Shown piece by piece: positions 1 to 64,000 of a DNA stretch of 64,000 nucleotides. The translations under genes and the position numbers were made by a program. Source of the stretch: Selenomonas sp. oral taxon 892 str. F0426 (GTDB lineage Bacteria; Bacillota; Negativicutes; Selenomonadales; Selenomonadaceae); NCBI RefSeq assembly GCF_000468035.1, contig NZ_KI260545.1, positions 1-64,000 of the forward strand. Direction: 5' to 3'. A model generated the notes under the pieces. The model ran no database searches, had not been told where the DNA came from, and saw only the letters and a program-made list of their open reading frames with translations. Each line of letters opens with the position of its first letter. Position 1 is the first letter of the stretch.

Positions 1-142
1 TCCCCATGTTGAGCAGCTCTCCATAGGCACGATAGCCGACAAATGAGACGAGAATCGTCACCATCACGACAATCCCGGTGAGCGTGATGGCGTTCAGCTG
101 AAAGCCCAGACCTCTTCCCTTCTTTTGACCTTGTTCCTGCAA
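1..142 (-). CDS. Partial membrane protein N-terminus, possibly a chemoreceptor
   Basis: A reading frame opens with TTG at 142 behind a good AGGAG ribosome binding site (about 152-157) and runs off the window. The visible 47 residues are a short polar, basic start (QEQGQKKGRG) followed by a hydrophobic stretch (residues 18-36, ITLTGIVVMVTILVSFVG) that reads as a signal anchor. That layout is common for methyl-accepting chemotaxis proteins and other sensor proteins in this group, but nothing family-specific is visible. The chemoreceptor reading is inference only. About 170 bases of non-coding sequence lie between this start and the terminator at 315-365. Confidence 0.4.
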   Translation of the reverse strand, partial: MQEQGQKKGRGLGFQLNAITLTGIVVMVTILVSFVGYRAYGELLNMG

Positions 143-314
143 AATATTCTCTCCTTTCCCCTGCACACGATCACGCCTGCACAAAACACATCTCCTTGCA
201 TCGCCGTGTGTCAAAGACGACAGATCGACTATCGTCATCAAACGATACTATACGCATTTTTTAATTCTCCATTCATGCTTATTTTCCTGCCTCCATAAAA
301 TTTATTTCCAACAA

Positions 315-365
315 AACCGGGGTTGTTGCACGAAGACCCTAGCGTCTCGTACAACAACCCCGGTT
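315..365 (-). terminator. Terminator of the glycolytic operon
   Basis: A 19-bp stem with one mismatch (315-333 pairing with 347-365) and a 13-nt loop lies just downstream of gpmI. On the minus strand it is followed by a short U-rich stretch (GGUUUUGUUGG). The arm shares the GTRYACGA core with hairpins at 49991-50027 and 60522-60569. Confidence 0.75.
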
Positions 366-427
366 TGTTCTTCCGTCTCCCGCTGACACTATCCCCATGC
401 AGCAGTGCCAACAAGCATCATTCCATG

Positions 428-1984
428 CTACGCAAGCGTCACGAGCGGCTTGCCAGTCATCTCCTTCGGGATTTCAATTCCCGCAAGCGACAGAAGCGTC
501 GGCGCGATATCGCAGAGCGCGCCCGTATGCACTTCCTTCACGCGGTCAGAGACCACGATGAACGGCACTGGATTTGTCGTGTGCTTTGTAAACGGCTGAT
601 TCGTCTCGTAGTCCCACATCTTGTCTGCGTTTCCATGGTCTGCCGTGATGCAGACCTCGCCGCCGACCTCGCGGATGGCATCGACAAAACGACCAACGCA
701 CGTATCAACCGTCTCAACAGCCTTCACGACCGCCGGCACGACACCCGTATGTCCAACCATGTCACAGTTTGCATAGTTGAGGATGATGAAGTCATACTTA
801 CGCGACTTGATCGCATCAACGACCTTGTCCGTGACCTCGATCGCGCTCATCTCAGGCTGCAGGTCATACGTAGCAACCTTCGGCGAGTTGACGAGAATGC
901 GATCCTCGCCCTTGAACGGTTCCTCAACGCCGCCGTTGAAAAAGAACGTAACATGTGCATACTTCTCCGTCTCGGCAATGCGCAGCTGCGTCATGCCGAG
1001 ATCCTGCACGTACTGACCGAATGTATTGTCAAGTTCCTCGGGCGGGAACGCCACAAGCGCATTCATGCCTGCCTCGTACTGCGAGAACGTCGCAAAGGGG
1101 ATCTTCAGTGACTCATCGCGCTGGAATCCATCAAACTTCTCATCTACGAATGCATGCGTGAGCTGACGTGCACGGTCGGGGCGGAAGTTGTAAAAAATCG
1201 CACCATCCCCGTTCTTCATACCGTGGTAGCCCTCGACCACGAACGGGACGACGAATTCATCCGTGACACCCTCGGGCTTCTCGCTCGTATCGGCATAGGA
1301 GGCGAGCAGTCCCTCAACGGCTGTCTTTGCTGTATGCGGTGCCTTTGCATGAGCAATCGCCTCATAGGCAAGCTGCTCACGCTCCCAGCGATGATCGCGA
1401 TCCATTGCATAGTAGCGGCCACTGACCGTCGCGATGCGCCCGACACCGATCTCTGCCGCCTTCTTCTCGACCGCCTCGAGATACTCCTGTGCGCTCTTGG
1501 GCGGTACATCACGTCCATCCAGAAACGCGTGAATCCAGACCTCAGACAGCCCCTCGCGCTTTGCCAGCTCAAGTACGCCAAAGAGATGCTCGTCATGGCT
1601 GTGTACGCCGCCGGGTGAGACAAGTCCCATGACGTGCAGCGCTGCGCCGGGCGCCTTTACACCGCGCACGATCGTGAGCAGTGCCTCGTTCTTGAAGAAA
1701 TCCCCATTGCGGATGTCTCGTGTGATACGTGTGAGCTGCTGGTAGACGATGCGCCCGGCGCCGATGTTCGTGTGGCCGACCTCGGAGTTGCCCATCTGCC
1801 CGTCCGGCAGTCCGACATATTCGCCGGAGGCGTTGATCTCATTATGCTTGTATTTCGCAAGCAGCCCGTCGATGACCGGGGTCTTTGCCATGGCAATCGC
1901 ATTGTACTTCAGGTCGTTCGGGTCGCCATCACCAAACCCATCCATGATGATGAGTGCCACAGGGGCGTTTTTAAGTTTTGCCAT
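428..1984 (-). CDS. gpmI: 2,3-bisphosphoglycerate-independent phosphoglycerate mutase
   Basis: Interconverts 3- and 2-phosphoglycerate in cytoplasmic glycolysis and gluconeogenesis; the family uses Mn2+ and a phosphoserine intermediate. The 518 residues match the usual length of about 510. The N-terminus has the alkaline-phosphatase-fold metal motif IIMDGFGDG (Asp15), and the catalytic serine is in GQMGNSEVGH (Ser67). The C-terminal metal-site motifs TADHGNAD and TKHTTNPVP are present. It is the last gene of the operon gap-pgk-tpiA-gpmI, about 105 bases after tpiA with a strong RNA hairpin between them, and is followed by a terminator. Start at 1984 because homology begins immediately with AKLKNAPVALIIMDG. 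Confidence 0.97.
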   Translation of the reverse strand: MAKLKNAPVALIIMDGFGDGDPNDLKYNAIAMAKTPVIDGLLAKYKHNEINASGEYVGLPDGQMGNSEVGHTNIGAGRIVYQQLTRITRDIRNGDFFKNEALLTIVRGVKAPGAALHVMGLVSPGGVHSHDEHLFGVLELAKREGLSEVWIHAFLDGRDVPPKSAQEYLEAVEKKAAEIGVGRIATVSGRYYAMDRDHRWEREQLAYEAIAHAKAPHTAKTAVEGLLASYADTSEKPEGVTDEFVVPFVVEGYHGMKNGDGAIFYNFRPDRARQLTHAFVDEKFDGFQRDESLKIPFATFSQYEAGMNALVAFPPEELDNTFGQYVQDLGMTQLRIAETEKYAHVTFFFNGGVEEPFKGEDRILVNSPKVATYDLQPEMSAIEVTDKVVDAIKSRKYDFIILNYANCDMVGHTGVVPAVVKAVETVDTCVGRFVDAIREVGGEVCITADHGNADKMWDYETNQPFTKHTTNPVPFIVVSDRVKEVHTGALCDIAPTLLSLAGIEIPKEMTGKPLVTLA

Positions 1985-2027
1985 AATATTTTATTCTTTC
2001 TAAGAGCTTTCGCCCAATACTCAGGAA

Positions 2028-2061
2028 GCGCAGATTCTTCGCTCCTGCGAAGAATCCGCGC
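2028..2061 (-). other. Intergenic RNA hairpin between tpiA and gpmI
   Basis: Two 15-base arms (2028-2042 and 2047-2061) pair fully in the minus-strand RNA if one G-U pair is allowed, around a 4-nt AGGA loop. There is no U-run after it, so it is unlikely to be a plain terminator. A role in mRNA processing or differential stability within the operon is inferred. Confidence 0.6.
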
Positions 2062-2089
2062 CACCCAAAACGATTGATCTTTGATTGTA

Positions 2090-2839
2090 TTAGAAATTGA
2101 CGATCGCAGCGAAGTCCTTGGCCTTGAGTGCCGCACCGCCGACAAGTGCGCCGTCGACGTTCGGCTTCTCCATGAGGCCCGCAATTGTCTCGGGCTTCAC
2201 GCTGCCGCCGTACTGGATGCGTAGGCCCTCGGCTGCTGCCGCGCCATACTTCGCCTCAATGGTCTTGCGGATGTGTCCGCAGACCTCCTCCGCCTGCTCG
2301 AACGTCGCCGTCTTGCCCGTGCCGATCGCCCAGATCGGCTCATAGGCGATAACGAGCTTGGCAACATCCTCTGCTGTAAAGCCCGCGAGTGCTGCCTCGA
2401 TCTGATATGCCACGTACGCAAGGTACGTCTCCGCCTCGCGGATCTCGAGCGACTCACCGCAGCAGATGATCGGTGTGATGCCCGCTGCATACGCCGCATG
2501 AGCGCGCTTGTTCACGCCCTCGTTCGTCTCGCCGAAGTAGTCGCGGCGCTCGCTGTGGCCGAGCACGCAGTAGGAGACGCCAAGCTCCGTCAGCATATCC
2601 GTCGAGATCTCGCCCGTAAAGGCACCGCTCTTCTCCCAGTGCACATTCTGTGCGCCGACCGCGATGTTCGTTCCCTTAACCGCATCGGTAACGCCTGCAA
2701 GCGCCGTTGCCGTCGGGCAGACCACGACGGTCGCCTTTGCGTCCTTCACGAGCGGAGCAAGCTCCTTGACGAGCGCGACGCCTGCCGCGACCGTGTTATT
2801 CATCTTCCAGTTTCCTGCAATAATCGGTGTTCTTGCCAT
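2090..2839 (-). CDS. tpiA: Triosephosphate isomerase
   Basis: Interconverts dihydroxyacetone phosphate and glyceraldehyde 3-phosphate. The 249-residue TIM barrel has all hallmark sites: GNWKMN near residue 10 (Asn10, Lys12), the electrophilic histidine in YCVLGHSERR (His95), the catalytic glutamate and flexible loop in AYEPIWAIGTGKTA (Glu167), and the phosphate-binding QYGGSVKP near the C-terminus. It is third in the glycolytic operon, 25 bases after pgk. DHAP from the aldolase/mtnA shunt immediately upstream on the other strand would enter glycolysis through this enzyme. Confidence 0.98.
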   Translation of the reverse strand: MARTPIIAGNWKMNNTVAAGVALVKELAPLVKDAKATVVVCPTATALAGVTDAVKGTNIAVGAQNVHWEKSGAFTGEISTDMLTELGVSYCVLGHSERRDYFGETNEGVNKRAHAAYAAGITPIICCGESLEIREAETYLAYVAYQIEAALAGFTAEDVAKLVIAYEPIWAIGTGKTATFEQAEEVCGHIRKTIEAKYGAAAAEGLRIQYGGSVKPETIAGLMEKPNVDGALVGGAALKAKDFAAIVNF

Positions 2840-2864
2840 ATGCTATTCTCCTCTATCGTCCATC

Positions 2865-4058
2865 TCACGCATTTGCAAGTGCGTCAATCCCCGGCAGGAC
2901 CTTGCCCTCGAGCAGTTCCAGCGTTGCACCGCCGCCCGTTGATATGTGCGAGATCTGATCCGAAAGCCCCGTTTTCTTCAGGGCTGCGATGGAGTCACCG
3001 CCGCCGACGATTGAGACCGCGCCGCCCTTCGTCGCCTCAGCAACAGCGTGTGCGACCGCCTCGGTCCCCTTTGCGAAAGCATCGAACTCGAACACGCCCA
3101 TGGGGCCGTTCCAGATGACCGTCTTTGCTCCCTGCAGTGCCTTGACGTACTCCTCCGAGGTCTTGTCACCGCTGTCGAGCGCCTGCCAGCCGTCGGGGAT
3201 CTTGTCCACATCGACCGTCTTCGTGTTTGCATCCGCGGCAAACTTGTCCGCGATGACAACATCGACGGGCAGGACGACCTTAACGCCCTTCTTATCTGCC
3301 TTTTCGAGCAGTTCCTTGGCGAGCTCAATCTTGTCGCGCTCGCACAGAGAATCGCCGATCGGATAGCCCTTCGATGCATCAAAGGTGTGTGCCATGCCAC
3401 CTCCGATGATGATCGTGTCAACCTTATCGATCATGTTCTCGATGACGCCGATCTTGTCCGAGACCTTCGCGCCGCCGATGATGGCAACGAACGGCCGCTT
3501 TGGATCCTCGAGCGTCTTGCCAATGTAGTTGATCTCCTTCTCCATGAGGAAGCCCGCCACTGTCTCAAGATACGACGTGATGCCGACGTTCGAGGCATGC
3601 GCACGATGCGCTACGCCGAATGCGTCGTCAACAGCAACATCTGCGAGGGCTGCGAGCTGTTTTGCAAATGCAGGATCATTCTTCTTCTCCGCCTTGTGAT
3701 AGCGCAGATTCTCGAGAAGGAGTACCTCACCCGCCTTCAGATCGCCGGCAGCCTTCTCCGCGTCAGGACCGACGCAGTCCGGCGCCCACTTCACTTCCTT
3801 GCCGAGCAGTTCAGAGAGGCGTGCCGCGATGGGTTTCGTCGAGAACTTCGGCTCGCGCTCCTCGCTCGGGCGACCGACATGGCAAGCGAGGATGACCGCA
3901 GCGCCGCCATCCAGAAGATGCTGGATCGTGGGGAGCGTTGCGCGAATGCGCGTGTCGTTCGTAATGTTCTGGTGCTCATCCATCGGCACATTGAAATCCA
4001 CGCGGACAAATACCTTTTTACCCTTGACATCGATGTCACGAATCGTTTTTTTGTTCAT
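2865..4058 (-). CDS. pgk: Phosphoglycerate kinase
   Basis: Transfers phosphate from 1,3-bisphosphoglycerate to ADP, the first ATP-yielding step of glycolysis. The 397-residue two-domain protein has the N-terminal substrate signature VFVRVDFNVPMD, the linker-region IIGGAKVSDKIGV and the C-terminal nucleotide-binding GGGDSIAALKKTG followed by HISTGGGATLELLEGK. Length is normal for bacteria. It lies second in the operon, separated from gap by about 130 bases that contain a perfect 9-bp GC-rich hairpin, so its expression may be uncoupled from gap. Its substrate is also the proposed donor for the FkbH-like enzyme encoded at 21389. Confidence 0.98.
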   Translation of the reverse strand: MNKKTIRDIDVKGKKVFVRVDFNVPMDEHQNITNDTRIRATLPTIQHLLDGGAAVILACHVGRPSEEREPKFSTKPIAARLSELLGKEVKWAPDCVGPDAEKAAGDLKAGEVLLLENLRYHKAEKKNDPAFAKQLAALADVAVDDAFGVAHRAHASNVGITSYLETVAGFLMEKEINYIGKTLEDPKRPFVAIIGGAKVSDKIGVIENMIDKVDTIIIGGGMAHTFDASKGYPIGDSLCERDKIELAKELLEKADKKGVKVVLPVDVVIADKFAADANTKTVDVDKIPDGWQALDSGDKTSEEYVKALQGAKTVIWNGPMGVFEFDAFAKGTEAVAHAVAEATKGGAVSIVGGGDSIAALKKTGLSDQISHISTGGGATLELLEGKVLPGIDALANA

Positions 4059-4084
4059 ATTTTAGCCTCCAAAGGAACAAGGTC

Positions 4085-4109
4085 CGGCCCAAACTCGGCC
4101 GGACCTCGT
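4085..4109 (-). other. GC-rich hairpin between gap and pgk
   Basis: Perfect inverted repeat GGTCCGGCC / GGCCGGACC with a 7-nt loop in the gap-pgk spacer (approximate ends). The minus-strand 3' flank (TTGTTCCTTT) is only weakly U-rich. It may be a partial terminator or an mRNA end-stabilising structure that lets gap be made in excess of the distal genes. Confidence 0.5.
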
Positions 4110-4190
4110 GAAAGATCGTATGCATATGGAAACGCCGAGGGAGGACTAGCATTCTCTGTCCGCATTTCCTTATATCACTGTTTACTTGTC

Positions 4191-5204
4191 TCAGCCGAGC
4201 TCAGCGAAGTACTTGATCGTGCGAACCATCTGGCTCGTGTAGCTGTTCTCGTTGTCATACCAGGAGACAACCTGAACGAGCGTGTTGCCGTCGCCCGTGT
4301 CGCTGACCATCGTCTGCGTTGCATCGAAGATCGAGCCGTAGGTCGTGCCGATGATGTCGCTCGAGACGATCTCGTCTGTGTTGTATTCAAACGACTCCGT
4401 CGCTTCCTTCTTCATCTGCGCATTGACCTGATCAACCGTAACTTTGCCCTCAACCACCGCATAGAGGAGCGTCGTGGAGCCCGTCGGAGTTGGAACGCGC
4501 TGTGCCGACCCGATGAGTTTGCCGTTGAGCTCGGGGATAACGAGGCCGATTGCCTTCGCTGCACCCGTCGAGTTCGGGACGATGTTGACCGCTGCTGCAC
4601 GGCTGCGGCGGAGATCCCCCTTGCGCTGCGGGCCGTCAAGCACCATCTGGTCACCCGTATAGGCATGGATCGTCGACATGATGCCGCTCTTGATCGGAGC
4701 GAGATTGTTGAGTGCCTTTGCCATCGGCGCAAGGCAGTTCGTCGTGCAGGATGCTGCCGAGATAACCTTGTCGTCCTTCGTCAGGGTCTTGTGATTGACG
4801 TTGAATACAATCGTCGGGAGATCATTGCCGGCAGGAGCCGAGATGACAACCTTCTTTGCACCGGCCTTCAGATGCGCCTCAGCCTTGTCCTTCGCCGTGT
4901 AGAAGCCCGTGCACTCGAGCACGACATCGACATCATGCTTGCCCCAGGGAATCTGGGCAGCATCCGCCTGCGCATAGATGTTGATCTTCTTGCCATTCAC
5001 CGTGATGGAGTCGTCACCCGCCGTGACCGAGTCTGCATACTTATAACGCCCCTGTGTGGAGTCATACTTCAGGAGATGTGCAAGCATCGTCGGACTCGTC
5101 AGATCGTTGATCGCGACGACCTCATAGCCGGGAGCATCGAACATCTGACGGAACGCGAGACGACCGATACGGCCAAAACCATTGATAGCAACTTTTACTG
5201 CCAT
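4191..5204 (-). CDS. gap: Glyceraldehyde-3-phosphate dehydrogenase, type I
   Basis: Oxidises and phosphorylates glyceraldehyde 3-phosphate to 1,3-bisphosphoglycerate with NAD+. From the start at 5204 ([21 protein letters not shown] ribosome site about 8 bases upstream) it is 337 residues, the standard length. An upstream extension to 5294 would add 30 unrelated residues and cover the promoter, so it was rejected. The Rossmann motif GFGRIGR is at 9-15, Asp34 in AINDL suggests NAD rather than NADP, and the nucleophile is Cys153 in [12 protein letters not shown]. It is first in the operon gap-pgk-tpiA-gpmI. Confidence 0.97.
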
Positions 5205-5276
5205 TGAAATACCCCCTGTTGAGTGTTGAATTTTCGACGCAGTGAGACATCCCACTACGCTCTTTATATAGTTTAT

Positions 5277-5304
5277 ATTATAAACCATTCCCAATAAAAG
5301 TCAA
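5277..5304 (-). promoter_or_regulatory. Sigma-70-type promoter of the gap operon
   Basis: Minus-strand TTGACT (5299-5304) and a perfect TATAAT (5277-5282) separated by 16 bases, about 75 bases before the gap start. The near-consensus elements fit a highly expressed glycolytic operon. Confidence 0.8.
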
Positions 5305-5363
5305 TTTATTTATCTTGCACCAGGAAATTTCCCCAGAACATTTTATGCAGATGTAAAAATCCC

Positions 5364-5393
5364 TTGCCATAGCGTGCAAATTTTCGTTAAAAT
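5364..5393 (+). promoter_or_regulatory. Promoter of the aldolase-mtnA operon
   Basis: TTGCCA (5364-5369), an 18-base spacer and TAAAAT (5388-5393), followed about 30 bases later by the aldolase start with an AGGAGG site. It is divergent from the gap promoter. Confidence 0.55.
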
Positions 5394-5422
5394 ATGTCCA
5401 TAGGAATACGAGGAGGTACACT

Positions 5423-6067
5423 ATGCTCGAGGAACTCAAAGAATACGTGCGTCGCTGCGCATTGGAGGCGGATCACGCGGGACTGTGCAAACACCGCTCT
5501 GGGAATTTCAGTGTACGCGATGCGGCCAGCGGTCTCATCTGCATCACGCCGACGGGCATGGATCGTGAGACCATGACGATCAACGACATCGTTGTGATTG
5601 ATATGAACGGCCATACAGTCGAGTCGCTGAACAGACGAAGGCCCACGAGTGAACTGATGATGCACACGGCGATCTATCGGAGCCGCAGCGACGTGTACGC
5701 GATCGTGCATACACACTCGCGTGCAGCGACATCATTCGCCGTCATGAATAAACCGATCCCCGCCATCGTCTACGAGCTGTCCATCCTCGGATGTAAGGAG
5801 GGCTACGTTCCCGTCGCACCCTACGGGCGTCCCGGCACACGTGCAGCCGCTGAAAACGTCCTCGCCCCACTCGCCATCTCCGATGTTGCGCTCATGCAGG
5901 CACACGGCGTCGTCGCCGTGGCAGAGAATCCCAAGGAAGCCCTCCTCAAGGCAAGCTACGTCGAAGAACTCGCCGACATCTACTATCGCTGTCTCACCGT
6001 CCTCGGGCATGAACCCGCAACCATTCCAGCGGACGAGTTGGCAAAGTGGAAATATCCGACGGTTTAG
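5423..6067 (+). CDS. Class II aldolase/adducin family protein (probable methylthioribulose-/deoxyribulose-1-phosphate aldolase)
   Basis: A 214-residue Zn-dependent class II aldolase of the fuculose-1-phosphate aldolase/AraD fold. Visible are the phosphate-binding KHRSGNFS (24-31), the catalytic glutamate in RRPTSEL (Glu77), the metal histidines in VHTHS (His96, His98) and a third in QAHGV (His161). The family cleaves ketose 1-phosphates to DHAP plus an aldehyde, or epimerises or dehydrates related sugars. Because mtnA follows about 120 bases downstream, the likely substrates are 5-methylthioribulose-1-P and/or 5-deoxyribulose-1-P, as in the described DHAP shunt. Substrate assignment is inference; a generic fuculose aldolase or MtnB-type dehydratase is possible. 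The AGGAGG ribosome site gives a clear start. Confidence 0.85.
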   Translation: MLEELKEYVRRCALEADHAGLCKHRSGNFSVRDAASGLICITPTGMDRETMTINDIVVIDMNGHTVESLNRRRPTSELMMHTAIYRSRSDVYAIVHTHSRAATSFAVMNKPIPAIVYELSILGCKEGYVPVAPYGRPGTRAAAENVLAPLAISDVALMQAHGVVAVAENPKEALLKASYVEELADIYYRCLTVLGHEPATIPADELAKWKYPTV

Positions 6068-6095
6068 CAACAGCAGCTTTCCCGCCGCTTTTCTT

Positions 6096-6152
6096 AGCCT
6101 CCCCCGTCACAACGGGGGAGGGGGACCACGCGAAGCGTGGTGGAAGGGGCGC
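6096..6152 (+). repeat. GC-rich double-hairpin interspersed repeat
   Basis: Two adjacent perfect hairpins: a 10-bp stem with 4-nt loop (6098-6121, CCTCCCCCGT / ACGGGGGAGG) and a 6-bp stem CCACGC-GAA-GCGTGG (6126-6140), then GGAAGGGGCG. It lies between the aldolase and mtnA on the same transcript. The same blocks recur inverted and expanded at 45469-45645, so this is an interspersed element, MITE- or REP-like. Confidence 0.7.
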
Positions 6153-6184
6153 CACGATCTATTGTACAAAAAGAGAGGCACACA

Positions 6185-7243
6185 ATGAACACAAACATAC
6201 TCGACATGGAAACCCTCGCCCTCGACGAAGAGGAACGCGCCCTCGTTATCATCGACCAGACCAAACTCCCAAACAAAGCTGAATATCTTCATCTCAAAAC
6301 GCAGGGCGAGATCTGGACGGCAATCCGTGACCTCCAAGTGCGCGGCGCCCCTGCTATCGGCGACGCCGCCGCCATCGGCATCTACCTCGCCGCACTCGAG
6401 ATCGACACCGATGACTATGTCGAGTTCGCACGCCGTTTTCATGAAGCAGCCGACTACCTGAACTCCTCGCGGCCCACTGCCGTCAACCTCTCATGGGCGC
6501 TGAACCGCATGGAAAAAATCGTTCAGGGAGCAAAGGACAAATCCATCCCCGAGATCCGCACACTCCTACGTGACGAAGCTCTGCGCATCAAGCAGGAGGA
6601 CATCGACATCTGCAAAAAAATAGGCGAGCATGCGCTCACCCTCGTAAAACCTGGATACGGACTTCTCACCCACTGCAACGCCGGACAGCTTGCCACCGCC
6701 AAATACGGCACCGCAACCGCCGTCATGTACCTCGGACACAAAAAAGGCTACAACTTCAAAATCTACGCCGATGAAACGCGCCCCCTTCTGCAGGGCGCAC
6801 GTCTCACTGCCTATGAACTCAGTGCCGCAGGAATGGACGTCACACTCATCTGCGACAACATGGCTGCCACCGTCATGAAAAACGGCTGGATCGACGCCGT
6901 ATTCGTCGGCTGCGACCGCGTCGCGGCCAACGGCGACGTCGCCAACAAAATTGGTACCTCCGGCGTCGCCATCCTCGCCAAACACTACGGCATCCCGTTC
7001 TACGTCTGCGCCCCCACCTCCACAATCGACATGAACACCCCCACTGGCGCCGATATCCACATCGAACAGCGCCCGGCAGAGGAAGTCACCGACATGTGGT
7101 ACAAGGAACGCATGGCCCCTGAGGGCGTGAAGGTGTATAACCCAGCGTTTGACGTTACCGATCATGAACTGATTACGGGGATTGTGACGGAGGAAGGAGT
7201 TCACTCTTTCGCGAAGGATTTCTCATGTGAAATTCAAATTTGA
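6185..7243 (+). CDS. mtnA: S-methyl-5-thioribose-1-phosphate isomerase
   Basis: Isomerises 5-methylthioribose-1-phosphate (or 5-deoxyribose-1-phosphate) to the ribulose-1-phosphate form, salvaging by-products of S-adenosylmethionine use. The 352-residue protein has the family motifs [12 protein letters not shown] (52-63), the catalytic cysteine in [11 protein letters not shown] (Cys164), [14 protein letters not shown] (196-209) and the catalytic aspartate in [10 protein letters not shown] (Asp244). I placed the start at 6185, after an AGAGAGG site; an in-frame extension to 6137 would run into the repeat element. No mtnB, mtnC or mtnD is in the window, so the upstream aldolase, rather than the full methionine salvage pathway, probably uses its product. 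A nucleosidase, phosphorylase or kinase must be encoded elsewhere. Confidence 0.93.
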
Positions 7244-7282
7244 CAAGGCATTTTATCACTTGCCGAACCACATCTCTAGGAA

Positions 7283-8599
7283 TTATTGATTTGGGAAAAC
7301 CACATTTTCTGGAACAGGTAACACGCCTGCCCGCACCACATAATGAGCCCATTTTTGTTGAATTCTCGTGATATATGGAGGTAGCAACCTCCCCACACGT
7401 TTGTCTTTGTCTTTCTGAAACTCTTTTATCTCAATATCTTTTAATTTGAATTCTATTGCTACTTCCTCTGCAATGCACGGAATAATAATATGGTCTGCTC
7501 TTTCCAGAAAAGTGCCATGTCTAAAGAAAATTTTTCTATCACGCTTTTTCAATGCTGCATTTATTTGTGTACGATTATCTAGGTTCTTATCTATTCCCGT
7601 TATAATGTTGAAAGAAAATTGTTTTCCATCTCCAAAGACGAGATCTCCATTCTCATTAAACTCCATCCCACTAATAGCCATATCTTTTTCTTTTAGTTTC
7701 TCTCCTTTAAGGCAATAATAACAAGGAGCTCCATCTCGAGATAAATCACATTGAGCACGTATATTGAGATAATAACGAGATCCTTCTTTAATCAAATCGC
7801 CAGTATATGCTTGCTGAGGCTTTGTATGCTCACCGTAAGAAAAAAACCTTTCCCCTTCAAGAACCTTTCTTGCCTCCTCGGTAGAAACCCCTTCTAGCTT
7901 GGTGGCAAAAACTGTTTCATCAAAGTAATATGTATCAACGCAATTACTTAGACTTCTTGTTAAAAATTCTCCAAATTCATGCTGATAGCCATGTTCACTA
8001 TCTGCTTTTATCATATCCCAGACGATTTTTGCCCAAACAGGTGAATATTGATATAGTCTGAGAAGCATTTTATTTTTACTTCTCAGAGTAATTCTCTCCC
8101 ATTCTTTCAATACATACACGGAGGGCATAGTGAGAAGCCAACTCTCCATTTCATTGAATAAGTGCTCCTCAGTGTCTACATCTTCCTTGTTTTTTATAAA
8201 AACACGAGAATCTTCCAAACAGCCACCATTTTTTAATTTACTGCGAATATCATCTTCTTTTAATGCTGTAAATATGAATATAGGGACGAGACTATGTTGT
8301 AAAAAGTCTTTGATAAATTCAATCAGTTTATTTTCACTGTCATCCCTAAGTGTATCTGGTACTAAAATGCGTTCTTCTACGGATCCTAGCTTCTCATCTA
8401 TAAAATTCCAATCTACAATAATAAACGCAGCATTCTGCAATGAAGGAATCATTTCCTTGCTTGGTTGCTCTTTGGAAGTTGCTACAGGAATATTCTGCTC
8501 CTCAAGAAGCTGTTTGATCTTAAATATTTTGGATTGATCATCATCTATCTCATCATCGAATATAACGGCAATGCCTTGGAAAAGTTCTCTTACATTCAT
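7283..8599 (-). CDS. Receiver-domain protein with unrecognised C-terminal half, partner of the adjacent kinase
   Basis: 438 residues. The N-terminal 140 or so form a response-receiver domain with the full site: acidic pair Asp15/Asp16 (FDDEID), phospho-acceptor Asp63 (IIVDWNF), Thr111 (FIFTALKED) and lysine in VFIKNK (136/138). I recognise no DNA-binding or enzymatic output domain after it. Residues 160-440 are mostly alpha plus beta with three cysteines (Cys284, Cys293, Cys296 in AQC...APCYYCLKG) that could bind a metal. It is third in an AT-rich operon, starting 3 bases after the kinase stop, so it is very likely the kinase's cognate phospho-acceptor. It ends 39 bases from the convergent mtnA. 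Function unknown; a defence effector is a hypothesis. Confidence 0.75.
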   Translation of the reverse strand: MNVRELFQGIAVIFDDEIDDDQSKIFKIKQLLEEQNIPVATSKEQPSKEMIPSLQNAAFIIVDWNFIDEKLGSVEERILVPDTLRDDSENKLIEFIKDFLQHSLVPIFIFTALKEDDIRSKLKNGGCLEDSRVFIKNKEDVDTEEHLFNEMESWLLTMPSVYVLKEWERITLRSKNKMLLRLYQYSPVWAKIVWDMIKADSEHGYQHEFGEFLTRSLSNCVDTYYFDETVFATKLEGVSTEEARKVLEGERFFSYGEHTKPQQAYTGDLIKEGSRYYLNIRAQCDLSRDGAPCYYCLKGEKLKEKDMAISGMEFNENGDLVFGDGKQFSFNIITGIDKNLDNRTQINAALKKRDRKIFFRHGTFLERADHIIIPCIAEEVAIEFKLKDIEIKEFQKDKDKRVGRLLPPYITRIQQKWAHYVVRAGVLPVPENVVFPNQ

Positions 8600-8602
8600 A
8601 TT

Positions 8603-10837
8603 CTATCTCTCCCTAACAAATTCAATAACAAAATTTGCTCCAGCAAGCAATTTATCCCTTGAAAATTCTGCCAGTTCAATAGAATAGTCGTATCGATCTA
8701 ACAACTGGCGAGCGATATATAAGCCAAGCCCTCTCCCCTCTTCTCCTTTTCCAGAATAAAACGCCTCAAATATATAATTAACATCGTCAACCTTAATCCC
8801 TGGACCATTATCAGAAAAAATCAATCGTTGTTCATTTCCATTTATTGTTATTAATATTTTTCTTTCTCTTTTCGTATCTTTCAACCAATATAGAGAATTA
8901 TCAAACAGGTTGATAAATACCTGAAGCAATACCGCTTCTGTTGTTTTCGCCACTAATGGGGATCCTGTTATATCAAAGGATAGTTCAATATTATACTCTT
9001 TAAATACACGCTTATAAAGGTTATAGACTTTATCAAGAATTTCTTTTACATTGATGTTTTTCGTCTTAGATTTTGTTGAAGGAAATAAGAGCCTAACATC
9101 TTTCATTTGACCGTCAATGATAGAAAGATTACCACGTATAGATGTTAAACGCTCCAACAATACTTCTTGATCAATCACTTCGCCCATCATAATTTGTCGA
9201 ATAAGCGCATCCATTTGCTCAAGAGTTTTTTTGATAAAGAGCATCACATCGTGTGCTGCAGTTTCAATAGATAAACCAACTGCAGCAAGATTTTCTGTTT
9301 TATAAATACGTTCTTCAAATACTTGACGTTCTTTTTTATAACTTTTTTCAAAGTCAGCTAATAAATTGTCGACTTTCGGTGTCGTACCTATTTCCTTTTT
9401 TAGTCTCTCAATTACTTCAGAAGGACGTCCTTTCTTGATATCATCCAGTTCTTTTTTTTTCTTTTTTTCAATCAAATATTGAGCAAATGGTTTTTTTCTT
9501 AGATACTGTAAGATAATTTGGAGTACAAAGATAAAGTCATGAAGTGCTCGTCCATCCTCGATTAGCCCTTCTCGGTTAGTTTTATCTACTAATTTAGGAT
9601 TTTCAGATTGTGTGATATAAACACATCCAACAATTTGATCATTGCTCAAAAATTCGTCTGCTCGTACAGTTCCACGCGCAACATCAATGTTCAGCCAATC
9701 ATCTTCAGGATCACCATAGGGCATCACGCGAATGCCATCACGATACAAATATATTCTATGGTCACGAATTACCCCCTTTTCTTTTTGTTCTAAAAAAAAT
9801 CTAGGTGAATTATGCATATCTGCATTAAAATCAAAGAGATAAAATTCAAAGCGGAAGTTGCCACATTCCATTGGGGAGTCATCCATTACGCCTATACTCT
9901 TTTTGTATAGATTTAGCCCATTAATGTCTGGATCCTCAAAATCAAGTGACTGCATCTGCCCATTTAGTTCAAAAGAGATTCTATTCCCGTCTGCTATATA
10001 CTGGCCATTAGTCACCTTAAATACAGCCTTGTGGTCAAGGCAAGAACGTAGTTTTTCTTTATAGTCTGATGTAGATTTGTATTCTTGCCCATTTCTATAA
10101 ATCCAGACAGAAAAATCACTATTCTCATCGTTGGAAAAAATAGGCTGCAATTTTCCGACTTCTGCTTGTATCCGCGCAACCCTATTAACATCCCAACGTG
10201 TTTTAATGTTTTCAATTTCGATGATGGTACCGTGTGGCTTTCTTTTTCTCTTCGTTATACCTAGTATAACTTCTCTATCAGTAATATAAGTAGGACGTGA
10301 TTCGCTTAACTCTATTTCTAGATGATCCAAAAAAAGCTCTTTTTCGACACCATCCTCTGTCAAAAAGTCATTGTCATACTGCGAAAAATCATAAATCAAC
10401 GTGTTTTCTGTCATTTCTCCAGCATCCCCCCCCATATCATTATTTTTTTGACGTCGTGTGATAATTTTTATTTTCTTGCCAAGCTTAAAAATCGCAAAAC
10501 GACCGATTCCTTTTTCTCCTTGTAGGAAACGTCCTTTGCTTGTTCTAGCATTGCCCCTTTTTTGTTTCAATTTTGTTGGAGTTGCAGGGTTTAGCCAATG
10601 ACGTTTGAGAATCTCCGCATCCATACCGCACCCATCATCTTCTATGACAATTTTAGATGTATCAGTCACAGAAAAATTCTCGCTGAAATTAATAAATTCA
10701 ACTTTAACCCATGAAGCATCGGCATCGTATGCGTTTTTTATAAGCTCAATCAATGCAATCAGCTCATTTTTTATCAACTGATCGCCCAACATGGTAATCA
10801 AGCGTGCATATGGTCGTATTGCAACTTTTTCACTCAT
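8603..10837 (-). CDS. Histidine kinase with two GHKL ATPase modules
   Basis: 744 residues, predicted cytoplasmic (no membrane segment). The N-terminal part is an Hsp90/MORC-like GHKL ATPase: N-box IELIKNAYDAD (Asn35), G1 IEDDGCGMD (66-73), G2 QGEKGIGRFA (106-115). A long middle region ends in a lysine-rich helix (450-475). The C-terminus is a complete histidine-kinase core: H-box SIETAAHDVM with His529, N-box INLFDNSLYW (Asn643/647), G1 SDNGPG (675-680), the EAFYSGK lid and G2 GRGLGLYIARQL. Family knowledge: paired GHKL proteins of this kind travel with receiver proteins and DNA-modification genes. Here the start overlaps the methyltransferase stop (ATGA) and the receiver gene follows after 3 bases. 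Strong AT bias compared with the glycolytic genes suggests transfer. Confidence 0.85.
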   Translation of the reverse strand: MSEKVAIRPYARLITMLGDQLIKNELIALIELIKNAYDADASWVKVEFINFSENFSVTDTSKIVIEDDGCGMDAEILKRHWLNPATPTKLKQKRGNARTSKGRFLQGEKGIGRFAIFKLGKKIKIITRRQKNNDMGGDAGEMTENTLIYDFSQYDNDFLTEDGVEKELFLDHLEIELSESRPTYITDREVILGITKRKRKPHGTIIEIENIKTRWDVNRVARIQAEVGKLQPIFSNDENSDFSVWIYRNGQEYKSTSDYKEKLRSCLDHKAVFKVTNGQYIADGNRISFELNGQMQSLDFEDPDINGLNLYKKSIGVMDDSPMECGNFRFEFYLFDFNADMHNSPRFFLEQKEKGVIRDHRIYLYRDGIRVMPYGDPEDDWLNIDVARGTVRADEFLSNDQIVGCVYITQSENPKLVDKTNREGLIEDGRALHDFIFVLQIILQYLRKKPFAQYLIEKKKKKELDDIKKGRPSEVIERLKKEIGTTPKVDNLLADFEKSYKKERQVFEERIYKTENLAAVGLSIETAAHDVMLFIKKTLEQMDALIRQIMMGEVIDQEVLLERLTSIRGNLSIIDGQMKDVRLLFPSTKSKTKNINVKEILDKVYNLYKRVFKEYNIELSFDITGSPLVAKTTEAVLLQVFINLFDNSLYWLKDTKRERKILITINGNEQRLIFSDNGPGIKVDDVNYIFEAFYSGKGEEGRGLGLYIARQLLDRYDYSIELAEFSRDKLLAGANFVIEFVRER

Positions 10838-12111
10838 TGAAAATCCATCCTTCCACTAATAACAAATTCTTCGTGATAAATTTCTCTTTGTCTTTTATCC
10901 GATGAAAATCTTCCTTCTTTATCTCTGTATGGAGTAAGTAGTTTATTTGAGATCTTACGTTTTGATGCTTTTAAATTAGAAAACCCATTCTCTCGAAGGC
11001 AACAAATTAAATGTTCTGCATTTCTTATCTTAACACCCTTATATTCAGTATCACCAACGACAAAAAGAGCCATTCCTCCTGTATTCAACATTTTTGCACA
11101 TTTAGAAATAGCCCTTTCAATATCGGCATAATATCTTGCTACTGCACGAACTTTTCTATTAAAACCTTGTTTGTTTTTTAAATCTTGCACTATACTGAGC
11201 CCTACAGGATTTAAGGGTATATTCTCCAGCTGAACTTCTTCACTATTATAAAGGCTGCCTATAGAACCTTGTCTTAAAGTGCGATAGTCCTCAGCGTAAT
11301 CCAACCATAATGAAGAAAGTTGATGTAAATCAGCATATTCATAAGAAGTCACATAAGGAGGACTAGAGACTATCATATCTACCTTGGGTAGTTTCGTAAT
11401 TTCTAAAAAATTTTTACAAATCATATTTACATCTTTATGCTGATAGTAATATTGTTGTATTTGTGCAATTGCCTGAAGAAATTTTTGACATTGCCTGTCA
11501 AAAAGATACCAAACATCTTTGGGGGATTTATCAGGATCTACTTGGGGCTTAATAGATTTGGTTAACCATCTTGAAGCCCCTTTTAAAATGGAAGAAAGAA
11601 CACATAAGAACGCATTTAAATAAATATCGTCTTTTGATATACTCATCATTACTGATCGTTTTAAACGTAATACATCAAGAAAACGTTCTCTTGAAAACCA
11701 ATATTGTAGCCTTATATTTGCATTTTCATATTGAACGTCAGATAAATCCATTGAAAAAAACCGTTTTTTAATTTCTTGATAATAATCATTAAATTTTTCT
11801 ATGCTGTATTCCGAGTTTTTCGTTTTTGCAATTAGAATTGCTACTGGATTAATGTCACATCCCCAAAAATGTTTACTATGCAGCTTTGCCTCAAGTGCCA
11901 CAGTGCCACAACCACAGAAAATATCTGCAACACACTGAACATCCACTCCTTCTTCTTCTGCGTATTCAAATGCTTTACTTGCAATAAAGGCTGGAAATTT
12001 CGCAGGATAAGAGTGAATTGAGTGCATAAGTTTTTCTTTCTCTTGACTAAAATTCCACGCATTCTCTATGATGATTGATTCAATAGTATCGCTTTCTTTT
12101 AATCCGATCAT
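10834..12111 (-). CDS. DNA methyltransferase, SPPY type
   Basis: A 425-residue SAM-dependent DNA methyltransferase, probably modifying an exocyclic amino group (N4-cytosine or N6-adenine). It has the N-terminal HSIHSYPAKFPAF motif typical of this branch, the SAM-binding VADIFCGCGTVALEA with GCDINPVA following, and catalytic motif IV VSSPPYVTSYEY. I prefer the ATG at 12111 (AGG about 7 bases upstream; homology starts soon after) to a GTG at 12159 that lacks a ribosome site. No restriction endonuclease lies nearby. Its stop overlaps the kinase start by four bases, so it is co-translated with a two-component pair, and an IS30 remnant lies 97 bases upstream. This is not a standard restriction-modification layout. 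Confidence 0.85.
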   Translation of the reverse strand: MIGLKESDTIESIIIENAWNFSQEKEKLMHSIHSYPAKFPAFIASKAFEYAEEEGVDVQCVADIFCGCGTVALEAKLHSKHFWGCDINPVAILIAKTKNSEYSIEKFNDYYQEIKKRFFSMDLSDVQYENANIRLQYWFSRERFLDVLRLKRSVMMSISKDDIYLNAFLCVLSSILKGASRWLTKSIKPQVDPDKSPKDVWYLFDRQCQKFLQAIAQIQQYYYQHKDVNMICKNFLEITKLPKVDMIVSSPPYVTSYEYADLHQLSSLWLDYAEDYRTLRQGSIGSLYNSEEVQLENIPLNPVGLSIVQDLKNKQGFNRKVRAVARYYADIERAISKCAKMLNTGGMALFVVGDTEYKGVKIRNAEHLICCLRENGFSNLKASKRKISNKLLTPYRDKEGRFSSDKRQREIYHEEFVISGRMDFQ

Positions 12112-12207
12112 GGCTATACCTAACCTTCTATCATAATAATTGCAAATATAATCCCCCACACTATATCGCAGAGATTTTTCATTGCATTTTGTGTTTTGAT
12201 GTTTCTA

Positions 12208-12372
12208 CTAAAAAAGTTTTGCGTTACCGTGCCATGATTTTATCTCCACATGTAAGGTGGAGCTGGCAACTTCGAGATCTTTATCGATTTTCACCTTGGG
12301 TACACCAATCTGCGGCATTGCTTCGATCTGTCCACGCTGATAGAGGGTTAGATGTTTGAATGTGCGGGGCAT
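12208..12372 (-). pseudogene. IS30-family transposase remnant (N-terminal helix-turn-helix only)
   Basis: From an ATG at 12372 with a perfect GGAGG site, 54 residues read like the start of an IS30 transposase: MPRTFKHLTLYQRGQIEAM, then a helix-turn-helix ending in STLHVEIKSWHGN, close to the family's STI-REIKRN pattern. The frame stops where the DDE catalytic domain should continue, and no rest of the gene or terminal inverted repeats were found. It is a decayed mobile-element trace at the edge of the methyltransferase/kinase island. Confidence 0.7.
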
Positions 12373-12470
12373 ACAGAACCTCCTGGTGGTGTTTTGGCAA
12401 AGATATTTTAGCAAATTGATTCCATATGTTCTACTTTTTATGTGTCCAATTTCATTTTATAATGAACCTT

Positions 12471-13469
12471 CTACAGATTTTCCTTATACCACTGGATCGC
12501 TTCTTTGATCCCCTTTTCGAAATCATACTCCGGCGAATACCCAAGCTTCTCTCTGATCTTCGAAATATCCGCCCCGCTGTGGCGAATATCTCCCTTGCGT
12601 TCCGGGCCATAGATCGGCTTCAGATCTTTGCCGAACAATTCGCTGAGCACCGCATACATCTCATTGAGACTTGAGCGCTTGCCCGCCGCCACATTGTACG
12701 CCTCGCCCGCCGCCTCATGCGGCGCGACACACGCGAGGAGATTCGCCTGCACAACATCCTCGACATAAACAAAGTCGCGCGACTGCTCCCCGTCGCCGTT
12801 GATCGTCGGCGGCTCATCACGGAGCAGACACTCGATAAACTTTGGAATCACCGCAGCATACGCCCCATTTGGATCCTGCCGACGACCGTAGACATTGAAG
12901 TAACGCATCCCATAACAGTCCAGCCCATAGTGCATCGTATACTGGTACGCATACTCCTCCGCAGCAAACTTCGTCACCGCATACGTCGAGAGACGATTGC
13001 CGACAATCTCCTCCTGCTTCGGCATCGTCTCATCATCGCCATAGACCGCCGCACTGGACGCGTAGGTGAACTTCTTCACCCCGTTTTTCGCCGCCGCCTC
13101 CATCATATTCACCGTACCAACAATATTCGTCAGCGTATACTCAACCGGCTGCTCAATACTCTCAGGAACACTCACCGCCGCCGCCTGATGCAGCACATAG
13201 TCCACGCCCTCGCACACGCGCATGCAGAGCGCCGCATCTCGGATATCCCCCTCGACAAACTCGAAGTTCGGATTTTCCCGAAATCCCGCGATATTCTTCG
13301 CATATCCCGTCGACAGATTGTCCAACACACGAACCCTGTGCCCCATCGAGATCAGCGCCTCGGTCAGATTCGAGCCAATGAAGCCCGCACCGCCTGTGAT
13401 AAGGAATAAGGGATGCTTGGGAAAGATAATTATTGTATGACAGTTCACGATTTCCCTCTTCCCATGCAA
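12471..13469 (-). CDS. galE: NAD-dependent sugar epimerase, UDP-glucose/UDP-GlcNAc 4-epimerase type
   Basis: Extended short-chain dehydrogenase supplying an epimerised nucleotide sugar for the polysaccharide. Seen: Rossmann motif TGGAGFIGSNL, the active-site serine region YASSAAVYGDDE, catalytic YAVTK (Tyr-x3-Lys) and a C-terminal GAxxSKIREKLGYSPEYDFE segment. About 325 residues. The N-terminus is uncertain: the first in-frame ATG (13469) gives about 20 residues before the usual start, while a GTG at 13448 has an AGAGGGA site just upstream. It is the last polysaccharide gene in transcription order, cut off from manC by the AT-rich HD/Hsp90 gene, so it may rely on its own promoter. UDP-Glc/Gal and UDP-GlcNAc/GalNAc specificity cannot be separated here. 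Confidence 0.85.
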   Translation of the reverse strand: MHGKREIVNCHTIIIFPKHPLFLITGGAGFIGSNLTEALISMGHRVRVLDNLSTGYAKNIAGFRENPNFEFVEGDIRDAALCMRVCEGVDYVLHQAAAVSVPESIEQPVEYTLTNIVGTVNMMEAAAKNGVKKFTYASSAAVYGDDETMPKQEEIVGNRLSTYAVTKFAAEEYAYQYTMHYGLDCYGMRYFNVYGRRQDPNGAYAAVIPKFIECLLRDEPPTINGDGEQSRDFVYVEDVVQANLLACVAPHEAAGEAYNVAAGKRSSLNEMYAVLSELFGKDLKPIYGPERKGDIRHSGADISKIREKLGYSPEYDFEKGIKEAIQWYKENL

Positions 13470-13497
13470 TAAAATCCAACAAAGATGCCATTTGGCA

Positions 13498-13660
13498 CAT
13501 CATTTGTATCAATTGTCTTGTTGATAAGATCTCGCATATTATTCTCTGTATGTATCCCTGAGCCCACGCAATCACCAGCTATGTGAACTTCTTCTTCGTC
13601 AGGTTTTCATTGATATCGAGTATGGGTGAGAATAAAATCATGGATGTTCCTCCTGTCGAT
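13498..13660 (-). pseudogene. Possible decayed gene fragment between galE and the HD/Hsp90 gene
   Basis: Behind a good GGAGG site (13643-13648) an ATG at about 13641 opens a frame of only 20 codons (MILFSPILDINENLTKKKFT). The adjacent frame then continues with coding-like sequence (EEEVHIAGDCVGSGIH and more), as if a single-base shift had broken one gene. I cannot name the parent family. It could equally be non-coding spacer with chance open frames. The rest of the 245-base interval between the two genes holds nothing I recognise. Confidence 0.3.
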
Positions 13661-13714
13661 TGATAGATATTGCTATAATATCACACAAGACTATATTACC
13701 ACACCTCCATATAT

Positions 13715-16700
13715 TCACACGCTCATATATGGACTGTATTTCAAATCGTTATAATTGATAAGTACCTTATCACTATCATCAGAATCAATTTGCTTCATGA
13801 TTCTGACGTTTTCCTCTTTATAATTGGAGTCTGCTAGTAACACTAATATTTTTTGAATCAGTTGCTCATACATTTCAACAATCTCCTCCCTATGAGCACG
13901 ATTACGACTACATACGTAATCCACGGCATGCAGGAAAGCATCCGATTTTTTTATTCGATCAAAAAAGCGCAATTCTGCATTCGCCACATATCCATTTTCA
14001 TGCAGATCTGCAATCAACTCTTGGGCAACTTCTTCTATTGGTAGGTTAATAAAATATTCCCGCCTGTGGAGAAGACCATCCTCAAAATTGGAAAAATCCC
14101 AATCTAAGGACACTCCCAGCTTTTCATATCCATGCAGCACGTAAAATCCACGATATCTCTTCCTGAAGGAAGATAACACCACATGCCTAAAAAGGAACAT
14201 GCTTTTTATTTCTATTGCAAATTCATCGGGATGATAAATCTCAAGAGGAATCGCTTCTACTAAGAGAGAGAATTTATCATTCTGTCGACCAACAAAGTAT
14301 CGAATTGGACAATGACTCAATATATGCTCAGTAAACAAGCCTTCTGGTTTATTATCATAGCATTCTCTCTCGGAAATATCTTCCGCCTCTTTTTCTAATA
14401 GACATTTTGTTGTCGAAGACAGATATTCAGGAGAAATGTTAGCAATAAAAAAACACATCTTTTTACGTCGCAGTTCTAGTAGCGTGAATTTTCTTTCTTG
14501 CTTTGTATCATGAATATAGTATCCCCCAATATGAATATTTTTCAGAACATCTGAATATAGTTTCTGCAATTGTTCTACGCAATACCTATATTGTATTGCA
14601 GCTTCATAAAACAATAAGACGGTATCTTTAATTTCAGGATTCCTTTGTGCAAGCAAATAGTCGATTCCTTTTTTCATTGTTTTTTGAATCGAATTCTCCA
14701 ACTTGTCCCTAAAAAGTCCCCTATAATTATCTTGCAGACGATCGCGACTGATAGACAAAACTTTATCTGCATCGTCAGATAATAGATTTATCCGCCAGTC
14801 AATGAATGCAGGAATGATTGATTTTGAGGAAAATATCCTAGACGATACATCATGCCTTACATAGATATTACGAAAAAACACAGAATTTCCATATCGCATA
14901 TAGTGCAGATGTTGTACGGTACGATATAAATGGTCATCCTTACCATCTTCCTGGTCTCCACCTATACGATACTCAGGCTCTAAGAGAATGTCACACCATA
15001 TATAGCATCCGGTTTCCAAGACAAACGTTTCAACGGACATACGACCATCAGCAACTCCTATGGATGGCTCATTAAGCTCTAAAGCTAACGAGTCTCGTTG
15101 ACAAAATATTCTTGTACCTTTTACAGGGATCTCGTTTCCAGTTTCCTCTAATACAACAGGAATATAATCGTATTTCTCCTGTTGAAAAAGATCAGCAGGT
15201 CTGCTCAAATTCATATTTCCATACATACCGCGAATAATTTTTAATAACGGAAAAACGTATTTATCTGTAGGGAAATAATAATCCGAGCAGCCAATATCAT
15301 TTGCTTGTAGTTTTTTTCTCTCTATACGAAAACTTACTCGTGTCCCCTGCTTCCACGGTTTTTTATACCGACTCACATCTATGTATCCATTGTCGCCCCT
15401 CTCTGGGGCATAAAAAACAATCCTCCGCGGAGGTTCATCCATGGTTTTTGTAATCATTTCAAACTGACTTGTCAAAAGAAAAACAGATTGTAACCCCAAG
15501 CCGAATACTCCGGATGGTCTAAACCAAACTGGCATACACTGAATTGCATCTTCACGGATTTTACTTGATTTATTATCAATTCTCGCTATTTTCTTGATAT
15601 CCAGTTCAGATACCCCTGTTCCGTAATCTCGGATAGCGACCTCGACGTACATCCCCTCACTATCTTTCTTCACTTGAATCTCACCATGAACTTTATAGTC
15701 ATCTAAGTTAATACTATGACTGGAAAGTTGTTTTCGAACACCATCCTCATCATTCAGGGGTAATATCTCCTCCATAAACAAACGTAGAATCGTTGCATCT
15801 ACCGCATTTTGTATGATTTCACGTATACACACAAACTTATTTTTATAAATATTTTGTCCTTTTAGTAAATCGAATATCCGATTTCCAGAAATCATATATG
15901 ATAGATCCAGCAATTCTGAATAATGTCGTTCTCCACGTAACATCAGAATGCATTCCGAAAATCTTGGAGCATTACCAAATTCTTGTGCTGGTATGATCTC
16001 TCCCCAGTGTAAAGAAAAAAAATCACAGGCTTTTTTGATCCAATCACACCATCGCTTCATTTCCCTGTATATCTTTATGCCTTCAACTATTGTTCCACCA
16101 TTCGCATCTACAACATCATTTGCATCAAAGATCAGTTTTATCTCTCCGTCCTGCACCAGATAAGACTGCACAAACTCATGCTTTTTCTTATGAATCAATG
16201 ACAAATCTGGTAAAGGGGTAGCTGACTTCAATGCCACTTCATCGAATCTATCAGAGTCTAAATCTAATAAATCGCCTAACAGCAACATAGATGCAATAAA
16301 ACGTGGATGCATAAAGTCACCATAAAGACCATTGACAACAGGATTTAGCTCCATAATTGCCGAAACATCTTTCTGGTGCATTTCACAAATCTGAGCTAAA
16401 GTTCTGCGCAGTCTAAGTCCAAGCAAGCTCTCCAACATATCATCCCGTAATATACGCTGTCCACTTCTCCGTGCATGCCCAGATCGACTCATATCTTCTA
16501 TAATATGTAAAACAGCACAATAAACATTCCAAGAAATTACATTGGCATCTATTGTCCTGTTGAAATCTATTTGGTATACCAATCTAGATGACTTTCCCAA
16601 GTCTGTATCGTCATTTAAATGTTCACGCACAAATTTTTTGAACGGCGTTCTCGAACATTCCTCTCGAAGCTCTTCATACTCCAAAGCCATGCCAATATCA

Positions 16701-16972
16701 TGATAATAAATTGCCAACAACAACATCATAAGATCCGTGGCTGATAGTTTCTCTACACGCTCTTTTCCTAATAAGTTCGCAACCTGTATAGCAATCTGTT
16801 CTGAATGCGTTTTATCATGCCGACTAAAATGTGGAAAATAATTAGAAACGGTCTGCAGTTTTTTTTCGACCATGCTTCTTAGCACTTTCCATCGGCTGAA
16901 GTCATCCTCCTTTCCAATTGACCGCAACAGTTTTTCCATCTGTATTTCCATAACTAACTGCACAGCAATCAC
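13715..16972 (-). CDS. HD-domain plus Hsp90-like ATPase protein
   Basis: About 1085 residues, AT-rich, no membrane segments. The N-terminal region (50-180) has an HD-superfamily metal site: His52/His56 in SRHDKTHSEQ and the HD pair His91-Asp92 in YYHDIGMALEYEE. A GHKL/Hsp90-type ATPase follows around residues 390-560: N-box REIIQNAVDATILRL, G1 IRDYGTGVSELD and G2 SGVFGLGLQSVFLL. The C-terminal half is unrecognised. Such fusions suggest a nucleotide-hydrolysing or phosphodiesterase output controlled by an Hsp90-like clamp; a role in phage defence is hypothesis. The start is ambiguous: GTG at 16972, GTG at 16963 (10 bases from AGGAAG) or ATG at 16951. It sits alone between manC and galE in the same orientation. 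Confidence 0.75.
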   Translation of the reverse strand: MIAVQLVMEIQMEKLLRSIGKEDDFSRWKVLRSMVEKKLQTVSNYFPHFSRHDKTHSEQIAIQVANLLGKERVEKLSATDLMMLLLAIYYHDIGMALEYEELREECSRTPFKKFVREHLNDDTDLGKSSRLVYQIDFNRTIDANVISWNVYCAVLHIIEDMSRSGHARRSGQRILRDDMLESLLGLRLRRTLAQICEMHQKDVSAIMELNPVVNGLYGDFMHPRFIASMLLLGDLLDLDSDRFDEVALKSATPLPDLSLIHKKKHEFVQSYLVQDGEIKLIFDANDVVDANGGTIVEGIKIYREMKRWCDWIKKACDFFSLHWGEIIPAQEFGNAPRFSECILMLRGERHYSELLDLSYMISGNRIFDLLKGQNIYKNKFVCIREIIQNAVDATILRLFMEEILPLNDEDGVRKQLSSHSINLDDYKVHGEIQVKKDSEGMYVEVAIRDYGTGVSELDIKKIARIDNKSSKIREDAIQCMPVWFRPSGVFGLGLQSVFLLTSQFEMITKTMDEPPRRIVFYAPERGDNGYIDVSRYKKPWKQGTRVSFRIERKKLQANDIGCSDYYFPTDKYVFPLLKIIRGMYGNMNLSRPADLFQQEKYDYIPVVLEETGNEIPVKGTRIFCQRDSLALELNEPSIGVADGRMSVETFVLETGCYIWCDILLEPEYRIGGDQEDGKDDHLYRTVQHLHYMRYGNSVFFRNIYVRHDVSSRIFSSKSIIPAFIDWRINLLSDDADKVLSISRDRLQDNYRGLFRDKLENSIQKTMKKGIDYLLAQRNPEIKDTVLLFYEAAIQYRYCVEQLQKLYSDVLKNIHIGGYYIHDTKQERKFTLLELRRKKMCFFIANISPEYLSSTTKCLLEKEAEDISERECYDNKPEGLFTEHILSHCPIRYFVGRQNDKFSLLVEAIPLEIYHPDEFAIEIKSMFLFRHVVLSSFRKRYRGFYVLHGYEKLGVSLDWDFSNFEDGLLHRREYFINLPIEEVAQELIADLHENGYVANAELRFFDRIKKSDAFLHAVDYVCSRNRAHREEIVEMYEQLIQKILVLLADSNYKEENVRIMKQIDSDDSDKVLINYNDLKYSPYMSV

Positions 16973-17031
16973 TCTTCCTATAACAACAATATATGTAAAT
17001 AGAATATTTTTTCATAAGAATTTTATGGCTT

Positions 17032-18372
17032 TCAAGTTAAAACACGTTGTTTGCATTCTTCCGTCCCCCACACAATCTTATCATCTGCGTCAATATCCTC
17101 ACCCGTCTGGATTTCCATCACCTTCAGCAGGGTTTCCGCTCGTATCGTATGAAACGATCCACGAGGGATGCGTACCGTCTGCCCCTCGGCGACGGAAAAC
17201 TCGTTGCCATCAAGTTTCACCCAACCACGCCCCTCGATCACTGTCCACGTTTCATCACGCCGTTCGTGCATATGATAAGTAAGTGAACGCCCCGGACTAA
17301 GTGTGATCTTGATCGTGAGACTCTCCGTCTCGGCATCGATGATGCGGAACTCGCCCCATGATTTTTCGGTATACATGACCGGTGTATGAAGCTTCTCTGC
17401 ATACGGCTTCATCGCACTGGAGCGCTCCTTATCCGAAATGAGAATGCCTTCAGGACTTGCAGCGACCACAACATCCTTCAGCCCCATGCAAAGAATCGGC
17501 ATCGGCAGTGTATTCACAACATGGACATTTTTGCACATCTCATCCATCGTGACACGACCAATCGAAGACTCCGGCATCACCTCGGCAAGCGTATTCCACG
17601 TGCCAATGTCAAGCCATGTTCCGCTATAACGTCGAACTGTAATATTTTTTTCTTTCTCAACCACGGCATAATCAAAACTAATTTTGGTGAGTTCCTCATA
17701 GCGGTTGAAGAGCTTCTCATAATCCATATAGTCCAACGATTCACGTGCCTTGCCGAGCGCATAGCCAAGCTTGAACGCAAAAACACCACTGTTCCACAGT
17801 GCCCCCTGCGCAATGTATTTCTCAGCGGTTTCCTTATCCGGTTTTTCCTTGAACGACTGCACCTTGCTCTGTGCTTCTTGGGACACAGGAATAATATAGC
17901 CGTATTTCTCACTCGGATAGGTCGGCTCAATTCCCATCAGTACGAGATTTGCGGCATCTGCTCTCTCTGCCTCTTGAAGAAGCTGAAGAACCGCATGAAA
18001 ATAATCCTCATCGACATAAGGATCGGCGGGACAGATCGCGATTGCTTCATCGAGAGAAACACCGCGCACCTCATGCAAATATGCCGAAACCAATGCAATC
18101 GCAGGGAACGTGTCGCGCCTACACGGCTCAATGGAGATATTCACCCCCGAGCCAAGCTGCCTCCGGATGAGTGAAACCTGCTCCCGTCCTGTTGCAACCG
18201 TGACTGGAACACGGGGAGCAACGCTCTGCACCTGACGACAGACACGCTGAATCATCGACTCACGTATACCGTCCTCCCGCTTCAAGAGCCGAAGAAATTG
18301 CTTGGAGTAAAGATCATTGGACAGAGGCCATAGCCGCTTGCCCGCACCACCGGAGAGTAGTACGATTTGCAC
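17032..18372 (-). CDS. manC: Mannose-1-phosphate guanylyltransferase (GDP-mannose pyrophosphorylase) with C-terminal cupin
   Basis: Makes GDP-mannose from mannose-1-phosphate and GTP. The 446-residue protein has the nucleotidyltransferase signature LLSGGAGKRLWPLSN at its start, FKEKPDKETAEKYI in the sugar-binding half, and a C-terminal phosphomannose-isomerase-type cupin (MHERRDETWTVIEGRGWV), so it may be bifunctional. I chose the GTG at 18372: it has GAGG 7 bases upstream and the family normally begins with QIVLLSGG. An ATG at 18384 adds four residues but has a poor site. It supplies the GDP-sugar pathway (gmd at 27449). No phosphomannomutase gene lies in the window. 127 bases without recognised features separate it from the MBOAT gene. 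Confidence 0.92.
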   Translation of the reverse strand: MQIVLLSGGAGKRLWPLSNDLYSKQFLRLLKREDGIRESMIQRVCRQVQSVAPRVPVTVATGREQVSLIRRQLGSGVNISIEPCRRDTFPAIALVSAYLHEVRGVSLDEAIAICPADPYVDEDYFHAVLQLLQEAERADAANLVLMGIEPTYPSEKYGYIIPVSQEAQSKVQSFKEKPDKETAEKYIAQGALWNSGVFAFKLGYALGKARESLDYMDYEKLFNRYEELTKISFDYAVVEKEKNITVRRYSGTWLDIGTWNTLAEVMPESSIGRVTMDEMCKNVHVVNTLPMPILCMGLKDVVVAASPEGILISDKERSSAMKPYAEKLHTPVMYTEKSWGEFRIIDAETESLTIKITLSPGRSLTYHMHERRDETWTVIEGRGWVKLDGNEFSVAEGQTVRIPRGSFHTIRAETLLKVMEIQTGEDIDADDKIVWGTEECKQRVLT

Positions 18373-18511
18373 ATCACACCTCATATTTTCTCATAAGTCT
18401 CGTTCTGCTATCGCGGTCAGTGACACCTTCTCCAAAAAACTGTTCTGCAGCTGACCGGATTAAAAGGGAATCACACTGATATTTTCTTCTCCCTATATTG
18501 AATAAGTTCGG

Positions 18512-19963
18512 CTAAAACTGAAAATATAGAAACTCGGTCACATCTGACAGATGACTAATTCCATAAACAAATATCCCGGCAAGAACAACCGCCCATTTAT
18601 AGTTTGGTTGTAACCGCTTGATAATATCATTAGAGCTCGGAGAAAAAGAAACCAATAAAAGTGCCAACAACAGGACTTTCTTAGGGGCATCAAAAGCAAC
18701 AAGAGTCATCAAGTTGGTATCAAAGTGCCCATTCATGAAGTCAGCAATCACATGGGGTAAAAGGACGCCATTTCCACCCACCATTGCATATAAGACTTGA
18801 AGTGCATCTGTAACAGATTCTGCACGGAAAAAGACGAATGCCACCAATACCAGACCTAGGGTCAGAACATACCCAAGAGGCTTCCACATCCAGAGATGAT
18901 ATTTTTTCCACGTATGATTGAGAACGAGTCCAAGTCCATGCAGAGAACCAAAAATAATATAAGTCCATCCGGCTCCATGCCAAATACCCGCGATGAACAT
19001 TGAAGCAAAGGTCGCCACCATCGCCTTGCCGAATGTGATTTTTTTACACGCCATCACCATCGGCGTATAAAGATAGTTGGTGATGGTCGTTGTCAGCGAC
19101 ATATGCCAGTGCTGCCAGAAGTCAATAATCCCATAAGCACGATATGGTGCGTTGAAGTTAATAGGAATGCTAATATTCATCATACGGGCAATACCAACCG
19201 CCATATCACTATATCCGGAGAAATCAAAATACAATTGCATCATGTAACAGATGGCAACTGTCCAGCTGTCCACCAAGGTGAGCTGCTCCGGATGAGCAAA
19301 GCCTTTCGCAACAACAGTAACAAAACTGTCCGCAATCAGCACCTTCTTTGCAAGACCAATAATAAACAGACTCAACCCGCGTCCCAAATTATCCCAGTCC
19401 ACATGACGCAAAGAGGAGTCCTTAAACTGCTTCATCATGGGACGATGATAGAGGATCGGACCAGCCAAAAGGTGCGGAAAAAACGATACAAACAGCGCAT
19501 AGTGAATGAAGTTGCGCTCTTTTGCAACACCTTCATAACAGTCTACGAGATAGACCATCTGCGTAATCGTAAAGAAACTGATGCCAAGCGGAAGGATGAT
19601 ATGCAGGAGAGGGAACTGTGCGCCCAGATAATTCAAATTCTCAAGGAAGAAATCCGTATACTTGAAGAAGCCAAGCAATCCTGCATTAAAAATAATTCCC
19701 AACAGGAACACTGTCTTGGCATTTTTCTTTTGTTTTTCCTTACGGTATCGGATGATGTAGCCACTGATCACATAGTTAAAGCCGATGCTAAGCAAAAGGA
19801 GCGGCAGATACTTAATGTCCCAATAGGAATAAAAGAACAGGCTAAGTCCGACGAGCCAGATGTTTGCCCATTCCGATGTTTTCTCCCGATTGCCGAGAAA
19901 GAAATATCCGCCAACGGCAATCGGGAGAAACAGGAACAGGAACTCATACGAGTTAAAAAGCAC
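18512..19963 (-). CDS. MBOAT-family membrane O-acyltransferase (AlgI/DltB-like)
   Basis: A polytopic inner-membrane protein of 483 residues, predicted to pass an acyl group across the membrane for attachment to an extracytoplasmic glycan. Seen: about ten hydrophobic segments, the AlgI-like WQHWHMSLTTTITNYLYTP and the MBOAT catalytic histidine region IAGIWHGAGWTYIIFGSLHG. The start is GTG at 19963 with GGAG 8 bases upstream, just after the ACP stop. Its neighbours (ACP, SDR, MaoC, FkbH-like, SGNH) point to a dedicated acyl donor built on the ACP and delivered to the capsular polysaccharide. Donor and acceptor are not known from sequence. Confidence 0.9.
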   Translation of the reverse strand: MLFNSYEFLFLFLPIAVGGYFFLGNREKTSEWANIWLVGLSLFFYSYWDIKYLPLLLLSIGFNYVISGYIIRYRKEKQKKNAKTVFLLGIIFNAGLLGFFKYTDFFLENLNYLGAQFPLLHIILPLGISFFTITQMVYLVDCYEGVAKERNFIHYALFVSFFPHLLAGPILYHRPMMKQFKDSSLRHVDWDNLGRGLSLFIIGLAKKVLIADSFVTVVAKGFAHPEQLTLVDSWTVAICYMMQLYFDFSGYSDMAVGIARMMNISIPINFNAPYRAYGIIDFWQHWHMSLTTTITNYLYTPMVMACKKITFGKAMVATFASMFIAGIWHGAGWTYIIFGSLHGLGLVLNHTWKKYHLWMWKPLGYVLTLGLVLVAFVFFRAESVTDALQVLYAMVGGNGVLLPHVIADFMNGHFDTNLMTLVAFDAPKKVLLLALLLVSFSPSSNDIIKRLQPNYKWAVVLAGIFVYGISHLSDVTEFLYFQF

Positions 19964-19966
19964 CGC

Positions 19967-20215
19967 TTAATTCTCCTCTATCTTTTCCTGAATGAGGTCG
20001 ATCATTTCACCGACATTCTTCAGATCCTGCAGTTCGCCAAAGGCAAACTTGATATCGAACTGCTTTTCGATGGCAACAACAAGACGGATGTGAGACAGCG
20101 AGTCCCAATCCTCGATTTGCTCTGCATTGCTCTCATTGGTGATGACGAGATCCTCATCATCAAAAATATCCTGAAAAATCGGCTGAAGGTCGTTTAGAAT
20201 TTCCTCTTTGCTCAT
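19967..20215 (-). CDS. Acyl carrier protein
   Basis: An 82-residue acidic four-helix carrier. The phosphopantetheine attachment serine is Ser39 in EDWDSLSHIRLVVAIE, and the flanking helix II pattern is typical. I start at the second ATG (20215), which lies 9 bases from AAGGAG; the ATG at 20221 is too close. It is not in a fatty-acid synthesis operon but between the SDR and the MBOAT acyltransferase, so it is probably a dedicated carrier for the acyl group put on the polysaccharide. Confidence 0.92.
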   Translation of the reverse strand: MSKEEILNDLQPIFQDIFDDEDLVITNESNAEQIEDWDSLSHIRLVVAIEKQFDIKFAFGELQDLKNVGEMIDLIQEKIEEN

Positions 20216-20244
20216 GATCATCTACTCCTTTATCTTTAGAACAC

Positions 20245-20979
20245 TTAGAAGCCATCGCCACCCGTCACAGGAATGTTAACGCCTGTGATAAAGGTATTCG
20301 CATCTGAAAACAGATATTCAATCACCCCGACAACATCCTCAGTCGTTACATTCCGCTTTGCAGGATTCCCAGCCGCACTCTGTTGAACAACCTGTTCGTG
20401 CATATTCTGAAGGAATTTCGTCTCCATCATCGACGGAGATACCATATTGATCTGAATGTTCTTCGGCGCATACTCGACGGCAAGTGCTTTCCCAAGCCCC
20501 ATCAGGGCGTATTTTGCCATGACATAGCTTGACAGGTATTTCGGCGGCATATTGATCGTACACGAGGAAAGCCCGATCACAATCTTCCCCTGCTTAGCCT
20601 TCGTCAGCTGCTTGATAAACGCCTGCAAAACAACGATAAGTGCTCTGCATTGAACAGTCATTTGACCCTCTGCATCACTCCAAGTGATCTCTGTAAATCG
20701 CTGATTTTCAATTGGTACAGCAGGAACATGGAGGATATGTGTCGGTACGAATCCCTCCGATTTCAGCCCGTTTGCAAAAGCCACCGTACTCTCTTCATCA
20801 CGAAAGTCAGCTTGTACCAACCTCATCTGCGCAGGAATTTCCTGCGCTATTTTTTCCAGTTCTTTCATATTGCGAAAATACTGGGCGACGATCTCGTCGT
20901 CTTCCTGCCACCTATGCCGCCGCAGGAATGTGCAGCAAAGATCAGACGAAGCTCCAAGCAATAAATATCGTTTTCCCAT
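20245..20979 (-). CDS. Short-chain dehydrogenase/reductase (probable ketoacyl reductase)
   Basis: 244-residue classical SDR. The N-terminal nucleotide motif is a variant (LLLGASSDLCCTF), the catalytic serine is in GLSSCT, the Tyr-x3-Lys is YVMAK, and the C-terminal NIPVTGGDGF is typical of FabG-like proteins. It probably reduces a beta-keto or related acyl group on the neighbouring ACP. The ATG at 20979 overlaps the stop of the MaoC gene (TGATG), so the two are translationally coupled. Substrate is inferred only from context. Confidence 0.85.
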   Translation of the reverse strand: MGKRYLLLGASSDLCCTFLRRHRWQEDDEIVAQYFRNMKELEKIAQEIPAQMRLVQADFRDEESTVAFANGLKSEGFVPTHILHVPAVPIENQRFTEITWSDAEGQMTVQCRALIVVLQAFIKQLTKAKQGKIVIGLSSCTINMPPKYLSSYVMAKYALMGLGKALAVEYAPKNIQINMVSPSMMETKFLQNMHEQVVQQSAAGNPAKRNVTTEDVVGVIEYLFSDANTFITGVNIPVTGGDGF

Positions 20980-21392
20980 CAAAGCACCCCCGCTTCTATT
21001 CTCGCCTTGGAGACTTTCTTCCCATCCTGATTGCGAATGACCGCCTTGACAATAATCTGCCGAACGCTGTCATTTTTCTCCGTAATCTTACCCTCTACGC
21101 GGAGTGTATTTCCAATAAATACGGGATGCAAAAAGTCACTGTGTACGCTTTGCAGCAAGCAGCGCTCTCCTGGAAGATGTTCCCCTGCAAGACAGCTATA
21201 GAGTGATGCAGTCAGCATCCCATAGACAACGCGGTCCGAAAAGCCATGATCCCGTGCGAAGTCAGAACTTACATGGAGTGGATTATTGTCGCCGGAGACT
21301 GCACGGAACTGCTGCATCATTTCCGCTGTAACCTCGCGCGTAAACGCAGCACTCTGTCCCACATAAAGGTCTTCATAGGTCAAGTGATTCAT
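20979..21392 (-). CDS. MaoC-like hotdog-fold dehydratase
   Basis: 137 residues of the MaoC/(R)-specific enoyl-CoA hydratase type. The catalytic Asp/His motif is visible as SGDNNPLHVSSDFARDHGF, followed by YGMLTASLYS of the hotdog helix. Members add water to, or remove it from, acyl thioesters on CoA or ACP. It overlaps the FkbH-like gene by ATGA and the SDR gene by TGATG. FkbH-like, MaoC and SDR are therefore made in coupled fashion, as in a small polyketide-style acyl-building unit. Confidence 0.85.
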   Translation of the reverse strand: MNHLTYEDLYVGQSAAFTREVTAEMMQQFRAVSGDNNPLHVSSDFARDHGFSDRVVYGMLTASLYSCLAGEHLPGERCLLQSVHSDFLHPVFIGNTLRVEGKITEKNDSVRQIIVKAVIRNQDGKKVSKARIEAGVL

Positions 21393-23200
21393 GCAGATAC
21401 CTCCGTTAAGGAAATGAATTTCCCCTGTTTCTGATAAGTGTCAAGAGACAGCTTCCAGACAGTATCATCTCCCTCCTGCGTAATCTTCTCAAAGCCAAAC
21501 GTCGCATAGAGATCGGAAACCATCTTATTCTTTGCCGTTTTATAGTAGTAGCCAATCAACTCCTTACAGCCGTCAGCCGCAGCACACTCTACAAGCGCAT
21601 CGAGCATCATCTGTTCCATGCCTCTTTTCAGAACACGGCAGCTCATCAGCCACAGGCGAATATGCACTTCATCACCGATTTTTTCACCAATCACCACGGA
21701 AACCAGACCATTGTCACCAAATTTGTCCGTCAATCTCCCATATAGCGTGATATATTGCGGCTCATTCGCCATCTGCTCAATATCCGCACGCGTATAGCGG
21801 CGCGTTGTCAGATTGAACTGATTGGATTTATTGGTGAGCTGGGCAATTCTATCAAAGTACAGCGGTCGAAACGGTGCTATCTCTGCCTCCATCTGGAGTG
21901 ATTTCAGGAAGTCGTCATAGCTCTCCATCGCCCCTGCCAATTCTCTGCGCTGCTTGTTTTCCATATAGGAGGCATTGCGCTTCCGATCATCCTCAGAGAT
22001 CGTTACCGGCTCAAAATAACCGCCCCCCTCAATCGCCCGAATGTAGGAAAACACATCCACAGGATCGACTTCCGGCACCGTCACCTCGGGCATCGTATCG
22101 CGCACGATCTGTCGCTCCGCTGGATTATCATCGATGAAAACGAGGCTGTCCGTACCGATATTGATCTCTTCAGCAATCGCTTGGATGTTTCGATTCTTTG
22201 GTTCCCAGTTGGCTCGGAAGGAAACAAAATCATCTACATGAAGCACACTATCCGGGTGGTCAAATCCCGTCTTGGCAACATCTTCCTCATTCTTGGAGCA
22301 AACCGCCAAAATGATGCCTCGCGCCTTCAGCCCCAAGACATATTGCTGAAATGCAGTATATGCCTCAGCCGTCGGCGTTTCGTGCCCGATCTCAATATTC
22401 TCCATGCCATCATCGCCAATGATGCCGCCCCAGAGAGTGTTGTCGAGATCCAAGACAAGGCATTTTTTGTTTTTACCCAAGATCCCCTTGATGATCTTCG
22501 CGAGACTGAGCGAAACATCTGGGATCACATCGTAGCTCATCGCAAATTTATAGGCATAGTACTGGAAACGATCATGCCACTTAGAGAGTCCAATACGTGC
22601 AGCAAGTCCGTGTAAATCATGCAGATAGAAATTATTATGCGTTGCGGCATAGTCGGAAAAGCTTCGGTTAAGGAGCTCGATAAACCGCGTCATCCCGTAG
22701 GACTCGACCGTATCCAAATTTCCAAGACCTGTCTCATACGAGAGTTCCATATTGTTCTGTATGATGATTGCAGAAGGATAACGCGCAGCGAGTTTCTCCC
22801 AAATCTGCGTAAATCGTTTCATCTCCGCATCGTGTTTATCACGAACCACATCGTTGCTGTCACCGAGCGTAGGAGCGTCCAAAATATTTACTACACTCGT
22901 AAATACAACAATGATCTCCGGCTGAAATTCGTCAAGTTCCGAGTTACCAAAAACGGCATCCTCATAGTACTTATTGTATTCGGATTGATAGAACTGCGGA
23001 CGAATCCCTGCCTCTAGAAGAAAGAGTTCCAGAACATTCTTAATGTCATCGGTTGTCGATCCGCAGAGAACGGCAATCCGTTTGTCCATATATCCCGTAC
23101 CCTCACGCGCCAACAATGCCCGTCGGATGCTCTTTTGCTTTCGCATCAAGAGATCATTGTCATACGGATAGGTAAAGATTTTCTGTAAATCAAGCGGCAT
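21389..23200 (-). CDS. FkbH-like HAD-IIIC phosphatase/acyl-loading enzyme
   Basis: 603 residues in three parts: an N-terminal SGNH-like region (40-230), a HAD-IIIC phosphatase core with LVLDLDNTLWGG (Asp251, Asp253), AVCSKNEEDV and VFIDDNPAERQ, and a C-terminal GNAT-like domain (about 440-600). Family knowledge: FkbH-type proteins take a three-carbon unit from 1,3-bisphosphoglycerate, remove the phosphate and load glyceryl onto an ACP. Here an ACP is encoded four genes downstream. The start at 23200 has an AGGAGG site; an upstream ATG at 23242 adds 14 unlikely residues. The exact acyl product (glyceryl, lactyl or other) is not determined. Confidence 0.88.
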   Translation of the reverse strand: MPLDLQKIFTYPYDNDLLMRKQKSIRRALLAREGTGYMDKRIAVLCGSTTDDIKNVLELFLLEAGIRPQFYQSEYNKYYEDAVFGNSELDEFQPEIIVVFTSVVNILDAPTLGDSNDVVRDKHDAEMKRFTQIWEKLAARYPSAIIIQNNMELSYETGLGNLDTVESYGMTRFIELLNRSFSDYAATHNNFYLHDLHGLAARIGLSKWHDRFQYYAYKFAMSYDVIPDVSLSLAKIIKGILGKNKKCLVLDLDNTLWGGIIGDDGMENIEIGHETPTAEAYTAFQQYVLGLKARGIILAVCSKNEEDVAKTGFDHPDSVLHVDDFVSFRANWEPKNRNIQAIAEEINIGTDSLVFIDDNPAERQIVRDTMPEVTVPEVDPVDVFSYIRAIEGGGYFEPVTISEDDRKRNASYMENKQRRELAGAMESYDDFLKSLQMEAEIAPFRPLYFDRIAQLTNKSNQFNLTTRRYTRADIEQMANEPQYITLYGRLTDKFGDNGLVSVVIGEKIGDEVHIRLWLMSCRVLKRGMEQMMLDALVECAAADGCKELIGYYYKTAKNKMVSDLYATFGFEKITQEGDDTVWKLSLDTYQKQGKFISLTEVSA

Positions 23201-23259
23201 ATAATCGCCTCCTATAAAAATTACTTTATTATACGGAGTCAAATCATTATCGCAGAGTC

Positions 23260-24252
23260 CTAGTAGGAGTTTAATTCATTTTCCAAATCACGAATATGCT
23301 CCTCTACATTGTCTTTCGTCACCCAAACACCGAATCCACGGGGGAGGGGACTATCTTCCATTCCAAAGATACGGTCAATGATCTTATCTCCCACATTCGG
23401 ACGATAGTGAGCCGTATCATAGTAGTTATGGTTATCTATCGCAATCTCATTCAATCCGCTAAAATCATAATATCCTGTAATCCTAGCCAGTCGTCGTTTG
23501 AACTCATTGAATTCATTAAGGTCAATCTCTAAATAGTTCACCTTGCTCATTGGATTGATGAACACGATGAGTTCAATGCCATTTTCATCCGCCAGCTCTT
23601 TGATCTCCTGTATTTCTTGCATTGCCTCATCCATTCGATTACCGGAGCCACGCGTTGTAACATAGAGAAGGTTATTTGCATATTTCTCAGGATCTTTCTC
23701 TATTTCTTGCTCTGTTATGTAATGAAAAGGTCTTCCTGTATCATAAATATCAAAAACAGTGCCCTTAGTTTTCGCCGAAACAATTGATGGTTTTTGTAAC
23801 AAGAGCAATACGTACTGCGCCCAATCATATTCTTTATAAGATCTGCGCAAAAAATTCTTCTCATTGACCTTGGGATCGCCCCAATAAGAAACATTATCTA
23901 CGCCAAGAAGAATCTGCCGTATCTCAACCCCACCTGCAATAAGCTGTTTCATATCATTCAGCCACTCATAGGGAACACCGGCAGCATACGTCATATTATA
24001 ATACGTATATCCATTATGGATGCGTGTGAGATCTATGCTTCCCACACGAGACGGTCCAAAACAAAACGCATTGTATTTTTGGGGATTTTGCAGCAAAAAC
24101 TTCATTTTAACGTAATGTTCCGGTGTCCCAAGTTTCGGTGTCGAATAGTCGCCCCTGAAAAGCCCGTAATCGTCTACTACATAATTATAGCCCATCAGGA
24201 TCAATAAAAAGACTCCCGTAATAAAAATAAGTCTTTTCACATACTGTTTCAC
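23260..24252 (-). CDS. Membrane-anchored SGNH-type protein (AlgJ/AlgX/DltD-like)
   Basis: 330 residues. A single N-terminal anchor (residues 8-24, LIFITGVFLLILMGYNY) places the rest outside the cytoplasmic membrane. SGNH features are visible: block I CFGPSRVGS with the candidate nucleophile serine, and block V YYDTAHYRPN with the Asp-x2-His pair. The GTG start at 24252 has a GGGAGA site. Encoded at the head of the acyl-building block that ends in an MBOAT protein, it is the probable periplasmic enzyme that places (or removes) the acyl group on the polysaccharide, as AlgJ/AlgX do beside AlgI. Sequence similarity beyond the motifs was not testable. Confidence 0.7.
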   Translation of the reverse strand: MKQYVKRLIFITGVFLLILMGYNYVVDDYGLFRGDYSTPKLGTPEHYVKMKFLLQNPQKYNAFCFGPSRVGSIDLTRIHNGYTYYNMTYAAGVPYEWLNDMKQLIAGGVEIRQILLGVDNVSYWGDPKVNEKNFLRRSYKEYDWAQYVLLLLQKPSIVSAKTKGTVFDIYDTGRPFHYITEQEIEKDPEKYANNLLYVTTRGSGNRMDEAMQEIQEIKELADENGIELIVFINPMSKVNYLEIDLNEFNEFKRRLARITGYYDFSGLNEIAIDNHNYYDTAHYRPNVGDKIIDRIFGMEDSPLPRGFGVWVTKDNVEEHIRDLENELNSY

Positions 24253-24303
24253 AGATATTCTCCCAAAAAATCACTTAAGTTCCGCTCATTTTAACACGCA
24301 AAG

Positions 24304-24340
24304 TTCCTGCCGCATTTCTTTACATAAAATACGGCAGGAG
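24304..24340 (-). other. Hairpin separating sugar genes from acyl-decoration genes
   Basis: A 12-bp stem with one mismatch (24305-24317 with 24327-24339) lies in the 110-base gap between the DegT aminotransferase and the SGNH gene. The minus-strand 3' flank (AACTTTGCG) is only weakly U-rich. It may be a leaky terminator or attenuator splitting the long polysaccharide transcript. Confidence 0.45.
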
Positions 24341-24362
24341 CCTCATAAACGAATCGAATTGC

Positions 24363-25448
24363 TCAAGAAAAATATGCCTTAATGTGTGCACAAACCTCAG
24401 TAATTTCCTCATCTGTCAATTGTGCCGCAGATGGAAGCCAAAGTCCCTTACGTGCAATCTCCTCCGTCACTGGATAGCTGCCCTCATAGCCGTAGGCAGG
24501 TTCTGCATGAAGCGGTGGATAGAAATCGCGCGAACCCACGCCGTGCTCCTTCAGATAGGCTTTCAGGCTTTCGCGATCCTCTACGAGAATATCAATAAAC
24601 CACGGGGTCGTGTTTTCATAATTCGTAGGAATAAACTCGATCTCTTTGACATCAGAAAGCAGCTTTTCGTACAGCTTGCCGATTTCCTTCTTGCGCTCGA
24701 CACGATAGGAAAGCTTCTTCATTTGTTCCAAGCCGACGACCGCCTGCAGATCTGTGAACTTAAAGTTCCAGCCCTTGATAAGATAGTGATCCATACCGCC
24801 CTGCGAGCGTCCGAAATCACGTATTTTCTTGATACGGTCGAACAGTTCCGCATCGTCCGTGATGAGCGCACCGCCCTGACCGGTCGTGATGACCTTCGGC
24901 GCACTGAATGAAAAACTGCCGATATGCCCGAAAAGCCCGAGATGCTTTCCGTTGAATCGTGAGCCGAGAGACTGTGCGGCATCCTCAATCAACCAGAGTC
25001 CCTTCTCTTTGCAGAATTCTGCAAACTTCTCGATTTCATCCGGATAGCGCCCATTGATCGTTACGAGCATAACAGCCTTTGTTTTCGGTGTAATCGCCGC
25101 TTTCATTTTTTCAAAATCCATGCAGAGATTTTTCCGATTGATATCCACGAAAACAGCCTTTGCTCCAATCAGCTCTGCAGAGTTCGGTGTGGCAACCATT
25201 GTATAGTCAGGAACGATAACCTCATCATCCTTCTTCACACCACAGGCCATCAGGGCAATTGAAAGGCTGACCGTACCATTTGCAACGACAGAACAATACT
25301 TCGCCCCTGTGTATTCGGCGATACGGTCTTCAAACTCACGCGTCTTTCGGAACTCTGTCACCCAGCCGCCGGACTTCATATACTCATGTACTGCATTCGC
25401 CTCAGCTTCGTCAAACCACGGCTCCATCTGATTGATAAATTTATCCAT
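24363..25448 (-). CDS. DegT/DnrJ/EryC1/StrS-family sugar aminotransferase (GDP-perosamine synthase-like)
   Basis: 361 residues, PLP-dependent. The Schiff-base lysine is Lys185 in SFSAPKVITTGQGGAL, the PLP-contact aspartate is in WLIEDAAQSLG (Asp156), and the N-terminal VVANGTVSLSIAL is typical. Family members aminate 4-keto (or 3-keto) nucleotide sugars. Beside gmd and manC the expected product is a GDP-4-amino-4,6-dideoxy sugar such as GDP-perosamine, with the following acyltransferase as possible N-acylating partner. The start at 25448 has AGGAGA 7 bases upstream; the longer frame to 25502 adds 18 unlikely residues. Confidence 0.88.
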   Translation of the reverse strand: MDKFINQMEPWFDEAEANAVHEYMKSGGWVTEFRKTREFEDRIAEYTGAKYCSVVANGTVSLSIALMACGVKKDDEVIVPDYTMVATPNSAELIGAKAVFVDINRKNLCMDFEKMKAAITPKTKAVMLVTINGRYPDEIEKFAEFCKEKGLWLIEDAAQSLGSRFNGKHLGLFGHIGSFSFSAPKVITTGQGGALITDDAELFDRIKKIRDFGRSQGGMDHYLIKGWNFKFTDLQAVVGLEQMKKLSYRVERKKEIGKLYEKLLSDVKEIEFIPTNYENTTPWFIDILVEDRESLKAYLKEHGVGSRDFYPPLHAEPAYGYEGSYPVTEEIARKGLWLPSAAQLTDEEITEVCAHIKAYFS

Positions 25449-25509
25449 GTGTATTCTCCTATAAAATCTCACCAAGTAAAACTTATGTACAGCAGCGAGC
25501 ATTAACCTC

Positions 25510-26070
25510 TTATCTGCCAGACACGGAGTTTAGAAATTCTCGTTCCTTCGCCAAAATTTCCTCGCGGTTTCTTGGCACCATCGACTTTGCCGGATTGCCT
25601 AGATGCAAATACCATTCCTTTGTAGATTTATTGACTAGCGATAATGCACCTACTGCCGAGCCTTCAGCAATGGTAACATTGGGCAAAATCACGGTATTTG
25701 ACCCGATAAGCACATGATTTTTTATGACAACTTCAGCTGCCTGGCATTTCGGTCTGAACTGAATGGGAATGGTCACATTTCCAAACCCCTCCAAGAAGTC
25801 ATCCGATCCGCAAATAATACGGCATCCTGCAGCAATACCACAGTAGTTGCCTACTTCAAAGTAGGAGGCTTTTCCTCCAATAACAGAGCAGGAAGGAGAT
25901 ATATGACAGTAATCGCCGATCTTCACACTGGTGGTAAAATAACAAAAATCGTCAATGATGACATTATCGCCAATCTCCACTTCACCAGGGTAGCGGAAAT
26001 ATACGTTGCGCCCAATCTGGACATTCTTTCCGATCTTCTTGAATTTATACACCAGATCTGTATATGGCAT
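25510..26070 (-). CDS. Left-handed beta-helix (hexapeptide repeat) acyltransferase
   Basis: 186 residues built of hexapeptide repeats (for example IGRNVYF, IGDNVIIDD, IGDYCHIS, IKNHVLIGSNTVILPNVTIAEG). The C-terminus is the typical NPAKSMVPRNREE segment seen in sugar acetyltransferases such as the perosamine N-acetyltransferase or colanic-acid type enzymes. It probably acetylates the amino sugar made by the adjacent aminotransferase, using acetyl-CoA in the cytoplasm. It overlaps nothing but is packed within 20 bases of its neighbours. Acceptor is inferred. Confidence 0.85.
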   Translation of the reverse strand: MPYTDLVYKFKKIGKNVQIGRNVYFRYPGEVEIGDNVIIDDFCYFTTSVKIGDYCHISPSCSVIGGKASYFEVGNYCGIAAGCRIICGSDDFLEGFGNVTIPIQFRPKCQAAEVVIKNHVLIGSNTVILPNVTIAEGSAVGALSLVNKSTKEWYLHLGNPAKSMVPRNREEILAKEREFLNSVSGR

Positions 26071-26087
26071 AATTGCACCTCCGACGA

Positions 26088-26495
26088 TCAGATGCGAACC
26101 CGATCCACCTCAGCCCCCAAATAGGGCCCATTCTTGATCTCGACGACCTGCGTACCGTCTTCTAATATCTTATACCCATGCGCGCCATTGAGCAAGACCA
26201 AAACTTCTCCCTGCTTGACAACAAAGCTGTCGAGCAGCGTATGTTCCTCATCCTCATCAAAGATACTTGCCTGAATCGAACCTTTTTGAATCACAAGCAC
26301 CTCTTGTGTTCGTTCGACCGTACGCTCTACAAGATTATGCTGATGCGCCAACAGATCCTTACCCGCTTCATAGCGCCATGTTCCAACCTGAATAAAGTCA
26401 CTATCATCCGAAAAAAATCCAAGACCATCCTGAATATCATCTGCCGTGATATGCTTCGCTAAAATCTTCCCGCTTGGAGATTGTACGATTTTCAT
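26088..26495 (-). CDS. Cupin-fold protein of the sugar pathway
   Basis: 135 residues, single cupin barrel: the His-containing first motif is around LLAHQHNLVERTV and the second around GEVLVLLNGAHGYKIL. It has a GAGG ribosome site and lies between the GDP-sugar reductase/epimerase and an acyltransferase gene. Possible roles are an epimerase or isomerase on a keto sugar, or a stand-alone metal-binding cupin. It does not carry the full RmlC-type signature, so I do not assign an activity. Confidence 0.65.
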   Translation of the reverse strand: MKIVQSPSGKILAKHITADDIQDGLGFFSDDSDFIQVGTWRYEAGKDLLAHQHNLVERTVERTQEVLVIQKGSIQASIFDEDEEHTLLDSFVVKQGEVLVLLNGAHGYKILEDGTQVVEIKNGPYLGAEVDRVRI

Positions 26496-26540
26496 GTATG
26501 TACCTCATTTCAATCAAATTACAACAAAACAAGAAGCACT

Positions 26541-27452
26541 TTAGCAATGCTCAAGATACCACTCGACCGTCTCCCGAATCCCATCTCTGAAATTCTTTTC
26601 CGGACTCCAGCCAAGGAGTTCAGCCCCCTTGCTCCCGTCCACAGTCTTATACGGAGCCCCATCAGGCTTCGAGGGATCGAGTTTCAGTTCTCCCGTATAG
26701 CCGACATCCTCTTGGATGAGTTTCGCCATATCGATGATGGAAATTCCCTTACCTACACCGATGTTCACCGGCTGTTCCGAGTGCGGCGCATCAAGCCCGC
26801 GCACCATCGCTTCCGCACCATCATCGACATAGAGCCATTCGCGTACGGGCTTTCCCGACCCCCACACAATGACCTCGGGCAGGTTCTCGCGCTTTGCCTT
26901 GACAATCTTCATAACGAGAGCGCCGAGCGCATGGGATCGCTCCTCCTCGAAGTGATCCTCCGGACCGTACATATTGGAAAGAATCAGATTGAGGGAGTCC
27001 AGCCCATACTGCTTCTCATATGCCCATGCACCGACCCAGGAAGTCTTACGCGCATGACCATAAACCATCACTGACTCGTGTAGCTCTCCTTCCCAGAATT
27101 CGTCCTCTTTAAAGAATGTCGCGCGAGCCGGATAGGCACAATTCGAAATAGGGTTGACCAGTCGCTGCACAGAAAGCTCTCTGCAAGCCTCTAAGAGGTT
27201 GATCGTCATCAGAAGATTGTTGCGGAAAAGCTCTGCCGGATGCTTATAACCGAACTGGATTCCGCCAACGTATGCCGCACAGTTGATGACTTTCTCAGGC
27301 TTTACTTCTTTGAACAGCATTTGAACAGCGGAGAAATCCCGCAGATCCATCCCCATCGAAAGCGATGTCGGATAAAATTCTAAACCACGTGCTTCCAGTT
27401 TTTTTGCGACACGTTTTCCAAGAAAGCCCGTCGCCCCCGTCAATAAAATCAT
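26541..27452 (-). CDS. GDP-4-keto-6-deoxy-sugar reductase/epimerase-like protein (GDP-fucose synthase family)
   Basis: 303 residues. The Rossmann motif [12 protein letters not shown] opens the protein, the [21 protein letters not shown] stretch (given here as landmark) is typical of GDP-fucose synthase, and the [10 protein letters not shown] block carries the catalytic serine/cysteine region. The catalytic tyrosine is in [10 protein letters not shown], where the residue four after Tyr is Arg and Lys follows at plus five, unlike the strict Tyr-x3-Lys rule. It acts after gmd, 3 bases upstream in the operon (the genes overlap). Product could be GDP-fucose-like or, with hddA/hddC present, a GDP-6-deoxy-heptose. 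Confidence 0.82.
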
Positions 27453-28477
27453 TTGTGATCACCGCCATAGCTGTCAAACTTCATATCGTAGTCCATCATG
27501 ATCTCTACAAGACGTTCGAAGCTCGTCTTGTTCGTCCATCCCAGCTTCTCCTTCGCCTTGGTCGGATCTCCCCACAGAAACTCGACCTCGGCAGGACGGA
27601 AGTACTTCGGATTCACCTCAACCAGCAGACGATTCGTCTTGCGGTCATACGCCTTTTCCTCGACACCCTCGCCGTCCCAGGCAAGCTCCACACCGATATG
27701 ATGGAAAGCGAGTTCCGTAAACTCGCGTACTGTATGCGTTTCACCCGTCGCAATGACAAAGTCATCCGGCTTCTCCTGCTGCAGCATGAGCCACATTGCC
27801 TCGACGTAGTCCTTTGCATAGCCCCAATCGCGCTTCGCATCCAGATTGCCAAGGGAAATTTTATCCTGTCGCCCCTGCGCAATGCGCGCGACGGCGCGTG
27901 TGATTTTCTTCGTTACAAACGTCTCACCACGGCGCGGAGATTCATGGTTGAACAAGATGCCATTGCACGCATACAGATTGTAGGCTTCTCTAAAGTTCAC
28001 CGTAATCCAGTACGCATATAGCTTCGCTGCGCCGTACGGACTCTTGGGATAGAACGGAGTTTTCTCGCTCTGCGGTGCAGTCTCAGGAAGCCCGCCAAAG
28101 AGTTCCGATGTCGATGCCTGATAAAAACGCGTATTGCTGCGCATCTCTCGAATCGTGTCAAGAAGTCGAAGCGTACCCAGCCCATCTACATCTGCGGTAA
28201 ATTCAGGCACGTCAAAAGAAACCTGCACATGGGATTGTGCCGCCAAATTATAAATTTCATCCGGCTGAATCTTTTCCATCAGGCGATTGAGGTTGGATGA
28301 GTCAATCATATCACCGTGATACGTGTGAATATCCTTCATCAAATGCTCGATACGTGCCGTATTAAACACGCTCGCACGGCGAACAATGCCATGCACCTCA
28401 TAGCCTTTTTCCAGCAGAAATTCTGCAAGATAGGAGCCATCTTGCCCCGTCAGCCCTGTAATAAATGCTTTTTTCAT
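27449..28477 (-). CDS. gmd: GDP-mannose 4,6-dehydratase (or GDP-manno-heptose 4,6-dehydratase)
   Basis: 342 residues, extended SDR. Seen: [19 protein letters not shown], the [15 protein letters not shown] and TSELFGG blocks, catalytic [16 protein letters not shown] (Tyr-x3-Lys), [16 protein letters not shown] and the C-terminal [21 protein letters not shown], all typical of Gmd. It converts GDP-mannose to GDP-4-keto-6-deoxymannose. Because GDP-heptose genes flank it, a DmhA-like activity on GDP-manno-heptose is also plausible. The start at 28477 has GGAGG 7 bases upstream; the longer frame to 28510 was rejected. It overlaps the downstream reductase gene by 4 bases. Confidence 0.92.
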
Positions 28478-28506
28478 CTTCGTCCTCCATTCTATACTTT
28501 GTAGAT

Positions 28507-29202
28507 TCACGCAAATCCACTATCTGCATATCTATCTCTAGCCTGAAAGTAATCCTCAGGAATGCCAATATCGATAAAAAATCCATCCGAAAGATACGCT
28601 ATGATGTCCAACTTTCGGACATAGATTTCCAAATGTTTTTCAAAGGAAAACTTATCCTCCGCCTCATTCAGTAGATCCCTTCGAAGGCAGTAGATGCCAC
28701 CATTGATCCAACCGGCAGATTGCTGCTCCTTTTCACGAAAAGCGCAAACTTGTTTTCCTTCCAGAACCACGGTACCATACCGATCAAAGTCCTTCATTTC
28801 TTTAACGGCAATGGAAACATCCGCCTTGGATTCTTCAAATTCCCTCTTCATCTGAGAAAAGTCCACATCAAAGTAGGTATCTCCATTGAGCACAAAGACA
28901 TTTTCCTCGTCACAACAGGAAAGTGCTTTCTTGATTGCGCCCCCTGTCAAAAGAGGCGTTTTCTCCTCCGAATAAATCAACCGGACTCCACGATAGCTAT
29001 CGCCAAAATATTCCTCGATCTTATTGTGCATATACCCTGTTGACAGAATGATTTTCTCGAAACCATATTGAAACAGCTTATCCAATAAGATTGATAAAAA
29101 CGGCGTTCCCCTGTCATCTATGGAAGCCATTGGTTTAGGTACATCTGAGACAATATGCTTCAGCCGTGTACCAAAGCCACCGGCCAAAATGATTGCTTCC
29201 AT
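28507..29202 (-). CDS. hddC: D-glycero-alpha-D-manno-heptose-1-phosphate guanylyltransferase-like nucleotidyltransferase
   Basis: 231 residues. The start [14 protein letters not shown] followed by [13 protein letters not shown] and TGGAIKKAL matches the HddC branch of sugar-phosphate nucleotidyltransferases rather than ManC or Gal[13 protein letters not shown] holds the metal-binding aspartate. It would activate manno-heptose-1-phosphate with GTP, giving GDP-D-glycero-alpha-D-manno-heptose. Its pathway partner HddA is encoded at 33713. It lies just upstream of gmd (about 30 bases), so the two are cotranscribed. Confidence 0.87.
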
Positions 29203-29229
29203 GTATCTCCTCCTAAAAAGACTTAGACC

Positions 29230-29829
29230 TTACAGAAACCAGCCGCGATAGGTCAGATCATAGGTCAAATCCTTCTGCCTTGTCCCAATCACTTTGCCGG
29301 GTACACCTCCCACAAGGCTGAATGGCGGAACGGACTGCGTGACAACAGCCCCGGGGAGGATGACCGCCCCCTCCCCAATGGTAACCCCGGGCATAATCAT
29401 CGCCCGTGTGCCGATCCACACGCGATCCTCGATCCGAACCGGTGCGGAATAATAGGCAAAATCCGTTGAATTGATTCGATGACCACCGGTATATATGGCG
29501 GCTTCTGCCGAGATGTTTACATTATTCCCAATATATACATCATCGCGCCAATCAAGAATGACATTTCGATTGATTGCCGTATTTTTCCCGATCGAAATAC
29601 CATGAAAAGTTGGTGGGTATAGGTAAACCCCCATATAAATAAAGACTGATCTATCCATCTTCATTTTTACAACAAAGCGATAGTAAACCCATCGAAATAA
29701 TTCGCAAGGGATATGTGCAATGATGTGATTCACAATGTATCCACGAAAAAAACTATTTGTTGCTAATAAAAGTTCTTTCAGTGGCGGAAGATCATTGATA
29801 TATCTCATAAACTTACCGGACTTTTTCAA
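29230..29829 (-). CDS. Left-handed beta-helix O-acetyltransferase (WcaF/Maa-like)
   Basis: 199 residues. The C-terminal two thirds are hexapeptide repeats (IGKNTAINRNVILDW, IGNNVNISAEAAIYTGGH, IGTRAMIMPGVTIGEGAVI) ending in LVGGVPGKVIG, typical of sugar or serine O-acetyltransferases of the capsule type. The histidine in YTGGHRI is the likely catalytic base. The TTG start at 29829 has GGGAG upstream and overlaps the preceding glycosyltransferase by 17 bases; an ATG at 29808 is possible. It probably acetylates a sugar or repeat unit. Confidence 0.85.
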   Translation of the reverse strand: MKKSGKFMRYINDLPPLKELLLATNSFFRGYIVNHIIAHIPCELFRWVYYRFVVKMKMDRSVFIYMGVYLYPPTFHGISIGKNTAINRNVILDWRDDVYIGNNVNISAEAAIYTGGHRINSTDFAYYSAPVRIEDRVWIGTRAMIMPGVTIGEGAVILPGAVVTQSVPPFSLVGGVPGKVIGTRQKDLTYDLTYRGWFL

Positions 29830-31030
29830 AATTTTCTCCCACCTTAAGTCCTAGAATCGTCGCCCATTTTTTTCTATTCTTCGGCGAAACAAAGGTATCA
29901 TAAAAAAATTCAACTGCCCCCCGAGATAGAGAGCTTCTCACTTCTGCCGATTCTGTCAGGCAACCCATGTGTTCCAAATACTCCTCCGTTCTCGATGAGA
30001 CAAGATACGGTTTCTCGTACTCCGTCGTAAAAGGAACTCCTTCAAAACAATGCTCCGATGCCACAATCGGAATCCCGATCGAGAGACCTTCAATCAATTT
30101 CAATTTCGTCCCGGAGCCAACAATAATCGGTGAAACCATAAAACGGCAAGAACATAGTAACTCATACAGACGTTCCTCACTAACAAAGCCGGTAAATTCA
30201 ATATTTGCATGAGAAAACTCTTTTCGAACAGAATCCTTAACCCCGCCTGTAATGAGCAATTTCATCTCCGGATAACGTTTTGAGTACTTCGGAAAAACAG
30301 TTTTGCAAAACTCCTTCATACTATAATAGTTTACATAGGAATTCAGTGAACCATTGAAAATGATATGCTTTGAAGCCCTTTCTTTCCATCGAATATCAGG
30401 CATCTCCATTGGAATCGGCAAAAAGATCACATTGGTCAATCCAAACTCCTTTTCCAAAATTTCCTTATCCACCGGAGAGACTGTAACAATCTTGTCCGCC
30501 TGCGGCAAAATTGTTCTTTCATACTTTTTCATCCGGCTAATTTCCGGCCAAGCCAGACAACCATATTTAGACAATGCTTCCTGCTCGTAAATATATTCCA
30601 CATTATGTTCAACAAGAATGATCCGTATTCCCTTTTTTTTCACAGTTTCAAAGTCGATATGCTCTGCCGTAAATGGCAGTTCAAGAAGAATTGTATCAAT
30701 ATTATGCTTCTCGATGTAGTCCATCACATGTTTCTTATTTTCTCTTGATTCAAGAACCTGAGCACGTCTTGGTTTACCGGACAGCAGCCATTCCGACAGC
30801 GCCTTCACTGGTCGTTTGCCAACCTTTGGATGACAACGCCGAAGAATCAAAAGATCTTCGAATTCCGGCATGTACTCGCGCCAATCCTCGCATCCATCAT
30901 TGACATTACTCATGACACCGTAAAGTTTGACCCCCATCTGATGCAACATACGATGATGTACCCGGAGACCTTGCAGTCCCCCGTCGATAGCAGGATAAAC
31001 TTTCAGCGGCATAATTACAAGAATATTCAT
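29813..31030 (-). CDS. Glycosyltransferase, GT4 family
   Basis: 405 residues, GT-B fold. The N-terminal LVIMPLKVYPAIDGGLQGLRV begins the acceptor domain. The C-terminal donor domain has FNGSLNSYVNYYS, LLITGGVKD and the SPIIVGSGTKLKLIEGLSIGIP block containing the retaining-type glutamate. It transfers one sugar of the repeat unit at the cytoplasmic face of the membrane; the sugar is not predictable. I use the ATG at 31030 (AAGGTG 6 bases upstream) rather than the GTG at 31039. Confidence 0.87.
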   Translation of the reverse strand: MNILVIMPLKVYPAIDGGLQGLRVHHRMLHQMGVKLYGVMSNVNDGCEDWREYMPEFEDLLILRRCHPKVGKRPVKALSEWLLSGKPRRAQVLESRENKKHVMDYIEKHNIDTILLELPFTAEHIDFETVKKKGIRIILVEHNVEYIYEQEALSKYGCLAWPEISRMKKYERTILPQADKIVTVSPVDKEILEKEFGLTNVIFLPIPMEMPDIRWKERASKHIIFNGSLNSYVNYYSMKEFCKTVFPKYSKRYPEMKLLITGGVKDSVRKEFSHANIEFTGFVSEERLYELLCSCRFMVSPIIVGSGTKLKLIEGLSIGIPIVASEHCFEGVPFTTEYEKPYLVSSRTEEYLEHMGCLTESAEVRSSLSRGAVEFFYDTFVSPKNRKKWATILGLKVGENFEKVR

Positions 31031-31093
31031 CCAGTTCACCTTTTTCGAGCATTCGATTCAATGTTAACATAATCCGGAATATACCATCTAAAA

Positions 31094-32521
31094 CTACCGA
31101 CTTGCATAAAGTCTCGTACATTCAAAAAGAATCAAAACGTACGGCTCCACATAAAGTGTAACCACTCCAAAAAACATTCCCCAAACAACGACAAAAATGC
31201 TCAGAAATATAAGATCATATCGCTGCTGAATCCTCCCTGCTGAGGAAGCTAATACGCGAAACCATAGGATAAGCCCTACTACCCCTAGATCAGACAGCAT
31301 CGTTGGAAGTGCAGCCAGCGCAAACTGAAATCCAATTCCCAGCCCCAACAAAGGGCGGTCCACAAAGCTTGCCGTGACATCAAAGATACTTGTCAGCCGT
31401 GCAAAAGTCGAAAGCTCTCCCTCCGCCCCGATCGCCGCCAATGCCCCACTTGTTGCAAGAGCATTTATCGTATAGAGTACATCCTCCATGCGTGCAATCG
31501 CATATTCCATTTCTTCTCCAAAGAAAAACAGAACACCTCCAACAACCGAAAAGACAACCATCAGTGTCACAATAATATAGGGAATACTCTCACGCAAAGT
31601 TTTTTTATAAATATCATATCGCAGGGAAAAGTAGACCAAGAACAAAATAAAGAGACACCACCATGCAGAAAATCCGCCGGAAAGAATCATCAAGACAATC
31701 AAAAGAAGTAGATAGACATGATAAACAGAAATTCCCGATTTATTAAATCGAACCGTTTGAATTTTATTCCAGATAAGAATACTCAATGCAATAACAAACA
31801 TGGAAAGGATAAAATGTGATGCCTCTTTTGTCACCCCTTGCAGAACATAGAGATCGCCGCCTTTTGTAAAGGCATGTGTAAAGGTGCTTTCACCTACACC
31901 AAAAATAATTTCATTAATGTCATACGTCAGGGTTAAATTCCCAAGTATGTTTTTTTCAACAAACTCAAATATGGCGTAGTATGCCAATGGCTGAGAATAT
32001 ACAATCACCCTTTTCAACACAACCATAAGATCATCATCATTACAGATGATTTTAACACTGGCAACTATGCCCAAAAACGTCACCACACCAAAATAAAGAC
32101 GGAATGCATTCCCTACTTCAAGAGGAGCGACAACCTTGGTGCATTGCCCCATTGTATAAAGATCCCACGAATAATCAGGAAGTGGTGGTATAATCGGCTC
32201 TGTATAAGGATAAACAAGTGCTGCAAGGATACCCGCCATAAGGCTTGCCAGAAGCAGCCCGGTACGAAATACTAATTGTTGCGGCAACTGCATCCTATGA
32301 ATCAAAATATAATATAAACCGTACAGAAAGCATACAAGTCCGGATAATTTTCTAAGGCTGGAAATCTCCGTATCGCCAACCAACAGCAAATATCCTTGCG
32401 GCATCGCAATGGCCATGATGGTTGCCAGTGTCAAAAAGGAGAGATATTTTTCCTTTGAAGAGCCTCCCGCCAACAAAATGTATCCCATATAGATCAACAA
32501 TAACACCGAAGCGATTGGCAC
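31094..32521 (-). CDS. wzy: Polysaccharide polymerase, Wzy/O-antigen ligase-like
   Basis: 475 residues, about ten to twelve hydrophobic segments with a larger extracytoplasmic region before the last ones (ATSGALAAIGAEGELSTFAR and GIGFQF). Such proteins vary too much in sequence for motif proof; assignment rests on topology, size and position in a Wzx/Wzy locus between glycosyltransferases. It would polymerise lipid-linked repeat units on the outer face of the inner membrane. The GTG start has a GGGGGG site. An O-antigen ligase role cannot be excluded. Confidence 0.72.
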   Translation of the reverse strand: MPIASVLLLIYMGYILLAGGSSKEKYLSFLTLATIMAIAMPQGYLLLVGDTEISSLRKLSGLVCFLYGLYYILIHRMQLPQQLVFRTGLLLASLMAGILAALVYPYTEPIIPPLPDYSWDLYTMGQCTKVVAPLEVGNAFRLYFGVVTFLGIVASVKIICNDDDLMVVLKRVIVYSQPLAYYAIFEFVEKNILGNLTLTYDINEIIFGVGESTFTHAFTKGGDLYVLQGVTKEASHFILSMFVIALSILIWNKIQTVRFNKSGISVYHVYLLLLIVLMILSGGFSAWWCLFILFLVYFSLRYDIYKKTLRESIPYIIVTLMVVFSVVGGVLFFFGEEMEYAIARMEDVLYTINALATSGALAAIGAEGELSTFARLTSIFDVTASFVDRPLLGLGIGFQFALAALPTMLSDLGVVGLILWFRVLASSAGRIQQRYDLIFLSIFVVVWGMFFGVVTLYVEPYVLILFECTRLYASR

Positions 32522-32533
32522 TCATACCCCCCC

Positions 32534-33706
32534 TTACAACGATAGCAAATAAGCAGACAGTTTTTCCTTTTGATTGTAATTTTCTCTCAAATATGCCTGT
32601 GCGCGGTTGACAAAATTTCGGCGCACAGAAACATCTCCCAAAAGCTCTGTGATATACCTGCAAAGGGCTTTTGGGTCGTCATCCACAAGGACTTGCTCTC
32701 CATGGATAAGCCCTGTTCCCTCGTTGCCGATTGTGGTAGCGACAACAGGAAGCCCGTTTACAATGGCGTTCACCGTCTTTAATTTTACGCCGGCGCCATA
32801 TCGCATGGGATTGACAAAAACACTCGATCGTGCATAGAGCTCATCCAATTTCTCCGGTGTATCATGGATCTCTACATTGTTATAATCACTTGTCAGCTTC
32901 TCAATCCACGCAATTCCTTGTTTCCTGCTGTTCCCGGCAATAATCAGACGATACCCCTCGACATCCCGCGTCAGATGCGGATGCACTTTCTGCAAATAAA
33001 AGCGAACAGCGTCCTGATTGTTAATCATGAACAACGACCCTATCAGCAAGACCGTCTTCGAATCCAGTGCCTGTTCCCTGTATTCCGTCTCAATTGCCAC
33101 AGGCAAAAATGTCGCATGGATTTGGGGATATGCTCTTTTGTAGCGAAGCATTTCATCATAAGAAACAAAAGCGATATTCGGGAGGGAACGAACGACAGCA
33201 ACATCTATTTGCTTATACTTGAATGCATCCAGAAGAAAGTACACTTTTTTCCAAAGGACGCCCTCACTGCTCGCAAGCCCTTTGAAATAAACATAGTTGT
33301 CATTGTTCATATGCAGCATCGCTTTATCATAAGACAACCTTGGATTCTGCAAAATAAGCATGGCAGCAGTATCATCAACGATCAAGTAATCATATTTACC
33401 CTCTAAGCCCACATGTTTTAACTGTTCTCTTGATTTCAGCTGTAACGGAAGAAAAGAAAATATATCGACGATGCGGTTCTTGCGTGGACAAAGAAACAAG
33501 TTCCGCACATATTTTTTTACTTCGTCCACATATTCCTGCTTTGGCGATTCTTTCACTGTGCAGATCAAATCTACAATACATCCCATCTGTCGTAAGCATT
33601 TGATGCGATTCCATGAATCCACCCGATCACCATGATCCGGTGGGTAGACGAAATCACAATTCACCATCAGTACGGTTTTCCCTTCAAATCCACCCAAAAT
33701 CTTCAC
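32534..33706 (-). CDS. Glycosyltransferase, GT4 family
   Basis: 390 residues, GT-B fold. The N-terminal LMVNCDFVYPPDHGDRVDSWNR and the C-terminal VFVNPMRYGAGVKLKTVNAIVNG block with VATTIGNEG after it resemble transferases whose donor domain ends in the E-x7-E-type region, although the first glutamate is replaced here (KLKTVNA). Acts cytoplasmically on the growing lipid-linked unit. The GTG start follows closely after hddA (about 7 bases). Confidence 0.83.
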   Translation of the reverse strand: MKILGGFEGKTVLMVNCDFVYPPDHGDRVDSWNRIKCLRQMGCIVDLICTVKESPKQEYVDEVKKYVRNLFLCPRKNRIVDIFSFLPLQLKSREQLKHVGLEGKYDYLIVDDTAAMLILQNPRLSYDKAMLHMNNDNYVYFKGLASSEGVLWKKVYFLLDAFKYKQIDVAVVRSLPNIAFVSYDEMLRYKRAYPQIHATFLPVAIETEYREQALDSKTVLLIGSLFMINNQDAVRFYLQKVHPHLTRDVEGYRLIIAGNSRKQGIAWIEKLTSDYNNVEIHDTPEKLDELYARSSVFVNPMRYGAGVKLKTVNAIVNGLPVVATTIGNEGTGLIHGEQVLVDDDPKALCRYITELLGDVSVRRNFVNRAQAYLRENYNQKEKLSAYLLSL

Positions 33707-33712
33707 CCTTAT

Positions 33713-34723
33713 CTACTTGAGGTATTTTTCCGGAACATCATAATCTTCTGCTTTGAAATAGATAACCTGTGTTCCCTCATTTTCAAAGAGGAATGGGACA
33801 TACAGTAAATCCTCCAATTCGTTCAGAACACGTTCCTGCTTATCCCTTTCCACATAGAATAGTAAGAAACCACCGCCGCCGGCTCCCAGCAGTTTTCCGC
33901 CTGTTGCCCCTGCCTTCATCGCTCTCTGATAGATACGGTCAATGGAATCTGTAGAAACAGCATCTGAGATGCCGCGTTTCAGATTCCATGTATAGTCAAG
34001 CAATTTCCCGAACTCGTTCAGATCTCCTTTGGAGGTCAGAATCTCCTCAGACTGATCGACCAAGGCTTTCATTTCAATCAGATTCTTAATCTTGTTCGCG
34101 ATATTTTTTTCTGTTTCCTTCTGTATCTCCGAAGAAAAGCGTGAGAATCCTGTAAAGAATAGCATGAGGTTGTCATTAAATTCTTTTTTTCGCTGATTTG
34201 ATATGATAAGAGGCGTAACCTTATAGCCGTTTTTGTCCATATCGATGCGGTTCAAGCCGCCAAAAGCCGCCGCGATCTGATCCTGAATCCCGCCGGCCTC
34301 ACGGCAGAGAACGCGTTCCACGTAAATGGCTTCATCCGCCAGCCGCCGTTTGTCTACACGTTTTCCCTTCAGTCCATAGAAAGCATTCAACATGCCGACT
34401 GCAAAGGAAGATGAGGTTCCAAGTCCCGTCCTCGCCGGTAGATCTGCCTCGTAGGAAAGGCGGATCTCGTGCATGTCCTTAAACTTCATGAGGTTACGGA
34501 TCAGCGGGTGTTCAATATCATCTACAGTTTTAACACGTTCAATATTGGCATAGGAAAACTCGCTGGAATACTCAAAGAACGGCGGCAAATGACGTGCCGT
34601 CACATAACAATACTTATCGAAGGTCGTCGATAAAACGCTCCCTCCATACTGCTCATAGAATTCTGCCATATCCGTTCCGCCGCCAAAAAACGACATACGA
34701 AAAGGCGTCTTCGTTATAATCAT
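33713..34723 (-). CDS. hddA: D-glycero-alpha-D-manno-heptose-7-phosphate kinase
   Basis: 336 residues of the GHMP kinase family. The start IITKTPFRMSFFGGGTDM is characteristic of HddA, the ATP-binding motif is LPARTGLGTSSSFAVGML, and the third motif is GATGGKLLGAGGGGFLLFY. It phosphorylates manno-heptose-7-phosphate at C1 for later GDP activation by HddC (28507). The ketose isomerase GmhA and the phosphatase GmhB are not in the window. Wzx precedes it and a GT4 gene follows it in transcription. Confidence 0.92.
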   Translation of the reverse strand: MIITKTPFRMSFFGGGTDMAEFYEQYGGSVLSTTFDKYCYVTARHLPPFFEYSSEFSYANIERVKTVDDIEHPLIRNLMKFKDMHEIRLSYEADLPARTGLGTSSSFAVGMLNAFYGLKGKRVDKRRLADEAIYVERVLCREAGGIQDQIAAAFGGLNRIDMDKNGYKVTPLIISNQRKKEFNDNLMLFFTGFSRFSSEIQKETEKNIANKIKNLIEMKALVDQSEEILTSKGDLNEFGKLLDYTWNLKRGISDAVSTDSIDRIYQRAMKAGATGGKLLGAGGGGFLLFYVERDKQERVLNELEDLLYVPFLFENEGTQVIYFKAEDYDVPEKYLK

Positions 34724-34766
34724 TTGCCCACCTCGTTTATTGTATACGTCCCTGTTTTAAAGACTA

Positions 34767-36308
34767 TTAGACCTTTTCTTTATGTAATTTCTCATAGACA
34801 ATCCCCTTTACCGTTTTCATATAGCTACATATATCTTTGAATTCCTGCGTCCGATGAAAGAACAATATCTGCATCGCCCCCATCAGAACTGCAATCAGCA
34901 AGCATTTTACAACAAGATAAAGATATGTATCAGGAAGTGCTAAATAGTCAACCATGATATATATCAACAAAATTTCTACCGCGACCAACAAACTCCATCT
35001 AAGATGACTCCACAAGTACGACTTCATACTTCGCTTAAAGATAATTCGAAATACAAATTGTACACGGCCATAAACGATGCACAAAAGTCCTGCGATTGTC
35101 CCTATCATAATGCCAACAATGCCGTAAACGTATACGAGTCCTATGGAAAGGAATAAATTTACAGCAGCAGATGCAACCATATAGCTGCGATCATTATCAA
35201 ACGTCCCATGCGTACTGCGGAAATTATATGCGTTTTCAAACTGTATTCCCAATAATGTATTAACAGCCAAAGCAATGGCATACGCCTCCGGCAACAAAAA
35301 ATCCCCACCGAAGAACGTTCGCATGAACGGCTGCAATACAACTGCATAGATGCACGCAATGTAAGCGCCCCAGAACAAGTACATCATATCCAACATACGG
35401 TATACTTTATAACTTTTCTCTTTATCCTCAGCGTAGATCAGATTTCCGACACTGGGTATGATCCCCTGCAGTATTTTATACATGATGGAATTGACTCCCG
35501 TGTAAATCAGGATATAATTTGAGAGCAATCCTGCCATGCGGAGTCCGAGGACGGTCGAAACGACAATGGCATCTGTGCCAAAATAGATGATATAAGAAAG
35601 CTTATGTACGAGAAAGTTTCCAACATCTGTAAAGAATTTACGTGCACGCATATCTGCAACTGTCACCTTTACCGAATGCAGAAATGGATACATTTTTCCC
35701 GCCTTACGATGCAGGTAGACATTCGCAATAATATTGAAGGTCAGACCCGTTGCCGCATAGAGGAAATAGTCCTGCCACACAATAACCGCCAAAAACTTGA
35801 CAAGATTCGAGCTGAGCGTACATGCAATATCCGCACGTGAGCAAACAAAATCCTTTTGATTTGCTGTAAAAAGTGTCCTGCGATATGCCAAAAAATAAGA
35901 ACTGAGAACTGTCCCTATCTGTATCACATAAACGAACTCAACATAGTACCACGAGATACTATCATCCTGTACAATCCATGGGAGGAAGAAAAAGAGAACA
36001 ACGCCGACCAGAAAAACGAACGTGCCTATAACGAGATAAATATACCGATATACACTCATCAGCATATTGATTTCTTGCTCATTTCCATTTGCAAACTCAC
36101 GATAAAGACCATAGCTGATGACAGTACTGACGCCAAGCTCCGCCAAGGACAATATCGTGAGAAGATTGGAAAACAGACCTTCCAGGCCGAGCAGCTCGAT
36201 CGGCATATAACGGGTAAACGCCTGTCGCAGCAGAATGCCAAGGACTGCTGCCAACACGTAGAACACCATCGAATACGCGCTGTTTCGCAGGACATTAAGA
36301 ACTCGCAT
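34767..36308 (-). CDS. wzx: Lipid-linked repeat-unit flippase, Wzx family
   Basis: 513 residues with about 14 hydrophobic segments, starting LNVLRNSAYSMVFYVLAAVLG and containing LLGLEGLFSNLLTILSLAELG, typical of the MOP-superfamily polysaccharide exporters. It flips undecaprenyl-linked repeats across the inner membrane. Its ATG overlaps the fucosyltransferase-like gene stop by one base (TAATG), indicating coupling. Confidence 0.9.
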   Translation of the reverse strand: MRVLNVLRNSAYSMVFYVLAAVLGILLRQAFTRYMPIELLGLEGLFSNLLTILSLAELGVSTVISYGLYREFANGNEQEINMLMSVYRYIYLVIGTFVFLVGVVLFFFLPWIVQDDSISWYYVEFVYVIQIGTVLSSYFLAYRRTLFTANQKDFVCSRADIACTLSSNLVKFLAVIVWQDYFLYAATGLTFNIIANVYLHRKAGKMYPFLHSVKVTVADMRARKFFTDVGNFLVHKLSYIIYFGTDAIVVSTVLGLRMAGLLSNYILIYTGVNSIMYKILQGIIPSVGNLIYAEDKEKSYKVYRMLDMMYLFWGAYIACIYAVVLQPFMRTFFGGDFLLPEAYAIALAVNTLLGIQFENAYNFRSTHGTFDNDRSYMVASAAVNLFLSIGLVYVYGIVGIMIGTIAGLLCIVYGRVQFVFRIIFKRSMKSYLWSHLRWSLLVAVEILLIYIMVDYLALPDTYLYLVVKCLLIAVLMGAMQILFFHRTQEFKDICSYMKTVKGIVYEKLHKEKV

Positions 36309-37387
36309 TAGCTCCGATACAACCCCTTGTCTAAAATATTCATGTATTCAAAAGGTCCATAATCCGCCAAACGCCGAATGCGCGCTGAAATAGAAATCTG
36401 AGAAAGCCCTGCAATCAGTCCATCACATGCCGCCAGTGTGTACATATCACGCAATGCCTCAAGGCCATCCAGATAATGTGTATTCTCCCGATCCAACGCA
36501 TCCAATATTGCAAGACGAACACCTTCTCCTCGGTGCACATCTTCATAGTAGAGCAATCGTTCTCCATAACGTTCCTTGAACGCCTCAAGCCTCGTATTAT
36601 CATCGGTTGCAAGGAAAATATGGGTAAATCCACCTTCTTTGTCCAAGACATCATCAATTGCGGAGAAAAAATCCTCCACCGTCACCATATTGGGATGTCC
36701 TTCCCATTGGAGTGCGAAATCCGTTCCACGAACATGAACCCCTAAAACCTTTTTCTCCGACTCTCCCCGTGGAAGGAGTTTCCAAAAGCTATTCTCAAAA
36801 AAACGCTTTGTTTTTTCATTCAGATGGAGATGCTTGCGGGCCACACCTGCCAATTTTTTCAAATATTCTTCATTGACAACATATCCGACAGGCGCGTCAG
36901 GATTCAAATTTCCTAGATCATATTCAATACGCGAGAAATGTGGCAATTCAAGAAAGAAAACGCGACTGCTTTCATATACATCTGAAAGAGATACATCTGT
37001 TGGCTGTGAAAAATAATACTCAAAGGCATTATCCGTCCCATCGATCAGATGCGCCTCTCGATAAATACAACTGTCGTGAAATTTTATAACCGGCGTAAAC
37101 CCCAACCGTTCTGCCTCCCAAAGAGCATATAACATATAACGGTACATTGCCCCCATAGCACCATTGACTTCAATAAAAAAAATGTTCTTATCCGGATGTT
37201 TTTCTCCATAGGACTGCAAATGAAGGGAATTTGGATTATGACCTATCGTCATGACATTATTCACAAAGGTCGCGTCATTACAATGACGTAAAACTCTCTG
37301 CAGATAATTCACTTTGGGATGTTTCTTTAGGAAAGTCTTTATATGCTCGCTAATACGATACTTCCAATAGAACTTATTCACAGCCAT
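36308..37387 (-). CDS. Fucosyltransferase-like glycosyltransferase
   Basis: 359 residues. Motif GVHVRGTDFALQW is the HxRxTD-type peptide of alpha-1,6/alpha-1,2 and O-fucosyltransferase superfamily enzymes; a later DGLIAGLSQISISARI matches the third conserved block. Others: FLATDDNTRLEAFKERYG and YHEDVHRGEG-like YYEDVHRGEG. It probably adds a 6-deoxy sugar from a GDP donor, which fits the gmd/reductase route. I place the start at 37387; the extension to 37435 reads through the AGAGAGGAG ribosome site. Confidence 0.8.
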   Translation of the reverse strand: MAVNKFYWKYRISEHIKTFLKKHPKVNYLQRVLRHCNDATFVNNVMTIGHNPNSLHLQSYGEKHPDKNIFFIEVNGAMGAMYRYMLYALWEAERLGFTPVIKFHDSCIYREAHLIDGTDNAFEYYFSQPTDVSLSDVYESSRVFFLELPHFSRIEYDLGNLNPDAPVGYVVNEEYLKKLAGVARKHLHLNEKTKRFFENSFWKLLPRGESEKKVLGVHVRGTDFALQWEGHPNMVTVEDFFSAIDDVLDKEGGFTHIFLATDDNTRLEAFKERYGERLLYYEDVHRGEGVRLAILDALDRENTHYLDGLEALRDMYTLAACDGLIAGLSQISISARIRRLADYGPFEYMNILDKGLYRS

Positions 37388-37421
37388 TTCTGACAGGAAC
37401 TCCTCTCTTATAATAAGGACT

Positions 37422-38510
37422 CTATTCCTTAGCAACTTTATAATATGTCGAGAAAAGAGCTTTTCTCATTTTATTAGCTGTAAACTCTGCTTCATAGAGA
37501 GTTCTAGCATTCTTCCCCATATTAATCAATGATGACTTATCCAGTGAGTCCAAAATTTCTTGCAAAGATTTGCCGCCATCATCCAATTCGAACAACCATC
37601 CGCTTTGATTCTTGTGAACCAACTCTGGCAGGGCTCCCCGATTACTCGCAATCACCGGAGTTCCATTGCGCATAGCTTCAACCGCTGTAAGACCGAAGGC
37701 TTCCCATCGGGAAGGCATAATAAGTGCATCGCAAATGCTATAATACCCGTCGATCTGTTGATAGTCGACCCATCCTAAGAAAGTGACCCGATCATCTGAT
37801 ACGGATATCTTCTGATCCTGTACAACAGAATCACCAATCACATATAAATGCACATCCTGTCTTGATACGTTATAATGAAATTGCTCCAAAAGCCAATCCA
37901 GTCCCTTTTGCCGATCCAATCGACCTACAAAGAGAAGGTTTATCTTATCCGGATCAAATCCGAGAATTTCTACAGCTGGCACTGCTCCAAGAACATCCGC
38001 CCCATTGTATATGCGCAACATTTTTTTTGAGGGAATACCAAATGCAATCGCGGCATTTTGCTCGTAATCCGATACATTGATAATACAATCCGTCACGTAT
38101 GATAACAGCTTTTCCACAAGAGCATATATTTTTTTATTTCTGAGAGATGTTTCTCTCAGAAATGCCCACCCATGTGCGTTATAAATGATTTTTTTCTTTC
38201 CTTTGGGCAGAAATAGATAGGGAAAACGTACAAAAACACCTGCCCATGTGCTGTGAACCATCAATATGTCAGGCTCTACTTGGCAAATCACTCTCCAAAT
38301 GCGAACCATAGCCCGAGGAATATTCAAGAGAGTTCTTGCATAGGGATAGTAATATACTTTTGACGATGGAAGTTCCCATCTTTTTTCCGACATAGGATGG
38401 CTCAATACTAAATAGTCATCTATATCGTCCGGTGTTTCACCAGAGAACAACGTATGCAAATAGGTCGCCACGCCGCCTTTTACATACTCTCCAACATGCA
38501 ACACCTTCAC
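37422..38510 (-). CDS. Glycosyltransferase, GT4 family
   Basis: 362 residues, starting KVLHVGEYVKGGVATYLHTL, a glycogen-loop-like acceptor site. The donor domain has LLFVGRLDRQKGLDWLLEQF and the retaining E-x7-E block SRWEAFGLTAVEAMRNG, with PVIASNRGALPELV after it. Clean member of the GT4 family. First glycosyltransferase after WbaP in transcription order, so a candidate for the second sugar of the repeat. Confidence 0.9.
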   Translation of the reverse strand: MKVLHVGEYVKGGVATYLHTLFSGETPDDIDDYLVLSHPMSEKRWELPSSKVYYYPYARTLLNIPRAMVRIWRVICQVEPDILMVHSTWAGVFVRFPYLFLPKGKKKIIYNAHGWAFLRETSLRNKKIYALVEKLLSYVTDCIINVSDYEQNAAIAFGIPSKKMLRIYNGADVLGAVPAVEILGFDPDKINLLFVGRLDRQKGLDWLLEQFHYNVSRQDVHLYVIGDSVVQDQKISVSDDRVTFLGWVDYQQIDGYYSICDALIMPSRWEAFGLTAVEAMRNGTPVIASNRGALPELVHKNQSGWLFELDDGGKSLQEILDSLDKSSLINMGKNARTLYEAEFTANKMRKALFSTYYKVAKE

Positions 38511-38534
38511 AATCGACCTGCCCCCTTATAAGGT

Positions 38535-39971
38535 TTAATACGCACCTTTTCCTGTAAACACCGTTTTTACCGTTTTAAACAGATATACCAGATCAATCCA
38601 AACAGACCAATTGCGTACATACCATGTATCCATAGCAACCCGTTCCTCATAGGTCGTATCGCTGCGCCCGTTTACCTGCCACATCCCCGTGATGCCCGGC
38701 GGAACCATGTAATACTCACGGATATAGTCCCCATACCGCTCAACCTCTTTTGTCACAATAGGGCGGGGGCCGACAAGACTCATATCGCCCATCAGCACAT
38801 TCCAGAGCTGGGGCAGTTCATCAAGGCTTGTTTTACGAAGAAACGCCCCAAGTTTTGTAACACGGGGATCGTTTGTAAGTTTGAAGGACTCCTCCCACTC
38901 TTTCCGGGCTTCCGGATTCTTTGCAAGGTATTCTTCCAGACGTTCCTGCGCATCCGATACCATGGACTGGAATTTATAGCAGGGAAAAAGCTTCCCGTTC
39001 CGTCCCACGCGGCGATGCGCGAAGATGATACGCCCCTTATTGTCAATCCCAACGAGAATCGCCAAGATCAAAAGAATCGGCAAGATCAAAAGCCCGCCGC
39101 AGATCGTAGCAACAAGGTCAAAGATACGCTTTGCCAGACGATTCCTCCTCCGTGCAAGATTGTTGCGGATACTGAGCATAAAGACTTTTTCGGTATAGAA
39201 CGGCTCAACACCGACATGTCCCAAAGGAAGCATCATCAAATCAGGAACAAACAGAATATCCCGAACAAGGGGCTGAATCTTTGCGACAAGTTTTTCAAGA
39301 CGCTCACTGTCCATTCCCGGTGCTGTAATGATGACGGTCTGTATCCCGGAATCCCGAATAATGGTCTCAGCATCGCTCACCTTGCCCAATAATAAAAATT
39401 TTTGCGGCAGCATCTCTGAAATCGGGTTATCGTCCAAAAGACCGACAACCCGGTAACGATAGCCCAAATCGCCTTCAAAGAACTGAAGGACAAGCTCTGC
39501 TGTTTTGCCGGCGCCGATGATGATAACGGGCTTTACAAACGTCTGTGTCACCTTAAGGAGCTTCATCAGGACATAGCGCACGGCATAGACGTTGAACAAC
39601 GCAAGGCATCCAAACAAAACGACATAGAGACGTGATGCGAGTATGCTTGCCTCCATAAAGTAAAGTGCCACAATACAGGTGATAAGCGCATACAGTATGG
39701 CATAGAAGATCTGCCGCACCGTCTCAAGGATCGGCTGCATCTTTGTATAGGTTTGCGCAATCCCGAGGAAAGCGATAAAGACGAGCGGAATCCAAAAGAA
39801 GAGATAGGCATCGGGAACGTGATAGGATGTCCCCATAAAGAGCCCATAGAGGTCATGCAGACCAAATGCCATCTTCTCCGCAAGGAGAATGGCAGCATAA
39901 TCGCAGATAATAAAAAGCAGAGGGGCACATATTCTGCGTATGCGATCCGGAATCTGAGTTCCCGTATGCAT
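38535..39971 (-). CDS. wbaP: Undecaprenyl-phosphate sugar phosphotransferase (WbaP-like initiating enzyme)
   Basis: 478 residues. Four to five N-terminal membrane helices are followed by a CoA-binding-like region (IIIGAGKTAELVLQFFEGD). The C-terminal catalytic domain has KRIFDLVATICGGLLILP, HRRVGRNGKLFPCYKFQSM, LRKTSLDELPQLWNVLMGDM and SLVGPRP, the PglC/WbaP core with its Asp-Glu pair. It starts each repeat unit by moving hexose- or HexNAc-1-phosphate to undecaprenyl phosphate. The start at 39971 (GGAGG 11 bases upstream) removes 34 residues of a longer frame. Confidence 0.92.
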   Translation of the reverse strand: MHTGTQIPDRIRRICAPLLFIICDYAAILLAEKMAFGLHDLYGLFMGTSYHVPDAYLFFWIPLVFIAFLGIAQTYTKMQPILETVRQIFYAILYALITCIVALYFMEASILASRLYVVLFGCLALFNVYAVRYVLMKLLKVTQTFVKPVIIIGAGKTAELVLQFFEGDLGYRYRVVGLLDDNPISEMLPQKFLLLGKVSDAETIIRDSGIQTVIITAPGMDSERLEKLVAKIQPLVRDILFVPDLMMLPLGHVGVEPFYTEKVFMLSIRNNLARRRNRLAKRIFDLVATICGGLLILPILLILAILVGIDNKGRIIFAHRRVGRNGKLFPCYKFQSMVSDAQERLEEYLAKNPEARKEWEESFKLTNDPRVTKLGAFLRKTSLDELPQLWNVLMGDMSLVGPRPIVTKEVERYGDYIREYYMVPPGITGMWQVNGRSDTTYEERVAMDTWYVRNWSVWIDLVYLFKTVKTVFTGKGAY

Positions 39972-39996
39972 AAATATGCTCCCCTCCTTTTCTGTA

Positions 39997-41337
39997 TTAT
40001 GCTTCGCGTCGATAGACACGTAGACTATAGCCCATTGCAATAAGAATACCAACCACAAAGCCAATCGCCACAATCAACTTCTTGCGCGGCGCAACAGGCT
40101 TATCGATATCCGGTAGATTCGCCATATCTACAATCTGGATATCCATACTCTCCATGGCTGCCTGAATCTTATTCTGCTCATACTGTTTGACGAGATTCAA
40201 ATACACCTCATTCTTGATGGTCGAGTCCCTCTTGAGGCGCATATACTCCATTACATCATCCGGGAAAGTTCCCAGTTCTTCTTCCTTCTTGGCCTGTTGT
40301 TCTTTCAGGGCGACAGCACTTGCCTTTGCAACAGCAAGATTAACCGAGGCGAGAGCACGGTTACTGAGCATCTGCGATTGCGTTGGGTTGAGCGTTACCG
40401 TATTGGACTCGACCGTAGCCACAACCTCCGAATGAAGGAGGTGTTGCAGCTGCTCGAGTTCCTTGCGCGCTTGCTGGACGCTCGGATGCAGTTCGGTGTA
40501 ATTCTGCTCAAGGCCCACGATTTGAATCCGTTTGGCAACAATCTGATCACGGATCTTCTGTACGGTCTCATTATCCGAGATGTTATATGCCTTGCTCGCA
40601 GATTGTTGCTCTCCAAGCCGCTCATTCGCCGCATCAAGAGATGCCTGCGCCGACCGTGCTGCAACCTCCACCTCGCCGATCGCCTTATCGAAGGCTGCCA
40701 TCTGCTCGATTGCAGCCCTAGCCTGATCATCAGGGCTGTATAGCTTATGCTCACGACTAAATTCTGCCAGTTTCGCCTCCGCCTCCTCGACATCACGCTT
40801 CGCCTGTCCTGCACGATCATCGAGGAACATCATGAGAAGGGACTGCGTCTGCTGGTTCATATTCGTCTGCATGAGGAGGAAGTTATCAACAACCGCCTGT
40901 GAGATACGCTGCGCGTCTTCTGGCGTCTCCCAAACAGAAGTCACTTCGATTAAATTTGTCCCCTTGGTATTTTTTATCTCAAGATATTTTTTTGCAAACT
41001 TTTTTTCATCAGGTTTCTTATCTTCTTCAAAGTCAAGACTGTCAATGATTGGTTCTAAAACTGTTCGTGATTTCATGAGTTCAATGTAATTCAATGTGGG
41101 TGAAGAAACATTGCCTCCTCCAAGGAGTGCCATCGCTGCTGCAGCGCCTGAAACATCAACTTTTGCAGCAGTACGCGTCTGAACCAATGTCGTAGACTCG
41201 TACTGTTTTGGTAGAATGAAAGAAATTACGAGCGCCATAAGCGTACAAATTCCAACAATGCCGAATATAACAGGCTTGTGATCACTCATTATCCGAAACA
41301 GACGTCCGAGGTCGATCGAATCTTCATTGCGTTCCAT
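39997..41337 (-). CDS. wzz: Polysaccharide chain-length determinant (Wzz/PCP family)
   Basis: 446 residues: N-terminal transmembrane helix (about 23-43), long periplasmic coiled-coil region (130-390), then a proline-containing MANLPDIDKPVAPRKK motif and a second helix. No Walker motifs follow, so it lacks the tyrosine-kinase domain of PCP-2a proteins. It sets modal chain length and may contact Wza. Second gene of the locus, 19 bases after wza. Confidence 0.9.
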   Translation of the reverse strand: MERNEDSIDLGRLFRIMSDHKPVIFGIVGICTLMALVISFILPKQYESTTLVQTRTAAKVDVSGAAAAMALLGGGNVSSPTLNYIELMKSRTVLEPIIDSLDFEEDKKPDEKKFAKKYLEIKNTKGTNLIEVTSVWETPEDAQRISQAVVDNFLLMQTNMNQQTQSLLMMFLDDRAGQAKRDVEEAEAKLAEFSREHKLYSPDDQARAAIEQMAAFDKAIGEVEVAARSAQASLDAANERLGEQQSASKAYNISDNETVQKIRDQIVAKRIQIVGLEQNYTELHPSVQQARKELEQLQHLLHSEVVATVESNTVTLNPTQSQMLSNRALASVNLAVAKASAVALKEQQAKKEEELGTFPDDVMEYMRLKRDSTIKNEVYLNLVKQYEQNKIQAAMESMDIQIVDMANLPDIDKPVAPRKKLIVAIGFVVGILIAMGYSLRVYRREA

Positions 41338-41356
41338 AATTCAATCTCCTCCCGAC

Positions 41357-42112
41357 TTACTTCGTCAAAGCCTTATACATCGCCCACACATTCACATATG
41401 GCAGGACATCCTCATCAAGCTTAATCCCATTGGAGCGCGGTACATAGACGATGTCGCCATCCTGCAGAACGACATTCTGTGTGAGGTCGTGTTTTTTGAT
41501 GTAGTTCTTGATATTCAAGGTCTTATAGTACATGGTATCGCCGACAACACGCAGTACCTGCACCTGCGTACTGCGTCCACGACGCTTAATGCCTCCCGCA
41601 GAGGAGAGCGCCGCATATGCATTGAGATTATCGGCAGAGAGTTCGTGTATCCCTGGCGAGCCGACTTCCCCCATGACATAGACCTTGCGTGGTCCGTAGG
41701 AACGCATGATCAGTGACATATCCGGGAAGCGCAGATATTGCCCCATGCGCTCCATCAACACAGCCTTCGCTTCATCAAGGGTAAGTCCGGCAAGCTTCAC
41801 CGATCCGACGTACGGAAGCTGTGCGTAGCCGTCGGGACCGATCATGATATCGCTCATACCTGCCCCCTCCGGTAGTCCAATGACCTGGATATCAATGACA
41901 TCGTATTTGGTCAGGCGATACGTCTCAAGCAGGCGATCCGGACGAAGAGTTGCTGTCTTGAAGTCACCGCCCTCAACGATATGATGCGGCATATCGTTCC
42001 CTGCTATGGAGACAGATGTGCTCTCTGACGCCTGTACAGTCGGTGCCATGATCCCAACACTCCCAGCAACGACAAAGGCACTGAATACTGTGAGGCCTTT
42101 CTTCCATATCAT
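41357..42112 (-). CDS. wza: Polysaccharide export protein (Wza-like)
   Basis: 251 residues with a Sec signal peptide (cleavage likely after TVQA). A polysaccharide-export domain (YRLTKYDVIDIQVIGLP to YAQLPYVGSVKLAGLT) and a SLBB region (KVYVMGEVGSPGIHELSADN) follow. No lipobox cysteine, unlike E. coli Wza. It forms the outer-membrane exit and supports a diderm envelope. First gene of the locus; the promoter at 42150-42177 lies just upstream with an AAAGGAG site. Confidence 0.9.
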   Translation of the reverse strand: MIWKKGLTVFSAFVVAGSVGIMAPTVQASESTSVSIAGNDMPHHIVEGGDFKTATLRPDRLLETYRLTKYDVIDIQVIGLPEGAGMSDIMIGPDGYAQLPYVGSVKLAGLTLDEAKAVLMERMGQYLRFPDMSLIMRSYGPRKVYVMGEVGSPGIHELSADNLNAYAALSSAGGIKRRGRSTQVQVLRVVGDTMYYKTLNIKNYIKKHDLTQNVVLQDGDIVYVPRSNGIKLDEDVLPYVNVWAMYKALTK

Positions 42113-42149
42113 CGTAGACGGCTCCTTTTCTTATTATGACCTAGTTCCA

Positions 42150-42177
42150 ATTATACAAAATTAAAGTAAACTGTCAA
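42150..42177 (-). promoter_or_regulatory. Near-consensus promoter of the polysaccharide locus
   Basis: On the minus strand TTGACA (42172-42177), a 16-base spacer and TATAAT (42150-42155) lie about 40 bases before the wza start. Both hexamers match consensus exactly, the best promoter in the window. No operator was recognised. Confidence 0.85.
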
Positions 42178-42191
42178 GGTGTTGCCCTTCG

Positions 42192-43133
42192 TCAAAAGAA
42201 TTCCATTGTTTTGAGCAAAAAGACCCAACCAAAAATAGTAAAGCAAGACAGTGCACTGCTGTATACGACACAGTTGCCCGCCAGCTCCGCATCTGCCCTC
42301 ATCTGCTGTGCCATGGCAAATCCAGCGACGGCACAGGGTGTGGAAAAGATAGCAATGAGCGTAACGAGTTCAACATTCCGAAAGCCAAGTGCAATTGCAA
42401 GTGGAAGCACGACGGCTGGTACAATGATGAGGCGTGAGGTTACCGAGAAGATCAGCTGCCGCAGGTGTGTGTGATAGCTGCCGCCGTGGAACGATGCACC
42501 AAGGATGATGAGGGCGACAGGCGTGGTCGCTGCCGCAATCTGGGCGACGGGTTTGAGGACAGGCGCAGGGATCGGCAGCTGCACGAGGCGACACAGTGCC
42601 CCTGCAATCGCGCCGAGTATCATGGGATTCATGAGTACGCTGCGCAGAATCGGCAGAAGGTCGAAACGTCCGCCGCGAAAGGTCTCAAGCACAAGCACGC
42701 CGAGTATATTGTAGAGCGGAACAATGACGGCGATCATCATGGTTGGGATCGCAATCGCCGCATCTCCAAAGATATTAGCGACGAGCGGAATGCCCATGAG
42801 GACGTAGTTGCCGCGAAAGGCCGCCTGGATCATCGGACCGCGCCGCGCGTTATCAGGCTCAATGCGGCAGACGATGATTCCGAAGACGAGAGCCGTGAGG
42901 AGCACTCCGCCCGCACCGAAGATCATGAGCAGTGGCTGAAACGCTGTCCCCGGATCGGAGATATAGATGTTGTAGAACATCATGAAGAAGAAGAACACAC
43001 GGAACACCATGCTGTTCACATGCAGGAGTTCTTCCTCACTTAGAAAACGAGACCGCTTCACAAAGACGCCGACCGCCATCAGGCAGAAGAGAGGCACGAC
43101 GCCGCCGAGTGCGACAAAAAAATTACTGAGCAC
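42192..43133 (-). CDS. AEC-family transporter
   Basis: 313 residues with about ten hydrophobic segments, of the auxin-efflux-carrier/malonate permease family. The N-terminal LGGVVPLFCLMAVGVFVKR and the central NYVLMGIPLVANIFGD are typical. Bacterial members export or import small carboxylates; the substrate cannot be read here. It is followed 58 bases later by the capsule promoter region, and it appears to be a monocistronic unit. Confidence 0.85.
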   Translation of the reverse strand: MLSNFFVALGGVVPLFCLMAVGVFVKRSRFLSEEELLHVNSMVFRVFFFFMMFYNIYISDPGTAFQPLLMIFGAGGVLLTALVFGIIVCRIEPDNARRGPMIQAAFRGNYVLMGIPLVANIFGDAAIAIPTMMIAVIVPLYNILGVLVLETFRGGRFDLLPILRSVLMNPMILGAIAGALCRLVQLPIPAPVLKPVAQIAAATTPVALIILGASFHGGSYHTHLRQLIFSVTSRLIIVPAVVLPLAIALGFRNVELVTLIAIFSTPCAVAGFAMAQQMRADAELAGNCVVYSSALSCFTIFGWVFLLKTMEFF

Positions 43134-43236
43134 AAAAACGCCTCCCCACCCTACCCTGTATTATAACAGGAAAGAGTAAGAGAGGCAACGAAGAAAAGAG
43201 GGTCCTCAAAGAGTTGAACGCATTTTTCTATAAAGC

Positions 43237-44019
43237 TCAATTTTCACAAATCACCATTTTCTGCTCGCGGAATGTGACAATCGTGAGATCAAATGCGCAT
43301 GCAAGCTCACGGGCGCGGTCATAGTTGCGCCCAACCCCCTCTGGGACGTGGGCATCCGAGCCGATGGTAATGTACCGCCCGCCGAGTTCGTGATAGCGGC
43401 GGTAGACGGGCGCGAGTTCTTTGATGCCGCGCGGTACGGAAAGGCGGCGCGTGTTGATCTCGATGGCAGTCTCCGTCTCGATGAGGGCACGCAGGACGGC
43501 GTCGATGTCCTCCGTAAAGGCGCCATACGAAATCTCGGGGTTGTCAAACGGTGCGTTGCGCGCGATGTAGTCGATGTGGGCGAGCGCGTTGATAAAGGGA
43601 TGCGCATAGATCTCGTCGCGCATGACGGTGAAGTATTCGTGATACATCTCGCCCTTTTCGCGCCCCTCAAAGGTCTCGGGATAGTAGAGATCCTTCACAT
43701 CCAGAAAGTGAATCGATGCAAGCACAAAGTCAAACGGGACACGCCGCAGGAATGCGGCGTTTTTTTCGCGCGCACTTGCCATCATCCCCATCTCGACGCC
43801 GAGCGAGAGCGTCCCGTCCGCGCGCAGGGGTTCATACTTTGTCCAATACGCCTCGGGATCGAAAATAAACTCCTCCGTGCCCGCCGATGGAAAGTCATAG
43901 TCCAGATGCTCGGTAAATACGAGTCCGAGTCCCTGCTTCGCCGCCTCTCGAAGCGCATCCGCCGCCTTCATCTCAGAATCAGCGGAGAACTCCGTATGAA
44001 CATGGCTGTCAAAGTACAT
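43237..44019 (-). CDS. PHP-domain phosphatase, histidinol-phosphatase (HisK) family
   Basis: 260 residues. Metal-binding motifs of the PHP fold are visible: DSHVHTEFSADS at the start, VFTEHLDYDFP, LGVEMGM, ASIHFLD and ITIGSDAHVPEG near the end. The family hydrolyses L-histidinol phosphate in histidine synthesis in Firmicutes, but no his genes are nearby, so the substrate is not certain. It begins 2 bases after rsmA and is probably cotranscribed with rnmV-rsmA. Confidence 0.85.
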   Translation of the reverse strand: MYFDSHVHTEFSADSEMKAADALREAAKQGLGLVFTEHLDYDFPSAGTEEFIFDPEAYWTKYEPLRADGTLSLGVEMGMMASAREKNAAFLRRVPFDFVLASIHFLDVKDLYYPETFEGREKGEMYHEYFTVMRDEIYAHPFINALAHIDYIARNAPFDNPEISYGAFTEDIDAVLRALIETETAIEINTRRLSVPRGIKELAPVYRRYHELGGRYITIGSDAHVPEGVGRNYDRARELACAFDLTIVTFREQKMVICEN

Positions 44020-44021
44020 CG

Positions 44022-44894
44022 TTATCCCTCCAAGCGCCCAACCGCATCGGACAGGCGTGCAAAATCCGCCAGGGAGAGCTGCTCGCCGCGCATATTCTCC
44101 GCAATACCTGCCGCCGCGAGTCCCGCACGGCTCATCTCCTTGGTCAGTCCCGCACCTGTGAGCGCATTGAGCAGGGTTTTGCGCCGCTGGCCGAATGCGG
44201 CGCGAACAAGCCGGAAGAAGAGTTTTTCATCGTGCAGCTGAACTGTGGGCACGTCCTGCGCATGACAGGCAATGACGGCACTCGTAACCTCGGGCGCGGG
44301 CAGGAAGGAGCGCGGCGGCACTTCCATGACCATACGCGGCACGGTGAAATACTGCACGGCAACGGAGAGTGCGCCATAGTCTTTCGATCCGGGGCGCGCC
44401 GTCATGCGGACGGCGACTTCCTTCTGTACCATGGTAACCAGGCGTTCAATGGGCAGTCTTTGCTCGAGCAGGGTCATGATGATCGGTGTGGTGATGTAGT
44501 AGGGCAGATTCGCAACGACCTTGAATCGTTCTCCTGCACGAAGTCCCAGAGTCTCAGGAATATTCAGCTTCAGAATATCACCCGGCACGATGGTCACGTT
44601 GTCATAGCCCTTGAGCGTCTCCGCAAGTACGGCGGGAAGTTTTTTGTCCAGCTCGACAGCAACGACGCGCGCACCACTCTCGGCGAGTCCCTGCGTGAGC
44701 GTACCGATGCCGGGGCCGATCTCAAGCACAATATCCTCTGGGGAGAGTTCTGCCGCGTCGACAATGCCCTGCACAACGCCTCGATCCACGAGGAAGTTCT
44801 GCCCAAGGCGTTTGCTCGCACGCAGGTGAAAGGCGCTGAGAATATGGCGCGTAACCTTCGGATCGGCGATCACTGGTATGCTGGCGTTCATCAT
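44022..44894 (-). CDS. rsmA: 16S rRNA (adenine-1518/1519-N6) dimethyltransferase
   Basis: 290 residues. Dimethylates two adjacent adenines in the 3' hairpin of 16S rRNA. Motifs: RLGQNFLVDRGVVQ, SAM-binding VLEIGPGIGTLTQGLA, catalytic VVANLPYYITTPII and the C-terminal FGQRRKTLLNAL. It overlaps the upstream rnmV by a few bases, the standard Firmicute gene order rnmV-rsmA (ksgA). Confidence 0.97.
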   Translation of the reverse strand: MMNASIPVIADPKVTRHILSAFHLRASKRLGQNFLVDRGVVQGIVDAAELSPEDIVLEIGPGIGTLTQGLAESGARVVAVELDKKLPAVLAETLKGYDNVTIVPGDILKLNIPETLGLRAGERFKVVANLPYYITTPIIMTLLEQRLPIERLVTMVQKEVAVRMTARPGSKDYGALSVAVQYFTVPRMVMEVPPRSFLPAPEVTSAVIACHAQDVPTVQLHDEKLFFRLVRAAFGQRRKTLLNALTGAGLTKEMSRAGLAAAGIAENMRGEQLSLADFARLSDAVGRLEG

Positions 44895-45427
44895 AACTCC
44901 TCTATGGCGGATATAAATTCCTCGCGTGTGACTCCATACGTGTTGAGACGACGGAGAAATGTCTTGGCGTTCGCAAAGCCAAGTCCAAGGTGGCGTCCGA
45001 GACGTGCGCGTCGTGCGGCGGCGTCGTCTGTGCCTGTCAGTCCGTGCATCATCATATCGCTCATTGAAAAGATCTCGGCGGGGGCATCCATCGGTGTCCG
45101 CACCTTTTCGAGCGCCGCACGGATCGCGTCAGGACTCGCCTGCTCGACGCCAACATCGCCATCACTCACATTCGTCGCGTCCTCGACGGGGATGAAGGCA
45201 TGACGTGCATGCGGGAACATCTCCGTGAGACGCGCGCGGATGCGCTCACCGACGGTATCGGGGTCGGTGAGGACGATGATGCCGCGCTTCTCATACGCGG
45301 CGCGGATATTTTTGATGGCGGCGCTGCGCAGACGGAATCCATCCGTGATGATGCAGTCCGCCTCCACCGCACGACGCACCGCCAGTACATCCATCTTTCC
45401 CTCGACGATGATAACTTCTTTAATCAC
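44891..45427 (-). CDS. rnmV: Ribonuclease M5
   Basis: 178 residues. Toprim-domain nuclease that matures 5S rRNA with ribosomal protein L18. Toprim motifs: IIVEGKMDVLAVRRA with catalytic Glu and LTDPDTVGERIRARL with the Asp pair. It is normally about 180-190 residues. Stop overlaps the rsmA start, giving coupled translation. Confidence 0.95.
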   Translation of the reverse strand: MIKEVIIVEGKMDVLAVRRAVEADCIITDGFRLRSAAIKNIRAAYEKRGIIVLTDPDTVGERIRARLTEMFPHARHAFIPVEDATNVSDGDVGVEQASPDAIRAALEKVRTPMDAPAEIFSMSDMMMHGLTGTDDAAARRARLGRHLGLGFANAKTFLRRLNTYGVTREEFISAIEEL

Positions 45428-45468
45428 AATCGGCTCTTACGCTCCTTGCTCTCATGAGTCACAGAATT

Positions 45469-45645
45469 CGCCCCTTCCACCTCGCTTCGCGTGGTCCCCC
45501 TGCTGACCTGTCCAAGAAGCAAGTCCGTAGGACGAAGCTGATTGGGAAACAGGTCGTATGCGAAAACGTCCCAAGAACACGAGCGTCCGCGAAGTGTGAT
45601 TGGTTGACGTTGACCGCTCCCCCGTTGCGACGGGGGAGGCTTTTT
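45469..45645 (-). repeat. Expanded inverted copy of the GC-rich hairpin repeat
   Basis: The two blocks of the repeat at 6096-6152 recur here in opposite orientation: 45469-45501 (CGCCCCTTCCAC, CGCTTCGCGTGGT) and 45616-45641 (CTCCCCCGT / ACGGGGGAG hairpin). Some 115 bases of extra sequence lie between them. It occupies most of the 254-base gap between rnmV and the DUF2442 gene. The hairpin is followed by GCTTTTT on the plus strand. No coding sequence was recognised in the gap. Confidence 0.65.
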
Positions 45646-45681
45646 ACTTCTCCACCATAACACAAGACAGGCTTGATGGAA

Positions 45682-45990
45682 TTATGCGGATTTCTCAAGT
45701 AGATCTTTTGCTACAGGGGCTTCATAGAGGACAAAGGGATCGATGTCAATACATTTCGTCGCGTCGCGTTTTCCTTCGAGATCCCATGCCACTGAACCAT
45801 TCATGACAGTCATCGTATTCACAAAGACCTGCCGGTCACGCAGCCGTGCGAAAACGCCCGTAGCCATGACAAGCTCTGAAGCATCGTAGCAGTGTACCGT
45901 TCCGTCGTTGAAATAAGCATAGACGATATAGTTGTCACCAGGGACAACCTGCAGTACCTCCGGATAAAACTGTGAATCCATCGTACTCAT
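45682..45990 (-). CDS. DUF2442 family protein
   Basis: 102 residues: VLQVVPGDNYIVYAYFNDGTVHCYDAS with the later VAWDLEGKRDATKCIDIDPFVLYE matches the small DUF2442 fold, often adjacent to DUF4160 genes in toxin-antitoxin-like pairs, though no such partner is here. The start at 45990 follows the tmk stop by one base; ATG at 45981 is an alternative. A longer in-frame extension to 46317 overlaps tmk and is not coding-like. Function unknown. Confidence 0.8.
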   Translation of the reverse strand: MSTMDSQFYPEVLQVVPGDNYIVYAYFNDGTVHCYDASELVMATGVFARLRDRQVFVNTMTVMNGSVAWDLEGKRDATKCIDIDPFVLYEAPVAKDLLEKSA

Positions 45991-45991
45991 C

Positions 45992-46663
45992 TCACAGCCG
46001 CCTCGCAATTTCCCCATACAGGCTCTCATGTATCTCCGTGATCGGCAGCGGTTCCCCATCCACACTCGACGGAATCCGCACCCAGCCGTAGCGCTCGGCG
46101 AGGAGGACGTAGGCGTCATGGGCGCGTTCGAGGTAAGCGGCGTCGCGCTCGTGGATGTCAGGCGCTGCGCCCTTTTCCATTGCACGCATGGCGATGAGAC
46201 GCTCCGCCGCGCGCGGCTCCATGTCGAGGAAGAATACGGCATCGGGTACAGGCAGCCCCATCTTTCGGAACTCAAGATCGTAAAGCCAGTCGAGATAGGC
46301 ATCACGCTCCGCCGCATCCGTAATCTTCACCGCCTGATGCACCATGTTCGACGTGGTATAGCGATCGGCAAGAATAATGGCACCCGCCTCATAGTCGCGC
46401 CCCCACTTCATCCGATAGGAAGCATAGCGGTCAACGGCAAAGAAGGTCGACGCCGCATAGGCATTCACATCGTCCGCATGGGCGCCGAAATCGCCGCGCA
46501 AATACATCCGCACAAGCATGGACGAGTCCGCCTCGTAGTCGGGAAAGGTCACGGGCACGACGCGGTGTCCTTCACGCATAAGTCGCTCGGCTAAAAGCCG
46601 CGTCTGTGTCTCCTTGCCCGAACCGTCTCCCGCCTCGATGATAAAGAGTTTTCCGTTTGCCAT
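45992..46663 (-). CDS. tmk: Thymidylate kinase
   Basis: 223 residues. Phosphorylates dTMP to dTDP for DNA synthesis. Walker A is EAGDGSGKETQTRLLAERL; the DRY-type base-binding motif is ILADRYTTSNMVH; VFFLDMEPRAAERL marks the lid region. The start at 46663 lies one base after the decarboxylase stop; an ATG at 46678 would overlap it. The decarboxylase-tmk pairing resembles yaaO-tmk in Bacillus. Confidence 0.93.
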   Translation of the reverse strand: MANGKLFIIEAGDGSGKETQTRLLAERLMREGHRVVPVTFPDYEADSSMLVRMYLRGDFGAHADDVNAYAASTFFAVDRYASYRMKWGRDYEAGAIILADRYTTSNMVHQAVKITDAAERDAYLDWLYDLEFRKMGLPVPDAVFFLDMEPRAAERLIAMRAMEKGAAPDIHERDAAYLERAHDAYVLLAERYGWVRIPSSVDGEPLPITEIHESLYGEIARRL

Positions 46664-46664
46664 A

Positions 46665-48116
46665 TCAGCCTTTCGCAATCACCATGAGTGTTCCGAGCGA
46701 CGCATCCGCCGCTCCCACGACGCGCGCACCGATGGTCTTCATCGCACCGAGATAGCGAAGCGTCTCCGCATCAATCCGATCGCCAGGCGCAAGTACGGGA
46801 ATGCCCGGCGGATAGAACACAATCGTCTCCGCCGCAATCCGCCCCTCGGCGTGCTCCACCGAAACACGCTCACCGCGTGCAAAATACGCATCGCGCGGCG
46901 AAAGCACCGTCTCTGGAATCGGCGGCAGTGCCAAAAATGACGCCGCGCCACGCGAGGTGCACAGCGGTGCGCACGATGCCGCCATATCCCGCAGCGCCGC
47001 AAAAATCCGCTCTACCTCACGCGCTCCGTCCGCATAGGACAGGAGAAGCAGCACATTCCGCGCGTCAGCAAGCTCGCACGCGACATTGCGCCGCCGCAGC
47101 TCTGCCTCCGCCGCAAAGCCCGAGAGTCCGAGTCCCGTGACCTGCACCGTGATCTTCAGCGGATCAAGCACTGTACATCCAGGCGCCCCTGTATACTCTG
47201 CGCCGAACGACCAAAGCCCCGGTATCTCGTTGATACGACGACGCAAATCGTTCGCCAATCGAATTGCAGAGGCAAGACACTCTCGCCCCTCCTCTGTCAT
47301 CTGCTCTCGTGCCAGATCGAGTGAGGCAAGCAGAATCTCATTTGGACTCGTGGATTGCATAATCCCCGATGCCGCGCGAATACGCTCCGTCGGCACACGC
47401 CCGCCGCGTGCGAGCAGCATTGATGTCTGCGTCAGCGAACCGAGCAGTTTATGCGTGCTCTCCGCCGAGAGATCCGCACCTGCCTCCATCGCAGACGGCG
47501 GAAGTTCCTCAGAGAACGCGAGGTGTGCCCCATGCGCCGCATCCGTGAGGAGGAGCATATCGTTAGCATGCAGGAAATCCGCGATCGCCGCGAGTTCCGC
47601 TGCCACACCGTAGTAGGTTGGATAGACGAGAAGCACCGCACGCGCCTCAGGATGTGTGCGCACCGCCTCTTCCACCGCCTGCAGCGACACCCCCATCGCA
47701 ATCCCGAGCCGCGTGTCAATCTCCGGCTGCAGATACACAGGGCGCACGCCCGTGAGGATCATCGCCCCCACGATGGAGCGGTGCACATTGCGCGGCACAA
47801 GTACGACATCACCGGGCACAAGCGACGCCATGAGCATCGTATGGATCGCGCCCGTCGTCCCATTCACCATAAAGTACGCCGCATCGGCTCCGTACACCTC
47901 TGCTGCCAGCTTCTCCGCTGCACGAATACAGCCCGTCGGCGCATGGAGATCATCCAGCTCCGCCGAGAGCGAGACATCGGCACACAGCCCCTCCTCTGTA
48001 AAGAAGCGGCGCAGAAGCGGATGCGCTCCACGCCCGCCCTTGTGCCCCGGCGTGTGCATGGGCAGGACGCCGAGCCCCGCATAGCGAAGCAGCGCCTCAG
48101 CGATAGGAGCAGTCAA
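46665..48116 (-). CDS. Orn/Lys/Arg decarboxylase family protein
   Basis: 483 residues, PLP-dependent fold type I. N-terminal LPMHTPGHKGGRGAHPLL, PLP-lysine motif STHKLLGSLTQTSML, FMVNGTTGAIHTMLMA and LTDAAHGAHLAFS all match the short (YaaO/SpeA-like) branch that lacks the N-terminal response-regulator-like wing. Members make cadaverine, putrescine or agmatine; in Negativicutes such polyamines decorate peptidoglycan, though another paralogue could do that. TTG start at 48116 overlaps the sensor-kinase stop. Confidence 0.88.
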   Translation of the reverse strand: MTAPIAEALLRYAGLGVLPMHTPGHKGGRGAHPLLRRFFTEEGLCADVSLSAELDDLHAPTGCIRAAEKLAAEVYGADAAYFMVNGTTGAIHTMLMASLVPGDVVLVPRNVHRSIVGAMILTGVRPVYLQPEIDTRLGIAMGVSLQAVEEAVRTHPEARAVLLVYPTYYGVAAELAAIADFLHANDMLLLTDAAHGAHLAFSEELPPSAMEAGADLSAESTHKLLGSLTQTSMLLARGGRVPTERIRAASGIMQSTSPNEILLASLDLAREQMTEEGRECLASAIRLANDLRRRINEIPGLWSFGAEYTGAPGCTVLDPLKITVQVTGLGLSGFAAEAELRRRNVACELADARNVLLLLSYADGAREVERIFAALRDMAASCAPLCTSRGAASFLALPPIPETVLSPRDAYFARGERVSVEHAEGRIAAETIVFYPPGIPVLAPGDRIDAETLRYLGAMKTIGARVVGAADASLGTLMVIAKG

Positions 48117-49366
48117 TTGTCATACACCATGCGGTTCTGCACGCGCAGATGCACCTTCGTCCCCTTGCCAGGCTCGGATAGGATCTGCAGTGCTGCACCA
48201 ATGATCTTCGCACGCTCCTCCATTCCGATCACGCCGAAATGACGTCCGCGCTTCTGGCGCTGTGTCTCCATATCAAGTGCGTCGTCCGCATCCTCCTGTT
48301 CCTCAGATATACGGCTTGCATCGAATCCGACCCCATCATCCGCAATGAGCACCGTGAGTGCCTGATCCGTATAGTGCATGCGCACGCGTACTTTGTCCGT
48401 CTTGGCATGGTTTATGACATTGTTCAGTGCCTCCTGTACAATGCGGAAAATCGCGATCTCCACATGCTTTGGCAGAGAGTAATGTGCCCCCTCGAGACTA
48501 AATGTCCCACGCAGCTTCCCACGCTCGCCAAAGAGGCGGATGAGCTGCTCCACCGCCTGTGGAAGCCCGAGATCATCGAGCGCCATTGGACGCATATCAA
48601 AGATAATCTGCCGCACACCCGTGAGACATTTGCGTATCTCCTCGCGCATCTCCACGAGCGTCTTCTTCGCCTCGTCCATATCCTTGTCCATGAGGCGCTC
48701 CGTGATCGTCGTCGTAAAGAGGACATTCGCAAGATCCTGCGCCGGGCCATCGTGAATCTCGCGCGAAATGCGGTAGCGCTCCTCCTCCGTCGCCTTGATG
48801 ATGCGCGCACCAACGAATTTGTCCTTCTGCACAGCCTCGATCTTCCAAAGTACGCCGCTGACCTGCGTGCTGAGATAGCTAAGTACCGATCCGATCGAGA
48901 GCGCCATATGCTCGGCACGTGCCACGACGTTATAGAGATAGCGCAGACGGATCTCAAGCTTATCCCGCTCGACGCGCATTGCCTGTTCCTTCTCGCGCTC
49001 GATCGCAAGATTGATCTGAATGATCGAGACCGCCTCATATGTCTCGCGGATCTCATCCTCCGTATGCTCGGCGAAGTTCTGACTGACCTCTGCGAGTCGC
49101 TGTTTCGCCTTTTGCTCATCAGCTGCAAGTGCATCCACGCGCTCGATCGTCTCTGCAACGCGCTTCTTGAGCTCCATCAGGCGATCCCGCGCATCATCCA
49201 CCTCGTTGCGTGTGTTCTGATAGATGTCAAAGATCTGTGTCTTATTGTCCTCGATCGTATCGATTGTATTGGTCAACAGCCTGCGCAGCTGCCCCTCCTC
49301 GATACCCTCCACCGGCTCTTCCATCATACGCTCACTCTCACGCCGCCATCGTTCACTCGTACGCAT
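48113..49366 (-). CDS. Sensor histidine kinase, DegS-like
   Basis: 417 residues, cytoplasmic. An N-terminal coiled coil (about 25-170) precedes a HisKA_3 dimerisation domain with RYRISREIHDGPAQDLANVL (phospho-accepting His) and a C-terminal ATPase with LIADDGVGFDA and HFGVIGMEERAKIIGA. This is the DegS/NarL-partner class. No response-regulator gene is adjacent within the window on this side, and the downstream genes are metabolic. The start at 49366 has AGGAGG 6 bases upstream. It overlaps the decarboxylase start by 4 bases. Confidence 0.9.
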   Translation of the reverse strand: MRTSERWRRESERMMEEPVEGIEEGQLRRLLTNTIDTIEDNKTQIFDIYQNTRNEVDDARDRLMELKKRVAETIERVDALAADEQKAKQRLAEVSQNFAEHTEDEIRETYEAVSIIQINLAIEREKEQAMRVERDKLEIRLRYLYNVVARAEHMALSIGSVLSYLSTQVSGVLWKIEAVQKDKFVGARIIKATEEERYRISREIHDGPAQDLANVLFTTTITERLMDKDMDEAKKTLVEMREEIRKCLTGVRQIIFDMRPMALDDLGLPQAVEQLIRLFGERGKLRGTFSLEGAHYSLPKHVEIAIFRIVQEALNNVINHAKTDKVRVRMHYTDQALTVLIADDGVGFDASRISEEQEDADDALDMETQRQKRGRHFGVIGMEERAKIIGAALQILSEPGKGTKVHLRVQNRMVYDN

Positions 49367-49436
49367 CGCATCCTCCTATCCTCTGTCTGCGTTCATTGTA
49401 CCCCATTTCCCCCTAAAAGTCACGCAGAGTTCTCCC

Positions 49437-49465
49437 TTGCATTTTCCTAAAAAAATCGGTAAAAT
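49437..49465 (+). promoter_or_regulatory. Promoter of the NosSP-like gene
   Basis: TTGCAT (49437-49442), 17-base spacer and TAAAAT (49460-49465), about 60 bases upstream of the start at 49524. Confidence 0.55.
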
Positions 49466-49523
49466 ACCAGAATGGAGAAAAGCGCTCTGCGCCAAAATAT
49501 AAACGAAAGCACAGGTGAACCCG

Positions 49524-49982
49524 ATGAGCATATTCTCACGCTTCCTCCCGAAGCGCAAGCCACCCGAACTCAAGAACAACATCCCGAAGGAAAAAGAAAA
49601 CATCCGCAAGACCTTCGGCATTTACTGCAAGAAACACCACGGTCCGAAAGAAGGGAAACTGTGCCCCTCCTGTACGGCACTCCTCGCAACCGTCTTTACG
49701 AAGATGGATCGCTGCCCCTATGGAATCACGAAACCCATCTGCGACCGCTGCGACCGTCCGTGTTTCGGCACGAAAGCAACGCAGGAATTCCTCACGATCA
49801 TGAAGAGCACGCAGAGCGGCATGCTCCTGCGCCACCCCATCATGACAATCAAGCACAAGATCGCAGGCATGGGCGTCGACTATGCGAAGCAGCAGCAGGA
49901 GAAAAAGGCCAGCGATCGTGTAAAGGCTAAGGAAAAGGCTGCAAAGGAACGCGCAAAGGAAAAAGAGAAGAAAAATAACGAA
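49524..49982 (+). CDS. Nitrous oxide-stimulated promoter (NosSP)-like family protein
   Basis: About 153 residues. A basic N-terminus leads into a conserved core with paired cysteines that look like two zinc knuckles: YCKKHHGPKEGKLCPSCTAL and CPYGITKPICDRCDRPCF, then SGMLLRHPIMTIKHK. This matches the small family named after nitrous-oxide-stimulated promoters, whose biochemical function is not established. The lysine/glutamate-rich tail is low complexity. Start ATG at 49524 (AGGTG 6 bases upstream) preferred to GTG at 49515. It is followed by a bidirectional terminator shared with the convergent chemoreceptor gene. Confidence 0.78.
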
Positions 49983-49990
49983 TAGATAAA

Positions 49991-50027
49991 AAGGCTGTGT
50001 CGAAGCGAAAACTTCGTACACAGCCTT
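49991..50027 (+). terminator. Bidirectional terminator between NosSP-like and chemoreceptor genes
   Basis: AAGGCTGTGT-CGAAG pairs with CTTCG-TACACAGCCTT, 15 bp with a single bulge and a CGAAAA loop; A/T-runs flank both sides. Member of the shared hairpin family. Confidence 0.8.
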
Positions 50028-50040
50028 TTCCATATCCATT

Positions 50041-50565
50041 TTATGCGAGGTTCTTGATGTAGTCCTTCAGCTCGTCCGCCGCACGTGTCACGCGAGAGAG
50101 GTTCGCCGTGATCTCCTGTGTCGACGCCGCCTGCTGCTCGCTGATGGAGCCGGTCGTCTCGATGGACTTGGAGATATCCTCGACGGCGCGGTTCATCTCG
50201 TTCAGTGTCACCTGGATGCGCTCCGTTGCCTCGCGCGACTGCTCGGCGAGCTTGCGCACCTCCTCAGCAACAACGGCAAATCCGCGTCCCTGCTCACCAG
50301 CACGCGCCGCCTCGATGGCAGCATTCAAGCCGAGCAGGTTCGTCTGACCCGCGATATTCGTGATAAAGTCGATGACCTTAATCGTATCCGCATTGCGCTC
50401 CTGCAGGAACTTCGCCTGCTTGACAGACTCCTGCCCCGCGTGTGCAAGCTCTGTCGCGCTCTTTGCGACCTGCTCAATTGCCTCATAGACCGTCTGCGTC
50501 GAGGTTGCGATCTGCTCAATCGCGACCAACAAACGCTCGTGGTCAACCTTCGTCTCTTCTGCCAT
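50041..50565 (-). CDS. Minimal soluble methyl-accepting chemotaxis protein
   Basis: 174 residues made only of a chemoreceptor signalling domain: alanine-rich coiled coil and the hairpin tip [37 protein letters not shown] (given as landmark; the core is [11 protein letters not shown]). There is no sensor domain or membrane anchor. It probably binds CheA/CheW as a cytoplasmic array component. Start at 50565 because GGGAGG sits 9 bases upstream; the ATG at 50574 has no space. 105 bases with nothing recognised separate it from the upstream gene. Confidence 0.87.
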
Positions 50566-50679
50566 GTTCTGCATCCTCCCTGATTTTACCCGGGTCTGAA
50601 TAATTTCATAACGTGTCGTTCGCTATACTTTTATTCAACATATATAAGAAAAACCCTTCTCCGATAAAAAATTTATATG

Positions 50680-51909
50680 TTATTTCTCCGGCATCAGAAT
50701 GATGTTCACGGGGAGATTCGATGCGCCTGGCGGCGAGTACTCGAACTGCACGGGCTGTGCACTCGCATAGGTACCGAGATCGGAGAGCTCCGTATACTGC
50801 GTCAGGAAGAGCAGGCCCTCCTCGCGCGCCTCGGCCACATTCGGCGGCTCCGGCAGTGTTTGATCGCCGAAGTAGGGACGAGTCGCAGGCGTCTCGACCA
50901 GCCGCCGATTTGCACCGTTCTCCGCGCGCATCGCCCCCGCATAAACACCGCCGAGAGGGCTCAGGAAGTAGCGTGTGTTCTCCCGGCCGGCCGTGGGGAT
51001 GCTGATCTGGTAGAGGATGCCGTAGTTGCCGTAGTTGACAACAGACGAACCGTCCGTCGCATCAATGCCCTGACGATAGACATCGTGGAGATTATCACCG
51101 ATTGGGAAGTAGACGGCGCCATCCATCGACGGACGGTAGATCTTCTTTGACGTGATGACGCGGTTCATCCCGCGGAACGTGCCGCGCAGCGCGATCTCAT
51201 CGCGCGGCAGGACACGTGCTGTACGGAGAAATGCGAATGGATCGACATCTGCACCGTACATGATGACAGAGACACGCACGGGGGCATTCGCATGGAAGTC
51301 ATAGACACCATAGACGAGCTGTCCCGGCGCGAGCACGGTCGTATCCATCTCCGGCACGAGGAGACGTGGGCGTTCCTTCGTCACATAGATACGTTCGTTC
51401 ATCTCGTGCGTGTCGAAGTAGCCGATCTGTGTCACCTTGCCGACATGCAGATAGTCTGCACTCGGCGGCGCTGCCGCCCCACGCGTCACGGAGACCGACG
51501 CAAGCTCTGCATCCGTCTCGAGGACGACAGCAACCTTTTTCGGCTGCGACGTATCGTTCAGATGATAGTAGAGCACACGCGCATCGCCCGTCACTATATC
51601 CCGATAGAGGACGCCCGTCTCCTTGACATACTCCGGACTGTCCGAGAAGAGCAGCGTGCCGCCCGTATCGTAGGACTCTGTCGGCCAGCGGTGCATGAGA
51701 CGTGATGTGCCCGACGAAAAGATCCGATTGCGCGGCAGCTCTGTCGAACCAAGGATACTGGCAACACGGTCGCGAATATTTGCCTGCGCCGCACCGCGCT
51801 CACGCAGAACCGTCATATTCTCACCGCGCCCTGCGGCATATGCCTGCCCTGCTGCACAGACTAAGGCAAGCGTCAACGCTGCCATTTGATGAAACATTCC
51901 CTTTTTCAT
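50680..51909 (-). CDS. Exported protein of unknown function
   Basis: 409 residues with a clear Sec signal peptide (cleavage probably after QAYA). The mature part is predicted mostly beta with no recognised domain, no lipobox and no transmembrane segment. Landmarks: SSGTSRLMHRWPTE near residue 65, repeated mention of tyrosine/glycine-rich strands, and FLSPLGGVYAGAMR late. It precedes nothing in a clear pathway; the upstream genes are the polysaccharide deacetylase and whiA operon. I do not assign a function. Confidence 0.7.
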   Translation of the reverse strand: MKKGMFHQMAALTLALVCAAGQAYAAGRGENMTVLRERGAAQANIRDRVASILGSTELPRNRIFSSGTSRLMHRWPTESYDTGGTLLFSDSPEYVKETGVLYRDIVTGDARVLYYHLNDTSQPKKVAVVLETDAELASVSVTRGAAAPPSADYLHVGKVTQIGYFDTHEMNERIYVTKERPRLLVPEMDTTVLAPGQLVYGVYDFHANAPVRVSVIMYGADVDPFAFLRTARVLPRDEIALRGTFRGMNRVITSKKIYRPSMDGAVYFPIGDNLHDVYRQGIDATDGSSVVNYGNYGILYQISIPTAGRENTRYFLSPLGGVYAGAMRAENGANRRLVETPATRPYFGDQTLPEPPNVAEAREEGLLFLTQYTELSDLGTYASAQPVQFEYSPPGASNLPVNIILMPEK

Positions 51910-51937
51910 TTATCTGCAGTACATTCCCTTCACTCGT

Positions 51938-52804
51938 TCATTCGTTATTTGCAATCAGTGCCCTGCGCAGTGCAGCAATGCCCTCACGTATTCCCCCCGG
52001 CATCTCTGCCAGCCGTACATCGAGGCGTGCGGCAGTCTCCGCCTTTATGAGGCGCAGGCGAAACTCCGTCAGGCCAAAGCGCGGCGGCGGGATATTGACA
52101 CGGCGCAAGAGATACGGATTCGTCTCCAGCGTGTTCAGCCCCGCCTCACCCGTCACAGCCGTCAGATACTCCTCCTCGGCAAGCATGGCAACGACGCCCG
52201 CATCATAGTCCCCGTTCGGATAGGAGAAACTATAGATCGTCTTCATTCCCTTCCACTCGAGCATCAGCTTCGAGAGGCGAAGCTCCTCGCGCTGCTTCTC
52301 CCGCGAGAGCGTTGTGAGCGGCAGATGATTTGCTGTGTGGCTGCCGATCTCCATGCCACGCCGCTCCAGATCAAAGAGGTTTTCCCACGTCATATAGTTA
52401 GGTTTGCCGATATCGTTCGTGACCACGTAGAAAACCGCCTTCATGCCGCGCTCCTCGAGCATTGGCAGAACAACGCGGTAGTTGTCCTCATACCCATCGT
52501 CAAAGGTGAGGATGACCGGCTTCTCAGGCAGCTGCTGTTTTCCCTTGCGTGCACGTGCATAGTCCTGCGGTGTGATGGTCGTATAACCCTCCTCCCGGAG
52601 TTCATCGAGCTGAGCAGCAAAATCCTCGGGAGGTACCACGTACGGTTTCGCCCCGGGGCGCGGATTCTCTGTCACCATATGATACTCGAGAATGGGAAAT
52701 CCTGCCGGCGGCACGGCCATCAGCACCCATGCCATAAAGGCCGTGAGCAGAAGCACAAGCAGCGGCAAGCCCTTCAAGAATAGACGCACGATTCTGCGGA
52801 TCAA
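51938..52804 (-). CDS. Polysaccharide deacetylase (NodB domain)
   Basis: 288 residues. An N-terminal membrane anchor or signal (residues 8-30) leads to a NodB-type CE4 domain: ILTFDDGYEDNYRVV with the metal-binding Asp, and GSHTANHLPLT with the His-x3-His ligands. It removes acetyl groups from GlcNAc polymers outside the cytoplasmic membrane, possibly peptidoglycan or the capsule. The TTG start at 52804 overlaps the whiA stop and has GAGG 7 bases upstream. Confidence 0.88.
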   Translation of the reverse strand: MIRRIVRLFLKGLPLLVLLLTAFMAWVLMAVPPAGFPILEYHMVTENPRPGAKPYVVPPEDFAAQLDELREEGYTTITPQDYARARKGKQQLPEKPVILTFDDGYEDNYRVVLPMLEERGMKAVFYVVTNDIGKPNYMTWENLFDLERRGMEIGSHTANHLPLTTLSREKQREELRLSKLMLEWKGMKTIYSFSYPNGDYDAGVVAMLAEEEYLTAVTGEAGLNTLETNPYLLRRVNIPPPRFGLTEFRLRLIKAETAARLDVRLAEMPGGIREGIAALRRALIANNE

Positions 52805-53733
52805 ACGATTACCTCCTCTGCCGCCCTGCGGATCTTCCGCAGACGGTGGCTCATACCTGACTTGCTGATATGACAGAGTGCGGCCAGCTCTGCCATCGTG
52901 ACCTCCGGATGGGCACGCCGCATCTCCGCAGTCTCACGCAGATCCTCCGGCAGTGTGTCGAGCCGCCCCTGTGCCACGAGTTGTTCAATCGCTGCCAGCT
53001 GGTCAGCCGCCGCATCTACAGCACGTTGGAGATTCGCTGTCTCTACATTGACGAGGCGATTCACCTGTGCTCGCACCTCCTTGAGGTTGCGCGCCACCTC
53101 GATCTCCTCTGCCGCCTCCTCCGCGCCGATGAGTGCAAGGAAATCCATGACGGCATCTCCCTCCTTGAGATAGACGACGTAGGTGTCATGCCGATCGGTC
53201 AGCCCCACAGGGAAGTGCAGGCGGCGCAGGAGCGTATGCAGTGCCCGTCCCATGACGGCACTCCTCGACGTGATCTCGAGATGGCAGCTTGCCTCAGGCC
53301 GGTTCACACTCCCGCCTCCGAGAAATGCTCCGCGCAGATAGGCCGCACGGCAGCATTTTTTACGCAGGAGCTCCATATCCGTCCCCGCACGGAGATCCTC
53401 GCCCCCCGCCCGAAAGCCAAGGCGCGTGAGCAGAGGCGTAACCCCTTCGCCTGCAGCAATATTGACAATGTATTTGCGGCGTCGCAGCTGTGGCATGCGT
53501 TCCATTGCAACCGAGGTAGCAATCGCCGCATCCATGGAGCGCAGGAGACGGATGACACGACGTGCGACAGAAGCACTTGCCGCCTCAAAGCGCAGTCCCA
53601 GGCCGCACTCTCCATCCGTCACCATGGATGCGCCCATACGCAGGAGTGCGGCGAGCTCTGCCGTCTGGCAGCAGCTGTGCTCCGTATCTGTGCGTGCGAG
53701 TGCATTCTTTACATCCGAGGCAAAGGACGGCAT
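52801..53733 (-). CDS. whiA: DNA-binding protein WhiA
   Basis: 310 residues. N-terminal LAGLIDADG-like fold (LRGAFLGGGSVNRPEASCHLE) and C-terminal helix-turn-helix (MAELAALCHISKSGMSHRLRKI) are the two WhiA domains. In Firmicutes it influences cell division and chromosome segregation and is always near yvcK and rapZ, as here. The YvcK gene ends 1 base before it. Confidence 0.95.
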   Translation of the reverse strand: MPSFASDVKNALARTDTEHSCCQTAELAALLRMGASMVTDGECGLGLRFEAASASVARRVIRLLRSMDAAIATSVAMERMPQLRRRKYIVNIAAGEGVTPLLTRLGFRAGGEDLRAGTDMELLRKKCCRAAYLRGAFLGGGSVNRPEASCHLEITSRSAVMGRALHTLLRRLHFPVGLTDRHDTYVVYLKEGDAVMDFLALIGAEEAAEEIEVARNLKEVRAQVNRLVNVETANLQRAVDAAADQLAAIEQLVAQGRLDTLPEDLRETAEMRRAHPEVTMAELAALCHISKSGMSHRLRKIRRAAEEVIV

Positions 53734-53734
53734 G

Positions 53735-55030
53735 TCAATTCACCCGAAAATCATAGACCATGCGCATGACGTTGCGGCTGAGCTTGTCCGGATCGTGCCG
53801 CACGGCATCCGACTGGTTGATGATGTCCGCCGCGACGAAGCCAATGCCGAGGGCATTGATTGCAGCCTCATCCACGACAACGGGAGCAATGCCATCTGCT
53901 GCATACTTTTCCAACAGATCATCCGCAATCGGTGCATTGTTTACAAGCATGAAGTCAATTGCGCCGCGGCCGGCATGGCGAATAATCGCCTCGGCATGCA
54001 TAGATGCCGTGTACCCATCCGTCTCACCGGGCTGCGTCATGACGTTGCAGATGTAGATCTTGAGGGCACGGCTCTTTCGGAGTTCCTCCGCCACACCATT
54101 TACGAGGAGATTTGGCATGATACTCGTATAGAGGCTGCCCGGACCGAGGATGATCGCGTCTGCCGTGCGGATCGACGCAAGGGCGGACGGTACCGGTGCG
54201 ACATCCTGCGGATGGAGACGCACGCGACAGATGCGTCCCGGCACCTCTGGGATACGCGACTCACCTTCGACCACAGTCCCATCCTCGAGGATGGCATCAA
54301 GACGAACGGACTGTTTCGATGCGGGAAGCACACGGCCTTTGACCGCGAGAACCTTCGAGGACTCGCGCAGCGCCGTCTCCATATCGCCAGTGACCTCCGC
54401 CATTGCCGCGAGAAAGAGATTGCCGAAGCTGTGCCCCGCAAGGTCGCTGTGCCCTGCAAATCGATACTGAAAGAGCTTCTCCATCAGCGGCTCTGTATCG
54501 GCAAGTGCAACGAGGCAGTTGCGCAGATCTCCCGGTGGGATGATGCCCAGCTCCTCACGCAGCCGCCCCGAGGAACCTCCGTCGTCTGCAACGGTCACGA
54601 CGGCTGTCACATTGCTCGTGAGCTCTTTGATGCCGCGCAGGAGCACGGATAGGCCATGCCCTCCGCCGATCACTGTGACCGCGGGGCCACGGCTGAGGCG
54701 TGTCTTTTCATAGACGAGATCGACGAGACGGGCCGAGGTTCCCTCCGGCATGAGCGCCGTGATGACAGAGCGAATGACATGACGCGTCGCCAGGAGCATG
54801 AGGAGCGTGCCAAGCAGCGCAATCAACGCCCCCGCAATCGCTGTGAATCCATAGTCATAGCTGCCCTGCCAGGTGTAGACGAAGCGAAAGATCGCCTCCT
54901 CTATGGTGTCGATGTATTTGTAGTTAAAAATCAGTGCAGCACCGAGCCCGACGAGGAGTGTTCCGATGGCAAAGACGAAGAGCCATCGCTTAAAGCCCAT
55001 GCCGGGATAGAGCCATTTTATGAGATGCAT
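53735..55030 (-). CDS. yvcK: YvcK/CofD-family protein (gluconeogenesis factor) with N-terminal membrane segments
   Basis: 431 residues. The CofD-like nucleotide-sugar-binding core starts around residue 118: VIGGGHGLSVLLRGIKEL, VTVADDGGSSGRLREELG and PPGDLRNCLVALAD. In Bacillus YvcK supports growth on gluconeogenic carbon sources and PBP localisation. Here about 90 extra N-terminal residues contain two transmembrane helices (WLFVFAIGTLLVGLGAALIF and a second at 60-85), so the protein is probably membrane-attached, a variant known in some lineages. Confidence 0.93.
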   Translation of the reverse strand: MHLIKWLYPGMGFKRWLFVFAIGTLLVGLGAALIFNYKYIDTIEEAIFRFVYTWQGSYDYGFTAIAGALIALLGTLLMLLATRHVIRSVITALMPEGTSARLVDLVYEKTRLSRGPAVTVIGGGHGLSVLLRGIKELTSNVTAVVTVADDGGSSGRLREELGIIPPGDLRNCLVALADTEPLMEKLFQYRFAGHSDLAGHSFGNLFLAAMAEVTGDMETALRESSKVLAVKGRVLPASKQSVRLDAILEDGTVVEGESRIPEVPGRICRVRLHPQDVAPVPSALASIRTADAIILGPGSLYTSIMPNLLVNGVAEELRKSRALKIYICNVMTQPGETDGYTASMHAEAIIRHAGRGAIDFMLVNNAPIADDLLEKYAADGIAPVVVDEAAINALGIGFVAADIINQSDAVRHDPDKLSRNVMRMVYDFRVN

Positions 55031-55033
55031 GTA

Positions 55034-55948
55034 TCAGCCCTCGCTCACATGCTCATGCACCTCGTTCTTCATGAGATCGCGGTGCTCGAGATGCGCCTCA
55101 TATCTGTCCTTGATGCGGTCATAGAGATGCTTTGCAATGAATACACTGCGGTGCATACCGCCGGTGCAGCCAATCCCGATGACGAGCTGACTCTTGCCCT
55201 CCTTCACATACTGGGGCAGGAGGAAGTCAATCATTCCATCGAGATACTGTTCGAACTTCTGCGTCACATCCCACGACTCAATGTAGGAGGAGACCTGCGG
55301 AACGGTGCCGCTCTTATTGCGCAGCGAGTCGACATAGAAGGGGTTCGGCAGGAAACGCACATCAAAGACGAGATCGGCGTCGAGAGGAATGCCGTACTTG
55401 AAGCCGAATGAAAGGATATTGACGTCCATCTGTGCATTTCTGCCCGGCGTATCATAGTGCTGACGGATGATGTCGCGCAGCTCAGCCTTGCGCAGGCGTG
55501 AGGTGTCAATCAGCTGCGTGGCACGTGCGCGCACAGGAGCCAGGCGCTCGCGCTCGCGTGTGACCCCCTCTGAAATCCGCGCATCAGGCGCGAGCGGATG
55601 CGGACGGCGTGTCTCCTTGTAGCGTCTGATGATAACATCGTCAGACGCCTCAATGAAGAGCAGTTCATATGCGATATCCCCGGCATCGAGTTCTCCCAGC
55701 ACGCGGACGAAGTCATCAAAGAACTCGCGGCTGCGCGTATCCACCACGATCGCCGCACGACTGATCTGCCCGTGCGTCTCGCAGCAGAGATCGATGAATT
55801 TCGGAATAAAGACCGGCGGCAGATTGTCCACGCAGAAATAGCCCAGATCCTCCATATAGCGTGCTGCAAGCGACTTTCCTCCGCCCGACAGCCCTGTTAC
55901 GATCACCGGACGGAACTTCTCCGCCACGCGCTTCGGTTCTCCCATCAC
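55034..55948 (-). CDS. rapZ: RNase adapter/nucleotide-binding protein RapZ
   Basis: 304 residues. Walker A is VTGLSGGGKSLAARYMEDLG; the C-terminal GIGCTGGMHRSVFIAKHL is the family signature for the glucosamine-6-phosphate-sensing domain. In E. coli it controls glmS through sRNA decay; in Firmicutes it is called YvcJ. First of the rapZ-yvcK-whiA block, 3 bases before yvcK. Confidence 0.95.
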   Translation of the reverse strand: MMGEPKRVAEKFRPVIVTGLSGGGKSLAARYMEDLGYFCVDNLPPVFIPKFIDLCCETHGQISRAAIVVDTRSREFFDDFVRVLGELDAGDIAYELLFIEASDDVIIRRYKETRRPHPLAPDARISEGVTRERERLAPVRARATQLIDTSRLRKAELRDIIRQHYDTPGRNAQMDVNILSFGFKYGIPLDADLVFDVRFLPNPFYVDSLRNKSGTVPQVSSYIESWDVTQKFEQYLDGMIDFLLPQYVKEGKSQLVIGIGCTGGMHRSVFIAKHLYDRIKDRYEAHLEHRDLMKNEVHEHVSEG

Positions 55949-55956
55949 AATTCACC

Positions 55957-56751
55957 TCACAGTACAAATTTCTCAATCGCGAGTGCAATTCCATTCGCGT
56001 CATTCGATGCTGTCACATAGCTGGCGCGCTCCTTCGCCTCTGGCATACCGTTCTCTGGAACCACGGAAAAGGCACCCATCTCAAGCATTTCAAAGTCATT
56101 GTCCGCATCGCCCGCGACCATGACCTCATCGAGAGTCAGCCCCATCGCATCTGCCAGCGCCTGCACACCGACCGCCTTGTTCACCCCCGGCGGGTTGATG
56201 TCGAGACTCGTGCCCGTATTCTGCTGCGGCAGGATGCGATCGCCGAAACGCTCCTGTACGGCATTGAGATAGGAACCGATCCCTTCGTCCAGATTGCGCA
56301 GAACGATCTGAGGGACATTCTCTGTGTAGCGGAGATAGTCATTCCCCACTCCTGTCACAGTGAAGTTCGCAGTTGTACGATAGGCGTCAAAGTATTCCTC
56401 AATGTACGCAGGTGCATAGATCTCCATGCCGCTGTACCAGTTCACATACCAATCACGATCGTAGACAAACGTCAGCAAATCCCGCACGAGCACAGGGTTG
56501 AAGTACTCTGCGAAAACAGGCGTCCCCTCTGCTCTCCCGACATAGCCGCCGTTGCAGCAAATGACAGGCGCATCGGAGGCAAGGAGCCGTGCAAAGTAGA
56601 GCGCCGAGTGCAGCATACGCCCCGTTGCGATCGTCACCATAACGCCGCGTGACATGGCGCGCGCAATGATATCCTTCGTACGGGTTGTGATATGCTTGTC
56701 CGAGGTGAGCAGCGTGCCATCCAGGTCAAGTGCTATGAGTTTGATCGCCAT
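55957..56751 (-). CDS. Cof-type HAD-IIB phosphatase
   Basis: 264 residues. HAD motifs: LIALDLDGTLLTSDK (nucleophile Asp), VTIATGRM and VAGDADNDFEM with the Mg-binding Asp. These enzymes hydrolyse sugar phosphates, FMN or PLP, with broad range. A close tandem paralogue lies 3 bases upstream, most likely a gene duplication. Confidence 0.9.
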   Translation of the reverse strand: MAIKLIALDLDGTLLTSDKHITTRTKDIIARAMSRGVMVTIATGRMLHSALYFARLLASDAPVICCNGGYVGRAEGTPVFAEYFNPVLVRDLLTFVYDRDWYVNWYSGMEIYAPAYIEEYFDAYRTTANFTVTGVGNDYLRYTENVPQIVLRNLDEGIGSYLNAVQERFGDRILPQQNTGTSLDINPPGVNKAVGVQALADAMGLTLDEVMVAGDADNDFEMLEMGAFSVVPENGMPEAKERASYVTASNDANGIALAIEKFVL

Positions 56752-56754
56752 GAC

Positions 56755-57591
56755 TCAGCCCCTCGTCATCGGCACAGGTGCGTCTGCCCCCATGCCGAGC
56801 ACATAGTGATAGATTGCCGCCGCAATGCCATTCTCCTCACAGGTCAGTGTCTCATAGTCCGTCACTTCTTTAATCTCTGGAAATGCATTGCCCATCGCAA
56901 CACTCTTTCCCGCCGCACGCAGCATGGGGAGATCGTTGTACGCATCACCGATCGCCATTGTCTCCTCGATGGGAATGCCTAGCTTTGCGGCAAGCGATTG
57001 CAGTGCCGACGCCTTCGAAATCCCCTTCGGCACGATCTCAATCAGACAGTCCGCCGAGCGCGTCACATCCACCTGCGTGCCGAATGCCGAAAGAAGCGTC
57101 TCTGCACGCTTGATCGTGACCTCACGCCCTTCCGTCACGAGGAGCAGCTTACAGTTACCCGCCACATGGGCATAGAGGCCATCCCAGCCAACTGCCATGC
57201 CCGTGAGCTTCTGCGAGTTCTCATAGAAACGCGACTCTTCGCACGCCTCCGCATAACGCAAAACACCGCCGCTGTAGCTCTGGATATACCAACCGCGCTC
57301 CTTGCAAAACGTAAGGATATCGCGGGCGAGAAGCGGATCGATCAGGTGCTCCTCATAGATGTGTCCGCTCGGACTCTTGATGAGCGCGCCGTTGTATGAG
57401 ATGATCGGCACATCGACGCCGAGTGCCTTGGCAACAGGCAGAGCCGCTTCGAACATCCTCCCTGTCGCGATCGTGACCGTAACCCCCGCCTCCACCGCAC
57501 GATGCACCGCAGCAATATTCTCTGCTGAGACGACATTCCCGTCCGGCAGCATCGTCCCGTCTAGATCCGATACAAACAGCCTAACGCCCAT
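56755..57591 (-). CDS. Cof-type HAD-IIB phosphatase
   Basis: 278 residues. Motifs FVSDLDGTMLPDGN, VTIATGRMFEAALPVA and AIGDAYNDLPMLR. Sequence is related to, but clearly diverged from, the paralogue at 55957. Start at 57591 is the only one that keeps the catalytic motif near the N-terminus. Starts the operon that continues through rapZ-yvcK-whiA; substrate unknown. Confidence 0.9.
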   Translation of the reverse strand: MGVRLFVSDLDGTMLPDGNVVSAENIAAVHRAVEAGVTVTIATGRMFEAALPVAKALGVDVPIISYNGALIKSPSGHIYEEHLIDPLLARDILTFCKERGWYIQSYSGGVLRYAEACEESRFYENSQKLTGMAVGWDGLYAHVAGNCKLLLVTEGREVTIKRAETLLSAFGTQVDVTRSADCLIEIVPKGISKASALQSLAAKLGIPIEETMAIGDAYNDLPMLRAAGKSVAMGNAFPEIKEVTDYETLTCEENGIAAAIYHYVLGMGADAPVPMTRG

Positions 57592-57618
57592 TTCATCCCC
57601 TCCTGTTTTCCCAAATTG

Positions 57619-57648
57619 CTGACAAAGCCCTTTCCCCTATGGTATAAT
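57619..57648 (+). promoter_or_regulatory. Promoter of the small membrane-protein gene
   Basis: CTGACA (57619-57624), an 18-base spacer and TATAAT (57643-57648), about 37 bases before the start at 57685. Divergent from the HAD gene. Confidence 0.65.
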
Positions 57649-57684
57649 ACCCCGGATAACGAATATACTGAAAGGAGGAGCACG

Positions 57685-58173
57685 ATGCAGAATTTCTTCC
57701 GTCGACTCATCATCCTCGTCGCCATGCTCCTCATCCTCATCGGCATCTTCGGCCTGTCCTACACCTACCAGATCGATCACCGTACGGCACGCAGCCTCTC
57801 TGCTTACGCACGCATCGACTTTCAGGCCTCCTATACGGGTGAGGGACGGCTCGAGGGCGCAACCCTCTCGCTCTGGGACTACCGCTTCGACGAGGCGAAG
57901 TTCCTCCCGAATGTCGTCCTCTACACAGACGGCTCTGCCTGGGAGATGAAGGCCGCCACGAAATACACGCCGCGTCCCGTTGAGGGTGCAGACAGCCCCT
58001 ACAAGAACGAGAACAAGTTTTTCGTCGAGCTGCCCCGCTCAAGTCTGCCCGCCATCCGCAAGGCGACAAGTATCCGTATTCGCTTCTACTACGACAATGG
58101 GCAGACCATTGATCTGCCGCTGAACGAACCCGATCTTGCCTACTGGCAGCGCGAGCTCGGGCGCGGAATATAA
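57685..58173 (+). CDS. Small single-pass membrane protein of unknown function
   Basis: 162 residues: one N-terminal helix (about 6-26, LIILVAMLLILIGIFGLSYT) followed by an extracytoplasmic beta-rich part. Start at 57685 behind an AAAGGAGGAG site; an in-frame ATG upstream would overlap the promoter. No family recognised. Cotranscription with the following NusG-II gene (about 50 bases downstream) is likely. Confidence 0.75.
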   Translation: MQNFFRRLIILVAMLLILIGIFGLSYTYQIDHRTARSLSAYARIDFQASYTGEGRLEGATLSLWDYRFDEAKFLPNVVLYTDGSAWEMKAATKYTPRPVEGADSPYKNENKFFVELPRSSLPAIRKATSIRIRFYYDNGQTIDLPLNEPDLAYWQRELGRGI

Positions 58174-58221
58174 AATCTATTGTACTGTTATTGAAAACAT
58201 TCGTCAAGGCAGGGACCTCCC

Positions 58222-58560
58222 ATGAAGAAAAACGATCTGGTACTCATCGGCGTGCTTCTCCTCATCTGCGGGATCGGCGCCGTATTTTTTTTCACACATA
58301 CAGAGAACGGTGTGCGTCACGCAGTCATTACACAGAACAATGTGCAGCTCTACGATATTCCGCTCACAGGGCACACGGGAACGGAGGATCTCATCATTAC
58401 CGACGAACATGGAACGAACACGATTCGTATTGAGGGCGAGGCGATTGCTGTCATCGATGCCGACTGCCCTGACCTTGTCTGTGTCCACACGGGCAGAGCA
58501 GCAAAAAAGGGCGATGTGATCGCTTGCCTGCCGCACAAACTCCTCATTGAAGTAAAATGA
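58222..58560 (+). CDS. NusG domain II-containing membrane-anchored protein
   Basis: 112 residues: one N-terminal anchor (LVLIGVLLLICGIGAVFFFT) and an extracytoplasmic NusG-II-type barrel with CPDLVCVHTGRA and IACLPHKLLIEV, including the two cysteines typical of this family. Such genes normally sit beside a Gx-type membrane protein and FMN transferase genes in flavin-based extracytoplasmic electron transfer. The start overlaps the following gene by 4 bases at its end. Confidence 0.85.
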   Translation: MKKNDLVLIGVLLLICGIGAVFFFTHTENGVRHAVITQNNVQLYDIPLTGHTGTEDLIITDEHGTNTIRIEGEAIAVIDADCPDLVCVHTGRAAKKGDVIACLPHKLLIEVK

Positions 58561-59048
58561 ATATGAATCTTCATCGCATGACACGCATTGCGCTCCTCAC
58601 CACGCTCTCCCTCTGCCTCTTCATGCTCGAAGCATTCCTCCCCCTGCCGCTTCCTGTGCCGGGTGCAAAGCTCGGACTCGCCGCGATCGTTACGCTGATC
58701 GCACTATACCTCCTGCCAATGCACGATGCAGCACTCATACTCATGCTGCGCATCCTCCTCTCCTCATTCTTTGGCGGTGGAATTGCACCTATGCTTTACA
58801 GTCTTGCAGGTGGATTGACCAGTTTCGCTGGGATGGCGCTGCTCAAGCGTCACACACGGCTCTCTATCATCGGTATCAGCACAGCAGGAGCATTCCTGCA
58901 CAACATAGCGCAGCTAATTGCTGCTGTGGCTGTCATGCAGACAACGGCACTCTTCACGTATGCGCCCCTGCTGGGCCTCGTCGGCATCGCAACGGGCATT
59001 GTGATCGGCAGCACGGCAAAAGCCATTCTTTCAAAAATAACAAGATAA
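58557..59048 (+). CDS. Gx transporter family protein (heptaprenyl diphosphate synthase component I-like)
   Basis: 163 residues, about five hydrophobic segments, with LPLPLPVPGAKLGLAAIVTL and LLSSFFGGGIAPMLYSLAGG, the glycine-rich motif of this membrane family. Often annotated as HepA-like, but it is an integral membrane protein probably moving a small molecule such as a precursor for flavinylation or quinone synthesis. ATGA overlap with the NusG-II gene. No FMN transferase gene is in the window. Confidence 0.82.
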   Translation: MNMNLHRMTRIALLTTLSLCLFMLEAFLPLPLPVPGAKLGLAAIVTLIALYLLPMHDAALILMLRILLSSFFGGGIAPMLYSLAGGLTSFAGMALLKRHTRLSIIGISTAGAFLHNIAQLIAAVAVMQTTALFTYAPLLGLVGIATGIVIGSTAKAILSKITR

Positions 59049-59051
59049 GAA

Positions 59052-59080
59052 TTCTCATTTTCATTGTTTTATGCTATACT
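59052..59080 (+). promoter_or_regulatory. Promoter of fumC
   Basis: Weak -35 TTCTCA (59052-59057), 17-base spacer, and an extended -10 TGCTATACT (-10 hexamer 59075-59080), about 53 bases before the fumC start. Confidence 0.5.
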
Positions 59081-59132
59081 TGTCCCAACAGATTTTATCT
59101 CTTCTATCTTGAATTTAAGGAGGACAAGGCAA

Positions 59133-60497
59133 ATGGAGTATCGCATCGAACATGATTCCCTCGGTGAGGTCAAGGTGCCCGCAGACAAGTATTGGGCGGC
59201 ACAGACGGAGCGCAGCTTTGAGAACTTTCCCATCGGCATCGAAAAGATGCCCGCCGAGATCATCCACGCCTTCGGCATTCTGAAGAAATCCGCCGCAATT
59301 GCGAACAACAAACTTGGCAAGCTCGACGAGAAGCGCCTGAATGCGATCAAGGCGGCGTGCGACGAGATCATCGCGGGCAAACTCGCAGATCACTTCCCGC
59401 TCGCCGTCTGGCAGACGGGCAGCGGCACGCAGTCGAACATGAACGTCAACGAGGTCATTGCGAATCGCGGCAACGAGATCGCGGGCGAGAAGATCCTCCA
59501 CCCGAATGATCACTCCAATATGTCGCAGAGTTCGAACGACACCTTCCCGACGGCCATGCACATCGCCGCTGTCATCGCCACTGAGGATGGGCTCTTCCCG
59601 AGCATCGACCTCCTCGCGGCTACCTTCCGCCGCCTCATGAGCGAGAACGAGGGCATTGTCAAGACGGGGCGTACGCACTTGCAGGACGCCGTGCCCATCT
59701 CCTTTACGCAGGAGATCAGCGGCTGGCTCACAATGCTCGAACAGTCGAAGAAGCAGCTGCAGGCAGCGCTCCCATTCCTCCACGAGCTTGCGCTCGGCGG
59801 CACGGCGGTCGGCACGGGGCTGAACGCGCCGAAAGGCTTCGATGTTGCGGTCGCACAGGCAGCAAGTGAGCTGACGGGCAAGAATTTTGTCACTGCGCCG
59901 AACAAGTTCCACGCACTCACGAGCAAGGATGCCATTGTCTTTGCACACGGCGGACTCAAGGGACTCGCCGCGAACATGATGAAGATCGCGAACGACATCC
60001 GCTGGCTGGCAGCAGGCCCGCGCTGCGGACTCGGCGAGATCACGATCCCCGCGAACGAGCCGGGCAGCTCCATCATGCCGGGCAAGGTCAACCCGACCCA
60101 GTGTGAGTCCGTCACAATGGTCGCCGTACAGGTCATGGGCAACGACGCCGCCATCGGCATCGCCGCCTCGCAGGGCAACTTCGAGCTGAACGTGTTCATG
60201 CCCGTCATGATCTACGACTTCCTGCAGTCCGCGCGTCTCCTCACCGACTCCATCAAGTCGTTCAACGACCGCTGCGTCACAGGGATCACGGCAAACCGCG
60301 AGAAGATGCACGAGAACCTCCATCGCTCGCTGATGCTCGTCACGGCACTGAACCCGTACATCGGCTACGAGAATGCGGCGAAAACCGCACACAAGGCATT
60401 CGATGAGGATATCAGTCTCAAGGAGGCATGCGTTGCCCTCGGCTTCCTCACTGCCGAGAAATTCGACGAGGTCTTCCATCCCGAAGAGATGGTGTAA
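59133..60497 (+). CDS. fumC: Fumarate hydratase, class II
   Basis: 454 residues. Interconverts fumarate and malate without an iron-sulfur cluster. The signature GSSIMPGKVNPTQ is intact, and the substrate-site regions SGTQSNMNVNEV, HPNDHSNMSQSSND and TGRTHLQDAVP are present. Start at 59133 after AAGGAGG; the longer frame adds 23 residues covering the promoter and was rejected. Strong shared terminator downstream. Likely part of the reductive succinate/propionate branch typical of these anaerobes. Confidence 0.97.
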   Translation: MEYRIEHDSLGEVKVPADKYWAAQTERSFENFPIGIEKMPAEIIHAFGILKKSAAIANNKLGKLDEKRLNAIKAACDEIIAGKLADHFPLAVWQTGSGTQSNMNVNEVIANRGNEIAGEKILHPNDHSNMSQSSNDTFPTAMHIAAVIATEDGLFPSIDLLAATFRRLMSENEGIVKTGRTHLQDAVPISFTQEISGWLTMLEQSKKQLQAALPFLHELALGGTAVGTGLNAPKGFDVAVAQAASELTGKNFVTAPNKFHALTSKDAIVFAHGGLKGLAANMMKIANDIRWLAAGPRCGLGEITIPANEPGSSIMPGKVNPTQCESVTMVAVQVMGNDAAIGIAASQGNFELNVFMPVMIYDFLQSARLLTDSIKSFNDRCVTGITANREKMHENLHRSLMLVTALNPYIGYENAAKTAHKAFDEDISLKEACVALGFLTAEKFDEVFHPEEMV

Positions 60498-60521
60498 GGA
60501 TCACGTTGTCCATACGAAAAG

Positions 60522-60569
60522 GGGGCTGTTGTACGAAGCTAAAAAACTTCGTGCAACAGCCCCTTTTTT
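60522..60569 (+). terminator. Bidirectional terminator of fumC and the Crp/Fnr gene
   Basis: A 17-bp stem (60522-60538 with 60547-60563, one G-U) and A-rich loop, followed by TTTTTT (60564-60569) on the plus strand and by a CTTTT tract on the minus strand. Member of the family with the GTRYACGAAG arm. Confidence 0.9.
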
Positions 60570-60578
60570 GCGCGCCCT

Positions 60579-61271
60579 CTAAATCGCCAAAAAATCTGGA
60601 TTGAGTACGCGCAGTGTCTTGCGGTCGTAGTCGATGATCCCCTCATCGCGCATATGACTCATCTCGCGGCTGAGAGCGCTGCGCTCCACACCAAGGTAGC
60701 GTGCCAGCTGTGTCTGATTCATCTCACGCAGCCCCTCACCGTCCTCCTCCGATATTGCCTGCAGATAGACACTGAGTTTTGCCCGAATGCTCTTTTGCCC
60801 CATGATGCGAATCTTATGCTGATAAAAGATCCCCTTCTGCGATATACGCCGCAGCATATTCAGTGTGAATCGCCAGAGATGAGGGTCACTGCACGATTCA
60901 CGCGCGTAGAGCTGACGAAATTTGAGACGCAGGATCAACGACTCGCGCAGGGCCTTGACGAACATACGGCTCGTCGTGAGATTCGCCCCCTCCATCGTCT
61001 CGCCGAAACTCTTGCCAGCCTCAAAGATGCTCATATCAATCTGATCGGCATTCTCGTTGAGGAAGGATACCTCAACTGCGCCCGATAGGATGATGCCTGT
61101 CACAATCGGTGCACGCCCCATGCGCATGATGTTCTGCCCTGCCGCATAGTGCTTCAGTTCACCGTCAAGCGCATTGACGAGCGCCGTCAGATCATCTGCC
61201 TGGATGCCCTCGAATAGATCATGCCGGAGCAGCAGTGCCGTATGCGGCGCAAGCATTTCACGCGTCAGCAT
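60579..61271 (-). CDS. Crp/Fnr-family transcriptional regulator
   Basis: 230 residues. N-terminal cyclic-nucleotide-binding-type sensor barrel (ALVNALDGELKHYAAGQNIMRMG onward), long dimerisation helix and a C-terminal winged helix with QTQLARYLGVERSALSREMS-type recognition helix (ALSREMSHM). No N-terminal cysteine cluster, so not a typical oxygen-sensing Fnr. Start at 61271 (AAAGGA upstream); the longer frame to 61352 would cover the promoter and the palindrome. It diverges from an RclA/Har-like flavoprotein and probably regulates that region and itself. Confidence 0.88.
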   Translation of the reverse strand: MLTREMLAPHTALLLRHDLFEGIQADDLTALVNALDGELKHYAAGQNIMRMGRAPIVTGIILSGAVEVSFLNENADQIDMSIFEAGKSFGETMEGANLTTSRMFVKALRESLILRLKFRQLYARESCSDPHLWRFTLNMLRRISQKGIFYQHKIRIMGQKSIRAKLSVYLQAISEEDGEGLREMNQTQLARYLGVERSALSREMSHMRDEGIIDYDRKTLRVLNPDFLAI

Positions 61272-61292
61272 AGTTTTGTCCTTTCCATCACC

Positions 61293-61313
61293 TATAGAGA
61301 ATAATTCTCTATA
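61293..61313. promoter_or_regulatory. 21-bp perfect palindrome, probable operator
   Basis: TATAGAGAAT-A-ATTCTCTATA: two 10-base arms and a 1-base centre. It lies directly downstream of the -10 of the Crp/Fnr gene promoter, where binding would block transcription, and 116 bases before the divergent flavoprotein start. Autoregulation is inferred; the sequence differs from the usual Crp or Fnr half-sites. Confidence 0.7.
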
Positions 61314-61342
61314 ATTATAGATGGAATTGCGGCCTTTGTAAA
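61314..61342 (-). promoter_or_regulatory. Promoter of the Crp/Fnr regulator gene
   Basis: Minus-strand TTTACA (61337-61342), 17-base spacer and perfect TATAAT (61314-61319), about 43 bases before the start and touching the palindrome. Confidence 0.8.
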
Positions 61343-61368
61343 TGAACAACACAAGTTTTGCAGATATT

Positions 61369-61398
61369 TTGCTTCCTTTATCGAAAAAGTGCTATAAT
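61369..61398 (+). promoter_or_regulatory. Promoter of the RclA/Har-like gene
   Basis: TTGCTT (61369-61374), 18-base spacer and extended -10 TGCTATAAT (hexamer 61393-61398), about 44 bases before the start. Confidence 0.6.
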
Positions 61399-61441
61399 AA
61401 CGAGTATCTACGAAACAACATGAACAGAAATGGAGCATATC

Positions 61442-62806
61442 ATGCAAGAACAATCATATCAGAATCTCATCATCGGCTTCGGCAAGGCAGGCAAGACACT
61501 TGCGGGCTTCCTCGCGAAGAAGGGAGAGACGGTCGCTCTTGTCGAGCGCTCAAAGGAGCGTTATGGCGGCACCTGCATTAACGTCGCCTGCATTCCCTCA
61601 AAATCCCTCGAATACAGTGCACGGCTCTCTGCAGAGGCGGGCGGAGACTTTGCGGCAAAGGCGGAGCGCTATCGTGCAGCGATTGCGGAGAAACGACGCC
61701 TGACGGCAATGCTGCGAGAGAAGAACTACGCGAAGGTAACAGGCGCAGGTGCCGTCGTCATCGATGGAGAGGCATCGTTTATCGATGCACACACCGTACG
61801 CATTGTCGGAGCGGACGGAGAGCAGCGTGTCACGGCAGAACGAATCTTTATCAACACAGGCGCGCTTCCCTTCGTACCGCCGATCCCAGGGGCAAAGGAA
61901 AGTACACACGTCTACACGAGTGAAACGATGATGGAGCTGGATGTGCTGCCAGAAAAGCTTGTCATCATCGGCGGCGGCTACATTGGTCTCGAATTCGCAT
62001 CATACTACACCAACTTTGGCTCGTCCGTTGCCGTTGTGCAGGACGGCGATGCCTTCATTCCTCGTGAGGATGCGGAGATTTCCATTCGTGTGCGCCAGCA
62101 GATGGAGGAGCGCGGCATCCACATTCTGACGGACACAAAGATTCTGCGCATTGAGGACGGCACCACAGGAGCGAACGTCATTGTACAGACTTCAAACGGA
62201 GAGAAATCTCTTGCTGCAAATGCCGTCCTGATCGCTACAGGACGGCGCCCGAACATCGAGGGCCTGAATCTCACCGCAGCGGGCATTGAGACAACAACGC
62301 GTGGTGCGATTGCCGTGGACGAGCACCTGCGTACGAACGTACCGCACATCTGGGCGATGGGTGACGTGACGGGCGGGATGCAGTTCACCTACATCTCCCT
62401 CGACGATTTCCGCATCGTCAAGGATCAGCTCGCAGGCAGCGGAACACGCACAACGGCGAATCGCGGAGCTGTCCCCTATTCCGTCTTCCTCGATCCGCCG
62501 CTCTCACGTGTCGGCATGACCGAGGCTGAGGCGCAGGCAGCAGGATTTGACGTGCGTATTCTGCGCCTTGAGGTCGCCGCCATTCCAAAGGCGCAGGTTT
62601 ACAAGAAGCCCTCCGGTATTCTAAAGGCAATTGTCGAGTCCAAGACAGGCATGATCCTCGGCGCGCACTTCTTCTGCCCCGAGTCGCAGGAGATGATTAA
62701 CCTCATGAAAATGGCAATCGACCACGGCATCACAGCCGACGCACTCGGTTCCGCAATCTATACGCACCCCACCATGACCGAAGCACTGAACGATCTCTTC
62801 GGATAA
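61442..62806 (+). CDS. RclA/Har-like pyridine nucleotide-disulfide oxidoreductase
   Basis: 454 residues. FAD-binding start NLIIGFGKAGKTLAGFLA, redox-active disulfide YGGTCINVACIPSKSLEY (Cys-x4-Cys), NAD(P)-binding VIIGGGYIGLEFASYY and the C-terminal dimer segment HPTMTEALNDLFG closely follow E. coli RclA and the Streptococcus hypothiocyanous-acid reductase. The family detoxifies HOSCN or reactive chlorine, or reduces Cu(II). A mercuric reductase role is unlikely: no vicinal C-terminal cysteines and no mer genes. Start at 61442 with GGAG 6 bases upstream. Divergent regulator next door. Confidence 0.87.
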   Translation: MQEQSYQNLIIGFGKAGKTLAGFLAKKGETVALVERSKERYGGTCINVACIPSKSLEYSARLSAEAGGDFAAKAERYRAAIAEKRRLTAMLREKNYAKVTGAGAVVIDGEASFIDAHTVRIVGADGEQRVTAERIFINTGALPFVPPIPGAKESTHVYTSETMMELDVLPEKLVIIGGGYIGLEFASYYTNFGSSVAVVQDGDAFIPREDAEISIRVRQQMEERGIHILTDTKILRIEDGTTGANVIVQTSNGEKSLAANAVLIATGRRPNIEGLNLTAAGIETTTRGAIAVDEHLRTNVPHIWAMGDVTGGMQFTYISLDDFRIVKDQLAGSGTRTTANRGAVPYSVFLDPPLSRVGMTEAEAQAAGFDVRILRLEVAAIPKAQVYKKPSGILKAIVESKTGMILGAHFFCPESQEMINLMKMAIDHGITADALGSAIYTHPTMTEALNDLFG

Positions 62807-62817
62807 AGGAGGTCATT

Positions 62818-63423
62818 ATGACAAAGATCTACCGGAAAAATCTTTACCGTGCTGTGTTTCTGCTCGCTCCGCTTCTCCTCTTCGATGCAGGATGTACGCA
62901 GGCGGCGCCGGATACACGCCCCTCACACCAGACTGTCATTCCTGCTGAAGCATCTTCCGTGCAGATCTTCTCAATGGAGTTCCGCCATCCCGTCGCCGAT
63001 GGTGCACTCGTGCGCATCGTATGCCAGATCGACGCTCCCGTCAAGAACGCACTCTCCGCCGAGGAGATCACCGCAAAAGGACTCGATCCGAACAGCTTCA
63101 TCTCCTGCCTCGGCGAATTCGTCGGCAAGGAATTCACAGACGGTCGTCATCTGGACATTCGCGAGCGCTACGTCCCGTGGACACCGGAGCTTGAGGCAAG
63201 CCTCCACGCTGTCATCGCGGCGAAGAATCTCGCCGCCGAAAACGACTACGGCGCACGAGCAGACACTGTGGCGAATCCGGCTTACAACATACTCGTCGCC
63301 TACAAGGACGGCCGAAGCCTTCACATCACCTCCGAGGGTGAAACTGTGAACAAACACGAGGCGGCGATCGAAGACATCCTCCTCACGTGGACGGACAATG
63401 CCTTTGACGCAGCAAAAGAATAA
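62818..63423 (+). CDS. Small exported protein of unknown function
   Basis: 201 residues with an N-terminal signal (AVFLLAPLLLFDAGCTQAAP). The cysteine at residue 26 could be a lipoprotein site, but Asp at the -3 position makes the lipobox poor, so a cleaved Sec signal ending at QAAP is equally possible. The mature part has no recognised domain. AAAGGAGG site just before the start; ends 4 bases before the alpha/beta hydrolase gene, so they are cotranscribed. Confidence 0.7.
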   Translation: MTKIYRKNLYRAVFLLAPLLLFDAGCTQAAPDTRPSHQTVIPAEASSVQIFSMEFRHPVADGALVRIVCQIDAPVKNALSAEEITAKGLDPNSFISCLGEFVGKEFTDGRHLDIRERYVPWTPELEASLHAVIAAKNLAAENDYGARADTVANPAYNILVAYKDGRSLHITSEGETVNKHEAAIEDILLTWTDNAFDAAKE

Positions 63424-63427
63424 CAAA

Positions 63428-64000
63428 ATGCACGACTGGAAGAGATATATCGGCGGTGTCATATTCATCCTCGGACTCATGATGCTGCCGCTATGTGCAT
63501 TCGGCAAAGATACTAACGCGCCCGCGCAGGGCATTATCCTCACGGTCGAGGCAAAGCAGGACTACATTCAGCAGCAGATGGATGCGCTCTACTACCCGCC
63601 CGAGGACAAAAAACCTGCGCCGTTCATCGCCCCCGAGGGCTGGGTGTATGAAAAGACAGCCATCGGAAACGTTCCGGTCGAGCGCCTTGTGCCACCGAAC
63701 TCATCTTCTAAGAGCGTCGTATTGCAGCTGCACGGCGGAGCTTATAGGAGTGGACTCACGGATCTCTACCGCACGTTTGCCGTGCGTCAGGCAGAGTATA
63801 CGAACGCGCGCGAGATCTACTGTGTGGAATATCGACACGCACCGCTCCATCGCTATCCGGCTGCACTTGAGGATGCGGCGACAGTCTATCAGGGACTCCT
63901 TGCACGCGGAACCAAACCATCGGACATTATCATCTTTGGCGACTCTGCGGGCGGCAATCTCGCCGTAGAGCTTGCAATCTATCTGCGAGACGAGGGAGTG
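63428..64000 (+). CDS. Alpha/beta hydrolase, hormone-sensitive-lipase/acetylesterase type (partial)
   Basis: Open frame from ATG 63428 to the window edge (191 residues seen). A signal peptide (IGGVIFILGLMMLPLCAFG) directs it outside the cytoplasm. The oxyanion-hole motif QLHGGAY and the nucleophile elbow FGDSAGGNLA place it in the HSL-type esterase group; the catalytic Asp and His lie beyond the edge. Four bases after the small exported protein gene. Ester substrate unknown. Confidence 0.85.
   Translation, partial: MHDWKRYIGGVIFILGLMMLPLCAFGKDTNAPAQGIILTVEAKQDYIQQQMDALYYPPEDKKPAPFIAPEGWVYEKTAIGNVPVERLVPPNSSSKSVVLQLHGGAYRSGLTDLYRTFAVRQAEYTNAREIYCVEYRHAPLHRYPAALEDAATVYQGLLARGTKPSDIIIFGDSAGGNLAVELAIYLRDEGV

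Follow-up and report, generated by a model that had tools for sequence, protein, structure and literature searches.

On the minus strand of the window, the whole 64,000-nucleotide stretch of DNA analysed, six packed and intact genes in the order SGNH-FkbH-MaoC-SDR-ACP-MBOAT occupy positions 18512-24252 (open reading frame list and motif check; Table 1) and probably constitute a self-contained cassette for surface acylation, operating in the manner of the Dlt system and fed by a glycolytic loader. In the mechanism that we favour, FkbH would transfer the glyceryl unit of 1,3-bisphosphoglycerate to its conserved cysteine and then load it onto the dedicated ACP, at the phosphopantetheine arm. MaoC would eliminate the 3-hydroxyl group of glyceryl-ACP to yield an enol and then pyruvyl-ACP, which SDR would reduce to lactyl-ACP. 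Taking the acyl group from the ACP, MBOAT would move it across the membrane to Tyr480, within the FLYFQF motif at its C terminus. The anchored SGNH protein would accept it on Ser68 to form an ester on a polymer of the cell surface, for which the capsule encoded by the upstream genes is a possible candidate.

A preliminary description of this DNA had reported six tightly packed, partly overlapping genes that combine acyl building with acyl transfer and export by MBOAT and SGNH proteins; all six ORFs are present with intact motifs, and the composition of the set supports such a role. FkbH overlaps MaoC by 4 nt, as does MaoC with SDR. The SGNH and FkbH genes are 59 nt apart (with FkbH starting at ATG 23200) and the other non-overlapping neighbours 3-23 nt, the ACP-MBOAT gap being 3 nt. 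This grouping is not due to chance, since relatives retain the same gene content.

The block encodes the sole MBOAT of the 2.3 Mb genome, which falls in the Selenomonadaceae, the GTDB family that also includes Mitsuokella oral taxon 131 (L017). Upstream, positions 24363-42112 hold a capsule-type run with GDP-mannose dehydratase and GDP-heptose genes, glycosyltransferases, WbaP-like, Wzz and Wza; a ManC-like gene lies downstream of the block, and a hexapeptide acyltransferase gene (25510-26070) and the DegT gene adjoin it. The window also encodes a 1085-aa HD-CE protein (PF24391; 13715-16972, minus strand) with a GC content of 0.375, compared to 0.494 for the window. PADLOC gave no match for this protein, whose gene adjoins a possible type II methylase/restriction pair (8603-12159).

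Table 1. Features of the acylation block and its immediate upstream neighbourhood
Feature	Position	Strand	Basis or remark
SGNH-fold transferase (predicted DltD-like fold), N-terminal membrane anchor	23260..24252	-	predicted catalytic Ser68, Asp279, His282
Predicted FkbH glyceryl loader, FkbH_N + HAD-IIIC/FkbH domain	21389..23200	-	TIGR01686, PF21211, RBS, motifs
MaoC-type hotdog dehydratase/hydratase	20979..21392	-	PF01575; motif FRAVSGDNNPLH alignment
SDR reductase, FabG/YmfI-like	20245..20982	-	PF13561; catalytic YxxxK
Acyl carrier protein, DSL phosphopantetheine site	19967..20221	-	PF00550; 3 nt before MBOAT gene
MBOAT acyltransferase, DltB-like core + two C-terminal helices + terminal FLYFQF	18512..19963	-	PF03062, model
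Stem-loop, 14 bp stem, between capsule aminotransferase gene and SGNH gene	24285..24362	-	-26.8 kcal/mol, z -4.4
DegT aminotransferase, neighbour outside the cassette; downstream end of capsule gene run	24363..25502	-	family match

Putative loading and transfer enzymes

FkbH is matched by TIGR01686 with 299.5 bits (curated cut-off 146.65) and its FkbH_N domain by PF21211 with 48 bits (cut-off 27). The ORF spans positions 23242-21389 of the minus strand (617 aa); its true start is likely the ATG at 23200, giving 603 aa, because an AGGAGG ribosome-binding site stands immediately ahead. The motifs LDLDNTLW and WLMSCR are both intact, with the DxD residues at 265/267 and Cys535 (numbering of the 617-aa ORF), and the DxD and cysteine motifs are kept in A1 and in nearly all of the 87 listed FkbH matches. 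The conserved cysteine of WLMSCR is presumably the acyl acceptor. ACP gives 27 bits with PF00550 (cut-off 20.8) and has an intact DSL motif. The role of FkbH put forward in the preliminary description, loading of three-carbon units taken from 1,3-bisphosphoglycerate, is predicted at family level, TIGR01686 being well above its cut-off; this metabolite is the likely source in FkbH glyceryl-ACP pathways (PMC7489565).

The MBOAT protein scores 70 bits with PF03062 (cut-off 27) and 178.8 bits with the DltB equivalog TIGR04091, below its cut-off of 375. A PDB search with the MBOAT profile reaches DltB alone (E 9e-40), and DltB is also the top match of the structure model (pLDDT 87.9), with 24% identity. 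His287, His329 and the C-terminal FLYFQF with Tyr480 are intact; the histidine pair, Tyr480 and Phe483 are invariant in an alignment of 32 MBOATs. The acyl-tyrosine mechanism of PatA/DltX has been demonstrated by experiment (PMC12148441). FxYxxF as a motif specific to the cassette was rejected, since it occurs in every one of 30 background MBOATs, and its presence in background MBOATs without a linked ACP means that it is no marker of ACP use. An ACP gene adjoins only two of these 30. It is probable that the ACP of the block is the direct acyl donor to its MBOAT.

The SGNH protein has no family match in Pfam or NCBIfam. It carries a single N-terminal membrane helix, and the motifs GPS (G66, S68) and DTAH (D279, H282) are conserved in an alignment of 25 sequences. 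The top nine Foldseek hits of its model (pLDDT 79.7) are DltD proteins (E 9e-5 to 6e-4), with low TM-scores (0.41-0.44) and with DltD level with generic SGNH enzymes in a second alignment. Model and motifs together point to a DltD-like SGNH fold with Ser-Asp-His as putative catalytic residues.

Recurrence and modular composition

A scan for FkbH alone yielded at least 80 loci in named genomes, and with the window and other genomes at least 87 distinct FkbH loci were annotated. Neighbours within 8 kb of FkbH were counted on the same versus the opposite strand. Among the 87 listed loci the same strand carries ACP in 82, MBOAT in 62, MaoC in 29, SDR in 22, VOC in 15 and transketolase in 12, compared to 0, 7, 0, 0, 4 and 0, respectively, on the opposite strand. 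Listed loci with both FkbH and MBOAT comprise 29 without detected tailoring genes, 15 with MaoC and SDR, nine with VOC, eight with transketolase and MaoC, and one with MaoC alone; MaoC is directly followed by SDR in 17 loci. The listed FkbH loci belong mostly to Bacillota and also to Synergistota, Spirochaetota, Gemmatimonadota, Kiritimatiellota, Lentisphaerota and Alphaproteobacteria. The cassette is thus a recurrent family with varying tailoring genes, MaoC and SDR being optional and other enzymes standing in their stead in relatives.

This distribution bears on two readings that uncouple FkbH and ACP from the MBOAT-SGNH pair. MBOAT genes without FkbH are common in the same bacterial family, as would suit an alginate-type O-acetylation pair lying by chance beside an unrelated ACP/FkbH pathway, but such a coincidence is scarcely credible when loci found by FkbH only have a same-strand MBOAT in 62 of the 87 listed, from several MBOAT lineages and phyla. 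The second reading has the hexapeptide acyltransferase N-acylate a DegT aminosugar from the ACP in the cytoplasm, leaving plain acetylation from acetyl-CoA to the MBOAT pair. The adjacency of the DegT and hexapeptide genes to the block speaks for it, together with locus L086, where FkbH-ACP adjoins GNAT and aminotransferase genes, and with the Campylobacter flagellin loci, in which FkbH-like and ACP genes are present. We regard it as quite unlikely, however, since loci L010, L017 and L012 keep ACP-MBOAT-SGNH with no DegT or hexapeptide gene seen alongside, and ACP-MBOAT linkage extends across lineages while being so rare among background MBOATs.

The cassette with the ACP feeding MBOAT remains our preferred reading. 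FkbH-ACP could plausibly serve other acyltransferases too, because 25 of the 87 listed FkbH loci have no same-strand MBOAT within 8 kb and L086 has the neighbours described above. L016 (10448-11422), beside an FkbH-ACP pair without MBOAT, encodes a 324-aa protein with a VOC-like part and a GNAT-like beginning, a possible N-acylation branch. In L047 (12148-13690) the MBOAT beside FkbH-ACP is broken into ORFs of 370 and 112 aa by a frameshift of the gene or of the assembly.

Components appear to be exchanged between cassettes. The MBOATs of the window, L010 and L017 (Mitsuokella oral taxon 131) share 78-81% identity; the SGNH proteins of L010 and the window cannot be aligned with each other (22% over 58 aa), and window-type SGNH genes are found beside remote MBOATs in L021 and L035. 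Judging from these sequences, the SGNH protein has been swapped between cassettes with 81%-identical MBOATs. L012 keeps FkbH, ACP and MBOAT at 68-80% and has a VOC gene where the window has MaoC and SDR. In an MBOAT tree built by a quick method, with no bootstrap, a very long DltB row and no AlgI or PatA references, the FkbH-linked label changes nine times, at least six of them forced by supported branches, and a single origin of the FkbH-linked MBOATs was rejected on these forced changes. We read the FkbH-ACP loader-carrier unit as having been paired repeatedly with different MBOAT-SGNH pairs. Locus L128 (5161-9763, G067) has in a row an AMP-binding ligase, ACP, MBOAT and an SGNH-like protein, adjoined by a PgaC-like glycosyltransferase, and resembles a Dlt-like set for exopolysaccharide with another loader than FkbH.

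There is about an even chance that all these belong to a widespread modular class of carrier-protein-fed MBOAT-SGNH systems, in which FkbH or an AMP ligase would load the ACP, exchangeable tailoring genes would define the group (glyceryl, epimerised glyceryl, lactyl or transketolase-extended), an exchangeable SGNH protein would define the acceptor, and the window's member would make lactyl esters on a surface polymer. If the cassette works as proposed, carrier-protein-fed acylation would not be rare beyond Dlt but common, gut and oral bacteria would bear on their surface polymers three-carbon hydroxyacyl esters straight from glycolysis, and the ester type would be predictable from gene content.

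Acyl group and acceptor polymer

MaoC is matched by PF01575 at 74 bits (cut-off 27), with an intact SGDNNPLH motif, and SDR by PF13561 at 119 bits, with YxxxK present. By likeness to polyketide loading modules, both enzymes would act on glyceryl-ACP; the bryostatin loading module is composed of FkbH, a dehydratase and a ketoreductase. D-lactate-ACP was assigned to FkbH loading modules (PMC7901079). On this analogy we tentatively rank lactyl as the most likely acyl product. The main alternative, somewhat unlikely, is that unmodified glyceryl or another three-carbon hydroxyacyl group follows the same transfer route, the change made by MaoC and SDR being minor or different. Glyceryl would be the ground state given the 29 listed FkbH and MBOAT loci without detected tailoring genes, and L012 has VOC, not MaoC and SDR; yet in the window both genes are intact, with 4-nt overlaps at FkbH/MaoC and at MaoC/SDR, and they form a recurrent pair.

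Another alternative is that MaoC and SDR process fatty-acid or butyrate intermediates to (R)-3-hydroxybutyryl-ACP, with FkbH supplying something else. The MaoC motif is of the (R)-hydratase type, SDR is similar to FabG and acetoacetyl-CoA reductases, and (R)-3-hydroxybutyryl is a common polysaccharide substituent. The block has neither ketosynthase nor thiolase, however, and FkbH and ACP are constant where MaoC and SDR vary, making this origin of the acyl group very unlikely compared to the lactyl route.

The VOC proteins of relatives are members of the glyoxalase superfamily, like methylmalonyl-CoA epimerase, and may act as epimerases on glyceryl-ACP. In loci L024, L031, L063, L013 and L090, FkbH-ACP-MBOAT is accompanied by MaoC and a transketolase encoded in split genes, and in some of them by an aldo/keto reductase as well, which suggests a two-carbon lengthening of the three-carbon acyl group.

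As to the acceptor, the capsule proposed as target in the preliminary description is not established. Three of the four relatives studied carry the block among unrelated genes, away from the capsule locus: the flanks in L010, L011/L017 and L012 encode RND efflux, a methyltransferase, BioY, a flavin oxidoreductase, an M48 peptidase and glycerol genes, with no DNA similarity to the window's flanks detectable. The WbaP homologue lies more than 300 kb off in G002, on another contig in G029 and G040, and about 40 kb off in G012. In the window, the stem-loop of Table 1, followed by a short U run, parts the capsule genes from the block and may be an attenuator or terminator of the capsule transcript. 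Since the block stands away from the capsule genes in three of these four relatives and behind this stem-loop here, the capsule is only a candidate acceptor, which may equally be or not be the true one. Capsule linkage as a general rule was rejected, as at least two capsule-type genes occur in only 23 of the 87 listed FkbH loci, counted with HMMs seeded from the window that miss other families.

Comparison with known systems

The search of the open-access literature found no description of this set, in line with the preliminary description, which knew of no characterised example, and gave nothing relevant on gellan glyceryl transfer genes or FkbH and MBOAT sets. A suomilide paper was rejected as an example of the latter, FkbH and MBOAT there being unrelated steps.

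The D-alanylation of teichoic acids by Dlt, a decoration of Gram-positive cell walls, and not alginate acetylation, is the nearest mechanistic relative of the cassette, given that DltB and DltD are the top model matches, that ACP stands beside MBOAT like DltC for DltB, and that MBOAT ends in FxYxxF. The AlgI/AlgJ-like pair of the preliminary description holds as an MBOAT and an SGNH protein, but its alginate model gives way to Dlt, whose path from carrier protein to MBOAT to SGNH protein fits better; filing under AlgI/AlgJ was rejected with an SGNH protein lacking a family match and an MBOAT profile reaching only DltB in the PDB. The block shares with Dlt (DltABCD, DltX) a carrier protein as the probable donor, an MBOAT, an acyl-tyrosine motif and an SGNH transferase. 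It differs in having FkbH instead of the DltA ligase and extra tailoring enzymes, and in a shuttle motif that is fused to MBOAT, whereas DltX is separate. No DltA-type AMP-binding ligase was matched among the six block genes or the adjacent capsule-run proteins scanned, and a separate DltX microprotein with FxYxxF is absent, the ACP-MBOAT gap leaving no space for a gene.

The PatA/PatB and AlgI/AlgJ acetylation pairs likewise have an MBOAT with a C-terminal FxYxxF and a separate SGNH protein, and are described as using acyl-CoA without a carrier protein, as stated in 2025 for the non-Dlt MBOAT-SGNH pathways (PMC12148441); here, in contrast, ACP and loader are encoded beside the pair. With the FkbH glyceryl-ACP pathways to tetronates and methoxymalonyl-ACP the block has in common the FkbH domain, a stand-alone ACP and the likely 1,3-bisphosphoglycerate source. 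It has no methoxymalonyl-ACP partners (FkbG/FkbI-type; O-methyltransferase, acyl-CoA dehydrogenase) and, unlike those pathways, no polyketide synthase, the acyl group being predicted to exit the cell on a polymer. The bryostatin-type modules (FkbH-DH-KR) that load lactate in trans-AT polyketide synthases likewise unite FkbH, dehydratase, ketoreductase and carrier protein, whereas here stand-alone enzymes would feed an MBOAT, not a synthase.
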